NCBI GenBank assembly: GCA_902604575.1
Contig: CACKZH010000002.1
Span: 17,320 to 81,319 of the forward strand
Direction: 5' to 3'
Length of the DNA stretch: 64,000 nucleotides
DNA from: an uncultured Pelagibacteraceae bacterium
Lineage (GTDB): Bacteria > Pseudomonadota > Alphaproteobacteria > Pelagibacterales > Pelagibacteraceae
The stretch's first letter is position 1. The number at the start of each line of letters is the position of its first letter. This document shows, piece by piece, positions 1 through 64,000 of this stretch. A program made the translations under genes and the position numbers. The notes beneath the pieces are model-generated. The model was not told the origin of the DNA, did not search any database, and worked only from the letters and a program-made list of their open reading frames with translations.

Positions 1-1
1 T

Positions 2-1195
2 TTAGTAGTTGCAAATAAAAAAGATAAAAAGGGATTAATTAAATTAGGAAATGAAAGAGTGGTTGAAGCAAGATTAAGTGATGCAGAATTTTTTTGGAAA
101 AAAGATAAATCTCAAAATATGGTCAAAAAAGTTACCGATTTAAAATCAATGAATTATTTTAAAGGATTAGGAAATTATTTTGATAAAGCCCAAAGAATGA
201 GAAAATTGGGTGGAATGATATCTGATGAACTTTTAATCAGTAAAGAAAAAGTTGAATTATCAGCATCAATTTGTAAAGTTGATTTATTATCAGAGCTAGT
301 GGGTGAATTCCCAGAACTACAAGGTGTGATGGGAGGTTATTTTGCTATTGCACAAGGTTTTGATAAAGATTTGGCTTTGGCCATAAGTGAGCAATATTTA
401 CCTACAAGTTCAGGCTCAAGAGTCCCAAAAAAACCATTTAGCATAGCCCTTTCTTTAGCTGATAAGATAGATACTTTAGTTGGTTTTTTTGGTTTAAATC
501 AAAAGCCAACAAGTTCTAAAGATCCATATGCTCTAAGAAGATTAGCATTAGGAGTAATAAGAATAATTGTTGAAAATAAAAAAGATTTTAAAATAAAAGA
601 TTTAATTAATTATTCTTCAAGCCTGTATTTAGATCAAGGTTTTGAAATTGATAACCAATCTTTACAAAATGAATTATCAGAGTTTTTAATGGATAGATTA
701 AAATATCACATGAAGGAAGAAAATATTAGAAATGATATAATTCAAGCGTCAATCAGTTCTTTTAACTTAGATCAATCTGTTATTATTTTTAATAAAGCTA
801 AACATTTAAATAAAATTATTACCAAACCAAATGGTTTAGATATTATTGCAAGCTATAAAAGAGCCTCAAACATTTTAGACGGTGAATTAAAAAATGATAA
901 AATAGAATTATCAAATACAACTGATCCTGGTATTTTTAAAACTGAGTTAGAAAAAAACCTATTTAAAAAAATTAGTGAATTAAGTAAATATTTTTCAAGC
1001 ATTAATAAAGATGAAAATTATGTTCAAACATTGGACAATTTAGCTAGCGTCAAAAGAGAGGTTTTTGATTTTTTTGATAATGTAATTGTGAACGAAGAGG
1101 ATCCAGTCATAAAGAAGAATAGACTGGAACTAATCCAAATGATGTGTAAAACGTTCAACAATTATGTTAATTTTTCTCTAATCGACTCCCGTTAA
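2..1195 (+). CDS. glyS: Glycine--tRNA ligase beta subunit (5' truncated by window edge)
   Basis: Frame is open from base 2 (LVVANKKDKKGLIKLGNERVVEARLSDAEFFWKKD), upstream of the listed ORF start at 59. GlyS motifs include YFKGLGNYFDKAQRM and DKIDTLVGFFGLNQKPTSSKDPYALRR. Confidence 0.95.
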   Translation, partial: LVVANKKDKKGLIKLGNERVVEARLSDAEFFWKKDKSQNMVKKVTDLKSMNYFKGLGNYFDKAQRMRKLGGMISDELLISKEKVELSASICKVDLLSELVGEFPELQGVMGGYFAIAQGFDKDLALAISEQYLPTSSGSRVPKKPFSIALSLADKIDTLVGFFGLNQKPTSSKDPYALRRLALGVIRIIVENKKDFKIKDLINYSSSLYLDQGFEIDNQSLQNELSEFLMDRLKYHMKEENIRNDIIQASISSFNLDQSVIIFNKAKHLNKIITKPNGLDIIASYKRASNILDGELKNDKIELSNTTDPGIFKTELEKNLFKKISELSKYFSSINKDENYVQTLDNLASVKREVFDFFDNVIVNEEDPVIKKNRLELIQMMCKTFNNYVNFSLIDSR

Positions 1196-3861
1196 TGAAA
1201 AAACTTATATTAAACTTCAATTCTAAGGATAGTAAAAAAATTAAAAATCCTAAAAACTTTTTAGGAGGAAAAGGTGCTAATCTTTCTGAAATGGGAAGAA
1301 TGGGTCTTCCAGTGCCTCCTGGTTTTACAATATCTACAAAAGTTTGTGAAATTTTTTACAAAGATAAAAAAAAATTAAATAAAAATTTAATTTCGCAAAT
1401 TAAAAAAGAATTAAAATTAATTGAAAAAGATGTTTCTAAAAAATTTGGAGACTTAAAGAATCCACTTTTGTTGTCTGTACGTTCTGGTGCAAGAGTATCA
1501 ATGCCAGGCATGATGGATACTATTCTAAATCTGGGTCTGAACGATAAAACAGTTAAAGCTTTAGCAATTAAAACTTCAAATGGAAGATTTGCTAAAGACA
1601 GTTATAGAAGATTCATTCAAATGTACGGTAATGTAGTAATGGGTGTAGAAGGATATCATTTTGAGGAATTAATTGAAAATTATAAACTTACTAAAGGTGT
1701 TTTGTTAGATACAGATTTAGATGAAAGTGATTGGGATGGATTAATTGAAGATTTTAAAAGAACACTAAGAGAAAAAGCAAAAAAAGATTTTCCCCAAGAT
1801 GTTTATGAACAATTGCTAGGAGCAATAAGTGCAGTATTTTTATCGTGGGAAAGCAATAGAGCAAAAGTTTATAGAAAATTAAATCAAATTCCAGCTGAGT
1901 GGGGAACAGCTGTAAATGTTCAATCAATGGTTTTTGGAAATATGGGTGATGATTGTGCAACAGGAGTTGTGTTTACAAGAAATCCATCAGATGGATCAAA
2001 TGAAATATATGGTGAGTATTTAATTAATGCGCAAGGCGAAGATGTTGTAGCGGGTACGAGGACTCCTCAATACATAACAAAAAAAGCTAGGAGAGACGCT
2101 AAAGTAAAAGAATTGTCAATGGAAGAATCCATGCCTAAAGTCTTTAAAGAACTTCAAAAAATTTTGAAAAAATTAGAAATGCATTACAAAGATATGCAAG
2201 ACGTAGAGTTTACAGTTGAAAATAGTAAACTATGGATGCTTCAAACAAGATCAGGAAAAAGAACAGCAAAATCAGCATTAAAGATTGCAGTTGATATGGT
2301 TAAAGAAAAATTAATTTCTAAAAAGGAAGCTGTATTAAGAGTTGACCCAAACTCTTTAGAAACACTTTTACACCCTACTTTGGATGAAAAAAGTTCAATT
2401 AATGTAATAGCAAATGGATTGCCAGCATCACCTGGTGCAGCGAGTGGTAAAGTTGTATTTACATCAGAAGAGGCTGAAAGATTAACCGCAATGATGCAAG
2501 ATACAATTTTGGTCAGAGTAGAAACCTCTCCAGAAGATATACAAGGAATGCATGCTGCAAAAGGAATTTTGACTGCTAGAGGGGGTATGACAAGTCATGC
2601 GGCCGTTGTTGCAAGAGGTATGGGTAGACCATGCGTATCAGGATCAAGTGAAATTGATATAAACTATGAAAATAAATCTTTTAAAACTTCTTCAATAGAG
2701 ATTCAAGAAGGAGATGTAATCACTATTGATGGCTCAACTGGAAGAATTATTGCAGGAAGTGTTTCAACTGTGAAGCCTGAAATATCTGGTGATTTTTCCA
2801 AGTTAATGTCTTGGGCAGATAGCTTTAGAAAATTAAAAGTAAGAACAAATTCTGAGACTCCAAAAGATACTAAAACAGCAAAAGATTTTGGTGCAGAGGG
2901 TATTGGATTATGCAGAACTGAACATATGTTTTTTGATGAAGAACGAATTTTGTCTGTAAGAGAAATGATATTATCCAAAACAAAAGATGACAGAGCAATA
3001 GCTTTACAAAAACTGTTACCGCATCAAAGAAAAGATTTTATAGATATTTTTAAAATCATGAGTGGGTTACCAGTCACAGTTAGATTGTTGGACCCACCAT
3101 TACATGAATTTTTACCACGTACAGAAAAAGAAATTAATGAGGTTGCTAGTATAGTTAATCTCCCAGTTAAAGAGGTTGAGTCAAGAATTGAAGAACTACA
3201 TGAGCAAAATCCTATGTTAGGTCATAGAGGATGTCGTCTAGGAATATCTTATCCTGAAATTTATGAAATGCAATGCAAAGCAATATTTGAGGCTTTAGCT
3301 TATCTCAAAAAAAATAAAATTAAATCTGCATTTCCTGAAATAATGATACCTTTAGTATCTACAGAGGCTGAGATTAAAATAATGAAAGAATTAGTAATTA
3401 GAACTGCCAGTCAAGTTCAAAAAGAAAATAAATTAAAAATAGAATTTTTAGTAGGAACGATGATTGAATTACCTAGAGCGGCAATAAAAGCAAAGGAGAT
3501 TGCAAAGCATGCAGAATTCTTTAGTTTTGGAACAAATGATTTAACTCAGACTACTTTTGGGATTAGTAGAGATGATAGTGGTAAATTTTTAAATGATTAT
3601 TTAGAAAATAAAATATTTTCTGTTGATCCTTTTGTTTCAATAGATGAAGGAGTTTCAGATTTAGTTGAAATAGCAGTAGAAAAAGGACGAAAACAAAATA
3701 AAAATCTAAAGTTAGGTATCTGCGGAGAGCATGGAGGAGATCCACATAGTATATCTTTTTGTTCTAACGCAGGATTGGATTATGTTTCTTGTTCACCTTA
3801 TAGAGTTCCTGTTGCAAGGTTGGCTGCCGCTCAAGCTGAAATTAAAAAAAAAATTAAGTAG
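1195..3861 (+). CDS. ppdK: Pyruvate, phosphate dikinase
   Basis: GGKGANLSEMGRMGLPVPPGFTIST, GGMTSHAAVVARGMGRPCVSG and GICGEHGGDP motifs; full-length 888 aa; start overlaps the glyS stop (TAATG). Confidence 0.97.
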   Translation: MKKLILNFNSKDSKKIKNPKNFLGGKGANLSEMGRMGLPVPPGFTISTKVCEIFYKDKKKLNKNLISQIKKELKLIEKDVSKKFGDLKNPLLLSVRSGARVSMPGMMDTILNLGLNDKTVKALAIKTSNGRFAKDSYRRFIQMYGNVVMGVEGYHFEELIENYKLTKGVLLDTDLDESDWDGLIEDFKRTLREKAKKDFPQDVYEQLLGAISAVFLSWESNRAKVYRKLNQIPAEWGTAVNVQSMVFGNMGDDCATGVVFTRNPSDGSNEIYGEYLINAQGEDVVAGTRTPQYITKKARRDAKVKELSMEESMPKVFKELQKILKKLEMHYKDMQDVEFTVENSKLWMLQTRSGKRTAKSALKIAVDMVKEKLISKKEAVLRVDPNSLETLLHPTLDEKSSINVIANGLPASPGAASGKVVFTSEEAERLTAMMQDTILVRVETSPEDIQGMHAAKGILTARGGMTSHAAVVARGMGRPCVSGSSEIDINYENKSFKTSSIEIQEGDVITIDGSTGRIIAGSVSTVKPEISGDFSKLMSWADSFRKLKVRTNSETPKDTKTAKDFGAEGIGLCRTEHMFFDEERILSVREMILSKTKDDRAIALQKLLPHQRKDFIDIFKIMSGLPVTVRLLDPPLHEFLPRTEKEINEVASIVNLPVKEVESRIEELHEQNPMLGHRGCRLGISYPEIYEMQCKAIFEALAYLKKNKIKSAFPEIMIPLVSTEAEIKIMKELVIRTASQVQKENKLKIEFLVGTMIELPRAAIKAKEIAKHAEFFSFGTNDLTQTTFGISRDDSGKFLNDYLENKIFSVDPFVSIDEGVSDLVEIAVEKGRKQNKNLKLGICGEHGGDPHSISFCSNAGLDYVSCSPYRVPVARLAAAQAEIKKKIK

Positions 3862-3873
3862 GGGGCGTTCTGT
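3857..3873. repeat. Left copy of direct repeat (AAGTAGGGGGCGTTCTGT) overlapping the ppdK stop codon
   Basis: Matches AAGTAGGGGCGTTCTGT at 5014-5030, differing only by one extra G in the G run. Confidence 0.8.
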
Positions 3874-3924
3874 AGAATGTCCACTAAATGATTATTAACA
3901 GAAAATAAGGACGTTTGGAAACTT

Positions 3925-3988
3925 CTTCGTAGAAACTTCGTAGTAAGTTTTCATTATTTGTCAGATTTCTTGTTTGGGTTCTTCGTAG
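3925..3988. repeat. Cluster of CTTCGTAG motifs (left flank)
   Basis: CTTCGTAG at 3925-3932, 3936-3943 and 3981-3988, in contexts TTCTTCGTAGAA and ACTTCGTAGTAA. Confidence 0.75.
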
Positions 3989-4106
3989 AAAGATAAATTA
4001 CTATTTTATGAAGAGATTATTAGACACAATATCTATAATGTAAAACTTCAACCTAATATTTGTGATGTTTAATTTTTTTTTTGTTATTTTTATGGTATTT
4101 AGTTAG

Positions 4107-4790
4107 TTGAACTTAAATAAAAACCTAAACTTTTTGAATAAAAATATAAAAAAAATTATAAAATTATTTATTCCTGAGATAATTTTTATTATTAAAAAAA
4201 AAATATTAAATCAATTAAATGCATCAGAAGAGTTGTTCGATGGATATTCTCAACTTTTTAAAAATAATTTACATTCTCAAACAATTTATGGTGAATATGG
4301 ATGTGGACAATCAACATTATATGTTTTGTCAAATTTTGATATCCCAGTTTATTCGGTGGACTCATCAAGACAATGGGTTAATAAAATAAAGATAAAAAAT
4401 GAAAATAATCATAATTTAAGTATCAACTTTGTAAAAATTGGTAATGTTAGTGAAGATAGTTGGGGTCTTCCTGATGACTATTCTTTGAGAGATAATTTTC
4501 TTAACTATGCTAATGATATTTGGAATCGTGAATTGAAACCAAATTTTGTACTAATTGATGGACGGTTAAGAGTACTTTGTTTTTTGATTTCTTTAAAAAA
4601 ATGTAATCCTGGAACAAAAATAATTTTTGATGATTATGTAAGTAGAAAATATTATCACATTGTGGAAGAATTAATAAAACCTAGTTCTGATGACGGTAGA
4701 CAATGTTTGTTTGAGGTGGGGGATAAAAAAAATATAGATATGAAAAAACTAGATATTTTAATAAATAAATTTAATTACATTTTGGATTAA
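4107..4790 (+). CDS. Class I SAM-dependent methyltransferase-like protein (accessory gene)
   Basis: 227 aa ORF with TTG start; IYGEYGCGQSTLYVLS resembles SAM-binding motif I, with downstream acidic VDSS and FVLIDGRLR. Isolated between ppdK and ssrA. Confidence 0.55.
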   Translation: MNLNKNLNFLNKNIKKIIKLFIPEIIFIIKKKILNQLNASEELFDGYSQLFKNNLHSQTIYGEYGCGQSTLYVLSNFDIPVYSVDSSRQWVNKIKIKNENNHNLSINFVKIGNVSEDSWGLPDDYSLRDNFLNYANDIWNRELKPNFVLIDGRLRVLCFLISLKKCNPGTKIIFDDYVSRKYYHIVEELIKPSSDDGRQCLFEVGDKKNIDMKKLDILINKFNYILD

Positions 4791-4949
4791 TTAGAAATTT
4801 CAAGTAATTTTTAAATAACTAAATCTTACTCTCACATATTTTCCAATTAAGTTTTCAATTATATTAGATATTTTTCTCACATCTTAATTAGAGAAGACTT
4901 TTAAATGAGTTATTTAAATTAAAGAGATTACTTAAAATTGGTTTTAAAA

Positions 4950-4969
4950 CTTCGTAGTAATCTTCGTAG
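4950..4969. repeat. Cluster of CTTCGTAG motifs (right flank)
   Basis: CTTCGTAG at 4950-4957 and 4962-4969, again in ACTTCGTAGTAA and TCTTCGTAGAA contexts. Confidence 0.75.
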
Positions 4970-5013
4970 AACATTTTAGTTAAGGTTTGTTGATATACAA
5001 CAATTCTAAATTG

Positions 5014-5030
5014 AAGTAGGGGCGTTCTGT
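5014..5030. repeat. Right copy of direct repeat, at the 3' end of the tmRNA mRNA-like piece
   Basis: AAGTAGGGGCGTTCTGT; same as the copy at about 3857-3873 apart from G-run length. Confidence 0.8.
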
Positions 5031-5275
5031 TGCCAGGTGCCCCAGACCCCGTTTGCTTAATTAACTAAGTTAATTAGGCAGCAAGTGCGTAACTTTCGTT
5101 AGCAATTATAAATTAGCCCGTTACGGTGGAACAATCCCGAACGAAAGAATAGCCTTTAGTCACCCGTCGAATCTAGTTCACCCCCATAAGTTGTAATGGT
5201 GGAGGTGGTGGGTACTGCCCCCACGTCCGCAATGGTTATTACGAAATTCGTTTATCGTCGTAGTTGGAAAACCAA
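5019..5275 (-). ncRNA. ssrA: Transfer-messenger RNA, circularly permuted two-piece form (mRNA-like piece about 5019-5185; acceptor piece 5197 to about 5275, outer end approximate)
   Basis: On the minus strand: acceptor piece ends GTGGGGGCAGTACCCACCACCTCCACCA (T-arm, acceptor strand, CCA). After an 11-nt spacer comes GGGGGTGAACTAGATTCGACGGG. GGGGGUG pairs fully with CACCUCC. Tag ORF GCTAACGAAAGTTACGCACTTGCTGCCTAA encodes ANESYALAA*. A terminal GGGGC...GCCCC helix closes the mRNA piece. Confidence 0.93.
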
Positions 5276-5318
5276 CATTATTAATATAAAAGTAATTAGG
5301 ACAGATTCAATAACAATC

Positions 5319-6266
5319 ATGAAATTAACTAAAGAACAACAAGAAGAAATAAAAAATCAACAATCTCAAAGCAATCAAACAAAAAGAGTTACTGCGCCTG
5401 AGCTTGAAAAAATCCTATATGAAGCAATCCCAGCTTTAGATCACGGTTTTGTTAGAGTAGTTGATTACATGGGTGATGATACATCCATAGTTCAATCAGC
5501 TAGAGTATCATATGGGAAAGGAACCAAGCAAGTTTCGACTGATAAAGGTTTAATTAAATACTTAATGAGGCACTGGCACAGCACACCATTTGAAATGTGT
5601 GAAATTAAATACCATGTTAAGCTTCCAATATTTATTGCAAGACAATGGATTAGACACAGAACTGCAAATGTGAATGAATATTCCGCAAGGTATTCAATTC
5701 TAGATAAAGAGTTTTATTTACCATCACAAGAAAATTTAGCTGCTCAATCAACAAGTAACAGACAAGGCAGAGGAGATGTCTTGGAAGGAAAACAGGCAGA
5801 AGAAGTCTTAGAACTTTTAAAAAATGATGCAGAGAGAACTTACGATAATTATGAAACTATGCTTAATGAAAGGTTTGATGGATCAACTATTGACGAAAAT
5901 AAAAAAGGTTTAGCAAGAGAACTTGCAAGAATGAATTTAACACTAAATACCTATACTCAATGGTATTGGAAAACTGATTTATTAAATTTGATGAATTTTT
6001 TAAGATTAAGAGCTGACCATCATGCACAATATGAGATAAGAGTTTATGCTGATATAATGCTGGATACTTTAAAAAAATGGGTTCCTATAACTTATGATGC
6101 TTTTATGGATTATAGAGTTGGTGGCACTGAGGTTTCTGCAAAAGGAAAATTAATTATTAAAAAACTTATTAAAGGTGAAAATGTAGATGTTGAAAGTTCT
6201 GGATTGTCTAAAAGAGAGTGGAATGAATTAATGACCGCTTTTTATCTCAAAGATAAGTTGATTTAA
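5319..6266 (+). CDS. thyX: Flavin-dependent thymidylate synthase
   Basis: [19 protein letters not shown] (ThyX RHR motif). The listed start at 5196 lies in the tmRNA acceptor piece; ATG at 5319 ([10 protein letters not shown]) is preferred. Confidence 0.95.
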
Positions 6267-7122
6267 TTTTTTCAGCAAAATTTAAATATATCCTAGAAAT
6301 TTCATGATCAGGGTTAGTTTCTACAATTGGTTTTCCCTCGTCTCCAGTTTTACCCACTTCTGGATTAATTGGAATTTCACCCAAAAATTCTTTTTGAAAT
6401 TCTTCTGCTGTTTTTTTAACCCCACCTTCTCCAAAAATTTTATATTTTTTTCCATCGTCTCCAATAAAAAAACTCATGTTATCAACTAAACCCAAAATCT
6501 TAACTCCAAGTTTATCAAACATTTTAATTCCTCTCTTAACATCTAAAAGAGCTACTTCTTGAGGTGTACTTACTATTATTGCACCATCCATTTTTATTTC
6601 TTGAGAAAATGTAAGTTGAGTATCGCCAGTTCCTGGAGGCATATCAACTATAATAAAATCTAAATCTTTCCAATTTACTTTCTGAGTAAAAGTTTTAATT
6701 GCACTTGTTACCATAGGGCCACGCCATATCATTGGAGTTTGTTGGTCGGCTAAAAAACCAATTGACATACATTGAATGTCATATTTTGTAATTGGATCTA
6801 ATTTTTGACCATCACTTTTTGGTTTTTCATTAATATCAAACATTTTAGGAACTGATGGACCATAAATATCAGCATCTAAAAGACCAACTTTGCATCCAAC
6901 TTTTTTCAAAGCTAAAGCAAGATTCGTTGCAAATGTAGATTTTCCGACACCACCTTTTGCACTAGAGATTGCAATTGTAAACTTAGTTCCAATAATAGGA
7001 TGTTTAGTGAATTTTTTAGGCTCTAGCTTGCTTTTCATTGCGGCACTAAGTTCAGGTTTTTTATCAGGCATAAAAGTATCATTACTTGTTTTTTGTAATA
7101 AAGACACTATATACTTTGGCAT
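6247..7122 (-). CDS. mrp: Mrp/ApbC-type Fe-S cluster carrier P-loop ATPase
   Basis: [20 protein letters not shown] deviant Walker [21 protein letters not shown]. Start could be internal (MPDKKPEL at 7071). Confidence 0.92.
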
Positions 7123-8223
7123 ATGTCAGACGATTTTAAAGGTCAAAGTCCTTGGGGAGCACCTCCTGGTGGAGGTGGAAGTGGTAATGGATCAGGTAGA
7201 GGTCCTACACCACCAAATGTCGACGAATTAATTAGAGATCTTCAAGATAAAATTAAAAGATTTTTACCTGGTGGAAAAACTTCAGGAGGAAAATCAATAA
7301 GTCTAATTTTATTAGTTTTAGTTTTTGTGTGGTTAGCGAGTGGACTTTATAGAGTATTACCCGATGAACAAGGTGTTGTATTAAGATTTGGTAAGTTTGT
7401 AAAAACCACGCAGCCTGGTTTGAACTATCATATACCTTTTCCAGTTGAAACTGTTCAAACGCCGAAAGTCACTAAGGTTAATAGAATGGATATAGGATTT
7501 AGATCTGAGAGAGATAGTGGTTTCTCTACAGGTGGTGGAGTTGCAGATGTCCCTCAAGAAAGTTTAATGTTAACTGGAGATGAAAATATTGTAAACATAG
7601 ACTTTTCGGTATTTTGGGTAATTAAAGATGCTGGTAATTTTTTATTTAAAATTCAAGATCCAGAGGGAACAGTTAAAGCTGCAGCAGAAACTGCAATGAG
7701 AGAAGTAATTGCAAAAAGTGATATTCAGCCAATTTTGACGGAAGGAAGATCAAAAATTGAAGTTGAGACACAAGCAATTATTCAAAATATTTTAGATGAC
7801 TATGAAAGTGGAATTCAAATTACACAGGTACAAACTCAAAAAGCCGACCCACCTGATCAAGTAATTGATGCATTTAGAGATGTTCAGGCTGCACGAGCAG
7901 ACATGGAAAGATCTAAAAATGAAGCTGAAGCTTACGCGAACGATGTTATCCCGAGAGCAAGAGGGGAAGCGCAAAAAATTTTACAAGCAGCAGAAGCTTA
8001 CAAGAAAGAAGTTGTTGCAAAAGCTGAAGGTGAAGCTAGTAGATTTTTAGCAATTTATAATGAGTACAAAAATGCTAAAGTAGTTACTCAAGAGAGAATG
8101 TATTTAGAGACTATGGAAAAAGTTTTGGCTGATATTGACAAAGTAATTATTGAAAAAAATGCAGGTTCAGGCGTAGTTCCTTATCTACCTTTGCCAGAGC
8201 TAAAAAAGAAAGCGACAAATTAA
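7123..8223 (+). CDS. hflK: HflK, FtsH protease modulator (SPFH/band 7 family)
   Basis: Gly-rich N-terminus, TM segment, LPDEQGVVLRFGKFVKTTQPGLNYHIPFPVE; adjacent hflC. Confidence 0.93.
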   Translation: MSDDFKGQSPWGAPPGGGGSGNGSGRGPTPPNVDELIRDLQDKIKRFLPGGKTSGGKSISLILLVLVFVWLASGLYRVLPDEQGVVLRFGKFVKTTQPGLNYHIPFPVETVQTPKVTKVNRMDIGFRSERDSGFSTGGGVADVPQESLMLTGDENIVNIDFSVFWVIKDAGNFLFKIQDPEGTVKAAAETAMREVIAKSDIQPILTEGRSKIEVETQAIIQNILDDYESGIQITQVQTQKADPPDQVIDAFRDVQAARADMERSKNEAEAYANDVIPRARGEAQKILQAAEAYKKEVVAKAEGEASRFLAIYNEYKNAKVVTQERMYLETMEKVLADIDKVIIEKNAGSGVVPYLPLPELKKKATN

Positions 8224-8224
8224 A

Positions 8225-9097
8225 ATGAAAGCTGGAAAGATATTAGCAGGAGTGTTAGTTGCAATCGGAGTTGTAGCTTTTTTATCAGTAATTATAGTAA
8301 AAGAAGTTAACCAAGCCATAATTCTTCAATTTGGTGATCCAAAAAGAATAATAATGAAGCCAGGATTAAACTTTAAAATTCCTTTTATTCAAAACGTAGT
8401 TTATTTAGATAAAAGAATATTAAACTTAGATGCTCCACCAGAAGAGGTTATTGCATCAGATCAGAAACGTTTAATTGTTGATGCATTTGCAAGATTCCAG
8501 ATTGTTGATCCACTTAAGTTTTACATTTCAGTAGGAAATGAAAGAGTTGCAAGATCAAGATTGTCTACAATTATAAATTCAAGAATTAGAAATGTATTAG
8601 GTCAAGAGGAATTACAAACATTACTATCTAAAGATAGATCGAAGCAAATGGCTTTAATTAAAGAAGGTGTTAATAATGAAGCACAAAATTTTGGAATTAA
8701 CATTGTAGATGTAAGAATTAAAAGAGCCGATCTTCCTCAAGCAAACAGTGATGCGATTTATAGAAGAATGCAGACTGAAAGGGAGAGAGAAGCTAAAGAA
8801 TTTAGAGCGAAAGGTGCGGAAATGGCAGTAACAATTACTTCAACTGCCGATAAAGAAGTTACAGTAATCTTGGCCGATGCACAAAAACAATCTGAAATTA
8901 TGAAAGGTGAAGGTGATGGATCAAGAAACAAAATCTTTGCTGAGGCATTTGGTCAAGATCCAGAATTTTTTGCTTTCTATAGAGCTATGCAAGCATATGA
9001 AAAAGCTCTTATTGGTGGTGAAACCTCTTTAATTTTATCACCTGATAGTGAATTTTTTAAATTTTTTGGAAATATAAAACCTGAAATCCAACAATAA
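8225..9097 (+). CDS. hflC: HflC, FtsH protease modulator
   Basis: SPFH protein with VKEVNQAIILQFGDPKRIIMKPGLNFKIPF, directly after hflK. Confidence 0.93.
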   Translation: MKAGKILAGVLVAIGVVAFLSVIIVKEVNQAIILQFGDPKRIIMKPGLNFKIPFIQNVVYLDKRILNLDAPPEEVIASDQKRLIVDAFARFQIVDPLKFYISVGNERVARSRLSTIINSRIRNVLGQEELQTLLSKDRSKQMALIKEGVNNEAQNFGINIVDVRIKRADLPQANSDAIYRRMQTEREREAKEFRAKGAEMAVTITSTADKEVTVILADAQKQSEIMKGEGDGSRNKIFAEAFGQDPEFFAFYRAMQAYEKALIGGETSLILSPDSEFFKFFGNIKPEIQQ

Positions 9098-9104
9098 TTC
9101 TTAA

Positions 9105-9290
9105 ATGCGTGAGCTAGTTATAGCTTTTGGTCTTTTCTTGTTTATTGAAGGAATTTTATACGCCTTATTTCCAGCAAAAATGAAAAGTATGTTAAAAAAA
9201 TTAGAACTTGTTAAGCATAGTCAGCTTAGATCGGGTGGACTTATTTTTGCAGTAATAGGTTTTATAATTATTTATTACATTAAGAGCTAA
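9105..9290 (+). CDS. DUF2065-type small membrane protein
   Basis: 61 aa, two predicted TMs (LVIAFGLFLFIEGILYALFP), located after hflC as is typical for DUF2065. Confidence 0.75.
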   Translation: MRELVIAFGLFLFIEGILYALFPAKMKSMLKKLELVKHSQLRSGGLIFAVIGFIIIYYIKS

Positions 9291-9291
9291 T

Positions 9292-10707
9292 ATGGCAAAA
9301 ATTAAAATTATATTTTTAACAATAGTTTTATCATTCACTTTTTCTTTAAATGTAAATTCTAAACCAGTTCCTGCTTCTTTTGCAGATCTTGCAGAAACAT
9401 TAATGCCATCTGTCGTTAATATTTCTACTACAACAACTGTTGTGACAAACACAAATCCTTTTCCTTTTCAGTTTCCGCCAGGATCTCCTTTTGAGGATAT
9501 GTTTAAAGAATTTGGAACACCCCAGGAAAGACAATCAGCTGCACTAGGTTCTGGATTTATAATTGATGAGAAAGGAATTGTTATAACTAATAACCATGTT
9601 ATTCAAGATGCTGACGATATCATTGTTAGAGTTAATGGTGATCAAGAATTTAAAGCAAAGGTTCTAGGTGCTGACCCTTTAATGGATATTGCTGTTTTGC
9701 AATTAGAAACAGATGAAAAGTTTGTCCCAGTAGCATTTGGAGATTCAGATAAAGCTAGAATTGGCGATTGGGTTTTAGCAATTGGAAATCCTTTTGGTTT
9801 AGGTGGAACTGTTACTGCAGGAATTATTTCAGCAAGAAATCGGTCAATAGGTTTATCAAGATATGAAGATTTTATACAAACTGATGCATCTATAAATTCT
9901 GGAAATTCTGGTGGGCCTTTGTTTGACATGGAAGGAAATGTAATTGGAATTAATACAGCAATACTTGGACGTAATGGCTCGATTGGAATTGGATTTTCTA
10001 TACCATCAAACAGTGCTCAAATTGTAATTAAACAATTAATCGAATTTGGTGAAACAAAAAGGGGATGGTTAGGAGTTAGAATTCAAGATGTAACAAAAGA
10101 AATTGCTGAAGTTGAAAAATTAGATAAAGCAAGAGGAGCACTTGTTGCAAGTGTTGCTGAAAATAGCCCCTCAGAAAAAGCAGGAATTCGAGCTGGCGAT
10201 ATTATTTTAGAGTTTAATGGAGAAAAAATAAATTTAATGAAAGAACTTCCAGCGATTGTTGCAAGAACAGAAGTTGGAAAAAAAGTTGAAGTTAAAATTT
10301 GGAGGGATAAAAAAGAGATTATTAAAAATGTTATTTTAGGAAGATTAGAAACTTCAGATGATTTTAAAATAAGTAAAAATCAAGAAACTCAAAAACAAAA
10401 TAATGAAGAAATAATTGAAAGTTTAAGAATTGCAGTAAGACCATTAACTAAAGAAGATATTAAAAATAGAAACTTACCAAATCAGACAACAGGACTTGTG
10501 ATAACAAAAATTGCAAACAATAGCCCTGTGGCTAATTCAATAGAACTTAATAGTATTATTGTTGAAGCTCAGAAGAAAAAAATTAGATCAGCAGATGATT
10601 TAAGAAATATTACAAAGGAAGTTTTGAATTCAAATCAAAAGACAGTTTTACTTGCAATCTATAATAATCAAAATCAACGAAGATACATTGGTATAAAGCT
10701 AGATTGA
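9292..10707 (+). CDS. Do/DegP-family periplasmic serine protease with PDZ domains
   Basis: Signal peptide; trypsin-like motifs TNNHVIQDAD, DIAVLQ and NSGNSGGPLFD; PDZ domain GWLGVRIQDVT. Confidence 0.93.
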   Translation: MAKIKIIFLTIVLSFTFSLNVNSKPVPASFADLAETLMPSVVNISTTTTVVTNTNPFPFQFPPGSPFEDMFKEFGTPQERQSAALGSGFIIDEKGIVITNNHVIQDADDIIVRVNGDQEFKAKVLGADPLMDIAVLQLETDEKFVPVAFGDSDKARIGDWVLAIGNPFGLGGTVTAGIISARNRSIGLSRYEDFIQTDASINSGNSGGPLFDMEGNVIGINTAILGRNGSIGIGFSIPSNSAQIVIKQLIEFGETKRGWLGVRIQDVTKEIAEVEKLDKARGALVASVAENSPSEKAGIRAGDIILEFNGEKINLMKELPAIVARTEVGKKVEVKIWRDKKEIIKNVILGRLETSDDFKISKNQETQKQNNEEIIESLRIAVRPLTKEDIKNRNLPNQTTGLVITKIANNSPVANSIELNSIIVEAQKKKIRSADDLRNITKEVLNSNQKTVLLAIYNNQNQRRYIGIKLD

Positions 10708-10709
10708 TC

Positions 10710-11618
10710 ATGGATTTAAAATCCAAGATTATATTAATCTCAGGTCCTACAGCTTCAGGAAAATCAAGTTTTGCAATTAAGTTTGCAAAAAAAGTTAATG
10801 GAGAAATTATTAATGCAGACAGTATGCAAGTATACAAACAGCTTAAAATTTTATCGGCTAGACCAGATCCAAAAAAATGCCAGAAAATAAAACATCATTT
10901 GTATGGTTTTCATAATGTTACAAAAAACTTTTCAACAGGTGATTGGCTTAAGCTAGTAATTAAAAAAATTGGTGAAGTTCAAAAAAGAAAAAAAACTCCA
11001 ATTCTTGTTGGGGGTACAGGCTTATACTTTAAAGCTTTAACTGATGGTTTGGTTAAAATACCAAATATTTCATTAAAATTAAGAATTCAAATTAGAGATT
11101 TACAAAAAAAACTTGGACAAAAGAAGTTTTATGAAAAATTATTAAAATTAGATCCATCCTTAATGGGAAAAATAAACCCTACAGACACTCAAAGATCTAT
11201 CAGAGCTTATGAAGTAAAAAAGTTTACAAAAAAATCTCTACATGAATGGTTTAAAAATACAAAATCAAACTTCATGGAAGATGATTTTTTTAAAGTTTAT
11301 ATTGATTACCCAAGACAAGAATTAATTGAGCGGATTAATATAAGAACAAATGAGATGATAGAAAATGGAGCAATAACAGAAGTAAAAGATTTTATAAAGC
11401 TAAGGGTTAGAAAAGATAAAAGCGCTAACAAAGCTATTGGAGTTAATGAAATTAGAGAATATTTAAAAAAACAAAAAGATTTGAAGGATACTGAGGAAAA
11501 AATAGCCATAAAAACTAGACAATACGCCAAAAGACAAAGTACTTGGGCTAGAGGCAATATGATGAACTGGATAAAACTAAAGCCACAAGACATAAATAAT
11601 TTTTTGAAAAAAATTTAA
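10710..11618 (+). CDS. miaA: tRNA dimethylallyltransferase
   Basis: ISGPTASGKSSFAIKFAK, NADSMQVYKQLKILSARP, GGTGLYFKAL; ATG at 10710 preferred over TTG at 10704. Confidence 0.96.
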   Translation: MDLKSKIILISGPTASGKSSFAIKFAKKVNGEIINADSMQVYKQLKILSARPDPKKCQKIKHHLYGFHNVTKNFSTGDWLKLVIKKIGEVQKRKKTPILVGGTGLYFKALTDGLVKIPNISLKLRIQIRDLQKKLGQKKFYEKLLKLDPSLMGKINPTDTQRSIRAYEVKKFTKKSLHEWFKNTKSNFMEDDFFKVYIDYPRQELIERINIRTNEMIENGAITEVKDFIKLRVRKDKSANKAIGVNEIREYLKKQKDLKDTEEKIAIKTRQYAKRQSTWARGNMMNWIKLKPQDINNFLKKI

Positions 11619-11670
11619 AATTTTCATTCTTAAACTTGACCAATGAGCACAACTTCAGCTAGATTGCATA

Positions 11671-13437
11671 ATGCCAAAATTATTAACTGGAGCAGAAATT
11701 GTATTTAAATGTCTTGAAGACCAAAAGGTTGAACATATCTTTGGTTATCCAGGTGGTGCAGTGTTACCAATTTATGATGAATTAAAAAATCATCCTTCTA
11801 TAAAACATATTTTAGTTAGACACGAGCAAGGTGCTGGTCATGCAGCTGAAGGTTATGCAAGATCATCAGGAAAACCTGGCGTAGTTTTAGTTACATCAGG
11901 TCCTGGGGCAACTAATGTTGTCACAGCTTTAACAGATGCTTATATGGATTCCGTTCCTTTAGTTTGTATTTCTGGTCAAGTTCCAACACATTTAATTGGA
12001 ACAGACGCATTTCAAGAATGTGACACCACAGGAATTACAAGACCATGTACGAAACATAATTGGCTAGTTAAAGATATAAATGATCTTTCAAAAGTTATGC
12101 ATGAAGCTTTTACAGTTGCAACAACAGGAAGACCTGGACCAGTTTTGATTGATATTCCAAAAGATATTCAGTTTGCAAAAGCAAAATATAAAAAACCAAA
12201 TAAAGAAAAAAAATTAAATGGAAAATCCCATAATAAATTTTCTCAAGATCAAATTGATGAATTAGTGACATTATTAAGCAAAACTAAAAAACCAATAATT
12301 TATAGTGGTGGAGGAGTAATTAATTCAGGGCCAAAAGCAAGTCAGGCTCTAAGAGAATTTGTTGAGCTAACTGGTTTTCCTATAACTTCTACACTTCAGG
12401 GATTAGGTGCGTACCCTGGGGATGATAATCAATTTTTAGGAATGCTTGGTATGCATGGTACGTATGAAGCAAATAATGCTATGCATGATTGCGATCTATT
12501 AATTAACATTGGCGCAAGATTTGACGATCGTATTACTGGAAAAATTGATGAGTTTTCACCAAATTCAAAAAAGGTTCATATTGATATAGACCCATCATCA
12601 ATTAATAAAATTATCAAAGTGGATCTTGCAATAGTTGGAGACGTTACGAGTGTAATCAGTAAAATTAATAAAACAATTGCTAAAAGAAAAAATGGTCATA
12701 GCAAGTCAAATAAATCAAATATAGCTAAGTGGTGGGAGCAAATCGAAAAATGGAGGGAAAAAGACTCTCTTAATTTTGTAAATAGTGATGAAAGTATAAA
12801 ACCTCAACATGCTGTTCAAAGACTTTATGAATTAACCAAAGATAAAGATACTTATGTTACTACCGAGGTTGGACAACATCAAATGTGGGCTGCTCAGCAT
12901 TATAAATTTAATAAACCAAATAGATGGATGACATCTGGCGGTTTAGGAACTATGGGGTATGGACTGCCAGCAGCAGTTGGTGTTCAAATTGCTCATCCTG
13001 AAAAATTAGTAATTGATATTGCTGGAGAAGCTTCGGTTTTAATGACTATGCAAGAAATGTCTACTGCAGTTCAATATAATCTTCCAATAAAAATATTTAT
13101 TTTAAATAATCAGTACATGGGAATGGTAAGACAATGGCAAGAATTACTGCACGAAAAAAATTATTCTGAAAGTTATTCTGAAGCATTACCGGATTTCATG
13201 AAAATGGCAGAAGCTTATGGATGCAAAGGAATTAAAGCAGACAATCCAGCTGATCTTGATGATAAAATTCAAGAAATGATTGATTATGATGGACCAGTTA
13301 TATTTGATTGTCACGTGGATCCTAACGAGAATTGCTTCCCAATGATACCATCTGGAAAACCTCATAACCAAATGATCTTGGGTCCAAAAGATCAAGAGGA
13401 AAACAAAATTAAAGGAAAAGGCAAAGCCTTAGTATAA
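11671..13437 (+). CDS. ilvB: Acetolactate synthase large subunit
   Basis: TPP enzyme with FGYPGGAVLPIYDEL, HEQGAGHAAEGYARSSGKPGV, NNQYMGMVRQWQEL; followed by ilvN and ilvC. Confidence 0.96.
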   Translation: MPKLLTGAEIVFKCLEDQKVEHIFGYPGGAVLPIYDELKNHPSIKHILVRHEQGAGHAAEGYARSSGKPGVVLVTSGPGATNVVTALTDAYMDSVPLVCISGQVPTHLIGTDAFQECDTTGITRPCTKHNWLVKDINDLSKVMHEAFTVATTGRPGPVLIDIPKDIQFAKAKYKKPNKEKKLNGKSHNKFSQDQIDELVTLLSKTKKPIIYSGGGVINSGPKASQALREFVELTGFPITSTLQGLGAYPGDDNQFLGMLGMHGTYEANNAMHDCDLLINIGARFDDRITGKIDEFSPNSKKVHIDIDPSSINKIIKVDLAIVGDVTSVISKINKTIAKRKNGHSKSNKSNIAKWWEQIEKWREKDSLNFVNSDESIKPQHAVQRLYELTKDKDTYVTTEVGQHQMWAAQHYKFNKPNRWMTSGGLGTMGYGLPAAVGVQIAHPEKLVIDIAGEASVLMTMQEMSTAVQYNLPIKIFILNNQYMGMVRQWQELLHEKNYSESYSEALPDFMKMAEAYGCKGIKADNPADLDDKIQEMIDYDGPVIFDCHVDPNENCFPMIPSGKPHNQMILGPKDQEENKIKGKGKALV

Positions 13438-13442
13438 TCATA

Positions 13443-13991
13443 ATGCCGAAATCAAAATCAGCTTATAGCGTTCCTACAAAGAAACAAAAACCAGATACGT
13501 ACATTTTTGTTGTTTGGGTAGATAATGAGGCTGGAGTTTTGGCAAGGGTAGTAGGTTTATTTTCTGGGCGAGGATATAACATCGAGTCATTGGCAGTTGC
13601 AGAAGTTGATGCAGTTAAAAATATTTCAAGAATAACAATTGTTACTACCGGAACACCTCAAGTAATTGACCAAATAAGACTTCAATTAACTAAATTAGTG
13701 CCCGTTCATAAAGTTGCTGAGTTTAAAAGAGAAGACAAAGACGTAATATTCAAGGAAATGGCTTTGTTTAAAGTTGTGGGCAAAAGAAATAAAATTGAAA
13801 AATGTTTAAATGCTTGTAAAAAATTTAATCCCGTAATATTAGATGAAACAAAATCTTCAGCAGTAATTCAAATAACTGCTCTAAGAAGAGAAATTGATGT
13901 AATGAATAAAAAATTAAAGCCTTTGGGACTTGTAAGTACTTCGAGAACAGGGGCAGTAGCTATGACCAGAGGTGCAAAAATATTTAATTAA
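13443..13991 (+). CDS. ilvN: Acetolactate synthase small (regulatory) subunit
   Basis: ACT domain: VDNEAGVLARVVGLFSGRGYNIESLAVAE. Confidence 0.95.
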   Translation: MPKSKSAYSVPTKKQKPDTYIFVVWVDNEAGVLARVVGLFSGRGYNIESLAVAEVDAVKNISRITIVTTGTPQVIDQIRLQLTKLVPVHKVAEFKREDKDVIFKEMALFKVVGKRNKIEKCLNACKKFNPVILDETKSSAVIQITALRREIDVMNKKLKPLGLVSTSRTGAVAMTRGAKIFN

Positions 13992-15032
<1,041 letters not shown>

Positions 15033-15114
15033 ATTTTATTGGTAAATTATTGCTACAATAATTCGATTATTTCACCTATACTTTTTTAAATAAAATTAAA
15101 AAACGAGGGGAAAA

Positions 15115-16677
15115 ATGAAGACTAAAAATATAGTAAGAATACTATTGTCATTAGTTCTAGTATTCGGATTTTCTTCAGCATGGGCAAAAACTATTAAATG
15201 GTCTATGCAAGGAGACAGTCTAACACTAGATCCACATGCGCAAAATGAGGGTCCAACTACTCAAGTATCTAGACAAGTTTATGAAGCTCTAGTTCAAAGA
15301 GGCTTGGATATGAAAATAGGGCCTGCTTTAGCAACAAAATGGAAAGCTACTGATCCAAATACTTGGATTTTTACTTTGAGAGAAGATGCTAAGTTTTCAG
15401 ATGGTTCTGGAATGACGTCAGCAGATGTTGTGTTTAGTATATTAAGAGCTAAGCAAAGAACATCAGACTTTAAAGAATACATTAGTACAGTTTCAAATGT
15501 TGAGGCAGTTGGAGATTACTCAGTTAAAATAACCACAAGTAAACCTAACCCTATTCTTTTGAACCAATTGTCTAACATTTTTATAATGTCTAAAGCTTGG
15601 TCAGAAAAAAACTTTGCAATGTCACCACAAAACTGGGATGCAGGACAAGAAACTTTCTCTGCTACTAATGCCATGGGAACTGGTCCTTTTAAAATAACCT
15701 TAAGAGAGCCTAACACCAAGACAGTGTTTAAAAGAAATAAACATTGGTGGGGTGAGATGAAAGATAAAAAAGTAACTCAAATTGAATTACTTCCGATTAA
15801 AAATGCAGCTACAAGAGTTGCAGCTTTATTATCAGGAGAAATTGACATTGTTACTGACGCACCAGTTCAAGATTTAAAAAGAATTGGATCTTCTTCAGGT
15901 CATAAAGTTGAAAGTACAGCTCAGATGAGAACAATTTTCTTAGGTATGGATCAAGCAGCTGATAAGTTGAGAACTGGTAATACAGGCGATAATCCATTCA
16001 AGAAAAAAGAAGTAAGACAAGCTCTTTATCAAGCAATCGATATTGAAGCGATCAAGAAAAAAGTTATGAGAGGTTTAAGTGAACCAGCAGGTATTATAAC
16101 TTTCCCTGGTGTAAATGGATACACAGCGGACCTTGATAAAAGATTACCTTACGATATTGATGCTGCAAAAAATCTTTTAGCTAGTGCAGGATATCCTAAT
16201 GGTTTTGATGTAGAGCTAAGATGTCCAAATGACAGATATGTAAATGACGAAGCAATTTGTACAGCTGTTGTAGGTATGTTAGGGAAGATCGGTGTAAATG
16301 TTAATTTATTTGCACAGACTAAAAGTAAACACTTTAAAGAGCTTAAAGATAATCAAGGTGATTTCTATATGCTAGGATGGGGTGTTCCAACCTTGGACAG
16401 TCATTATGTTTTCCATTACTTATATGAAAGCGGAGCTAGCTGGAATAAAGTAAATTTCAGTAATTCAGATGTTGACGCCGCGATTAGAGTTATGGAGGGT
16501 GAAGTTGACCTTGATAAAAGAAATGCTGCAATTGCAAAAGCTTGGAAAATTGTAAAAGATGATATTTCATATCTTCCTTTACATCACCAAGTAATTTCTT
16601 GGGCAGCTAAGAGTAATGTTAATGTTCCTATCAGACCGAATAACGAACCATTATTCCGAACTGCTAGCTTTAATTAA
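15115..16677 (+). CDS. ABC transporter substrate-binding protein, peptide/opine (SBP family 5)
   Basis: Signal peptide; TLDPHAQNEGPTTQVSRQVYEALVQRG; followed by DppB/DppC/DppDF-like genes. Confidence 0.92.
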   Translation: MKTKNIVRILLSLVLVFGFSSAWAKTIKWSMQGDSLTLDPHAQNEGPTTQVSRQVYEALVQRGLDMKIGPALATKWKATDPNTWIFTLREDAKFSDGSGMTSADVVFSILRAKQRTSDFKEYISTVSNVEAVGDYSVKITTSKPNPILLNQLSNIFIMSKAWSEKNFAMSPQNWDAGQETFSATNAMGTGPFKITLREPNTKTVFKRNKHWWGEMKDKKVTQIELLPIKNAATRVAALLSGEIDIVTDAPVQDLKRIGSSSGHKVESTAQMRTIFLGMDQAADKLRTGNTGDNPFKKKEVRQALYQAIDIEAIKKKVMRGLSEPAGIITFPGVNGYTADLDKRLPYDIDAAKNLLASAGYPNGFDVELRCPNDRYVNDEAICTAVVGMLGKIGVNVNLFAQTKSKHFKELKDNQGDFYMLGWGVPTLDSHYVFHYLYESGASWNKVNFSNSDVDAAIRVMEGEVDLDKRNAAIAKAWKIVKDDISYLPLHHQVISWAAKSNVNVPIRPNNEPLFRTASFN

Positions 16678-16686
16678 ATAAAATTA

Positions 16687-16717
16687 TTACAAGCCCTTTT
16701 CAAAAAAGGGCTTGTAA
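16687..16717 (+). terminator. Strong intergenic hairpin between substrate-binding protein and permease genes
   Basis: TTACAAGCCCTTTT-CAA-AAAAGGGCTTGTAA, perfect 14-bp stem, no long U tract. Confidence 0.75.
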
Positions 16718-16734
16718 ATTCTAACCTTCACAAA

Positions 16735-17718
16735 TTGATTAAATATTTTTTTAAAAGATTGTTTCAATCAGCTTTGGTAATGCTAGTTGTTGCCTTTGTT
16801 TCTTTCTCTTTATTTAATTTTGTTGGAGACCCAATTAATAATATGGTTGGAGAGGAAACTTCAGATGAAGAAAGAGCTGAATTGAGAGAAACATTAGGGT
16901 TAATGGATCCAATTCATGTTCAATTTACAAGATTTGTTATAAATGCTTCTCAAGGTGAATTTGGGATATCTTACCAATTGAGAAGACCTGTTTCTGAGTT
17001 AATAGTTGAGAGACTGCCAGCAACTATAGAACTTGTAGTTATTTCTGCATTAATTGCCTTAGTTACAGGGACTTTATTAGGAGTTTATACTGGAATTAAT
17101 AGAAAAGGATTTTTAAGCGATATTATTTTGGCTGTTTCCTTGCTAGGGGTATCACTCCCCACATTTGTAATTGGTATTCTATTTATTTACTTATTTGCAG
17201 TTATTTTAGGAATATTACCATCTTTTGGTAGAGGCGAAGTTGTTGACCTAGGTTTTTGGACTACAGGTTTTTTGACAATTTCTGGGCTTAAAGCAATTAT
17301 ACTTCCTTCAGTTACACTAAGCCTTTTTCAAATGACCTATATTATCAGATTAGTTAGAGCTGAGATGATGGAAATCTTACAAACTGATTATATTAAATTT
17401 GCACGTGCACGAGGTATTAGTGAAAAAAGTATAAAATATAAACATGCATTAAAAAATGGATTAATACCAGTAATTACTATTGCAGGAATTAACATTGGAA
17501 CTTTGATTGCATTTTCTATTATTACTGAAACAGTTTTTCAGTGGCCTGGAATGGGTTTCTTATTTATTCAAGCGGTACAATTTGTAGATATTCCAATTAT
17601 GTCTGCGTATTTAGTTTTCATTGCTTTTGTCTTTGTTATGATAAATTTTATAGTTGATATTTTATACTATTTTATTGATCCAAGAATTAGAGTTAAAGGA
17701 GATGTTGCAAGTGGATAA
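16735..17718 (+). CDS. ABC transporter permease, DppB-like
   Basis: Six-TM permease with the EAA-like loop ILQTDYIKFARARGISEKSIKYKHALKNGLIPV. Confidence 0.92.
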   Translation: MIKYFFKRLFQSALVMLVVAFVSFSLFNFVGDPINNMVGEETSDEERAELRETLGLMDPIHVQFTRFVINASQGEFGISYQLRRPVSELIVERLPATIELVVISALIALVTGTLLGVYTGINRKGFLSDIILAVSLLGVSLPTFVIGILFIYLFAVILGILPSFGRGEVVDLGFWTTGFLTISGLKAIILPSVTLSLFQMTYIIRLVRAEMMEILQTDYIKFARARGISEKSIKYKHALKNGLIPVITIAGINIGTLIAFSIITETVFQWPGMGFLFIQAVQFVDIPIMSAYLVFIAFVFVMINFIVDILYYFIDPRIRVKGDVASG

Positions 17719-18640
17719 TAATTCTTTAACTACATGGGGCAGGATAAAAGATAGTGATATTTATTATAGCTTCATTAAATCACCAACTGCAATAGTGTCT
17801 TCAGTAATATTATTTATAATTTTTTTCTGTTCTTTTTTTGTTGAATTTATAACACCTTATAATCCTTTTGATCCATCTTCGTTATCCCTTATGGATGCTT
17901 TTACACCACCTTCTTGGACTGAAGACGGACTTGCTAAATTTATTTTAGGAACAGATGGTCAAGGTAGAGATATGTTATCAACAATTTTATATGGATCTAG
18001 AATTTCACTAATAGTTGGTTTTTCAGCAATTATATTTAGTTTGGTTCTTGGTGTTGGTTTAGGATTAACTGCTGGATTTTTTGGTGGAAAATATGAAATG
18101 ATAGTAATGAGACTAACCGACGTTCAGTTAACTGTTCCAAGTATTTTAATGGCTCTTTTAGTTGATGGTATAGCAAGAGGATTGATATCAAGAGAAATGC
18201 ATGATGAAATGGCAGTTTATGTTTTGATATTTGCAATCGGAATTTCCGAGTGGCCACAATTTGCAAGAGTATCTAGGGCCGCAACATTAGTTGAAAAAAA
18301 TAAGGATTATGTTTCTGCATCAACAATTATTGGTGTTTCTAATTTAATAATTATGTTTAAGCACATTTTGCCAAATATATTAAGACCAGTATTAGTTATA
18401 GGAACAATTGGTTTAGCACTGGCGATAATAGCTGAGTCGACTTTGAGCTTTTTAGGCGTAGGTGTACCACCAACTACACCTTCTTTAGGCACTTTAATAA
18501 GATTGGGTAATGATTTTTTATTTTCAGGAGAATGGTGGATTACTTTTTTTCCAGCAATATTCTTAGTTATTTTAGCATTTTCAATTAATTTATTAGGAGA
18601 TTGGATGAGAGATACACTTAATCCAAAATTAAAAAAATGA
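17702..18640 (+). CDS. ABC transporter permease, DppC-like
   Basis: ILGTDGQGRDMLSTILYGSRISLIVG and FLGVGVPPTTPSLG motifs; start likely the internal Met at 17702. Confidence 0.91.
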   Translation: MLQVDNNSLTTWGRIKDSDIYYSFIKSPTAIVSSVILFIIFFCSFFVEFITPYNPFDPSSLSLMDAFTPPSWTEDGLAKFILGTDGQGRDMLSTILYGSRISLIVGFSAIIFSLVLGVGLGLTAGFFGGKYEMIVMRLTDVQLTVPSILMALLVDGIARGLISREMHDEMAVYVLIFAIGISEWPQFARVSRAATLVEKNKDYVSASTIIGVSNLIIMFKHILPNILRPVLVIGTIGLALAIIAESTLSFLGVGVPPTTPSLGTLIRLGNDFLFSGEWWITFFPAIFLVILAFSINLLGDWMRDTLNPKLKK

Positions 18641-20319
18641 GTTTTTTAAAAATTAATAATTTGAGTGTTGATTATCAAATGAGAAAAGAAACTGTCTATG
18701 CAGCTAAAAATGTAAATATTGAAGTAAACAAAGGTGAAATATTAGGATTAGTTGGAGAGTCAGGGTCTGGAAAAAGTACTGTTGGAAATGCAATAATAAA
18801 TTTAATAGATGAACCAGGTAAAGTTTCAGGTGGATCTGTTATATTAGGTGATCTCAATATTCATGAAAACTCTGAAAATATAGTTAAGTATAGAGGGAAT
18901 AAAATTGGATTGATATTTCAAGATCCACAAACATCCTTGAATCCAATTCTTACAGTTGGTGAGCAACTAATTGAAACAATTCAAACCCATCTTCAATTGA
19001 GTACGGAAGAAGCAAAAAATAAATCTATTAACTTATTAAAAGAAGTTGGAATAAAGGATGCTGAGAAAAGATTTGATAATTATCCTCATCAGTTTTCAGG
19101 AGGAATGAGGCAAAGAGTGGTAATATCTCTTGCATTGTGTTGTGAACCTGAACTACTTATAGCAGATGAACCAACAACCGCTTTAGATGTTTCGATTCAA
19201 TCACAAATTCTTGAATTAATAAAAAGATTAACAAAAGAAAGAAATCTCGCAGTAATTTTAATTACACACGATATGGGTGTCATAGCCGAAACAACTGACC
19301 GTGTTGCAGTAATGAAAAGTGGAGATTTGATTGAAATAGGAATTACTAAAGAGATTTTAACTAATCCACAAAAAAATTATACTAAAAGTTTAGTAAGTTC
19401 CGTTCCTCCAACAAATAAAAAAATTTCAAGATTTGTTAATATAGAAAATGAAAATAAAGAAAATAAATCAAATAATATCAAAATTTTAAATAGATGGCAA
19501 AAAAGAGAAATTAATAGTCAAAATTTAGTTCAGGTAAAAAATCTTAGTAAAAGTTTTGATGATAATTTTTTTACAGAAAATTCTAAAAATTCTATAATGG
19601 CTGTTAATGATGTTTCGTTTGAAATTATAGGGGGAGAAACTTTTGGTCTAGTGGGTGAAAGTGGAAGCGGTAAATCAACGATTGCTAAAATGATTGTAAA
19701 TTTATTTAAACCATCTTCGGGAGATATATTCTTTGATAAAGTTTGTATTACAAAAATCAAAAAAAAATCTGAATTGATGAAATTTAGAAAACAAATACAA
19801 ATGATATTTCAAGATCCTTATTCTTCTTTGAATGGTAGACTTAAAGTTAAAGATATAATTGCAGAACCAATTAAACTTCATAATCCATCTATTTCTAATT
19901 CTGATTTAAATAGTTATATTTTTGATTTATTGGAGTCAGTTGAATTAATTCAAAAATCTGCAGATAGATATCCTCATGAATTTTCTGGTGGGCAAAGACA
20001 AAGAATCTCAATAGCAAGAGCTTTAGCTACACAACCAAGACTTTTAGTTTGTGACGAACCAACTTCTGCCTTAGATGTAAGCATTCAAGCTCAGATTTTA
20101 AATTTATTAAAAGATCTTCAAGAGCAATTAAATTTAACAATTTTATTTATTAGTCACGACTTGCCAGTTGTAAGACAAATGTGCGATAGAATTGGCGTGT
20201 TAAAAGATGGCAAATTATGTGAAGTTTCTAATACAGAAGATTTATTTTTAAAACCTGAACATGAATACACAAAAGAACTCCTTCGTTTGATGCCAAAAAT
20301 TGAATCTATTTATAGTTAA
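18637..20319 (+). CDS. Fused dipeptide/oligopeptide ABC transporter ATP-binding protein (DppD-DppF in one chain)
   Basis: Two Walker A (GESGSGKSTVGN, GESGSGKSTIAK) and two signature motifs (FSGGMRQR, FSGGQRQR). Confidence 0.94.
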   Translation: MSFLKINNLSVDYQMRKETVYAAKNVNIEVNKGEILGLVGESGSGKSTVGNAIINLIDEPGKVSGGSVILGDLNIHENSENIVKYRGNKIGLIFQDPQTSLNPILTVGEQLIETIQTHLQLSTEEAKNKSINLLKEVGIKDAEKRFDNYPHQFSGGMRQRVVISLALCCEPELLIADEPTTALDVSIQSQILELIKRLTKERNLAVILITHDMGVIAETTDRVAVMKSGDLIEIGITKEILTNPQKNYTKSLVSSVPPTNKKISRFVNIENENKENKSNNIKILNRWQKREINSQNLVQVKNLSKSFDDNFFTENSKNSIMAVNDVSFEIIGGETFGLVGESGSGKSTIAKMIVNLFKPSSGDIFFDKVCITKIKKKSELMKFRKQIQMIFQDPYSSLNGRLKVKDIIAEPIKLHNPSISNSDLNSYIFDLLESVELIQKSADRYPHEFSGGQRQRISIARALATQPRLLVCDEPTSALDVSIQAQILNLLKDLQEQLNLTILFISHDLPVVRQMCDRIGVLKDGKLCEVSNTEDLFLKPEHEYTKELLRLMPKIESIYS

Positions 20320-20420
20320 TTATTAATAACCCTAAAATGATCTATTAATAAGAATAATTTGACTAATTATTTTGCAATCTCTCTCATAGATTGTATTATA
20401 GATTTTCTAAAATTTTAGTT

Positions 20421-23026
<2,606 letters not shown>

Positions 23027-23031
23027 AAAAA

Positions 23032-23880
23032 ATGGCTACTGGCAGAGATGATTTTGTAATTGCCATCAGGTCAGCTTTTTTAAAAAAAAAAGATAAACAA
23101 AAATTTTCTTTACTAACTTTAATTGTTTTATCAATCTTTGTAATTGTTCTAAGTAATTTTAATTTTAAAGCAATACAATTTGTTAAATTAGGAATTAATG
23201 AAGTAATTTATAGATCATCTCATATTGCTTCAATTCCAGAAAATAAATTAAAAGAAATAACTTCAAAATTCAAATCGCATATGGATTTGTATGAAAGTCA
23301 TCAGAAAGAATTAATTAAAATAGAAAATTCTGACCAACTTAAATTGCAAAATAAGTTTTTAAATGCAGAAAATGAAAAACTTAGAGAGTTACTTGACGAA
23401 AGTATAAATTCACAAGAAATATTTGCCAGAGTTTTAATTGATAAAGACAGCCCATATTTAAAATCAGTAGTATTAAATAAAGGCACAAAAGATAAAGTAA
23501 AAATTGGAATGGCTGTTATTGATGATGTTTATCTAGTTGGCCAAATAATTGAAGTAAATTATACTAATTCAAGGGCATTACTATTGTCTGATCTTAATAG
23601 TAAAATACCATCTGTATTAGAGCCAGATGATATACAAGCTGTAATTTCTGGTACAGGAAGTGATTTTGGAAAAATTGAACATACTCAAGAAGAATTTAGA
23701 GAAGATTTTAAAAATAAAGAAATTTTTGCTTACACCTCAGGTCTTGGTGGTTTATTCAAACCCGGTATACCAATTGGAAAAATTGATAATATATTAGAAG
23801 GAAAAATTAACTTTTTTTCTGATTTTACACAACTCAACTATGTAAAAATAGTTTCCTATAAAATAGGTGGAGAAGAATAA
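23032..23880 (+). CDS. mreC: Rod shape-determining protein MreC
   Basis: N-terminal TM and coiled coil, VLNKGTKDKVKIGMAVID; position after mreB. Confidence 0.9.
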   Translation: MATGRDDFVIAIRSAFLKKKDKQKFSLLTLIVLSIFVIVLSNFNFKAIQFVKLGINEVIYRSSHIASIPENKLKEITSKFKSHMDLYESHQKELIKIENSDQLKLQNKFLNAENEKLRELLDESINSQEIFARVLIDKDSPYLKSVVLNKGTKDKVKIGMAVIDDVYLVGQIIEVNYTNSRALLLSDLNSKIPSVLEPDDIQAVISGTGSDFGKIEHTQEEFREDFKNKEIFAYTSGLGGLFKPGIPIGKIDNILEGKINFFSDFTQLNYVKIVSYKIGGEE

Positions 23881-24398
23881 TGTCATCACTTAATAAAAGT
23901 CCTTTTTTAAAAATATTCTTATCCTACGTGCCATTTATAATGTTATTTTTTTCTGTATTTAATGAATTTGATTTTAATTACTTAAAACTTGATTATTTTT
24001 CTTTCAATTTTGTTCATCTATTAATTTTCTTTTGGACTTTAAGAAATCCTGATCAATTAGGTTATCTAGCAATTTTCTTTTCAGGTATAATTAATGATGT
24101 TGTTATAGGTATACCAATAGGAATTAGTAGTTTTTGTTACCTTATTCTTTGCTCAGTAACAGCTTATATAAGAAATATTACTTTATCCCCAAATTTTATG
24201 AAAGACTGGATATCATTATTATTCACAATTTTATTAATAAATTCAATTCAAGTAATTATTTTGGATTTAGTATTTTTAATTAAAGTTGATTACACTAATT
24301 ATTTAATTAACTCAGGTTTTACTGTTTTATTTTATCCAATATTTTTTTTATTTTTTAATTTTTTAAACGAAAGAATTTCATATCAAACAAATGATTAA
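23880..24398 (+). CDS. mreD: Rod shape-determining protein MreD
   Basis: Small multi-TM protein between mreC and mrdA. Confidence 0.82.
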   Translation: MSSLNKSPFLKIFLSYVPFIMLFFSVFNEFDFNYLKLDYFSFNFVHLLIFFWTLRNPDQLGYLAIFFSGIINDVVIGIPIGISSFCYLILCSVTAYIRNITLSPNFMKDWISLLFTILLINSIQVIILDLVFLIKVDYTNYLINSGFTVLFYPIFFLFFNFLNERISYQTND

Positions 24399-26313
24399 AT
24401 CTAATTCAGGAATAAGAAAAACTGATGTAATTAATAGAAGGATGTTCATAATTGGAGCAGCAAAAGTAGTAGTTTTTGTTGGTATCGTTGCTCGTTTATT
24501 TTCTCTTCAAATAAATGAAAATAAAAAATACCTTACTCTTTCTGACAAAAATAGAATTAGAGAATGGAAACTCCCACCTACAAGAGGAAATATAGTTGAT
24601 TATTTTGGAAATGTAATTGCAGGAAATTTAAAAGTTTATCAATTACACATAATTCCAGAGCAAGTTGAGAATTTCAATTACTTATTAGTTAGATTGAAAA
24701 ATCTTTTAAATTTAAGTGACAAAAGAATTGCAAGAATAAATAAATTAAAAACAGAGTTAAAACCTTGGGATAGCATTATTGTTTCTGAAAATTTAAGCTG
24801 GAGTCAATTTGTAAAAATTAATAATTATTTATACGATCTTGTGGGTGTTAAACCCGTAATGACAATCTCCAGAAATTATCCATTTAATGATGTATACACA
24901 CATGTTCTTGGATATGTGAGTCAACCAAATGAACAAGAAATTTTAGAAAATGAAACCATCAAAGCAAGATTTGTACCAGGAATGAAAATTGGAAAACTGG
25001 GCTTAGAGAAAAAACTTGAAAATCATTTAATTGGAACAAATGCTATTCAAAGATATGAAGTTAATGCTTACGGTAAAAGAATTAATCAACTTGAGCATCA
25101 AAAAGGTGAGCAAGGATCAAAAATACGTTTAACTCTAGATACAGAAATACAAAAAGCTTGTGGAGAATTTTTAAATGAAAAAGCAGGGTCTATAAGTGTA
25201 ATGGATATTTACACTGGAGATATAATAGCAATGTATTCATCTCCATCTTATAATCCAAATTCGTTTTTATTCGGAATAAGTCAAGATGAATGGCAACTAA
25301 TTAGAAATAATCCATTAAAACCACTAATAAACAAGACTCTTTCGGGTCTATACTCACCAGGTTCAACAATAAAACCAATCGTTGCTCTTTCAGCTTTAGA
25401 AAACAAAGTAATAGATACAAAGTTTAAAGTTAAATGCACAGGAAAAATAGAATTATATGGACAAACATTTCACTGCTGGAAGGAAAAAGGACATGGTTGG
25501 GTAAGTTTGAAAAATGCAATGAAACAATCATGCGATACATATTTTTATGAGGTTGCTAGGTTACTAGGTGTTGATAGATTAAATATTACAGCTGAAAAGT
25601 TTGGCTTAGGAAAAAAAGTACTTGGTGATTATTTTGATATTGAAAAAAAAGGATTATTTCCAAATACAAAATGGAAAAAAAATAATCTAGGCAAAGGCTG
25701 GGTATTAGGGGAGACCTTAATAACGGGTATTGGTCAAGGCTATACACAAACAACTCCTTTACAACTTTGTATGATGACTGCACAAATTGCAAATGGAGGA
25801 TATGCAATAAAACCAAAAATAGTTGTGGACAGTAATCCAATTTCTTATGAAGGTGCAAAACAATCGATGGAAAGCGGTTTATTATTTGATACCGACTCTG
25901 AGGAATTGTTAGATAAAAAGTTATTTAAAAACCAAAAAAATATTAAGATTGTTCAAGAGGCAATGTTTGCTTCGACCAATGAAAGATTTGGAACTTCTTA
26001 TAAATCAAGAATTGATGACCCTAAATATCAGTTTGCAGGAAAAACAGGAACAGCTCAGGTAAAGAGAATTAGCAAAAGAGAGAGAGAATTAGATTTAGAA
26101 TTAGAGCAAATACCATACAAAGATAGAGATCATGCTTTGTATATCGCTTACGGCCCATATGTTAATCCGAGATATGCGCTTAGTATAATTATAGAGCATG
26201 GTGGTTCGGGAAGTAAGGCAGCTGCACCAATTGCTAAAAAATTATTTAAATTAATCATAGATAGGCATGATTTAAGAAATAAACAATCAAATTTTGAAAG
26301 GATTACTGTTTAA
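24391..26313 (+). CDS. mrdA: Penicillin-binding protein 2
   Basis: PPTRGNIVDYFGN, LYSPGSTIKPIVALSAL (SxxK), KTGTAQV. Confidence 0.95.
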   Translation: MIKSNSGIRKTDVINRRMFIIGAAKVVVFVGIVARLFSLQINENKKYLTLSDKNRIREWKLPPTRGNIVDYFGNVIAGNLKVYQLHIIPEQVENFNYLLVRLKNLLNLSDKRIARINKLKTELKPWDSIIVSENLSWSQFVKINNYLYDLVGVKPVMTISRNYPFNDVYTHVLGYVSQPNEQEILENETIKARFVPGMKIGKLGLEKKLENHLIGTNAIQRYEVNAYGKRINQLEHQKGEQGSKIRLTLDTEIQKACGEFLNEKAGSISVMDIYTGDIIAMYSSPSYNPNSFLFGISQDEWQLIRNNPLKPLINKTLSGLYSPGSTIKPIVALSALENKVIDTKFKVKCTGKIELYGQTFHCWKEKGHGWVSLKNAMKQSCDTYFYEVARLLGVDRLNITAEKFGLGKKVLGDYFDIEKKGLFPNTKWKKNNLGKGWVLGETLITGIGQGYTQTTPLQLCMMTAQIANGGYAIKPKIVVDSNPISYEGAKQSMESGLLFDTDSEELLDKKLFKNQKNIKIVQEAMFASTNERFGTSYKSRIDDPKYQFAGKTGTAQVKRISKRERELDLELEQIPYKDRDHALYIAYGPYVNPRYALSIIIEHGGSGSKAAAPIAKKLFKLIIDRHDLRNKQSNFERITV

Positions 26314-27438
26314 ATGTTTCAGCACGATAGATTGAATAGTGAGATTACATTATTTCAAAAAATAAGAAACTTAGATTATATATTATTGATTTCTGTTATT
26401 CTTCTTTCTGTATTAAGTGTTTTTGTTATGTATTCTACAGATGGCGGTGAAATACTTTTTCATACAAAAAATCATTTTGTAAAACTTGCGATTTTTTTTC
26501 CTTTAATGATTTTTATAGCTTTCTTTAATATAAAACTTTGGCATAACTTTTCTTATATAATCTACCTTATAGTAATACTTTTATTAATTTATGTTTCATT
26601 TTTTGGAATAAAGTCCTCTGGCTCACAAAGATGGATGGATCTTTATTTGTTTGTTTTGCAACCATCAGAGCTAATGAAGGTAGCAATTATAATGTGTTTG
26701 GCAAAATATTTTCATAGATTAAAAATAGAAAATGTTAATTCATTTACCAGTATAACTATTGTGTTGTCGATCATAATAATTCCTATAATTTTCGTTATTT
26801 CTCAACCCGATCTTGGTACTTCAATATTAATTGCTTTAAGTGGATTAATTATTTTGTGGTTAGGAGGCATGAAAATTAAATATTTTATATATTCATTTAT
26901 TACTTTCTTAATTTCCTTGCCATTTATAATCTCATTCCTAAAACCATATCAAAAATTAAGAATATTAACTTTTTTAGATCCAGATAGAGATCCATTGGGT
27001 GCTGGATATCAAATTATACAGTCAAAAATAGCTATTGGTTCTGGTGGCCTTAATGGAAAAGGTTTTTTAAAAGGCACCCAGAGCTATTTAGATTTTTTAC
27101 CTGAAAAACACACAGATTTTATATTTACTTTATTTTCAGAAGAATTTGGTTTTATAGGCTCGGTTGGTCTATTAATATTATACTCAATAATAATTTTTAG
27201 AATTGTAAGAATAGGAGCTATTTCGAGAAGTAATTTTGCTAGACTTTTTTGTTTTGGTTATGCTTTTGCAATATTTATTTATATTGTGGTAAACTTATCT
27301 ATGGTTTTGGGTCTGCTACCTATAGTTGGTTCTCCATTACCAATCATGTCGTATGGAGGTTCTTCAATGTTGGCCACTATGATTGGTTTTGGTATAGTAT
27401 TAAGTGCAAAAATTAATCATAAACAAATTATTGCATAA
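26314..27438 (+). CDS. mrdB: RodA, SEDS peptidoglycan glycosyltransferase
   Basis: LQPSELMKVAIIM, FLPEKHTDFIFTLFSEEFGFIG, PLPIMSYGGSSML. Confidence 0.95.
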   Translation: MFQHDRLNSEITLFQKIRNLDYILLISVILLSVLSVFVMYSTDGGEILFHTKNHFVKLAIFFPLMIFIAFFNIKLWHNFSYIIYLIVILLLIYVSFFGIKSSGSQRWMDLYLFVLQPSELMKVAIIMCLAKYFHRLKIENVNSFTSITIVLSIIIIPIIFVISQPDLGTSILIALSGLIILWLGGMKIKYFIYSFITFLISLPFIISFLKPYQKLRILTFLDPDRDPLGAGYQIIQSKIAIGSGGLNGKGFLKGTQSYLDFLPEKHTDFIFTLFSEEFGFIGSVGLLILYSIIIFRIVRIGAISRSNFARLFCFGYAFAIFIYIVVNLSMVLGLLPIVGSPLPIMSYGGSSMLATMIGFGIVLSAKINHKQIIA

Positions 27439-27466
27439 TTTGTCACTCTAAAAATATAATATTTAC

Positions 27467-28723
27467 TTGTATAACAATTTTGTGAATAAAAATCTTAAAG
27501 TAGGAATAGTTGGAGCAGGAATTCAAGGTGTATCTAACGCATTGTTTCTTCAAAAAAAAGGTTTCCATGTAACTATTTTTGATAGAGATAACCCAGGTAG
27601 CCAAGCTGCTTCCTATGGTAATGCAGGTCACTTTTCACCATATGCATCTCTTTCTTTAAACAGAACTGATGTTTTAGCGGATGTCCCGGCTATGTTACTC
27701 AGCTCTACTGGTCCACTAGCTTTAAAATGGAATTACGTTCCTAAAATGATTCCATGGTTTATAAAATTTATAATGAATACTTCTAAAACAAAGATGATGC
27801 ATACTGCTAAAAATATGCATCAAATTTTAGATTTAGCATTACCAGCTTATGATGAATTGTTTGAAGAAATTGATTTGGAAGGCTTAGTTGAAAACAAAGG
27901 TATTCTTTATATTTGGAATGACAAAGATTTAAAAAGTAGAGAATTAGAAATCAGAGTAAGGGAAGAATTAGGAGTAGAACAACAATTGGTAAATAAAGAT
28001 GAGATTCATGATCTTGAACCAAATATAAAACCAATCTACCATGCAGGTGTATTTTATCCTTATGCAAGACATGCAAGAAATCCAAAAAGAATTCTTTTAA
28101 AGTTATTTGATTTATTTTTGGAAAAAGGTGGAAAATTTAACAAAGTTAATATTAATGATATAAGTTTTGATGAAGAAAAACCAGTTTTCAAAACTGAAAC
28201 TCAAAGTCACATTTTTGATAAAGCAATAATTGCTTGTGGTGCTTTTTCAAAAAAATTAACAGACAATCTTGGTGAAAAAATACCTTTAGATACAGAGCGT
28301 GGATATCATGTTCATTTCAAAAATTGCGATCATTTATTAAGCAGACCTGTAATATTTTCTAACCGTGGATTTGGAATTACACCGATGGAACAAGGTTTAA
28401 GAGTTGTTGGAACTGTTGAATTTGGTGGGTTAAACAACCCACTATCTAAATCAAGAGTTAAAAATTTAATAAATAATGCAAAGTATATGCTTGGAGATTT
28501 ACCTGAGCATGAGGATGAGTGGCTAGGATTTAGACCAACTTTACCAGATTTTTTACCTGTTATGGGGCAATCAAAAAATTACAAAAATATTTATTATTGT
28601 TTTGGGCATCATCATTTAGGATGGACTTTAGGTCCAATTTCTGGAAAGATTGTTTCAGGGATGATAGCGAACGAAAATACAAATTTAGATTTAAAACCTT
28701 ATAGTTCGCTTAGATTTAGTTAA
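27467..28723 (+). CDS. FAD-dependent oxidoreductase, DadA/D-amino acid dehydrogenase-like
   Basis: VGIVGAGIQGVSNALFLQKKGFHVTIFDRDNPGSQAASYGNAG. Confidence 0.85.
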   Translation: MYNNFVNKNLKVGIVGAGIQGVSNALFLQKKGFHVTIFDRDNPGSQAASYGNAGHFSPYASLSLNRTDVLADVPAMLLSSTGPLALKWNYVPKMIPWFIKFIMNTSKTKMMHTAKNMHQILDLALPAYDELFEEIDLEGLVENKGILYIWNDKDLKSRELEIRVREELGVEQQLVNKDEIHDLEPNIKPIYHAGVFYPYARHARNPKRILLKLFDLFLEKGGKFNKVNINDISFDEEKPVFKTETQSHIFDKAIIACGAFSKKLTDNLGEKIPLDTERGYHVHFKNCDHLLSRPVIFSNRGFGITPMEQGLRVVGTVEFGGLNNPLSKSRVKNLINNAKYMLGDLPEHEDEWLGFRPTLPDFLPVMGQSKNYKNIYYCFGHHHLGWTLGPISGKIVSGMIANENTNLDLKPYSSLRFS

Positions 28724-29626
28724 GTGACCAAAAATAATAATTTCTTAGCTTATGTTTATCTATTTTTAACCGTTACTTTCTGGGCAGGTAATTTTGTAGT
28801 AGGTAAACTAGCTAGTTTTTACGAAGTCCCACCTTTTTCATTAAATTTTTATAGATGGTTTTTTGCCTGGCTAATTTTAGCACCCTTTACAATTCCTGAA
28901 ATATTAGAAAAAAGAAACTATATAATTAAAAACTATAAGCTTTTCATTGTTTTGGGAGTTACTAGTATTACGGTATTTAATTCAATTGTTTATTATTCAT
29001 TAAATTTTACTCAGGTGATAAGTGGAGTTTTAATGATTTCAACGATACCTGTGATGATTATGTTGTTTTCTTCAATTTTAAAAATTGAAAAGACAAATAT
29101 TTTTCAAATTATAGGGGTAGTGTTTTCTTTTGCTGGTGTAATTGTGATTATTACAAAAGCTAATTTAGAAATATTAAAAAATTTAGATTTCAATAAAGGT
29201 GATATTACAATGGTGATAGCAATGTTTTCATGGGCATTATATTCTACATTATTAAAAGGTAAAAAATACGAGTTAACCCAAATTTCATTACTTCAAGTAG
29301 TAATTACTTTTGGTTTAATATTTTTGATACCAGTTTATTTTATTGAATATCAAATTGGCTTTAGGATTAATTTAGAATTACCTTTTATTTTAATTTTATC
29401 TTACGTGGTTTTGTTTCCAGGTTTGGCATCTTTTCTATTATGGATAAAAGGAATATCTATGATTGGTGCTAATCGTTCTGGTGTTTTTTTACACCTAATG
29501 CCAATTTTGAGCGCAATAATGGCGATGATTTTTTTTAGTGAAAAATTTATGTTTTATCATATTTTAGGCGCTTGTTTTATAATTACAGGAATTTTGTTAT
29601 CAAATAAGAAAGTTAAAAATGCTTAA
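28724..29626 (+). CDS. DMT superfamily (EamA) transporter
   Basis: About 10 TM segments, FWAGNFVVGKLAS and related EamA repeats; GTG start. Confidence 0.85.
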   Translation: MTKNNNFLAYVYLFLTVTFWAGNFVVGKLASFYEVPPFSLNFYRWFFAWLILAPFTIPEILEKRNYIIKNYKLFIVLGVTSITVFNSIVYYSLNFTQVISGVLMISTIPVMIMLFSSILKIEKTNIFQIIGVVFSFAGVIVIITKANLEILKNLDFNKGDITMVIAMFSWALYSTLLKGKKYELTQISLLQVVITFGLIFLIPVYFIEYQIGFRINLELPFILILSYVVLFPGLASFLLWIKGISMIGANRSGVFLHLMPILSAIMAMIFFSEKFMFYHILGACFIITGILLSNKKVKNA

Positions 29627-30569
29627 AGTTGCTATATTAGATGATTACCAAAACGTTGCCCAACAGTTTGTAGACTTAGAAAAACTATCTGGGAAATACG
29701 AATTTAAAATCTTCAGCGAACCCTTTCTAGATGAAGCAGATGCAATTGAACAATTATCTGATTTTGGGGCCTTATTAATTATGAGAGAGAGAACACCAAT
29801 TACAAAAAATTTAATTGATAATCTAAATAGTTTAAAATTTGTAATCACAAGTGGATTACGAAACAAATCTATTGATTTAGAGGCTGCTAAGAAAAGAAAA
29901 ATTATAGTTTGTGGAACAGATATAAATTTAAATCCAACACCCGAATTAACTTGGACATTAATTCTTGGTTTAGCTAGAAATTTGAAAGAAGAGCTTGATA
30001 ATATGTACCAAGGGTATTGGCAAACTACAATTGGAGTGGAATTGAAAGGAAAAATCTTAGGTTTGATTGGTCTAGGTAGAGTAGGTACAGAAGTTGCAAA
30101 AATTGGAAAAGCATTTGGAATGCAAGTAATGGCCTGGAGTGAAAACTTGAGCTTAGACAAGTGCAAAGAGTTAGATGTGCTCCCTTGTAGCAAAGATGAC
30201 TTAATTATAAATTCTGATGTACTTTCAATTCATGTTCATGGAGGTGAAAGATACAAAGATTGTATTACCATAAAAGAATTTGATAAAATGAAAAAAACAG
30301 CTTTTTTGATTAATACTTCTCGTGGACCCATTGTTAATGAAGATGACTTAATTATTGCTTTATCAACCAATGTAATTGCAGGTGCGGGAATTGATGTATA
30401 TGAAAAAGAGCCTTTACCAGAAAATAATAAGCTTAGATTTTTACCAAATGCACTACTTACACCGCATATTGGTTATGTAACAGCTGAAAATTATAGTATT
30501 TTTTATAATCAAATGATTGAAGGGTTAGAGGCTTGTGTTAATGGAAAGCCTATCAGAGTTCTAGAGTAA
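29619..30569 (+). CDS. D-2-hydroxyacid dehydrogenase family protein
   Basis: GKILGLIGLGRVGTEVAKIGKAFGM, TAFLINTSRGPIVNEDDL, TPHIGYVT. Confidence 0.9.
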   Translation: MLKVAILDDYQNVAQQFVDLEKLSGKYEFKIFSEPFLDEADAIEQLSDFGALLIMRERTPITKNLIDNLNSLKFVITSGLRNKSIDLEAAKKRKIIVCGTDINLNPTPELTWTLILGLARNLKEELDNMYQGYWQTTIGVELKGKILGLIGLGRVGTEVAKIGKAFGMQVMAWSENLSLDKCKELDVLPCSKDDLIINSDVLSIHVHGGERYKDCITIKEFDKMKKTAFLINTSRGPIVNEDDLIIALSTNVIAGAGIDVYEKEPLPENNKLRFLPNALLTPHIGYVTAENYSIFYNQMIEGLEACVNGKPIRVLE

Positions 30570-30571
30570 CC

Positions 30572-31471
30572 ATGGAGTTACCAGTAGTTAATCACGTGGA
30601 TTATTTTGCTAAAATTGGTGATGATCACAAATTTCCAATTAATAAATTTGGAGAATTGGCTAATTATTTAATTCAAAACAAAATTGTAAATAAATTTCAC
30701 AAACCTTCAGCTTGTTCGTTTGAAACATTAAGTTACGCACATTCAAAAAATTATATTTTAGATATTAAAAATAAAACCTTGAGCAAAGAGGGAGTAAAAA
30801 AAATTGGATTTCCACTTGTAGATAGTGTTGTGCAAAGATCTTTAGTTGCTACAGGTGGAACTGTTCTCGCATCTAAACTTGCAATAAATTATGGTATTTC
30901 ATGCAATACAGCAGGAGGTAGTCATCATGCAAGTTATAATGGTGGAGCAGGTTATTGTGTATTTAATGACGTAGCAGTCGCCGCACATTATTTACTCAAT
31001 AGAGGTTTAGCAAATAAAATTTTGATTGTTGATCTAGATGTTCACCAAGGAAATGGCAATTCAGAAATCTTTAAAAACAACAGAAGCGTTTTTACATTCA
31101 GTATGCATTCCAAAACTAATTATCCTGCTAAAAAATCAAATAGTGATTTAGATGTAGAATTAGAGGATAATTTAGAGGATGATAATTATATCAAAAAACT
31201 TAAACATTATTTAAACGAGTTAAATCATGAAAATTTTGATTTTGTTTTTTATATAGCAGGTGTTGATATTCATTTTAATGATAGATTAGGTAAATTAAAA
31301 ATCTCTGACGAGGGAATAAAACTTAGAGATGAGCTTGTAGTAGAAAATTTTTTTTCTAGACGGATACCATTTTGTGGAGTTTTGGGTGGTGGTTATAATA
31401 AAGATTTTAACAAACTTGTTAAATTACATTCAATGTTACATCAATCTTGTGCTAAATATATTAGATCATGA
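30572..31471 (+). CDS. Histone deacetylase / acetylpolyamine amidohydrolase family protein
   Basis: GGSHHASYNGGAGYCVFNDVAVAA and IVDLDVHQGNG match HDAC active-site motifs. Confidence 0.88.
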   Translation: MELPVVNHVDYFAKIGDDHKFPINKFGELANYLIQNKIVNKFHKPSACSFETLSYAHSKNYILDIKNKTLSKEGVKKIGFPLVDSVVQRSLVATGGTVLASKLAINYGISCNTAGGSHHASYNGGAGYCVFNDVAVAAHYLLNRGLANKILIVDLDVHQGNGNSEIFKNNRSVFTFSMHSKTNYPAKKSNSDLDVELEDNLEDDNYIKKLKHYLNELNHENFDFVFYIAGVDIHFNDRLGKLKISDEGIKLRDELVVENFFSRRIPFCGVLGGGYNKDFNKLVKLHSMLHQSCAKYIRS

Positions 31472-31842
31472 CAAAAAAAATAAATCCAAATTTAACTGCA
31501 GAACAAAAATTAATTTTATTTGAAGAAGGGACTGAGCTTGCTGGTTCGAGTGAACTCAATCATGAAAAAAGAGAAGGGAGTTTTCATTGTGCAAATTGTG
31601 GAGAAAAATTGTTTGACTCTAAAACAAAATATGAGAGTGGATCAGGTTGGCCTTCTTTTTATGAGTCTCTACCAGATGTGTTTGAAACAAAAACAGATCA
31701 ATATTTAGGTTACCCAAGAACCGAATATCATTGTAAAAAATGTGGTGGTCACCATGGTCATATATTTGAGGATGGTCCTAAACCAACTGGAAAGAGATTT
31801 TGTAATAATGGAGTATGTTTAGTTTTTAAACCAAAGAGCTAA
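31468..31842 (+). CDS. msrB: Peptide-methionine (R)-S-oxide reductase
   Basis: CANCGEKLFDSKTKYESGSGWPSFYE, GYPRTEYHCKKCGGHHGHIFEDGPKPTGKRFCNNG. Confidence 0.96.
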   Translation: MTKKINPNLTAEQKLILFEEGTELAGSSELNHEKREGSFHCANCGEKLFDSKTKYESGSGWPSFYESLPDVFETKTDQYLGYPRTEYHCKKCGGHHGHIFEDGPKPTGKRFCNNGVCLVFKPKS

Positions 31843-31847
31843 ATTTA

Positions 31848-33080
31848 ATGTTTGAAGATATTAATATAAAGGCAATAAAAAAAGAATTAAGAAATTTTTC
31901 AAAAGATTATATAGAAAATTTTAATAAAATAGAAAATTTTGTAAAAGCTGAAATAGATGAAATTTTAACTCTTAAAGAAAAGAACAAATCTATAATTCCA
32001 GAGATAAGTTTTAATCAGATAGATCAGGAAAATATGCAAGAAATAAATAACATTAAAAAAAGAGGGTGTGTAATTATCCGAGATGTTTTTGATGACAAAA
32101 TGATTCAAAATTTAAATGTGAAATTAGAGAAATATATCGATGAAAATAATTATTATGAGGATCAAAAAAAAAAATCTAATCTAGACAATTATTTTAGTGA
32201 TTTGCAATCTGCAAAACCTCAAATTTATGGTCTTTATTGGTCCAGAGCACAGATTGAAATTAGACACTCAGAGCAAATGGCTAAAGTAAAAAAATGGCTT
32301 AATAATCTTTGGGTATATGAAAACGCCGAATATAAAGTTTTTGATCCAAATAAAGAATTATCCTATGCTGATAGAGTAAGAAGAAGAGAGCCAGGGGATG
32401 ATACTTTGGGACTTTCTCCTCATTGTGATGCTGGATCTATTGAAAGATGGACTGACAGTTATTACCAAAAAATTTATAGAGATATTTTTTCTGATAACTT
32501 TGAAAAATATAATCCATTTGAAGCAAAGTATAGAGACAGAACAATAGAGTTCGAATCTCCTGCGGTTGCACATGTATTTAGAACATTTCAAGGATGGACT
32601 GCTTTAACAGAGCAAGGACCAAGTGATGGGACTTTACAATTAATACCTATTGCTAAAGGAATTGCTTATGTTTTAACTAGAGCATTATTAGATGATGTTG
32701 AAGAAAATGAATTGTGTGGATCAAAACTTGGGAGAGCTTTATCAGTAAATAAAGATTATCATTCATTACTGTTAAAAGGTTTAGTTTCAATTCCAAAAAT
32801 GAAGCCAGGTGATACTGTTTGGTGGCATCCAGACGTTGTTCATGCCGTTGAAGACAAACATTCAGGAAAAAATTATTCAAACGTTGTTTACGTTGGTGCA
32901 ACACCTTATTGTAAAAAAAATCTAGATTATACAGTAAAACAATCAAAAAAATTTTTAGAGGGAAAGAGTCCACCAGATTTTGCGGCTGAAGATTATGAAA
33001 TTAAATATAAAGATAGAGTTAAACTAAAAGATTTAAGCTCTTTAGCTAAGAAACAATTAGCTTTTGATGAGTGGAATTAA
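31848..33080 (+). CDS. DUF1479 family putative Fe(II)/2-oxoglutarate-type oxygenase
   Basis: RGCVIIRDVFDDKM, LSPHCDAGSIERW, GDTVWWHPDVVHAVE resemble DUF1479 (YbiU-like) proteins. Confidence 0.8.
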   Translation: MFEDINIKAIKKELRNFSKDYIENFNKIENFVKAEIDEILTLKEKNKSIIPEISFNQIDQENMQEINNIKKRGCVIIRDVFDDKMIQNLNVKLEKYIDENNYYEDQKKKSNLDNYFSDLQSAKPQIYGLYWSRAQIEIRHSEQMAKVKKWLNNLWVYENAEYKVFDPNKELSYADRVRRREPGDDTLGLSPHCDAGSIERWTDSYYQKIYRDIFSDNFEKYNPFEAKYRDRTIEFESPAVAHVFRTFQGWTALTEQGPSDGTLQLIPIAKGIAYVLTRALLDDVEENELCGSKLGRALSVNKDYHSLLLKGLVSIPKMKPGDTVWWHPDVVHAVEDKHSGKNYSNVVYVGATPYCKKNLDYTVKQSKKFLEGKSPPDFAAEDYEIKYKDRVKLKDLSSLAKKQLAFDEWN

Positions 33081-33334
33081 TTATTTAAAAGATCTTGAAG
33101 TTTATTTCCTTTTTCTAATGCTCTTACTTCATCATAACCACCGATATGCTGGTCATCAAAAAAAATTTGTGGAATAGTTCTTTTTCCATTAGCTTTTTTA
33201 ATCATCTCATCCATTGCCCCATCAACTTTTGAAATATCAATTTCATTATAAGGTGCATTATTTCTAGCTAATAATCTTTTTGCAGCCTCACAATAATTAC
33301 ATAACGGACCTGTATACATGGTAATTTTTTTCAT
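33077..33334 (-). CDS. grxC: Glutaredoxin 3
   Basis: MYTGPLCNYCEAAKRLL (CxxC) and RTIPQIFFDDQHIGGYDEV. Confidence 0.92.
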   Translation of the reverse strand: MKKITMYTGPLCNYCEAAKRLLARNNAPYNEIDISKVDGAMDEMIKKANGKRTIPQIFFDDQHIGGYDEVRALEKGNKLQDLLNN

Positions 33335-33337
33335 TAA

Positions 33338-33634
33338 CTATAGATAGTCACCTTTTTTAATTTTACTAGCTATTTCTTTTCTAGAATATTCAAACTTTTT
33401 TCGATGTTTTATACTTTTTTGGTTTACTCTTTTTCTCCATAACCTGAAAGATGATGGTTTTAAAGATCTTCGCATAATTTTAATTACATCAGATTCTTTC
33501 TTTCCTGTTTTTTTTTCAATTTCCTCGAAAGTGATCCTGTCAGCCCAAGCCGCCCAAATGATCCAATCTGGATTGTCCATTTTGGGCTCTGGATTTTTGA
33601 CTTTAGTAATTGGCCTGTGACCTTTTTTTTTCAT
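33338..33634 (-). CDS. TIGR03643/DUF2805 family protein
   Basis: 98 aa: DRITFEEIEKKTGKKESDVIKIMRRSLKPSSFRLWRKRV. Confidence 0.8.
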   Translation of the reverse strand: MKKKGHRPITKVKNPEPKMDNPDWIIWAAWADRITFEEIEKKTGKKESDVIKIMRRSLKPSSFRLWRKRVNQKSIKHRKKFEYSRKEIASKIKKGDYL

Positions 33635-33697
33635 TAATCCTTTATATTTGAAAAAAAAAATTAATGCATTTTTTTTAGCCTCTGATATTATGAATTG

Positions 33698-33744
33698 GAT
33701 AGTCCTTCTTAGCCATCTTTAGCTCCCGGTTTTTAAGGACTATC
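33698..33744 (+). promoter_or_regulatory. Perfect 10-bp stem-loop directly upstream of a LysE-family gene (candidate structured leader)
   Basis: GATAGTCCTT (33698-33707) and AAGGACTATC (33735-33744), 27-nt loop, ending 7 nt before the ATG at 33752. Confidence 0.55.
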
Positions 33745-33751
33745 TTCTTTT

Positions 33752-34366
33752 ATGCTCCCTCTAGATTTTATTCTTTACCTTCAAATTATATTTTTTTTAT
33801 TCATTACACCTGGAACCCCTAGAATTGTAATTATCTCTTATTCAATGAATTATGGAGTAGGAAAATGTGTTTGGTCGGCATTAGGGGATATAACTGCAAA
33901 TTTAATTCAGGCAACTCTAGTTATTTTTGTAATAGGATCTTTTTTTTCTGAGAACTCAACAATCTTAAATATATTTAAATGGATAGGAGTAATTTATATT
34001 TTATATCTTGCATATGATATCTATAAATCACGTCCAAAAACTATTTCAAGCGAAGGAGAAATTAAAAAAAGCAATTTATCTTTCTTTCGAGATGGTTTTT
34101 TAGTTGCTGGCACAAGTCCTAAGGCTTGGATGTTTTTTCCTTTTATTTTCCCGCAATTTATTGATTTTAATTCAAATTTATTAACACAATTTATAATTTT
34201 AATAATAACTTATATTGTTTTAGATTTTTTATCTTTGATTGGTTATGCAATACTTGCGCAAAAATTAATAAAATGGATTACTGCAAATCCAAAAACTATT
34301 AATACAATTTCTGCGAGTGTTTTAGTAATAATTGCCTGTATTATTGTTGCATTGCAACAATATTAG
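33752..34366 (+). CDS. LysE/RhtB family transporter
   Basis: About 205 aa, N-terminal FLFITPGTPRIVIISYSMNYGVGKCVWSALGDITAN; multi-TM. Confidence 0.85.
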   Translation: MLPLDFILYLQIIFFLFITPGTPRIVIISYSMNYGVGKCVWSALGDITANLIQATLVIFVIGSFFSENSTILNIFKWIGVIYILYLAYDIYKSRPKTISSEGEIKKSNLSFFRDGFLVAGTSPKAWMFFPFIFPQFIDFNSNLLTQFIILIITYIVLDFLSLIGYAILAQKLIKWITANPKTINTISASVLVIIACIIVALQQY

Positions 34367-34452
34367 ATCTGCTCGCGGTTTTATTGTCACTTGCAATAAA
34401 TTAAATTTCTTATTTAATCTACTCATAATTAATTAATTAAAGAGGAAATAAA

Positions 34453-35691
34453 ATGAGATTAAATAAAATAATTTTAAGTTTTGTTTCTGCATTAGTAATT
34501 TTATTTTCAACTTCAGTTGCATCTTTTGCAAAAGTTGTTGGAGACAAAATTATTTTAGGTGCTGCAATTTCATTAACAGGTAAATACTCATCTAATGGTG
34601 TTCATACTCAAAATGGTTATAACATGGCCGTTGACAGAATTAACAGCATGGGTGGTGTTAAAGTTGGTGGAAAAACTTATAAGTTTGATATTATTTATTA
34701 CGATGATGAATCAAACCCTAAGAGAGCTGCACAGCTTGCAGAAAGATTGATATCACAAGACGGTGTTGAGTTCATGCTTGGCCCTTACAGTTCTGGTTTA
34801 ACTAAAGCGATTGCTCCGGTAACTGAAAAATATGGTGTTCCAATGGTTGAAGCAAATGGAGCATCTAGATCTTTGTTCACAAAAGGTTACAAATATCTAT
34901 TTGCTGTATTAGCTCCAGCTAACTTATATCTTGATGTTGCTATAGACCTAGCGGTTGAAAAGAATAATGGAAAACCAGTAACTGTTGCAATGGCGTTTGA
35001 ACAAGATGCATTTTCTCAAGATGTAAGACTTGGTGTGCTAGATGCAATTAAGAGAACTGGCTCTAAAAAAGTAATTGATGATAAGTTACCAAAAGAGCTT
35101 AATGATATGGCTGCTACTTTAGTCAAAGTGAAACAAATGAAACCAGATGTTTTAGTTGTTTCAGGTCATACTAAAGGTGCTCTAACCGCTATCAGACAAA
35201 TATCTGAGATGAAAGTAGATGTTCCAATGTTAGCTATGACACACTGCGATGCAGCTAAATTATCAAAGCAACACGGCAAAAACTCACAATATGCTTTATG
35301 CGCTTCTCAGTGGCACAAAACACTAACCTATAAAGATAACTTCTTTAAAGATGGTATGACATACGATGCAGACTTTACTAAAGAGTTTGGTTATGCACCT
35401 CCATATCAAGCAGCAGAGTCATCAGCTGCTCTATTGGTATTTAAAGATGCATTTGAGAGAGCAAATTCTTTTGATCAAAAAAAAGTAAGAGATGCTCTTG
35501 CAGCTACAAACATGCAAACTTTTTATGGAAACATAAAATTTGCTGAAGGTGGTCAGAATGTTGACAAGCCAATGGTACTTTTCCAAGTAATGTGTGATGA
35601 TGCAGGAAAATGTGAAAATAAAGTTGTTGCTCCAACTAAATGGGCATCGGCTAAGTTAATTCACCCAATTCCTTCTTGGTCTAAAAGATAA
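34453..35691 (+). CDS. Branched-chain-amino-acid-type ABC transporter substrate-binding protein
   Basis: Signal peptide; IILGAAISLTGKYSSNGVHTQNGYNMAVDRIN; followed by LivHMGF-like genes. Confidence 0.92.
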   Translation: MRLNKIILSFVSALVILFSTSVASFAKVVGDKIILGAAISLTGKYSSNGVHTQNGYNMAVDRINSMGGVKVGGKTYKFDIIYYDDESNPKRAAQLAERLISQDGVEFMLGPYSSGLTKAIAPVTEKYGVPMVEANGASRSLFTKGYKYLFAVLAPANLYLDVAIDLAVEKNNGKPVTVAMAFEQDAFSQDVRLGVLDAIKRTGSKKVIDDKLPKELNDMAATLVKVKQMKPDVLVVSGHTKGALTAIRQISEMKVDVPMLAMTHCDAAKLSKQHGKNSQYALCASQWHKTLTYKDNFFKDGMTYDADFTKEFGYAPPYQAAESSAALLVFKDAFERANSFDQKKVRDALAATNMQTFYGNIKFAEGGQNVDKPMVLFQVMCDDAGKCENKVVAPTKWASAKLIHPIPSWSKR

Positions 35692-35703
35692 AAACAAATC
35701 TAT

Positions 35704-35739
35704 AAATACCCCCTAATATATTATATATAGGGGGTATTT
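35704..35739 (+). terminator. Hairpin with U tract between substrate-binding protein and permease
   Basis: AAATACCCCCTA...TAGGGGGTATTTTTTT. Confidence 0.8.
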
Positions 35740-35755
35740 TTTTAAAGGATTCATT

Positions 35756-36649
35756 ATGGATTTCATGGTCTTCCAATATCCAATGATTTCTGTTCAAGCA
35801 TGTTTGGATGGAATATTACTTGGAATTTTATTTGCATTGATTGCATATGGTATGGCACTTCAATGGGGAGTAATGAATATAATTAATATTGCTCAAGGAG
35901 ATCTTGTTATATTAGGTGGATACATTGCTTATTTTATGTATCTATATGGAATTCATCCAGCCTGGGGAGTAATCGTTGCTCCAGTAATAATGTATTTTGT
36001 TGGAATAGCAATTTACAAACTTGTAATTAATAAAGTAGTAGATAGGGATTTATTTATCTCTATTTTAGCGACTTTTGGAATAAGTATTCTTTTCATGCAA
36101 TTAATGAACTTTGCATTTGGAGCAGATGTTGTTCTTGCAAATTCAGATTATGGAACAACTATGTTATTTAATAATAATGTTGTGTTGCCGAATTCAAAAA
36201 TATTTTCCGCGTTTATAAGTATTTTATTTGCAATTTGTTTAGTAATTTATATGAAAAAATCTAAACTTGGACGTGCTATTAGGGCTACAGCACAAAACGC
36301 AAGAGCAGCAAAGATTTTAGGTGTAGATACAGAAAAAGTTTATGCAGCAACATTTGGAATTAATGCAGCCCTTTGTGGTGTTGCAGGAGCTTTAATATCT
36401 ATAACATTTACAATCCATCCCTACATGGGTTTACCTTACACAATAAGATCATTTATGATTGTTATTGTAGCTGGATTAGGAAATTTACCAGGTGTTGCAA
36501 TGTCAGGAATGGGATTAGGGGTATTTGAGGAATTTGCTGATTATATTTTAGGAACAGAATTTAGAATAGGGTCAGTATTTTTGCTTTTAGTTTTAATACT
36601 TATTTATAGAAGATTCAAACTTTCTAAAAAAAGAGAGTACTTAAAATAA
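35756..36649 (+). CDS. ABC transporter permease, LivH-like
   Basis: LivH-type TM protein: LFALIAYGMALQWGVMNIINIAQGDLVILGGYIA. Confidence 0.9.
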   Translation: MDFMVFQYPMISVQACLDGILLGILFALIAYGMALQWGVMNIINIAQGDLVILGGYIAYFMYLYGIHPAWGVIVAPVIMYFVGIAIYKLVINKVVDRDLFISILATFGISILFMQLMNFAFGADVVLANSDYGTTMLFNNNVVLPNSKIFSAFISILFAICLVIYMKKSKLGRAIRATAQNARAAKILGVDTEKVYAATFGINAALCGVAGALISITFTIHPYMGLPYTIRSFMIVIVAGLGNLPGVAMSGMGLGVFEEFADYILGTEFRIGSVFLLLVLILIYRRFKLSKKREYLK

Positions 36650-37698
36650 TGAAAAATAATTTAATTTTATACATTGGGATTTTGATCTTTGGTATAGCCG
36701 CTCCGTTTATTTTTCCAGCTTTTAAAGTTCAATTATCAATATTATGTGTATTAATTGTTCTTGCTACTACCTGGAATATTCAAGGTGGTGAAATGGGGTA
36801 TAATTCATTTGGAAATATTCTCTTTTACGGTCTTGGTATGTATCTATGTGCTTCGGTGCAAGTTGGAATGTTTTTCCCACTAGCTGAGTGGACAGAAAGT
36901 GGTGGTGAGAAAACATTTGTACACACTCCTGTGCAATTTTTTCAGGGGATGGCTGTCGGATTGATAGTTGCTGCAGTTGTACCAACTATTGTGGCAGGTT
37001 TAATTGGGTACTCTATTTTAGGGCTAAGAGGACATTATTTTGCAATTTGTACATTGGGATTAGGTGTTGCAGCAGGTGAAATTTCTGGAGGAATTGAAAT
37101 CATTGGAGCCGGACAAGGTTTCACTACGCCACCATTTCCTGACGTTGGAAGTTTAGATTCAAGAGGTGAATTTTTTTATTTCCTAAGTTTTTTTGTTTTA
37201 GTTCTTACCTTCGTAACTGTTAGATCAATTTATACAACAAGATTTAAGTTGATATTAAATGCAATTAGGGACAATGAAGATAAAGCTGAGGCTATGGGAA
37301 TTGAAACAATGAAATATAAAATTATTGGTTGGATGATATCAGCATTCTTCTGCGGTTTGGCAGGAGGAATAATGGGAGGTTTAGTTGGATATATCGACTC
37401 TACAGATGTTGCATTCGACGGAAGAGAGATGGGAGTATTCATGGTATTGATGGCAATACTTGGAGGCAAAGGAACACTTTGGGGTCCAATTATTGGTGCA
37501 ACTGTTTTTCATATTTTTAAAGAAGGCTTTTGGACATTCTTTTTGGGTTGGCAGTATGTTGCCTTAGGTGTTTTGATTGTTGTAATTGTAATTTATTTCC
37601 CAGAAGGAATTATGGGATGGTTAAGAGAAAAATATCCAGAGAGATTTGGTGAAGTAGTTGATGAAAAGGATCGTAAAGCTCAGGTAGAACTAAAATGA
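36649..37698 (+). CDS. ABC transporter permease, LivM-like
   Basis: LivM-type: RGHYFAICTLGLGVAAGEI, RDNEDKAEAMGIETMKYK. Confidence 0.9.
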   Translation: MKNNLILYIGILIFGIAAPFIFPAFKVQLSILCVLIVLATTWNIQGGEMGYNSFGNILFYGLGMYLCASVQVGMFFPLAEWTESGGEKTFVHTPVQFFQGMAVGLIVAAVVPTIVAGLIGYSILGLRGHYFAICTLGLGVAAGEISGGIEIIGAGQGFTTPPFPDVGSLDSRGEFFYFLSFFVLVLTFVTVRSIYTTRFKLILNAIRDNEDKAEAMGIETMKYKIIGWMISAFFCGLAGGIMGGLVGYIDSTDVAFDGREMGVFMVLMAILGGKGTLWGPIIGATVFHIFKEGFWTFFLGWQYVALGVLIVVIVIYFPEGIMGWLREKYPERFGEVVDEKDRKAQVELK

Positions 37699-38435
37699 GT
37701 ATTTTAGAAGTTAATAATGTAAGCAAATCGTTCGGAGGTGTAAAAGCGAACGTTGACATCTCAATGAATGTTGAAAAAGGAAAGATAGTTGGATTAATTG
37801 GACCAAATGGTTCTGGAAAAACCACGTTATTCAATTCGATTGTAGGCACTTACCCAATAGATAATGGATCTATTAAATTTAATGGCAAAGAAGTTTCAGA
37901 ATTACCAGTTCCAGTAATTGCTAAGTTAGGATTATTGAGAACTTTTCAGCAAACTAGAATTTATGGAAAACTTAATTGTATAGAAAATATGCTTATTAGT
38001 CATAAAGGCAGTGACGCAGATTTAATGAAAATATTTTCAAAAATTCCACAAGAATTAACAGATAAAGCTGAAAATTTATTGAATTTCGTGGGGTTATTTC
38101 AAAAAAGAAATCTAAGAGCAGGAGATCTATCTTTTGGTCAGCAAAAATTATTAGAACTGGCAATGGCATTGATGAATGAACCAGAAATGTTATTATTAGA
38201 TGAGCCTACAGCTGGAATTAATCCAACTTTAATAAATGGTATTATTGATAGGTTAATTAAAGTAAATCAAGATTTTGGGATAACACTTTTGGTGATTGAG
38301 CATAACATGAGAGTTATTATGCAATTAGCAGAAAATATTTTTTGTTTAGCTCATGGTAAAATGTTAGCTAATGGATCACCTGATGAAATTAAAAATGATA
38401 AACGTGTCGTTGATGCGTATTTAGGAGCACAATAA
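37695..38435 (+). CDS. ABC transporter ATP-binding protein, LivG-like
   Basis: GLIGPNGSGKTTLFNSIVG, LSFGQQKLLELAMALMNEPEMLLLDEPTAGINP. Confidence 0.92.
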   Translation: MSILEVNNVSKSFGGVKANVDISMNVEKGKIVGLIGPNGSGKTTLFNSIVGTYPIDNGSIKFNGKEVSELPVPVIAKLGLLRTFQQTRIYGKLNCIENMLISHKGSDADLMKIFSKIPQELTDKAENLLNFVGLFQKRNLRAGDLSFGQQKLLELAMALMNEPEMLLLDEPTAGINPTLINGIIDRLIKVNQDFGITLLVIEHNMRVIMQLAENIFCLAHGKMLANGSPDEIKNDKRVVDAYLGAQ

Positions 38436-39220
38436 TGGCCAACCAATATGAAGTATTAGGAAAAGCTCCTACACCAGATGATTTAAAAAAATTATCTCCA
38501 AACGAAGTTCATTTAACTATTAAAAATTTAAATGCAGGTTATGGAAAAATGGAAATTTTACATAACTTTGATTTATTCGTTAATAAAGCCCAGTCTTTGT
38601 GTTTAATTGGACCTAATGGTGCAGGCAAATCTACAATTCTTCATTCAATATATGGTTTTACAAATATTTTTTCTGGCCAAATTGAACTGGAAGGAAAAGA
38701 AATTACAAATCTTACCCCAGCTGAAAAGTTAAAGTCAGTCGGTATAGCTTATATATTGCAGGATAACTCTGTATTTCCAGATATGACAGTAGAAGAAAAC
38801 TTATTAATGGGAGGATATATAAAAGAAAAAACAGATGAGTCTTATGAAGAGGCTGAAAGAATTTTTGAAAAGTATGAAAGGTTAAGAAATAGAAGAAACC
38901 AACCTGCAAAAGTTTTATCTGGTGGAGAGAGAAGATTACTAGAAATATCTAGAGCGTTAGTTATGAAACCTTCAGTACTTTTAGTAGATGAACCATCAAT
39001 TGGACTTGAACCTAGATATATTGAGATGGTTTTTGAAATATTAAGAGATCTTCAGCAAAATGAAAAAAAAACAATCATTCTAGTAGAACAAAATGCCAAA
39101 AAAGGATTGGAGTTTGCAGATATAGGATACGTTTTAGTATCTGGGCAAACTGCTATTGCAGGTAAAGGAGACGACTTACTTCAAAATCCTGATGTTGGTA
39201 GATTGTTCCTAGGTGGATAA
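38435..39220 (+). CDS. ABC transporter ATP-binding protein, LivF-like
   Basis: CLIGPNGAGKSTILHSIYG, LSGGERRLLEISRALVMKPSVLLVDEPSIGL. Confidence 0.92.
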   Translation: MANQYEVLGKAPTPDDLKKLSPNEVHLTIKNLNAGYGKMEILHNFDLFVNKAQSLCLIGPNGAGKSTILHSIYGFTNIFSGQIELEGKEITNLTPAEKLKSVGIAYILQDNSVFPDMTVEENLLMGGYIKEKTDESYEEAERIFEKYERLRNRRNQPAKVLSGGERRLLEISRALVMKPSVLLVDEPSIGLEPRYIEMVFEILRDLQQNEKKTIILVEQNAKKGLEFADIGYVLVSGQTAIAGKGDDLLQNPDVGRLFLGG

Positions 39221-39924
39221 TGATTAATAAAAATTTTTTCTTTAAAGGATATAGATCTATATTTACACATGATAGTCCAGCTATTGCTCTTACTTTTTGC
39301 TTTATAGCAATAGGAGCTCTCTTTAAAAATTTAGGCTTTAATATTCAGGAAAGTATTTTTTCAACTGTTTTGACTTATGCTTTACCGGGCTCACTAGTAA
39401 TGGCTGAGTCCATGTTAATTGGAGCATCTTTGTTAAATATTTTTTTGGCGGTTTGGTTTGTTAACGCAAGACTTTACCCTATGGCTGTATCCTTATTCCC
39501 GTTAATGATGCACAAAAGTCAACCTAAGTGGAAATATTACTTTTCTTGTCATTTCATTGCTGTTTCTGCTTGGCTAATCATGAAAAGCAATTACAAAAAA
39601 ATTCCAAAAGAATACAGAATTGATTATTGGATTGGTATTGGAAGTGCAACTGTAAGTGTATCGGTTATCGGAACATTTATAGGTTTCTCTTTTTCAGAAT
39701 ATTTGAATAAAGATATGATGATGGGATTAGCGATTCTTAATCCAGTTTATTTTTTATGCATGATGGTTGGGGCATCTAAAACTATACCGGTAACTCTATC
39801 AGTTTTGCTTGGAACTATATTGGGACCAATTATTTATTTATTCTCACCAGAGTGGTCAATTTTGTTAGCAGGTGTAATTGGTGGAACCATAGCTTATCTA
39901 GTAGGAGAGCACAGTGTCAGCTAA
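39220..39924 (+). CDS. azlC: AzlC family permease
   Basis: AzlC-like TM protein (VWFVNARLYPMAVSLFPLM), overlapped by a small AzlD-like gene. Confidence 0.85.
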   Translation: MINKNFFFKGYRSIFTHDSPAIALTFCFIAIGALFKNLGFNIQESIFSTVLTYALPGSLVMAESMLIGASLLNIFLAVWFVNARLYPMAVSLFPLMMHKSQPKWKYYFSCHFIAVSAWLIMKSNYKKIPKEYRIDYWIGIGSATVSVSVIGTFIGFSFSEYLNKDMMMGLAILNPVYFLCMMVGASKTIPVTLSVLLGTILGPIIYLFSPEWSILLAGVIGGTIAYLVGEHSVS

Positions 39925-40237
39925 TATTGTTTATGCAATTCTAGTTACGTCTCTGGCAACATTTTTGTCTAGATTTTTAGGTGCTCTGACTTCTCAAGGT
40001 ATTAAGGAAACATCGAAACTTTTTAAGTGGTTTAATTGTTTAGCTTATGCAACTTTAGCAGCATTAATTGCAAGAACCATAATTTTTCCTGCTGGCGTGT
40101 TAATAGAAGCCAGTTATTACAGTAGATCGATTGTTGTATTTTTGTCCTTGTTTGTTTTTTTTATTTCTAAGAAAAACTTTGTTTATCCTACAATTTTCTC
40201 AGCTGTTTGTATGGCAATAATTAACAATTATATCTGA
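39914..40237 (+). CDS. azlD: AzlD family transporter subunit
   Basis: 107 aa, multi-TM, follows azlC with overlap. Confidence 0.8.
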   Translation: MSANIVYAILVTSLATFLSRFLGALTSQGIKETSKLFKWFNCLAYATLAALIARTIIFPAGVLIEASYYSRSIVVFLSLFVFFISKKNFVYPTIFSAVCMAIINNYI

Positions 40238-40276
40238 TTAAATTGATTTATAAAATAAGGTAAAATAAAATTTAGA

Positions 40277-41188
40277 ATGCAAAAAATTACAGGCATAGAC
40301 ATTCAAAAACACGATAAATCAAATAGGATTATAAACATTAGTTTAGAAAATGATATAATAGATAAATTAATTTTCCCTTTTAATAAATTTGATTTAACAG
40401 CATTAGAGCTAAAACCATTTACAAGATTTACTTTAGCAAAAAGTTTAGATGATTTAACAAATAATAAATTAAGTGAATTAATGAATTCTATCATTAGAGA
40501 TAGATCAACTGGCTGTTTTATAATAGGACCAAAAAATATAAATGCAAAAATAAATGATACCTTTTTAGTTAAATTATCAACTGCAATAGCTCATCTAATT
40601 GGCATACCAAATCATGATGCAATGGCAGGAAAATATTATGCTCGTTTCCATGTAAAACACGAGGATACTAGCGACTCTTATTTAAGGAAGGCTTATAGGA
40701 ATATGGATCTTCATACAGATGGGACATATGTGAAAGATGAAACAGATTGGTTAATTATGACAAAAATTGATGAACAAAATGTTGAAGGTGGTGAAACAGC
40801 CATGTTACACCTTGATGACTGGGAACATTGTGATGATTTATACAATGATCCAGTTGGGAGGCAAAATTTTGTTTGGGGGTCACCAAAAAGTAAAAATATT
40901 GATTATAAGGTTGAACATCCTGTATTTTCTTCAGATGAAAAAGGTAGACCAACAATCTCTTACATAGATCAATTTCCTGAACCACAAAATATGAAACAAG
41001 GAAATTTTTTACAAAGATTATCTGATGGATTAGAAGAAAGTAAAAATAAAATAATTACGAAATTACCTGTAGGTTGTTCTGTGATTGCAAATAATTATTT
41101 CTGGCTTCATGGAAGAAAACCCTTCAAAGAAAACAAGGAATTAAGCAGAGAATTACTAAGAATTAGAGGTTCTTTTTTTGTTAATTAA
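40277..41188 (+). CDS. CsiD-like Fe(II)/2-oxoglutarate oxygenase (glutarate 2-hydroxylase family)
   Basis: YARFHVKHEDTSDSYLRKAYRNMDLHTDGTYV...MTKIDEQNVEGGETAMLHLDDWEHC matches the CsiD family as recalled; HxD motif HTDG. Confidence 0.82.
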   Translation: MQKITGIDIQKHDKSNRIINISLENDIIDKLIFPFNKFDLTALELKPFTRFTLAKSLDDLTNNKLSELMNSIIRDRSTGCFIIGPKNINAKINDTFLVKLSTAIAHLIGIPNHDAMAGKYYARFHVKHEDTSDSYLRKAYRNMDLHTDGTYVKDETDWLIMTKIDEQNVEGGETAMLHLDDWEHCDDLYNDPVGRQNFVWGSPKSKNIDYKVEHPVFSSDEKGRPTISYIDQFPEPQNMKQGNFLQRLSDGLEESKNKIITKLPVGCSVIANNYFWLHGRKPFKENKELSRELLRIRGSFFVN

Positions 41189-41220
41189 TTCAACATAATC
41201 AATATAAAGTATCCAAAATT

Positions 41221-41988
41221 ATGAATTTAGGTTTTATTGGTACTGGAAAAATTGCAGCCTCAGTGATTACTGGAATATGTAAATCAAAAATTTCTTATAA
41301 AAAAATAATTATTTCACCAAGAAATAAAAAAATAGCTCTTGGGCTAAAAAGAAAGTTTAAAAAAATAGTTATTGCTAAGGATAATCAGCAAATTATAGAT
41401 CAGTCTAATTGGGTATTTTTATCTGTGACGCCAACTGTTGGTGAAAAAATTATAAAAGATTTAAAATTTAAATCTAAACAAACCATTGTTAGCTTTATCT
41501 CGACTATAACTTTGTCACAATTAAAAAAAGCAATTAAAGTAAAAGCAAAAATTGTAAGAGCAATACCTCTACCTCCAATTTCATTAAAAAAAGGTCCAGT
41601 ACCTATTTGCCCTCCCAATCCAAAAGTAAAAGCATTTTTCAATAATTTGGGAACAACAGTAGAAATTAAAAATGAAAAATCTTCTATTAATTTTTGGTCA
41701 ACTTCAGGAATGATGGCACCTTTTTATGAGATGTTGAGAATGATGACGGATTGGTTAGTAAAAAGAGGAGTAAAAAGAAACAATGCTCAAAAATATATTA
41801 CTTCTTTATTTTTAGCTTTATCTGAAGATGCAGTAGTAAATTCAAAAGAAAATTTAAAAAATTTAGTTAAAGAATCTCAAACACCAAAAGGATTGAACGA
41901 GCAAGGAGTAAAAGAATTAACTAAGGCTGGATTTTATAAATCTCTTGAAAAAACTTTAAATAGCATTCACAGAAGACTAAACAAATAA
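41221..41988 (+). CDS. Pyrroline-5-carboxylate reductase-like (ProC family) NAD(P)-binding protein
   Basis: MNLGFIGTGKIAASVITGICKS; SVTPTVGEKIIKDL; C-terminal ProC-like dimerization domain. Confidence 0.75.
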   Translation: MNLGFIGTGKIAASVITGICKSKISYKKIIISPRNKKIALGLKRKFKKIVIAKDNQQIIDQSNWVFLSVTPTVGEKIIKDLKFKSKQTIVSFISTITLSQLKKAIKVKAKIVRAIPLPPISLKKGPVPICPPNPKVKAFFNNLGTTVEIKNEKSSINFWSTSGMMAPFYEMLRMMTDWLVKRGVKRNNAQKYITSLFLALSEDAVVNSKENLKNLVKESQTPKGLNEQGVKELTKAGFYKSLEKTLNSIHRRLNK

Positions 41989-41993
41989 ATTAA

Positions 41994-42782
41994 ATGTCTG
42001 AGAATATTTTAGAGATTAATAATTTAAGCAAATATTTTGGTGGATTAGCTGCTGTTTCTGATTGTTCAATTAAAGTAAAAAGAGGAACAATAACTGGTAT
42101 AATTGGACCTAATGGATCTGGTAAAACAACTTTATTTAATTTAATTGCTGGAAACTTAAAATCATCAGGTGGAAATGTATTTTTTGATGAGGAAAACATT
42201 ACAGACGTTCCATCATATGAGTTATTTTCTAAAGGACTGCTAAGAACATTTCAAATAGCGCATGAGTTTTCAAATTTATCTGTTTTAGAAAATTTAATGA
42301 TGGTGCCTGGAAATCAATCTGGAGAAAAAATAATGACTGCATTATTTAAGCCAGGTTTAGTTGCACAAGAAGAAGCTGTAGTTAAAGAAAAAGCGAAAGA
42401 AGTTGTTGAATTTTTAAATCTAGGGCACTTATCAAATGAGCTTGCTGGTAATCTTTCAGGCGGACAAAAGAAATTATTAGAGCTTGGAAGAACGATGATG
42501 GTTGATGCAAAATTAGTATTATTAGATGAAGTAGGAGCAGGAGTTAATAGAACTTTATTAAAAGATCTTGGAACTGCAATAGAAAAGTTAAATAAAGAGA
42601 AAGGTTATACTTTTTGTATGATCGAGCATGATATGGATTTCATTGGAAGGTTGTGTGATCCAGTAATTGTAATGGCTGAGGGATCAGTTTTGTTTGAAGG
42701 AAGTGTTGAAGAAGCAAAAAAAGATGAAAAAGTTATCGAAAGTTATCTTGGTAGAGGATCAAAATTAAAGGATACAAATTAA
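41994..42782 (+). CDS. ABC transporter ATP-binding protein, LivG-like
   Basis: GIIGPNGSGKTTLFNLIAG, LSGGQKKLLELGRTMM. Confidence 0.92.
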   Translation: MSENILEINNLSKYFGGLAAVSDCSIKVKRGTITGIIGPNGSGKTTLFNLIAGNLKSSGGNVFFDEENITDVPSYELFSKGLLRTFQIAHEFSNLSVLENLMMVPGNQSGEKIMTALFKPGLVAQEEAVVKEKAKEVVEFLNLGHLSNELAGNLSGGQKKLLELGRTMMVDAKLVLLDEVGAGVNRTLLKDLGTAIEKLNKEKGYTFCMIEHDMDFIGRLCDPVIVMAEGSVLFEGSVEEAKKDEKVIESYLGRGSKLKDTN

Positions 42783-43489
42783 TGGCATATTTTGAGGGAA
42801 TAGAAATGACAGGTGGATATGGTAATGGTCCTGATATTATTAGTTCGTGTTCAGTAAATGTTAATAAAGGTGAAATAGTCTCTATTCTAGGCCCTAATGG
42901 TGCTGGCAAATCAACTGCTATGAAAGCAATGTTGGGCTTGCTCAATTTAAAATCTGGATCAGTAAAGATCGATGGCAAAGATATTTCAAAATTATCTCCT
43001 CAAGATAGAGTTAAACAAGGTATTTCTTTTGTCCCACAGACCAAAAACGTTTTTGCAGGAATGACTGTTGAAGAAAACTTAGAAATGGGTGCATTTCTTG
43101 TTGAGAATGAAATCAAAAATATAATTGAGGAAATTTACGAATTGTTTCCAATTTTAAGAGAGAAAAGAAATCAGATGGTTGGTGAGCTTTCTGGAGGTCA
43201 AAGACAGCAAGTAGCTCTAGGTCGAGCTTTAATGATTAAGCCTACAGTTTTAATGTTAGACGAGCCAACTGCAGGCGTATCACCAATTGTGATGGACGAA
43301 TTATTTGATCATATTGTCAAAGTTAAAAGAACAAATGTTGCTATCTTAATGGTAGAGCAAAATGCAAAACAAGCCTTAAGTATTTCAGATAGAGGCTACG
43401 TATTGGTTACTGGAGAAAATCGTTATTCAGGAACTGGAAAAGAATTATTAGACGATCCAAGAGTAAGAAGCTCTTTTTTGGGAGGGTAA
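42782..43489 (+). CDS. ABC transporter ATP-binding protein, LivF-like
   Basis: SILGPNGAGKSTAMKAMLGL, LSGGQRQQVALGRALM. Confidence 0.92.
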   Translation: MAYFEGIEMTGGYGNGPDIISSCSVNVNKGEIVSILGPNGAGKSTAMKAMLGLLNLKSGSVKIDGKDISKLSPQDRVKQGISFVPQTKNVFAGMTVEENLEMGAFLVENEIKNIIEEIYELFPILREKRNQMVGELSGGQRQQVALGRALMIKPTVLMLDEPTAGVSPIVMDELFDHIVKVKRTNVAILMVEQNAKQALSISDRGYVLVTGENRYSGTGKELLDDPRVRSSFLGG

Positions 43490-43490
43490 T

Positions 43491-44501
43491 ATGGATTTTG
43501 TAAATGCTATAATTCTTTTATTAAATTATATTTTTATTCCTGCATTAACTTATGGATCTCAGTTAGCACTGGGCGCAATATTTGTAACACTTATCTATGG
43601 AATTTTACGATTTGCAAACTTTGCAACTGGTGACATGATGTCTTTTGGAACCATGATTACAATTTTGTTTACATGGTATTTTCAATCATTAGGTGTCTCT
43701 TTGGGTGTTTTACCTACTGCTTTAATAGCTATCCCATTTGGAATTATTTTCATGATTCTTTACATGCTTTTAATAGATAAATTTGTCTTCAAATATTATA
43801 GACACCAGAAAAGCCCTCCAGTTCAGTTTGCAATGGTAAGTATTGGAGTAATGTTTGTAACTCAAGCTGTAGTAAGAATAATAATTGGACCTGCTGATAG
43901 AAGATTTTTTGATGGTGAAAAATTCATTATTAAAGCACGTGAATTTAAGGAGATGACAGGACTAAATGAAGGCCTTGCAATAAAATCAACTCAAGTCTTA
44001 ACAATATTTGTTACAATAGTTTTGGTTTCTTTATTATTTTGGTTTCTAAATAAAACTAAAACCGGTAAAAGTATGAAAGCTTATTCTGATAATGAAGATC
44101 TTGCTTTGCTATCAGGTATTGATCCAAAAAAAATAGTTTTAGTTACGTGGGTTATTGCTGGAATTTTAGCTACAATAGGTGGTGCTTTATATGGCTTAGA
44201 TAAAAGTTTTAAACCATTTACCTACTTTAATAATATGCTTCCTATTTTCGCTGCTGCAATAGTTGGAGGAATTGGAAATCCGTTTGGAGCTTTTTTAGGT
44301 GGATATGTAATTGCTTTTTCAGAAATTTTATTAACTTATGCCTATAAGAAATTTTTTATGTATGTTTTACCAGAAAGTATGGAGCCAGATAGTTTAGTTC
44401 AACTTCTGTCTACAGATTATAAATTTGCTGTATCATTCTCCATACTTGTAATAGTTTTAATATATCGGCCGTCAGGAATATTTAAGGGGAAAGTACTGTG
44501 A
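43491..44501 (+). CDS. ABC transporter permease, LivH-like
   Basis: YGSQLALGAIFVTLIYGILRFANFATGDMMSFGTM. Confidence 0.9.
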   Translation: MDFVNAIILLLNYIFIPALTYGSQLALGAIFVTLIYGILRFANFATGDMMSFGTMITILFTWYFQSLGVSLGVLPTALIAIPFGIIFMILYMLLIDKFVFKYYRHQKSPPVQFAMVSIGVMFVTQAVVRIIIGPADRRFFDGEKFIIKAREFKEMTGLNEGLAIKSTQVLTIFVTIVLVSLLFWFLNKTKTGKSMKAYSDNEDLALLSGIDPKKIVLVTWVIAGILATIGGALYGLDKSFKPFTYFNNMLPIFAAAIVGGIGNPFGAFLGGYVIAFSEILLTYAYKKFFMYVLPESMEPDSLVQLLSTDYKFAVSFSILVIVLIYRPSGIFKGKVL

Positions 44502-45868
44502 GAAAAAATCTTAATGTAATTGCAGCTTATAGTATCATGATGGTGCTTATTTTGATGGTGGGGATATTTCAGTCTTGGAATATTGCATTATCAATATTTA
44601 ATCTTTGTTTGATATCTGCTGTTATGACGATGGGTGCAAATATTCAATGGGGTTATGCAGGTTTAATTAATTTTGGAATTATGGGCTATACAGCTTTAGG
44701 TGGTTTAGCTGCAGTATTGATATCTGTCGACCCTGTTCAAGAAGCTTGGAGGGCTGGTGGTTTCGATATTTTAATGTCGTTATGGCTTATAGTAGTAATG
44801 GTATTAGTTGTAAGGTTTATTTTAAAAAGATTTGAAAAATCAAAAATAAGAACATACAGCATAGCTGCAATAATAATTTCAGGTATCTTGCTTATTAGGT
44901 TCTCTGCAGAACCAGGTATTGAGGCTATAGAAGCAGTCGATCCAGCTAAAACAGGTTTCCTAGGAGGATTTGGATTACCAATTATATTTTCTTGGATAGT
45001 AGGAGCTCTTTTTGCCGGTGGTTTAGCTTTTATAATTGGAAAAGTTGCTCTCGGTCTTAGGGCGGACTATTTAGCTATAGCCACTCTTCTTATTTCTGAA
45101 ATTGTTATTGCGATCATTAAACATGAAGATTGGCTTACAAGAGGTGTAAAGAATGTTATTGGTTTAAAAAGACCTGCGCCTTATGAAGTAGATCTCCAAA
45201 CAACAGATTGGTTTATAAATTTAGTAGAAAAGTTTCATTCAGGAAAATTAAATTTAATTGAAAATTTAGCTGATCGACAAGCTGCTTTAAATCAGCTTGT
45301 AATCGAAGGTTCATCAGTATTTGTAAAGTTATGTTACTCTGGATTATTCCTGGTAGTTGTAATTATTCTTTTAATTTTAACTCAAAAAGCACTTTATTCT
45401 CCATGGGGAAGAATGATGAGGGCAATAAGAGATAATGAGGAAGCTGCAAATGCAATGGGTAAAAATGTTGTTAAACAACATTTATTAATTTTTATTCTAG
45501 GTTCAGCTATTGTTGGAATTGCTGGAGCAATGTTGGTTACTCAAGATGGTTTGTTTACTCCAGGAAGTTATAGACCAATGAGATATACTTTTTTGATTTG
45601 GGTGATGGTAATTGTCGGGGGAAGTGGAAATAATTTTGGAGCAATTTTAGGAGGATTTGTTGTTTGGTTCTTATGGATTGAAGCTGCACCAATATCATTA
45701 TTTTTAATAAATTTTTTCACTGCTGGAATACCTGAAACAAATGCACTTAAAGCTCACTTAATAGAAAGTGTTCCTTATTTTAGATTTTTAATGATGGGAT
45801 TAGGGTTGTTATTAATTATGAGGTATCGACCTAAAGGTATACTTCCTGAAAAAATAGAAATAAAGTAA
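44498..45868 (+). CDS. ABC transporter permease, LivM-like
   Basis: NIQWGYAGLINFGIMGYTALGG, LRADYLAIATLLISEI, RAIRDNEEAANAMGKN. Confidence 0.9.
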   Translation: MRKNLNVIAAYSIMMVLILMVGIFQSWNIALSIFNLCLISAVMTMGANIQWGYAGLINFGIMGYTALGGLAAVLISVDPVQEAWRAGGFDILMSLWLIVVMVLVVRFILKRFEKSKIRTYSIAAIIISGILLIRFSAEPGIEAIEAVDPAKTGFLGGFGLPIIFSWIVGALFAGGLAFIIGKVALGLRADYLAIATLLISEIVIAIIKHEDWLTRGVKNVIGLKRPAPYEVDLQTTDWFINLVEKFHSGKLNLIENLADRQAALNQLVIEGSSVFVKLCYSGLFLVVVIILLILTQKALYSPWGRMMRAIRDNEEAANAMGKNVVKQHLLIFILGSAIVGIAGAMLVTQDGLFTPGSYRPMRYTFLIWVMVIVGGSGNNFGAILGGFVVWFLWIEAAPISLFLINFFTAGIPETNALKAHLIESVPYFRFLMMGLGLLLIMRYRPKGILPEKIEIK

Positions 45869-45873
45869 ACCAA

Positions 45874-45945
45874 ATGAAATATATTATATTAGGTGCTGCT
45901 GCTGCTTGGGCTTTATATATGGCTGATAAGTATTTATTCTTTTGA
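45874..45945 (+). CDS. Putative 23-aa single-TM microprotein
   Basis: MKYIILGAAAAWALYMADKYLFF*; starts 6 nt after the livM stop, and its TGA overlaps the ATG of the next gene (TGATG). Confidence 0.4.
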   Translation: MKYIILGAAAAWALYMADKYLFF

Positions 45946-47114
45946 TGAATAAAAATCTCTTGTTACTTATATTAAGCCAGGTTTTTGCTTTCACGGCTGC
46001 TCCTGTCACAGTATTTTTAAGCGGTATAATTGGTTCTGAATTTAGTCCAACAAAATCTTTAGCAACTCTTCCAATGGCTCTATCAGTTGTTGGAATTGCA
46101 TTGTTTGCTTTATTTGCTGCAAAGATAATGAGTATAATCGGTCGAAAATTTGGATTTATTTATGCATCAATGGGAACAAGTCTAGCGTCTCTTTTAACAG
46201 CATACTCAATAATAGCTGAGAGCTTTCTTTTATATAATCTAGGATGTTTTTTAATTGGTGGAGGTATAGCTTTCAGTCACCAATATCGTTTTGCAGCAGT
46301 CGAAGTTGTGGACAAGGATTATGCACCTAAAGCAATTTCTATAATATTATTAGCAGGAATAGGCTCAGCATTTATTGGTCCAAATATTGCAAATATTTCT
46401 AAAGGATTTATTTCGGATCATATGTATGCTGGTTCTTATTTTGCACTTGCTATATTATCTATTTCATCAACAATATTTTTATTTTTTTTTCAGGAACCAA
46501 AAAAATCATCAATTAATCAATATAAAATGGGAAGAAGTTTTTTTGAACTTATTTCGCAACCAAGATTTCTGCAGGCACTCGTAGCTTCTGCTTTTGCCTA
46601 TGCCGTAATGACTTTTTTAATGACAGCCACTCCTATAAGTATGCATTTGATGGAGAAAATAAGTTTATCTAAAACAGGTTTTATTATTCAGCTTCACATA
46701 GCAGCCATGTTTTTACCTTCGCTGGTTACTGGAAATTTAATTAAAAAGTTTGGTCATAGCAAAATTATGTATATAGGAGTATTATTGTTTTTAGTTACAA
46801 TTATTACTAGTTTATTTGAACAAAATTTTACTAATTACTTGATTGCTCTTATTTTTTTGGGCCTAGGGTGGAATTTTTTATTCATTTCAGGAACCAGTTT
46901 ACTTGTTTTGTGTTACAGAGAAGAAGAAAAATTTAGAGCTCAAGGTTATAACGATTTAATAGTTTATAGTATACAAGCAGTGGCTAGTTTATCTGCCGGA
47001 GTATTTCTTAACCTTACTAGTTGGAAAACCATGAATTTAATTTGTCTAATTTTTTTAATTATAATAACTCTTTCTACTATAAGAGCTGATTTAAAAAAAA
47101 ACCCCAGCAATTAA
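45945..47114 (+). CDS. MFS transporter
   Basis: About 12 TM segments; MNKNLLLLILSQVFAFTAAPVTVFLSGIIGSEFSP; KIMSIIGRKFGF. Confidence 0.85.
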   Translation: MNKNLLLLILSQVFAFTAAPVTVFLSGIIGSEFSPTKSLATLPMALSVVGIALFALFAAKIMSIIGRKFGFIYASMGTSLASLLTAYSIIAESFLLYNLGCFLIGGGIAFSHQYRFAAVEVVDKDYAPKAISIILLAGIGSAFIGPNIANISKGFISDHMYAGSYFALAILSISSTIFLFFFQEPKKSSINQYKMGRSFFELISQPRFLQALVASAFAYAVMTFLMTATPISMHLMEKISLSKTGFIIQLHIAAMFLPSLVTGNLIKKFGHSKIMYIGVLLFLVTIITSLFEQNFTNYLIALIFLGLGWNFLFISGTSLLVLCYREEEKFRAQGYNDLIVYSIQAVASLSAGVFLNLTSWKTMNLICLIFLIIITLSTIRADLKKNPSN

Positions 47115-47131
47115 ATTACTGGGGTTTTTTT
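47095..47131. terminator. Bidirectional terminator between convergent genes
   Basis: AAAAAAACCCCAG...CTGGGGTTTTTTT, overlapping the 3' end of the MFS gene. Confidence 0.88.
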
Positions 47132-47146
47132 AATTAAGATAAAAAA

Positions 47147-48352
47147 TTATCTTTGTTTTTTAGTTTTGAATTTTCCGCCTTTAATTTCTTGTTCTAAGAA
47201 AGAACCTTCAGCTTCACCAACTTCAGTAAAAGTAACTCCAGTAGCACCTTCGTAATTTATCTTTTTACCTTTTGCTAATAAATCTAAACCTTTCTTAAGT
47301 TCACCTGGGTAAATCTTTTTTCCAGGAGCGTTAGCAACATCCATTACATTTTTTGCAATAGATGCTCTGTCAGCAGAGTTACCTGCTTGCATTGCAAGAA
47401 TGATTAAAGCAGCTGCATCGTAAGACTCAGCTGTGTATGGACCAGATGCTTCTACACCACCAGCTTTTGCAACTTCAGCAAATATACCCGCACCTTTGCC
47501 CGTAGAACCCGGCATTGATCCAAATGATTTGCTTAAATCTTTACCAAAAGCATCAACTAAAGATTGACCGATCATACCATCTGATAAAACAAATTTATCA
47601 AATGCACCAGAGTCTAAAGAAGCTTGAATGATTCCTTTTCCTCCTTGGTCAAGATAACCAATAACAGCTACAGCATCACCACCAGCAGATGCAAGAGTTG
47701 CAACTTCGGATGAGTAATCTGCTTTTCCATCTTCGTGAGCAGTTACAGTTGTAACTTTAATACCATGAGCTTCAACTGCCGCCTTATATACATCAGCTAA
47801 ACCTTTACCATAGTCATTGTTAGTATAAGTGATTGCAACACTTTTTACTTTTCTATCTTTAGTTATGTCAGCTAAAATTTGACCACCTCTAGCATCTGAT
47901 GGAGCAGTTCTAAAGAAGTACCCTTTATCATCTAGAGTTGTTAATCCTGGAGAAGTTGCAGAAGGTGAAATCATAACTACACCATTTGGTACAGCAACGT
48001 TTGTTGCAATTGCACCAGTTACACCTGAACAGTCTGCTCCCATGATTGCAGCCACACCACCTGATATTAAACCTTCAGCTGCTGCTGTCGCTGCTGCTGA
48101 GTCAACACAAGTTGAGTCTGCTCTCATTACTTCAATTTTTTTTCCACCTAATAGTGAACCTGAGTCAGAAGCTTCTTTAAATGCAAGCTCTGCAGATGCA
48201 GCCATAGCTGGAGTTAGAGATTCAATAGGACCAGTGAATCCTAAAATAATCCCCATTTTAATATCTGCCATTACTTTTGTTCCAAAAATAGAAATAAACA
48301 TAAAAGCAGCGATAAATAGTTTTCTCATTATCTTCCTCTTTATTGTTAACAA
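47147..48352 (-). CDS. Branched-chain-amino-acid-type ABC transporter substrate-binding protein
   Basis: Signal peptide; IKMGIILGFTGPIESLTPAMAASAELAFKEA; periplasmic binding protein type 1 fold. Confidence 0.9.
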   Translation of the reverse strand: MLTIKRKIMRKLFIAAFMFISIFGTKVMADIKMGIILGFTGPIESLTPAMAASAELAFKEASDSGSLLGGKKIEVMRADSTCVDSAAATAAAEGLISGGVAAIMGADCSGVTGAIATNVAVPNGVVMISPSATSPGLTTLDDKGYFFRTAPSDARGGQILADITKDRKVKSVAITYTNNDYGKGLADVYKAAVEAHGIKVTTVTAHEDGKADYSSEVATLASAGGDAVAVIGYLDQGGKGIIQASLDSGAFDKFVLSDGMIGQSLVDAFGKDLSKSFGSMPGSTGKGAGIFAEVAKAGGVEASGPYTAESYDAAALIILAMQAGNSADRASIAKNVMDVANAPGKKIYPGELKKGLDLLAKGKKINYEGATGVTFTEVGEAEGSFLEQEIKGGKFKTKKQR

Positions 48353-48435
48353 TTTATAAAAGCCAATTTAAGTATGAATACAACCAATATTCAATGACAA
48401 AATTATCCTATTTTAGAGAGGTTAATTGCTAGTGA

Positions 48436-49926
48436 TTATCTTATTGAGAAAGGGTCTAGAGAAGGTTCGTCAGAGGTATAGAACCATGTTGTTTTGACTC
48501 TTGTATAGTCTTTAATTGAATCAATTCCTGCTTCTTTTCCATACCCACTATCCTTGATACCTCCAAATGGAGCTGAAGGAGAAATTAATCTATAAGTATT
48601 TACAAAGGTTATTCCTGCCCTAATTGCTTTTGAGACTCTCATCCCTCTGGATAAATTACTTGTATAAACACCTGAAGATAATCCATATTGATTATCATTC
48701 ATTTTTGAAATTACTTCCTCTTCTGTATCAAATTTCATTACTGATAATACAGGTCCAAATAACTCATTTTCTGCTACTGGCAGATTGTGATTATCACATT
48801 CTATAATTGTTGGAGGAAAGTAATATCCCTTATTAGAAAAGGAATGTCTTTCACCTCCACACTTAATTTTTCCACCTTGATCAATTGTATCTTTAATATT
48901 TTTTTCTATTACCTCTAATTGTTTAAAATTACTTAAAGGCCCCATCTCTGTTTCTGGATCCATTGGTGCTCCAATTTTGATTTGTGAAGCACGTTTTGAA
49001 AGTTTATCTAAAAATTCATTGTAAATCCCTTTTTGCAAATAAAGTCTTGATCCTGCTATACAACTTTGACCACTTGCACCGAATATACCTGCAGTAATTC
49101 CATTTATTGCATTTTCTTGTTCTGCATCATCAAATACTGCAACTGGGCTTTTTCCACCTAATTCCAAACTTACTTCAGATAAATTTTCAGCAGAGTTTCT
49201 AATTATATGTCTCGCTGTTTCAGGACCTCCAGTAAATGCAACTTTTTCAACTAGATTGTGCGTAGTTAAACTTTTACCACAAGGATCCCCAAATCCAGTA
49301 ATGACATTTACTACGCCTTTAGGGATACCAGTTTTTTCAATTAACTTTGCAAATTCAAACAAAACAGCAGGGGCAAGTTCGGAGGATTTAATTACAACTG
49401 TGTTACCCATTGCAAGTGCTGGTGCAACTTTAGTTGCAGTTAAAAACATTTGCGAATTCCAAGGAATAATTGCAGCTATAACTCCTATAGGTATTCTTGT
49501 TGTTATTGCTTGAACATTTGGTTTATCTATTGGCAAAACTGTTCCTTCAACTTTATCTGCCAAACCAGCGTAATAGTCGTAATATTCTGCTATATAAACT
49601 GCTTGTTTTTTTGTTTCTCTATAGAGTTTTCCAGTATCAATTGTTTCTATTTCTCCTAGCATTTCTGCATTCTTTCTTAATTGATCTCCAATAGCTCTTA
49701 AGTATTTAGCTCTTTCTCTAGGAAGTAGCTTTGGCCATTCTCCCTCAAATGCTTTTTGAGCAGCTTTAACTGCATTATCAACATCTTTAGCACTTGCTTC
49801 TGGAACAACTGCCCATGGCTCATTATGTTCTGGATTTAGAGTTTCAAATGTTCTTTTATTTTCAGAGTCAACCCATTCACCATTAATAAACATTTTATAT
49901 TGTTTAAGTTTACTCATCTGATCCAA
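48436..49926 (-). CDS. Aldehyde dehydrogenase family protein
   Basis: IPWNSQMFLTATKVAPALAMGNTVVIKSSE, LELGGKSPVAVFDDA, GASGQSCIAGSRLY. Confidence 0.93.
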   Translation of the reverse strand: MDQMSKLKQYKMFINGEWVDSENKRTFETLNPEHNEPWAVVPEASAKDVDNAVKAAQKAFEGEWPKLLPRERAKYLRAIGDQLRKNAEMLGEIETIDTGKLYRETKKQAVYIAEYYDYYAGLADKVEGTVLPIDKPNVQAITTRIPIGVIAAIIPWNSQMFLTATKVAPALAMGNTVVIKSSELAPAVLFEFAKLIEKTGIPKGVVNVITGFGDPCGKSLTTHNLVEKVAFTGGPETARHIIRNSAENLSEVSLELGGKSPVAVFDDAEQENAINGITAGIFGASGQSCIAGSRLYLQKGIYNEFLDKLSKRASQIKIGAPMDPETEMGPLSNFKQLEVIEKNIKDTIDQGGKIKCGGERHSFSNKGYYFPPTIIECDNHNLPVAENELFGPVLSVMKFDTEEEVISKMNDNQYGLSSGVYTSNLSRGMRVSKAIRAGITFVNTYRLISPSAPFGGIKDSGYGKEAGIDSIKDYTRVKTTWFYTSDEPSLDPFSIR

Positions 49927-50695
49927 TAAAATTTTTGATAATTAAATTTACATCATCAGCACACTCAATACCACAAAGATGTTTTCCATCTTTAATGATC
50001 TTTAATTGACTTTTAGAGATTAAAGCATTCAATTCTTGAGACATTTTTACAGTTGAGCCAATGTCATATTCACCTGTCATAACTAGCGTATTAGCTTTAA
50101 TTTTATTAAAATCTTCATCATTTTTATGATTAACGAATAGCTCATAAACCTTTAGAAAATTTTTCATGTTATTTGCAGACAAAATTGAACTTATTTTTTC
50201 ATATGTTTCTGGATTATTTTCTAAATATTTATCAGTAAACCATCTCTTTAAAGCTTGCTTTGAAAGTTTTAATTCTTGTTTTGCTTGTTCAAACCTTTGA
50301 TTAACAATTTTTTGTTGTTCCTCAGTTCTTTTATAAATAGAACACAAAAGAGTTAATGTTTGTAAATGTTCATTATGTTTAGTTGCAAAATTTCGTGCAA
50401 TTAAAGATCCTATAGAGAAACCCACAAGATGTATTTTTTTTATATTGAGATGGTCCATTAACCCAATTAATTGGTCAGAAAAATCATCAAAACTTATTTC
50501 TTTATTTTCTAATGAAGATTTTCCATGACCTAAAATGTCATAGGCAAGAGTTGAGTGATAATTAAAAAATTCAAGCTGAGGCTGCCATATTTCGTGAGTA
50601 AGACCTACACCATGCACAAATACTATTGGCACATCTTGATCCTTTTTATTGAATAAGTAATATGTTCCTGAGGCAGTAGTTCCCGTCTTCATCAA
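49910..50695 (-). CDS. Alpha/beta hydrolase
   Basis: VPIVFVHGVGLTHEIWQPQ, LVGFSIGSLIARNFA (GxSxG). Confidence 0.9.
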   Translation of the reverse strand: MMKTGTTASGTYYLFNKKDQDVPIVFVHGVGLTHEIWQPQLEFFNYHSTLAYDILGHGKSSLENKEISFDDFSDQLIGLMDHLNIKKIHLVGFSIGSLIARNFATKHNEHLQTLTLLCSIYKRTEEQQKIVNQRFEQAKQELKLSKQALKRWFTDKYLENNPETYEKISSILSANNMKNFLKVYELFVNHKNDEDFNKIKANTLVMTGEYDIGSTVKMSQELNALISKSQLKIIKDGKHLCGIECADDVNLIIKNFIGSDE

Positions 50696-50698
50696 GAA

Positions 50699-51286
50699 TT
50701 ATTTTGGCTCAATACCCATTTCTTTCATGTCTTGATATCTGTCACCAGTTCTTGCATGTGCTCTACCACTTGATGCCCCACCAATTGCAATAACCACCTC
50801 ATCATCGAAGGGTGCATCATGAATAGTAAATTCATGAGTTAGGTAATATGGTCTTAATCCAGAATCTGTTTTATGCATCATAGGAATCGCAATCTTTGAT
50901 CCAGCAGGTCCTCTTGTATTTGTAAAACTTAAATAGGAAGTTCCACCAACCGCATCTCTAAATTTATTGCCAAACCTTAAAGTATGAATAAAAGCTGAGG
51001 CATGCTCTATTTCACCGTTCAATCCAACTACACCTGCCTTACCATATGCCAATATTTTTTCAGGTGATCCTATTTCTTTTATCAATTCTGGAACAAGTAA
51101 ATCACCTAGCTTTGGTGCAAGATCTAAAATAGTTGGTCTGAGATCTTCAACAAAACCCTGACCATGCCATGGATTTTTAAACACTGCTGCTACTGATACC
51201 ATTAAAACCGGTTCTTTTGCTTCTTTACCACCTTCAATAAAAGTTTTGTCTACAAATTTTGTAAATTTTCTTAATTCTAATTTCAT
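50699..51286 (-). CDS. Amino acid synthesis family protein (PF06684/DUF1185-like)
   Basis: 195 aa: MVSVAAVFKNPWHGQGFVEDL, YGKAGVVGLNGEIEHASAFIHTLRFGNKFRDAVGG, IAIGGASSGRAHARTGDRYQDM. Confidence 0.8.
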   Translation of the reverse strand: MKLELRKFTKFVDKTFIEGGKEAKEPVLMVSVAAVFKNPWHGQGFVEDLRPTILDLAPKLGDLLVPELIKEIGSPEKILAYGKAGVVGLNGEIEHASAFIHTLRFGNKFRDAVGGTSYLSFTNTRGPAGSKIAIPMMHKTDSGLRPYYLTHEFTIHDAPFDDEVVIAIGGASSGRAHARTGDRYQDMKEMGIEPK

Positions 51287-52986
51287 TTTTTTAATTTATG
51301 TTTGAAACTATCTCTTCTAAAACTGTATAATGCTTTTGGATCTACATCAACATCTATCACAGATGGCTTATTCGATTTAATTGCTGCTCTTACAGCTTCA
51401 CTAATCTCAGAAATTTTTTTAACTTTAAAACCTCTTGCACCATAAAGTTCTGCAACCTTATCAAAGGATGGACTGGTAATATCTGCACCTAAATATCTTT
51501 TGCCAAAAAAATCTTTTTGATAAGCTTTTTCTGCACCCCAGCTTTGATTGTTCATCACAATAGTTGTTGTATTAATTCCATATTCAACAGCAGTGCTTAA
51601 TTCAGATATTGTCATACCAAAACCTCCATCACCCATAAGACTAACAACTGTTTTTTTAGGCTTAGCAACCTTGACTCCGAGACCACATGCAAAAGAAAAT
51701 CCAACTAAACCAAAGTCCAATGGGGTAAATAATGAAGGAGGATCATAATATTCTAAAGCATCTGTAGCCTGCAAACATAATGTTCCAGCATCAAGAGTAA
51801 TTGCTGAGTTTCTTGGTAGCACTTTTCTTAATTGTTTAAATAGTCCTTTTGGTTGTATAGGAAAATTTGGACCCAAATTTTCTTTATTTCTACTTATCAA
51901 ATATTCTTTTCTCTCTTGTAAATAAGAGTTAGTCCAATCTTTAACATTTAATTTAATTTTCTCTTTTTTAATCTCTTCGTAAAGTTGTTTAGTTGCAGTC
52001 GCAGCATCGGCGTGTATCTTTACTTTTACAGGAAAATATTTTCCAAGCATTGTTTTTTCTAGTTCAATTTGAATTATCTTTGCTTCTTTATTTATATTTT
52101 CATAGGAGTAAAAAGTTGAATTGAATCCTAAACGTGTTCCAATTGCTAAAATGACATCTGCATTTTTAACTAATCTTGATGCTACAGGATTTCCTCTAGG
52201 ACCCATTTGTCCCGCATTTAATTTATGACCAAATGGAATTGCATCTCCATGACCTGCTGCTGTAGCAATAGGTAAGTTGCATAGCTCAGCTAATTTTATT
52301 ACCTCTTTGTATTTAGAATTATACTTTATTCCAGCACCTACAATAATTACTGAACATTTTGAAGATCCAATTAATTTTGCGGCATGTTTAATATTTTCTA
52401 TATTTCCTTTTTGTTTACTCTCATTTGTGAATGATTGTTTTTTAGTATTAATATTATAGGTGTTTGAGGCTGCTAATATATTTCTTGGTAAATTTACACA
52501 AACAGGTCCTTTTCTAGGTTTCATTGCCAAACTAAAAGCATCACTCATAATTTTTGGAATTATTTTTGAATTTTTTATAGTCCAAGTTTTTTTTGTAATA
52601 GGTGTAAACAAAGACTGTTGATCTAAACCTTGAAAAGCATCTTCCATTTTATCTTTAGTTGAATAAGAACCTGCAATTGCAACAATTGGAGAAAAGGCAG
52701 CTTTTGCTTGAGCAACTCCTGTAACTAAATTAGTAGCACCAGGTCCATTTTGTCCCGCAATAATTACACCAGGCTTATTTGATGCTCTTGCGTAACCATC
52801 AGCCATATGTGTGCCAGTTCTCTCATCTCTGACACCAATAAATTTTATATTTTTTTCATGATAAAGAGCGTCAAACATTTCCATTGTTGCTGAACCAATA
52901 AGTCCAAAAACATGTTTTACTTTTTCTTTTTTTAATGATTGAACTGCAGCTTGTCCGCCGCTAATTCTTTTTCGTTTTTTTTTCAC
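51283..52986 (-). CDS. Thiamine-diphosphate-dependent enzyme, acetolactate synthase/benzoylformate decarboxylase-like
   Basis: VKHVFGLIGSATMEMFDALY, RDERTGTHMADGYARASNKPGV, SLMGDGGFGMTISELSTAVEYGINTTTIVMNNQSWG. Confidence 0.9.
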   Translation of the reverse strand: MKKKRKRISGGQAAVQSLKKEKVKHVFGLIGSATMEMFDALYHEKNIKFIGVRDERTGTHMADGYARASNKPGVIIAGQNGPGATNLVTGVAQAKAAFSPIVAIAGSYSTKDKMEDAFQGLDQQSLFTPITKKTWTIKNSKIIPKIMSDAFSLAMKPRKGPVCVNLPRNILAASNTYNINTKKQSFTNESKQKGNIENIKHAAKLIGSSKCSVIIVGAGIKYNSKYKEVIKLAELCNLPIATAAGHGDAIPFGHKLNAGQMGPRGNPVASRLVKNADVILAIGTRLGFNSTFYSYENINKEAKIIQIELEKTMLGKYFPVKVKIHADAATATKQLYEEIKKEKIKLNVKDWTNSYLQERKEYLISRNKENLGPNFPIQPKGLFKQLRKVLPRNSAITLDAGTLCLQATDALEYYDPPSLFTPLDFGLVGFSFACGLGVKVAKPKKTVVSLMGDGGFGMTISELSTAVEYGINTTTIVMNNQSWGAEKAYQKDFFGKRYLGADITSPSFDKVAELYGARGFKVKKISEISEAVRAAIKSNKPSVIDVDVDPKALYSFRRDSFKHKLKK

Positions 52987-54152
52987 GAAACTTTTTTTAC
53001 TTCAGTACCAAAATCATCCTGAAAGTGAGGCATAACTTTTTCTGTAAAAAGTTTTATACTTTTCATGCAATCTTTATGCTTAACACCTGGAAAATTAGAC
53101 CAAACTTGTAAATTTTGTAAATTGAGTTCAGATTTTAATTCGTGAATTTTATCAATCACATATTCTGGTGTTCCAAACAACATGTTTCTTTTATGTAAAA
53201 ATTCATAATTTAATAAATCTAATTTACCTTTTGTTTCAGGTAATTCTTCACCTGGATCCATGTGATTTCCTAATCCTCTCCAATGACAAACCCACCTCAT
53301 ATAATTTACCATATGTTTGCCAGCCTTTTCTTTTGCTTCTTCCATTGTATCTGCCACAAACATATCTCTTACAAGGGAAACACCTTCACCAAGTGGTATA
53401 TTTTTCTTTGTTACCTCTGATCTTTTATTTTTATAAGCCTCAAACTTTGGTTTCAAAGCTTTTACAGTTGGTATCCACATGATCACATTAATGTTATTTT
53501 CAGCAGCCCACTCAATCGATCTAATTCCATCAACAACTTGATGAATTGGAGGGTGTGGCTGTTGGTATGGCTGTGGAACAACACTAATTTTTTTCATAGT
53601 ACTGTCTTCCATATTCATAAATTCTTCACTAGGAGGACTCATATCATGCTGCCAAACATAATTTGGCGATGGATAAGTATAAAATTCACCCTGATGACTG
53701 AAAAATTTTTCACTCCATGCTTTCTTCAATACTTCTAAAGTTTCAGCAAATAATCTGAAATTTTTAGCCTGATCTTTTAAGTCAGCTTCTTTATTTAGGT
53801 TAATTGCTTCTCTGCCATATATTCCTCTTGCTACACCCACTTCAACTCTTCCTTTAGAAAGCTGATCTAGTGTAGCTATATCTTCAGCTAATCTTATCGG
53901 ATTATGAAAAGTTATAACGTTTGCAGCTTGGCCTATTCTAATATTTTTTGTTCTTGCAGCAGCATCTGCACCCATCATTAATGGATTTGTACAAGACTCC
54001 ATTCCCTCGTGATTGAAGTGATGTTCTGTAAACCAAATTGAATTCCATTTGTTTTGATCACAGTATTCTGTGATTTCTTTAGTTTCATCTAATAATTGAT
54101 GATAAGGTTTGTGTGTCCAGTTTGTGGTATTACAAAAATAACCAAATTTCAT
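52983..54152 (-). CDS. LLM class flavin-dependent oxidoreductase (luciferase-like monooxygenase)
   Basis: MKFGYFCNTTNWTHKPYHQ, WFTEHHFNHEG, IRIGQAANVITFHNPIRLAEDIATLDQLSKGRVEVGVARG; internal Met preferred over 54194. Confidence 0.9.
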   Translation of the reverse strand: MKFGYFCNTTNWTHKPYHQLLDETKEITEYCDQNKWNSIWFTEHHFNHEGMESCTNPLMMGADAAARTKNIRIGQAANVITFHNPIRLAEDIATLDQLSKGRVEVGVARGIYGREAINLNKEADLKDQAKNFRLFAETLEVLKKAWSEKFFSHQGEFYTYPSPNYVWQHDMSPPSEEFMNMEDSTMKKISVVPQPYQQPHPPIHQVVDGIRSIEWAAENNINVIMWIPTVKALKPKFEAYKNKRSEVTKKNIPLGEGVSLVRDMFVADTMEEAKEKAGKHMVNYMRWVCHWRGLGNHMDPGEELPETKGKLDLLNYEFLHKRNMLFGTPEYVIDKIHELKSELNLQNLQVWSNFPGVKHKDCMKSIKLFTEKVMPHFQDDFGTEVKKVS

Positions 54153-54257
54153 AAAGCCTCCTTTAAAAGTTAATTTAAAGACGACCGATCCCACTTTCGT
54201 AAATCTATGAATTTATCGACGAGTTATGTATCGCTTTATACTTAAACTTTATTATTA

Positions 54258-55226
54258 CTAACGTTGATATTCAATAAATTTCTTCAAGGATTTGTTGAGA
54301 AATTTCTCATAAATTTGACCATTATTTTTGAAATTGCTTCCATTTAGATATGATTGGTTCATTTTGAAGTCATAGGAAGGTTCAAAGAAAAAAGGAACAG
54401 AGAGTCTTTTACTTTTATTCCATAAAACTCTGTGATTAGTTGCTTTAAATTTACCTTTGCTTAGAAATTCTAATGCTCTACCCGTGTTGACCACTAAAGC
54501 CTTTTTGTTAAATGGTACGTCATGCCATTTTTTTGTTTGTCTATTTTGTACCTGTAATCCACCTTTTCTATCTTGATAGAGAACTGTAAATATTCCACTA
54601 TCAACATGGGTTTCACATCCAAGAGCAACTCCATCTTGTTTAGATATTTCCACAGGTTTTATTTGATTAGGATAATAATTAAATCTTAATGTGCTTAATG
54701 TTTTTAATCTTGAAAAAGCTTTACTAGAAATATCAGGATTTTTTTTATTAAGTTTTATTAAACTTTTAAATAAAGTTTCACTCAATCTATAAATATTATC
54801 AAAATATCTATTTAAAATATTAATAGAGCTTTTATTAAAACATATACCTATATTAAGATGCTCTATGTATTGATTATTTAAATTTGATGAATATCTTTTA
54901 GTCACTTTTAAATCACCTATATCCAAACCTTCTTTTCCGTTTACATCATTAGGAAAATATCCTCTATAAAGATTTTTATTTTTTTTATTCCATTTTTTTG
55001 GTGACAATTCTCTTTTCTTGCTGTCAGGTAAATTAAAAAATTTATTGCCAACCTGACATGTTTTCTTAATTTCTTTCAGATTAATTCCATGACCAGTAAT
55101 TTGAAAAAAACCTACATTGACACAAGCTTTTTCAATTTCTTTAATTGTTTTAAACGCATTTTGAGTTTCAAAATTATTTTTAATTATCGATGATATATTT
55201 ATTGTGGGTATATACTTTTTGTTCAT
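54258..55226 (-). CDS. Isopenicillin N synthase-like Fe(II)/2-oxoglutarate oxygenase
   Basis: VNVGFFQITGHGI, CETHVDSGIFTVLYQDRKGGLQVQNRQTKKWHDVPF, ATNHRVLWNKSKRLSVPFFFEP. Confidence 0.88.
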   Translation of the reverse strand: MNKKYIPTINISSIIKNNFETQNAFKTIKEIEKACVNVGFFQITGHGINLKEIKKTCQVGNKFFNLPDSKKRELSPKKWNKKNKNLYRGYFPNDVNGKEGLDIGDLKVTKRYSSNLNNQYIEHLNIGICFNKSSINILNRYFDNIYRLSETLFKSLIKLNKKNPDISSKAFSRLKTLSTLRFNYYPNQIKPVEISKQDGVALGCETHVDSGIFTVLYQDRKGGLQVQNRQTKKWHDVPFNKKALVVNTGRALEFLSKGKFKATNHRVLWNKSKRLSVPFFFEPSYDFKMNQSYLNGSNFKNNGQIYEKFLNKSLKKFIEYQR

Positions 55227-56176
55227 CTTCTTACCGGTGTTTCAGTTGCAATATACCGATCTCTAACTCGCTCTCTCATATAAATATAAATTCCAGCTGC
55301 TATGATGCACGCAACTCCAATGAAGGTTTTAGCTGAAGGTATTTCATCAAATAATATATAACCAGGTATCATAGACATTATAATTAAAGAATATTCGAAT
55401 AATGAAACAACCGATGGTGAAGCAACAATGTAAGCTGAAAATATACAAAGAAAAGCAATTGATGCAGCAACACCAAAAAATAAGATAAACTTCCAAGTAT
55501 ATTCAAAGTTTGAAAACCATTCTCTAAATATAAATTGAGTAGTGGGGTCAAAGTTAGGATCATTTAGTTGACCATTGCCCATAAAAACATAGATAATACC
55601 ACAAAGTATTATTGCTATTAGATAGAAATAAAAAAGTTGAGTATTAACGTCATCTTTATCAGATGTATATTTTGTTATTGTCATTGAAGCTGCATAAAAA
55701 AATGCACACAAAACTGGTAATAGATTTTTATATTCAAAATCGTCAAAGTTTGGATTCAAAACAATAAACACTCCAATAAAACCAAACACAATTGCAGACC
55801 ATCTTCTTATACCAATAAATTCTTTCAAAAAAAATTTTGCAAAAATTGATACAAAAAATGGACATGAGAAAAATAAAGCATTTGCTGTAGCTAAAGGCAT
55901 ATAGGTTAGAGAAATAAAGAATGCAGAAAAGGCTAAAAAATGAAAAATTACTCTTACAAATGTTAAAAAAGGATAATAGGTTTTTAAAGAAACTTTATGA
56001 CCTCTTAATTTGATGTAACAAAACAGCAAAATTGCAGCAACAAAATATCTTCCAAAGAAGATTTCATAAAGTGCCGCTTTTTCAAAAATAAATTTGATTA
56101 AGGAGTCTTGCATTGCAAACAAAGTCATTGCTGCAATTATTAAAAGAATTCCTTTTGAGTTATTGTCAGTACTCAT
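55223..56176 (-). CDS. DMT superfamily (EamA) transporter
   Basis: Multi-TM EamA repeats, KGILLIIAAMTLFAMQDSLIKF. Confidence 0.87.
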   Translation of the reverse strand: MSTDNNSKGILLIIAAMTLFAMQDSLIKFIFEKAALYEIFFGRYFVAAILLFCYIKLRGHKVSLKTYYPFLTFVRVIFHFLAFSAFFISLTYMPLATANALFFSCPFFVSIFAKFFLKEFIGIRRWSAIVFGFIGVFIVLNPNFDDFEYKNLLPVLCAFFYAASMTITKYTSDKDDVNTQLFYFYLIAIILCGIIYVFMGNGQLNDPNFDPTTQFIFREWFSNFEYTWKFILFFGVAASIAFLCIFSAYIVASPSVVSLFEYSLIIMSMIPGYILFDEIPSAKTFIGVACIIAAGIYIYMRERVRDRYIATETPVRR

Positions 56177-56216
56177 TATGCACCTATATCAAAAAAAAAT
56201 TCTCTAGAAAATTTAA

Positions 56217-56678
56217 TTATTTCTTCAATTTAGAGGTGAATAGCAGACCTTTATCTGAAAATTTTGACTTATATTGTTCAATAAAGTCTCTCATTAATTT
56301 TACCTTTTCTTCCTCAAATTCTGTGACTTTTCTTTTACTTAAATCTATATACAGCGATATCCACTCCATAGAGGCTGAAAGTTCATTAGTTTTTTGAGAA
56401 ATCATTTCCATCTTTAAATGAAGTCTTTTTTTGTCATGGTCAAAATAGGTTAGATTAACATTTACTTTTTCACCTTCTTTAACTTCATTTAAATATTTAG
56501 TATTTGTTTCAACAACCATTGTACTTCTATCAAGATTTTTTGCTGCAGTTCCTCCCATTTTAAATTTTTCAAGTGCAAATTCCCATGCTTCATCAAAAAC
56601 AAGAACATAATAAGCCATGTTCATGTGATTATTATAATCAACCCATTCCTTTTTTACTTCGAAAGTTTTTAATAACAC
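56217..56678 (-). CDS. Acyl-CoA thioesterase, hotdog fold
   Basis: EWVDYNNHMNMAYYVLVFDEA (4HBT-type) and TNTKYLNEVKEGEKVNV. Confidence 0.85.
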   Translation of the reverse strand: MLLKTFEVKKEWVDYNNHMNMAYYVLVFDEAWEFALEKFKMGGTAAKNLDRSTMVVETNTKYLNEVKEGEKVNVNLTYFDHDKKRLHLKMEMISQKTNELSASMEWISLYIDLSKRKVTEFEEEKVKLMRDFIEQYKSKFSDKGLLFTSKLKK

Positions 56679-56679
56679 T

Positions 56680-57705
56680 TTATGATCTTGTTAAGGAAGA
56701 CTGTAATTCTTGATTTGAAATGTATCCCTTTACATTTCCACTTTTATCAACCACTTCACAATTTGAATCAGAACAAACAATTTTTGGTAAAAAATCTTCA
56801 ATAAATTCATCTTCATTTACTTTTATTAAGTTTGATTTATCTATGTCTTTAGCTTGATCAGCAGTTTTCATAATAATCTTTGCTTTGATAACTTTCGCTC
56901 TGTTCACATCTTTTACAAAAGCTTTAACATAATCATCAGCAGGGTTCATAATAATCTCCTCAGGAGTTCCTACTTGAACTAATTTTCCAGAATTTAATAT
57001 CCCGATATGATCTCCCAACCTTAATGATTCGTCTAGATCGTGTGTAATAAATACAATTGTTTTTTTTAATTCTGCTTGAAGATCAATTAATTGTTTTTGC
57101 ATATCACTTCTAATAAGGGGGTCTAAAGCGCTGAAAGCTTCATCCATTAACATAATATCTGTATCAGTAGCTAATGCTCTTGCTAAACCAACACGTTGCT
57201 GCATTCCTCCTGATAATTGAGCAGGGTATTGATTTTCAAAACCAGTAAGACCAACTGCATCGATTTTTTCCATTGAGATTTTATTTCTTTCATCTTCACT
57301 TTTCCCTTGCATTTCTAATCCATAACCAACATTTTGAATTACTGTTTTATGCGGGAATAAACCAAATCTTTGAAATACCATGCTCATTTTATGTCTTCTA
57401 AATTCGATAAGTTTTTCTTTATCAAGTGACATTACATTCGTGCCCTCAACTAAAATTTCGCCATCAGTTGGATCGATAAGTCTATTTAAATGTCTTATTA
57501 ATGTTGATTTCCCTGAACCTGATAAACCCATACAAACAAAGGTTTCTCCTTCTTCAATATTAAGCGAAACATTATCTAATCCAACGGTATGACCAGTTTG
57601 CTCTAAAATTTCATCTTTTGTTGCACCATCTTTTACCATTGGCAATACAGAGGAAGGGTTATTTCCAAATATTTTGTATACGTTGTTGATCTCAATTTTT
57701 GACAT
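56680..57705 (-). CDS. Quaternary amine (glycine betaine/proline-type) ABC transporter ATP-binding protein
   Basis: ProV/OpuAA-type: GLSGSGKSTLIRHLNRLIDPTDGEI, FQRFGLFPHKTVIQNVGYGLE, LSGGMQQRVGLARAL, C-terminal CBS-like region. Confidence 0.9.
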   Translation of the reverse strand: MSKIEINNVYKIFGNNPSSVLPMVKDGATKDEILEQTGHTVGLDNVSLNIEEGETFVCMGLSGSGKSTLIRHLNRLIDPTDGEILVEGTNVMSLDKEKLIEFRRHKMSMVFQRFGLFPHKTVIQNVGYGLEMQGKSEDERNKISMEKIDAVGLTGFENQYPAQLSGGMQQRVGLARALATDTDIMLMDEAFSALDPLIRSDMQKQLIDLQAELKKTIVFITHDLDESLRLGDHIGILNSGKLVQVGTPEEIIMNPADDYVKAFVKDVNRAKVIKAKIIMKTADQAKDIDKSNLIKVNEDEFIEDFLPKIVCSDSNCEVVDKSGNVKGYISNQELQSSLTRS

Positions 57706-57830
57706 GATGTAATGTTCTAACAGTTACAATGATGATATGTAAAACAAATATTATACAACTTACAATTGTTTCAAGAAATAACGGTTGTATTTATTTGCTT
57801 TTACTTATTTTTTAAATAAGAATTTTATAT

Positions 57831-58562
57831 ATGGCGCAAACAGATAAAGATGTGCGATTAGAGTTATCTGCTCTCTACAGAATTTTACATATGTACGGTA
57901 TGACAGACCTTGCTAATCAATGTGCGGGTGCAAGATCTGCTGAAGATAAGAATTGTTCATTCGTTCATCCATATGGAATGTTTTATGAAGAAATTACCGC
58001 CTCATCTTTAGTTAAAATTGATCAAAACGGAAAAAAATTAGGTTCAGACGGACCTTGGTTAAATGATGGATGTATTAATCTTGCTCAATGGATTTTTAAT
58101 AAAAGAAATGATGTAAACTTTTATGTTCATGGACATGCTAATGATGTAATGGCAGTTGGTGGCACTAAAGAGGGTTTAATGTATCTATCACAGGCAGCAG
58201 TTTATTTAAATCATCTTGTCGGATATATTGATTATGAATTTGTTGAGGACAAAGAATTTGGAAGTAAATTTGAAAACCTAATTAGCAAACACGATATTTT
58301 GATTACTAGAAATCATGGATATTATACAGTAGGAAAAACTGCTGCAGAAGCATTTTTCAGAGCTTATTATCTGGAGCAAGCATGTTCAGTTCAGGTAAAA
58401 AATCTTGCTATGGGTTTGAACAAACACGAAATAGATAAACAAAAAGCCGTATATTTTTGGGAAAACATGAGTGACTCTGATGATTATAATTATGATGGAA
58501 AAACTGAGTGGGCTGCTTTATTAAGAAAGCTAGAGAGAGAACATTCAAATTATAAAAATTAA
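57831..58562 (+). CDS. Class II aldolase/adducin family protein
   Basis: LSALYRILHMYGMTDLANQCAGARS, NFYVHGHANDVMAVGG, ILITRNHGYYTVGKTAAEAFFRAYYLEQAC. Confidence 0.88.
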   Translation: MAQTDKDVRLELSALYRILHMYGMTDLANQCAGARSAEDKNCSFVHPYGMFYEEITASSLVKIDQNGKKLGSDGPWLNDGCINLAQWIFNKRNDVNFYVHGHANDVMAVGGTKEGLMYLSQAAVYLNHLVGYIDYEFVEDKEFGSKFENLISKHDILITRNHGYYTVGKTAAEAFFRAYYLEQACSVQVKNLAMGLNKHEIDKQKAVYFWENMSDSDDYNYDGKTEWAALLRKLEREHSNYKN

Positions 58563-59713
58563 TGGAACAAAATTTTACAATTAAAAATATAACCAAAAAT
58601 TCTACAAACCTAGAAGTTGACTGGAGTGATGGAAAAAAAAGTAAATTTAATTATTTATGGTTAAGAGACAATTGCCCAACTGCGCATGATAAAGACTCTC
58701 GTCATAGAATGTTTAATATTTTAAAAGTATCTAACAATATTAATCCAAAAAAATTTGCAGTAAATAACGAAGGTAAACTTGAAATTGAATGGAGTGAAGG
58801 AGATCACGTAAGTTATTATGATCAAAATTGGTTAAGAGAAAACTGCTATACTTTAAAAAATAATTTAGAATATAAATCACCATATCAGCTTTGGAATAAC
58901 ACTTTACAAAATGACCTGAAGTCAATTGAGATAGAGCATGATGAGATAATGAATTCAGATGAAGGTCTTAAGAAATGGTTAGAGCTCTTACATCATACTG
59001 GAATTGCTTTAGTAAAAAATGCCCCAACTGAAAATAATTCTGGCTTTAAAATTTTAAATAGAATTAGCCATACTAGAGAAACTTTTTTTAAAACACCTTT
59101 TGAAGTAATTAATATTCCTAAACCAAATAATTCTGCATACACAGCACATGCCTTAAGAAACCATATGGATTTACCATGGTTTGAAACGCCACCAGGCTAC
59201 CAATTTCTACACTGCTTAGTTAATTCTGCAACTGGTGGAGATTCATCTGCTGTAGATGGCTTTGCAGTTGCAGATTATTTAAGAAAAAATGAAACAGAAA
59301 TATTTGATACGTTAGTAAATGTTCATTTAAAATTCAGAGATATGGATTACACACAAGAGTCTGTCAGAAGTTATTATGCGCCTGCAATATCATTAACAAA
59401 AGATAATGATTACCATGATATTCGATTTAGTGTTGCTACAATGGATGCTTTAGATTGTCATCCTGATTTAATGGACAAAGTTTATAAAGCTCATCATCGA
59501 TTTGGAAATTTGCTTCATGATGACAAATTTCAAATTAAGTTCAGACTAGGACCAGGAGATATTTTTTCATTTAATAACAGACGATTATTACATGGTAGAA
59601 CTGAATTTGATCCAAATTCAGGGCATAGACATTTGCAAGGTTATTATATGGATCGAGATGAAATTGTTGGAAGACTAAGATATTTAAAAAACTCGGCTAA
59701 TTCCAACCAGTAA
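58562..59713 (+). CDS. Gamma-butyrobetaine hydroxylase/trimethyllysine dioxygenase-like Fe(II)/2OG oxygenase
   Basis: N-terminal DUF971-like FNYLWLRDNCPTAHDKDSRHR; catalytic HMDLPWFETPPGYQFLHCL and GDIFSFNNRRLLHGRTEFDPNSGHRHLQGYYMDRDEIVGRLRYL. Confidence 0.88.
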   Translation: MEQNFTIKNITKNSTNLEVDWSDGKKSKFNYLWLRDNCPTAHDKDSRHRMFNILKVSNNINPKKFAVNNEGKLEIEWSEGDHVSYYDQNWLRENCYTLKNNLEYKSPYQLWNNTLQNDLKSIEIEHDEIMNSDEGLKKWLELLHHTGIALVKNAPTENNSGFKILNRISHTRETFFKTPFEVINIPKPNNSAYTAHALRNHMDLPWFETPPGYQFLHCLVNSATGGDSSAVDGFAVADYLRKNETEIFDTLVNVHLKFRDMDYTQESVRSYYAPAISLTKDNDYHDIRFSVATMDALDCHPDLMDKVYKAHHRFGNLLHDDKFQIKFRLGPGDIFSFNNRRLLHGRTEFDPNSGHRHLQGYYMDRDEIVGRLRYLKNSANSNQ

Positions 59714-61127
59714 CATTTTTCACTTCCAGGTATTCTTCAAGACCCCAAACACCTCCTTCTCTTCCATTACCCGATTGTCTGTAACCACCAAATGGAGTTC
59801 CGGCATCTGCTCCATTTCCATTAATGTAAACACATCCAGATCTTAATTTTTTAGCAACACGATGTGCTTTTTCTCTATCTTCAGTTTGCAAATAATTTCC
59901 AAGACCATAAGAAGTATCGTTTACAATATTAACCGCCTCATCTTCTGTTTCAAATGGAATTATAGATAACACAGGTCCAAAAATCTCTTCTTTAGCAATT
60001 CTCATTTCATTAGTTACATCTGTAAATATAGTTGGTTTAATAAAGTATCCTTTGTTAAGACCATTTGGTAACTCAGGTCCACCTGCTGCAAGAGTTGCAC
60101 CTTCAGAAATTCCACTTTCAATAAGATTTATAATTTTATCATATTGAACTTTAGAGATTACAGGTCCTATATGATTTCCTTTTTTTGAAGCTTGATCTAC
60201 TTTAATTTTGTTTGCTTCATCTACTGCTTCTTTAACAGCTCTTTCATAAATTGATTTCTCAACAAGCATTCTTGTTGGTGCATCACAAGATTGACCCGAA
60301 TTACTCATTACATTTCTAATACCATCTCTTACTGCATCTTTATAACTATCAGCAAAAACAATGTTACCGCCTTTACCACCTAATTCAAGACAAACTCTTT
60401 TGATTGTTTCTGCAGCGTTTTTTGAAATTAATCTTCCTGCTCTTGTTGAGCCTGTGAAAGAAACCATATCAATATCAGGGTGGCTTGAAATATCAGTTCC
60501 TACTCCTGCACCATCTCCATTTACTAAATTAAATACTCCTTTTGGAAAACCTACTTCATCAATCATTTCTGCAAATAGCATTCCAGAAATAGGAGCAATC
60601 TCTGATGGTTTTAAAATCATTGTACATCCAGTTGCAAATGCAGGAACTACTTTTAAAGCAATTTGATTAATTGGCCAATTCCATGGTGTAATTAATCCAC
60701 AAACTCCAATTGGATCATAATAAATATGATTGTTTGATTTATCATCAAAATGTTCATCAAATTTAAAATTTTTTAATCTTAAAATAAAATCATCAAGATG
60801 ATCTATCCCTGATGCCGTTTGAACATTCGTTGCCCAATCCATTGGTGCACCCATTTCTAGAGAAATAGCCTCAGCCATTTCATTAAATTTTTTTTTATAA
60901 ACTGATGATAATTTTTCTAGTAAATGGAGCCTTTCTTCCTTGCTTGTTTCTTTCCAAGTTTCAAAGGCATTTTTTGCTGATTTAACAGCTAAATCTATAT
61001 CTTCTTTTGAACCTAAAGAAATAATAGCAAAAGGATCCTCATTGCATGGATTAATGACTTCAAAATCATTTTTTTTTATTGGATCAACCCACTGACCATT
61101 TATGTAAAACTTTCTTTTATCTAACAT
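59697..61127 (-). CDS. Aldehyde dehydrogenase family protein
   Basis: TPWNWPINQIALKVVPAFATGCTMILKPSE, LELGGKGGNIVFADS, NSGQSCDAPTRMLVE. Confidence 0.93.
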   Translation of the reverse strand: MLDKRKFYINGQWVDPIKKNDFEVINPCNEDPFAIISLGSKEDIDLAVKSAKNAFETWKETSKEERLHLLEKLSSVYKKKFNEMAEAISLEMGAPMDWATNVQTASGIDHLDDFILRLKNFKFDEHFDDKSNNHIYYDPIGVCGLITPWNWPINQIALKVVPAFATGCTMILKPSEIAPISGMLFAEMIDEVGFPKGVFNLVNGDGAGVGTDISSHPDIDMVSFTGSTRAGRLISKNAAETIKRVCLELGGKGGNIVFADSYKDAVRDGIRNVMSNSGQSCDAPTRMLVEKSIYERAVKEAVDEANKIKVDQASKKGNHIGPVISKVQYDKIINLIESGISEGATLAAGGPELPNGLNKGYFIKPTIFTDVTNEMRIAKEEIFGPVLSIIPFETEDEAVNIVNDTSYGLGNYLQTEDREKAHRVAKKLRSGCVYINGNGADAGTPFGGYRQSGNGREGGVWGLEEYLEVKNVTGWN

Positions 61128-61147
61128 TTTTTATTTTAACACATTAA

Positions 61148-62089
61148 TTAAATTTCATATCCTTTTTCCTCAAGCTCGTTATCAACTAACTCGTCAGGAA
61201 AACCATTAGCTCTAAAATTAATATTATTTAAATCCTCCATCCTTTTCACAATCATTGATGACCAAGCTCTAGAACCATATTTTTTTTGACCATCTTTAAA
61301 AATTTCAACTATTTGTGGAGAGATTTCTAAAGGGGCATTTAGTTTTTTTGCAAGATTATCAAATAAACCCGTATCTTTTAATACTAAATCCATTGTAAAA
61401 TTTATATTGTAAGACCCATTTAATATAACCTGACTTTCAGTCTCATGAACAAAAGAATTACCAGAAGAAATAGCAATTCCTTTATAAGTTTTTGCGAGGT
61501 CCAAATTAGATTTTTTTGCAACTGTCCAAGCCTCACCTAGTGCAACTAAATGTGTAGATGCTAGATAATTTGTAATTACTTTTAATACACTTGCTGTACC
61601 AAGCTCACCAGTATGCAGTATTTTTCTTCCCATAACAGTTAGTGCAGGTAGAATTTTTTCAAATGCTTTTCTTTCTCCACCAACGAATATAGCAATATTT
61701 CCTGTTGCTGCTCTATGACATCCACCGCTTACAGGTCCATCCATGGGAATAGCTTTTTTTGAAATTACTTTTTGACCAAGTCTTTTAACTTCATTTTCGT
61801 CTGTGGTACTCATTTCTAACCAAATTTTATTCTTTGAGAGACCATTTATAATTCCATCTTCAGCTTCCATCACTTCAGCAGATATTTCAGGGGAAGGAAG
61901 AGAAGTAATGATTAAATCGGATTGTTCAGCTAATTCTTTTGGTGAATCTGCTACCTTAGCACCTAAGTCCTTTAAAGAATTTGTTAAACTTTCATCTAAA
62001 TCTCTTACCACAAGATCAAAGTTATTTCTTAACAAACTTCCCGCAAGTTTTCCTCCAACATTACCCAATCCAATAAAACCTATTTTCAT
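61148..62089 (-). CDS. NAD(P)-dependent 3-hydroxyisobutyrate dehydrogenase-like oxidoreductase
   Basis: MKIGFIGLGNVGGKLAGSLLRNNFDLVVRDLD, MDGPVSGGCHRAATGNIAIFVGG. Confidence 0.9.
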   Translation of the reverse strand: MKIGFIGLGNVGGKLAGSLLRNNFDLVVRDLDESLTNSLKDLGAKVADSPKELAEQSDLIITSLPSPEISAEVMEAEDGIINGLSKNKIWLEMSTTDENEVKRLGQKVISKKAIPMDGPVSGGCHRAATGNIAIFVGGERKAFEKILPALTVMGRKILHTGELGTASVLKVITNYLASTHLVALGEAWTVAKKSNLDLAKTYKGIAISSGNSFVHETESQVILNGSYNINFTMDLVLKDTGLFDNLAKKLNAPLEISPQIVEIFKDGQKKYGSRAWSSMIVKRMEDLNNINFRANGFPDELVDNELEEKGYEI

Positions 62090-62958
62090 TTTGTTACCTC
62101 ATTTTTTTTGTTTTTTGTAAATACAATTAAAATCACACCAACTATGATTATTGCACCACCTATAAATAATTCTGGTGTTGGTTTTTCACCTAAAAGAAAT
62201 ATTGCAGCTAGTAAACCTGTTGGAGGTATACCCATAGTAACAATAGGAAGTACTTTATAAAGAGGGTTATTTTTTAAAACATAATAGAAACAACCGTATG
62301 TAATTGGTTGCATGATGAAACCAATATAAATAGCAATAATCCAATGATCAAATTTTGCATTTGTTAGATAATTAATTGTATTTCCATCAATTATTGCAGA
62401 TAGTATTATTAAAATTGGTCCAGAGAATAATGCCAACCAAGCAACTAAAGCTAAAGGATTTATTTCTTTACTTAATGGTTTGACCATAACTTGTCCAAGA
62501 GCCCATACAGCAGATCCTAAAATCGTAAGTCCAATTCCAATAAATTTTCCATCCAAGTTAGGAGATCCGGTTAAAATATAAACACCAACAAAAGCGATAG
62601 TTATACCAATCAAAGCTCTGTTAGTTGGTTTTTCTTTAAGCATGAAGTAAGCAAAAACAACTCCAAAAGGAACTTCCGTCTGAACCAAAAGAACTGCTGC
62701 AGATGCATCAATTAAATCTAAACCAGAATAAGTAATGCTATATTGTAAAGTATTAGCAACTAATGATGCAGCAAATATTCTTTTTAAATAACCTTTTGGA
62801 ATTGGAAACCACCAAACTAATAAAGATGCCGCAAACATAAATCTGATACCCATTAAAAGAATAGGAGGAAAAGATTCAAATGCTGGTTTAGCTATTACAA
62901 AACCAAAGCCTAAAAAAATAGGCACCAAGGATGCTACGAAAGTATCTTTTATATTCAT
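62086..62958 (-). CDS. DMT superfamily (EamA) transporter
   Basis: Multi-TM EamA repeats; start overlaps nothing upstream, stop overlaps the next gene. Confidence 0.86.
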   Translation of the reverse strand: MNIKDTFVASLVPIFLGFGFVIAKPAFESFPPILLMGIRFMFAASLLVWWFPIPKGYLKRIFAASLVANTLQYSITYSGLDLIDASAAVLLVQTEVPFGVVFAYFMLKEKPTNRALIGITIAFVGVYILTGSPNLDGKFIGIGLTILGSAVWALGQVMVKPLSKEINPLALVAWLALFSGPILIILSAIIDGNTINYLTNAKFDHWIIAIYIGFIMQPITYGCFYYVLKNNPLYKVLPIVTMGIPPTGLLAAIFLLGEKPTPELFIGGAIIIVGVILIVFTKNKKNEVTK

Positions 62959-63015
62959 ACCTATTTTTATATTAATGATTATTAAAGAACTTCTGATATA
63001 TTCACTTTTTAAAAT

Positions 63016-63762
63016 ATGAATTCAACAAAAATAGATCCTAAATATATTACCAAATCAAATCCAAGAATTGGACTTATTGCGCTTGCAAGCGATTTTATGA
63101 TTGAAAGAGATTTTATAAACGTAATTAAAGATAGAGAAGTTGATTTCTTTGTAAATCGTATCGAATGCTATAACCCGCTAACAAAAGAAAATTTGATCAA
63201 AATGTCAAACAAAGTTACCGAGGTAACAAAAGATATATTACCCGATCAGGATATCGATTGTGTTGTTTATGGTTGTACATCTGGAACAATAGCTGCAGGC
63301 TATGAATCAATTGAGAAAAAAGTAAAAGCTGCAAAACCTATGGCAGAAGTGACAACTCCAAGCACTGCTGCAATCAAAGCTTTAAAGAAATTAAATATAA
63401 ATAAAATAAGTCTATTTACACCTTATAGCAAAAAACTTAACGATGAAGTTTTGAAATATTTTAAAGACGAAGGATTTGAAGTTACGTCAAATTCTTACTT
63501 TGATATAGAAGCTGATTACGATATCGGAAAAGTTGATCAGAATTATTTATACAATGTTCTATCTGAAATAGATTTAAATGGGGCAGAGGCACTCTTTGTT
63601 TCTTGTACCGCATTACCAGTATTACCAATAATTGATAAATTAGAGAAAAAATTAAATACTACAGTTTTATCTAGTAATCAGGCGTTGATTTGGGATACGC
63701 TTGTTAAAATAAATAAAAATAATTCTGTCGAAGGATTTGGTAAATTATTCAAAGAAAATTAA
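63016..63762 (+). CDS. Asp/Glu racemase / maleate isomerase family protein (EutA-like)
   Basis: RIGLIALASDFMIERDF, CVVYGCTSGTIAAGYES, FVSCTALPVLPIIDKLEKKLNTTVLSSNQALIWDTL. Confidence 0.82.
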   Translation: MNSTKIDPKYITKSNPRIGLIALASDFMIERDFINVIKDREVDFFVNRIECYNPLTKENLIKMSNKVTEVTKDILPDQDIDCVVYGCTSGTIAAGYESIEKKVKAAKPMAEVTTPSTAAIKALKKLNINKISLFTPYSKKLNDEVLKYFKDEGFEVTSNSYFDIEADYDIGKVDQNYLYNVLSEIDLNGAEALFVSCTALPVLPIIDKLEKKLNTTVLSSNQALIWDTLVKINKNNSVEGFGKLFKEN

Positions 63763-64000
63763 TGTTGTTCACAAAAGAAGAATATAAGCAAAGATTAAAA
63801 AAAGTTAAAAAAATGATGCAAGAAAAAGGCATCGAACTTTTAATCTCACATGACACTAATAACATGAATTACCTAACAGGTTATGATGCTTGGTCTTTTT
63901 ATTATGCACAATGTGCAATTGTTCATATAGATGAAGATGAACCTTTGTGTTTTGTTAGGGCTCAAGATGCAGGTGGTGCATATCTTAAAACTTATTTAAA
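63762..64000 (+). CDS. M24 family hydrolase, ectoine hydrolase (DoeA/EutD)-like, truncated by window end
   Basis: ATG at 63762 overlaps the upstream stop: MLFTKEEYKQRLKKVKKMMQEKGIELLISHDTNNMNYLTGYDAWSFYYAQCAIVHIDEDEPLCFVRAQDAGGAYLKTYL, frame open to the window edge. Confidence 0.72.
   Translation, partial: MLFTKEEYKQRLKKVKKMMQEKGIELLISHDTNNMNYLTGYDAWSFYYAQCAIVHIDEDEPLCFVRAQDAGGAYLKTYL

Follow-up and report, generated by a model that had tools for sequence, protein, structure and literature searches.

We propose that five adjacent SAR11 genes encode a short pathway that resembles the trigonelline (Tgn) route and would act on a small N-heterocyclic zwitterion by opening its ring; by analogy with the known clusters we give this reading a probability of about one half. 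The genes lie in a 64,000-nucleotide stretch of DNA from an uncultured Pelagibacteraceae bacterium, called the window below. Their content, their conservation and the kinship of two of their products, the PF06684 protein and the aldehyde dehydrogenase (ALDH), to those of trigonelline-type clusters were established directly. Judged by sequence comparison, the operon is a variant of the Tgn-type cassette and not a plain copy of it. The initial annotation of this DNA had recognised no described pathway in the gene combination, without taking this as proof of novelty, and on this point it has to be corrected.

The five open reading frames, all with Pfam matches, form a single minus-strand run from 54152 down to 48436 (Table 1). 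The positions and protein families first assigned to them were confirmed, and the tight packing, with its overlaps and 3-nt gap, was reproduced by recomputation (intergenic gaps of −4, −4, +3 and −17 bp), while 83 bp separate the ALDH gene from that of the solute-binding protein. The 17-bp overlap of the hydrolase and ALDH genes hinges on a TTG start, and an ALDH start at the ATG of codon 4 or 12 would shorten or remove it. Catalytic motifs were found in the hydrolase (GFSIG), the ALDH (GQSC and ELGGK) and the TPP enzyme (GDG...NN and the conserved Glu). An Rfam scan showed no element near the operon, and promoter and terminator scans around it gave results at or below chance. The folds of all five protein families are already known, and this knowledge would not settle the substrate.

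Table 1 Features of the operon and its transport genes in the window.
Feature	Coordinates	Strand	Match and role
LLM flavin-dependent monooxygenase, 389 aa	52983..54152	-	Bac_luciferase 7.9e-44; proposed ring-opening oxygenase
TPP enzyme, 567 aa, Xsc-like	51283..52986	-	Pfam TPP_enzyme N/M/C; accessory
PF06684 / DUF1185 protein, 195 aa, TgnF-like	50699..51286	-	AA_synth 4.3e-64
Alpha/beta hydrolase, 261 aa	49910..50695	-	Abhydrolase_1 1.1e-22; proposed amide/formamide hydrolase, TgnD-like role
Aldehyde dehydrogenase (ALDH), 496 aa, TgnC-like	48436..49926	-	Aldedh 1.3e-160
LIV/HAAT-type periplasmic solute-binding protein	47147..48352	-	Peripla_BP_6 2.1e-32; usual, not constant, neighbour
ABC transporter, two ATPases and two permeases	41994..45868	+	BPD_transp_2 for 43491-44501

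A scan of named genome contigs returned 80 loci, all from SAR11, with a PF06684 protein at 95-100% identity. The genes for LLM, TPP enzyme, PF06684 protein, hydrolase and ALDH are contiguous and in this order in 65 of the 67 SAR11 loci with enough flank, and the other two lack the TPP gene only. This retention, together with low dN/dS values of the operon genes (0.014-0.195 in comparisons with four SAR11 loci and 0.10-0.35 with a more remote relative at the level of the order), indicates that the association is not due to chance. A neighbourhood check had been suggested, and it found the association of the five genes conserved in SAR11, not absent, in agreement with a co-inherited catabolic operon. 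The most conserved gene is that of the PF06684 protein, with 95% identity where the hydrolase has about 60%; all five genes are retained in order-level relatives, where identities are 51-68%, and 42-43% for the hydrolase. The PF06684 gene is carried by 19 of 61 sampled relatives and by 14 of 37 sampled same-genus genomes, many of these being incomplete and the window genome (59 contigs totalling 920 kb, with a completeness of 70%) being counted. Given this patchy distribution, the operon could mark a niche trait.

Some SAR11 loci show rearrangements. A mosaic locus (L012:5315-6690) has a dS relative to the window of 0.09 for the PF06684 gene and 0.24 for the hydrolase gene, against 1.2-1.9 for the LLM, TPP and ALDH genes, a contrast which suggests that the PF06684-hydrolase segment recombined. 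A methyltransferase-domain gene (L059:9365-9994) sits between the TPP and PF06684 genes in about eight SAR11 loci. On a short single-cell contig (L054:2-3877), the LLM and TPP genes stand on the strand opposite PF06684, either through an inversion or through an assembly chimera.

In the trigonelline pathway, as reportedly described by Perchat et al. 2018, a two-component flavin oxygenase cleaves trigonelline at C5-C6 and an ALDH oxidises the product, after which a hydrolase is said to yield methylamine, formate, CO2 and succinate semialdehyde. A core of four genes (PF06684 protein, hydrolase, LLM, ALDH), joined in most cases by that of a flavin reductase, is common to Sinorhizobium pSymA, Leisingera, Chimaeribacter and Acinetobacter. 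The core and the flavin reductase gene lie together on the Sinorhizobium, Leisingera and Chimaeribacter plasmids, whose LLM, ALDH and PF06684 proteins are 68-74% identical to those of Acinetobacter; the set is divergently arranged in Rhizobium and Mesorhizobium and is present too in many alphaproteobacterial genomes. The Acinetobacter cluster (L197) has the same order and, in addition, a heterocycle transporter and gabD (succinate-semialdehyde dehydrogenase). Its 328-kb record is labelled Acinetobacter phage MD-2021a, and looks like a mislabelled bacterial chromosome because it also carries many host metabolic genes. In S. meliloti 2011 the Tgn-type cluster is located on pSymA, and wild-type S. 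meliloti grows on trigonelline while a strain without pSymA does not (PMC4207669). A 1991 title, known through its citation, also places trigonelline catabolism genes in the symbiotic region of pSym.

The SAR11 operon resembles the Tgn cluster of A. baylyi and the S. meliloti pSymA region in its one-cluster setting and in two proteins, the PF06684 protein (56-57% identity, 56% with the Acinetobacter cluster) and the ALDH (50-52%). In the PF06684 tree, the SAR11 proteins form their own clade (support 100/99) beside the trigonelline-type clade (100/94), and both make up one catabolic group that is split from other paralogues at 99/99. The SAR11 protein is thus of the catabolic, TgnF-containing clade, with the Acinetobacter L197 protein standing in for A. 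baylyi TgnF in the comparison. The family had been annotated as one not known to have a firmly established role; a described context does exist, in which TgnF of the A. baylyi trigonelline pathway, a homologue of the PF06684 protein of the same study, is reported to stimulate TgnE, a succinate-semialdehyde dehydrogenase (PMC7913881). The PF06684 protein HcdD belongs, together with a flavin reductase, to a 7-hydroxycoumarin catabolic operon of Pseudomonas mandelii (PMC7913881), a system which differs from the SAR11 operon in its other enzymes and its substrate, and in which the role of HcdD is putative. Because PF06684 proteins occur in coumarin catabolism and also at loci L140, L141, L148 and L149, whose clusters showed no LLM, they do not fix the substrate. 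For the ALDH, the only protein that the reciprocal best hit check covers, the S. meliloti cluster enzyme gave the operon ALDH as top match in the window genome with 548 bits, the next match having 259. This clear top match and the 52% identity to the Acinetobacter cluster ALDH identify the enzyme as TgnC-type.

In other respects the SAR11 operon departs from the Acinetobacter and S. meliloti Tgn clusters: its LLM belongs to another clade (23-27% identity), its hydrolase is 23-28% identical, it contains an extra Xsc-like TPP enzyme, and it has neither a flavin reductase nor a second semialdehyde dehydrogenase. In the LLM tree, the SAR11-type proteins, together with those of loci L139 and L143, form a clade of their own, split at 100/100 from the TgnB-type clade, and the SAR11 LLM, 23% identical to that of the Acinetobacter cluster, is not TgnB-type. 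The Tgn-like reading is weakened at the substrate for this reason, the LLM being the substrate-setting oxygenase. Among 299 Pseudomonadota, LLM matches at E<1e-50 came only from the window genome and one other. RutA of the Rut pyrimidine pathway was rejected as an identity for the LLM (TIGR03612, 19.9 bits for a cut-off of 498.3). The hydrolase lies in the same superfamily and cluster setting as that of the Acinetobacter cluster, from which it is remote, with only 28% identity, and this too weighs against the Tgn-like reading. A PF01613 flavin reductase was sought in the window genome and in a complete carrier genome (G012) and none was found, a further point against this reading, and the SAR11 operon has no TgnA-type partner. 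Each carrier genome has two PF03358 matches, and these proteins, encoded elsewhere in the genome, could be the source of reduced flavin.

A bridge between the two kinds of cassette is locus L139, which combines a SAR11-type LLM (54%) with a flavin reductase, a PF06684 protein (62%), a hydrolase and an ALDH 62% identical to that of S. meliloti. This cassette adjoins genes for a Rieske oxygenase and an FAD amine oxidoreductase, a company that suits N-methylated betaines. It argues, as do the ALDH and PF06684 proteins by being closest to the trigonelline-type set, against a reading in which the cassette logic is the same and the SAR11-type LLM attacks a non-pyridinium ring (a lactone, an aromatic ring or a sulfur or oxygen heterocycle), the product being processed by the ALDH, the hydrolase and the PF06684 protein. 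Such a ring would be consistent with the nearest LLMs outside the alphaproteobacterial cassettes (Peribacillus, Sulfitobacter plasmids; 30-34% identity), which adjoin lactonase-fold hydrolases and ribB and, in Sulfitobacter, also aromatic meta-cleavage genes. The nearest NCBIfam family of the hydrolase, below cut-off, is 3-oxoadipate enol-lactonase, and HcdD belongs to a coumarin pathway, which point in the same direction; on balance we consider a non-pyridinium ring unlikely.

Judged by the sequences, a SAR11 version of the plain trigonelline pathway, its TgnB having diverged, appears more improbable still. The gene set and the PF06684 and ALDH kinship would fit it, as would the detection of trigonelline in particles from seawater (PMC8269262), but the carriers of the pathway keep LLMs close to that of Acinetobacter, the SAR11 LLM lies in the other clade, no TgnA-like reductase was found and the operon is without a second ALDH. 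A further cassette lineage was seen in Parasedimentitalea and Aminobacter (L198, L199), where PF06684, hydrolase, RidA, ALDH and LLM genes occur with those for a CoA transferase, an enoyl-CoA hydratase, a 3-keto-5-aminohexanoate cleavage enzyme and an ABC transporter.

The TPP enzyme, initially described as ALS-like, is instead a sister to sulfoacetaldehyde acetyltransferase (Xsc). Its NCBIfam scores are 383.8 bits for Xsc (TIGR03457, cut-off 676.4) and 393.3 bits for ALS (TIGR00118, cut-off 538.4). The tree places it with Xsc and away from acetolactate synthase; its clade, which is sister to Xsc, includes Ruegeria pomeroyi SPO_RS21380. It has the WGAEK motif region in common with Xsc at an identity of 30-31%, the active-site region reading WGAEKAYQ where ALS has GM..QWQ. 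We rejected its assignment as acetolactate synthase, the score being below cut-off and the ALS active-site region missing, and likewise as true Xsc, from which its score and its separate clade set it apart. The gene is missing from the operon in the complete genome G012 and in several other SAR11 carriers, and the enzyme is therefore accessory or dispensable. Two genomes from outside SAR11 have it, at 60-61% identity, in the company of the PF06684 protein, hydrolase and ALDH. Sulfonate catabolism, with desulfonation-like chemistry by the LLM and an Xsc-like TPP enzyme, would fit the kinship of the TPP enzyme to Xsc and an LLM family that includes alkanesulfonate monooxygenases, but is very improbable, since the LLM scores 30.8 bits with the alkanesulfonate monooxygenase model (cut-off 518), the Xsc score falls short, the TPP gene is absent from some operons, and the PF06684 and ALDH proteins point elsewhere. 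On the Ruegeria pomeroyi megaplasmid (L182:7351-16671) the gene of SPO_RS21380, a close homologue of the TPP enzyme, occurs with those of an MttB-like methyltransferase, a class III aminotransferase and two FAD-dependent oxidoreductases. One shared product, a semialdehyde or a 2-oxo acid, would be consistent with both the SAR11 and the Ruegeria settings.

The solute-binding protein had been noted as adjacent to the operon and as a possible supplier of its substrate, and its gene does follow that of the ALDH in most SAR11 loci; the linkage is not constant, at least nine loci carrying other genes there. Its structural matches do not point to a ligand, as the closest solved structures are generic Leu/Ile/Val-type binding proteins. 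In most SAR11 loci the ABC ATPases and permeases keep their place next to the gene of this protein, immediately so in L049, L053 and L056, and this transporter probably pairs with the solute-binding protein.

The most likely logic of the operon, as suggested in the initial annotation, is that it acts on a single substrate by oxidation, hydrolysis and the oxidation of an aldehyde. In the Tgn-like pathway that we favour, the LLM oxygenase would use reduced flavin to open the ring of the N-heterocyclic zwitterion, the ALDH would oxidise the semialdehyde end of the ring-opened product, and the alpha/beta hydrolase would split the resulting amide or formamide, the carbon going to the TCA cycle and the amine being released. 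The PF06684 protein would take a TgnF-like assisting role, and the Xsc-like TPP enzyme may, in some lineages, act as an accessory by converting a product that is a semialdehyde or 2-oxo acid. We infer this reaction order, as well as the flavin source and the role of the TPP enzyme.

The operon suggests that SAR11 cells may feed on marine osmolytes related to trigonelline, such as homarine. Homarine and trigonelline lead the candidate substrates, both as guesses: homarine stands well short of an even chance, trigonelline is improbable, and another N-methylated heterocycle would be a further guess. Homarine is a marine N-methylpyridinium carboxylate, the catabolism of which could use an LLM, an ALDH and a deformylating hydrolase. 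If it is likewise cleaved at C5-C6, oxidation by the ALDH and deformylation would, by chemical reasoning, give N-methyl-iminoglutarate, which may be converted to N-methylglutamate or to 2-oxoglutarate and methylamine. N-methylglutamate dehydrogenase takes part in homarine catabolism according to a citation in PMC13390433, and the published homarine pathway (Ferrer-Gonzalez et al. 2026, Nat Microbiol) may already include the SAR11 operon. The comparison of growth on homarine and trigonelline in PMC8269262 was withdrawn by a correction, and the homarine values were cut to 1/25; that comparison is therefore left out of account here. It is possible, though doubtful, that the SAR11 pathway was independently assembled, with its own LLM lineage, without a dedicated PF01613 reductase, and with an uncharacterised Xsc-like TPP enzyme consuming the semialdehyde or 2-oxo acid; marine zwitterions such as homarine would then be degraded by a route not described so far. 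The window genome has a match above cut-off to TIGR03105, a glutamine-synthetase-III family which we take to be a methylamine-assimilation ligase, and a SoxD match. Since SAR11 genomes without the operon have these matches as well, they give no specific support to a methylamine-releasing substrate.

SAR11 are the most abundant ocean bacteria and dominate the surface-ocean bacterioplankton, and to our knowledge their turnover of nitrogen-containing osmolytes is largely without assigned genes. If the substrate is homarine or trigonelline, the latter a plant and algal compound, the operon would serve to mark, at the level of genes, a pool of labile nitrogen and carbon in the sea. With the TPP enzyme, an Xsc-like group that is uncharacterised comes into view; it is present too in Ruegeria pomeroyi, a marine model organism amenable to genetics.

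Further genes of the window were noted on both sides of the operon. Beside its transporter, positions 34453-41988 hold another ABC system of the LIV type, an AzlC protein, CsiD, which belongs to the glutarate hydroxylase family (1.4e-138), and, above the NCBIfam cut-off, a ProC-like reductase. Positions 56217-61127 contain genes for a thioesterase like the C-terminus of carnitine 3-dehydrogenase, a ProV-type ATPase, a class II aldolase, a GBBH-like 2OG dioxygenase and an aldehyde dehydrogenase, suggesting carnitine or gamma-butyrobetaine catabolism. An alphaproteobacterial (permuted) tmRNA lies at 5015-5314 and an rhtB sRNA match at 33680-33760.
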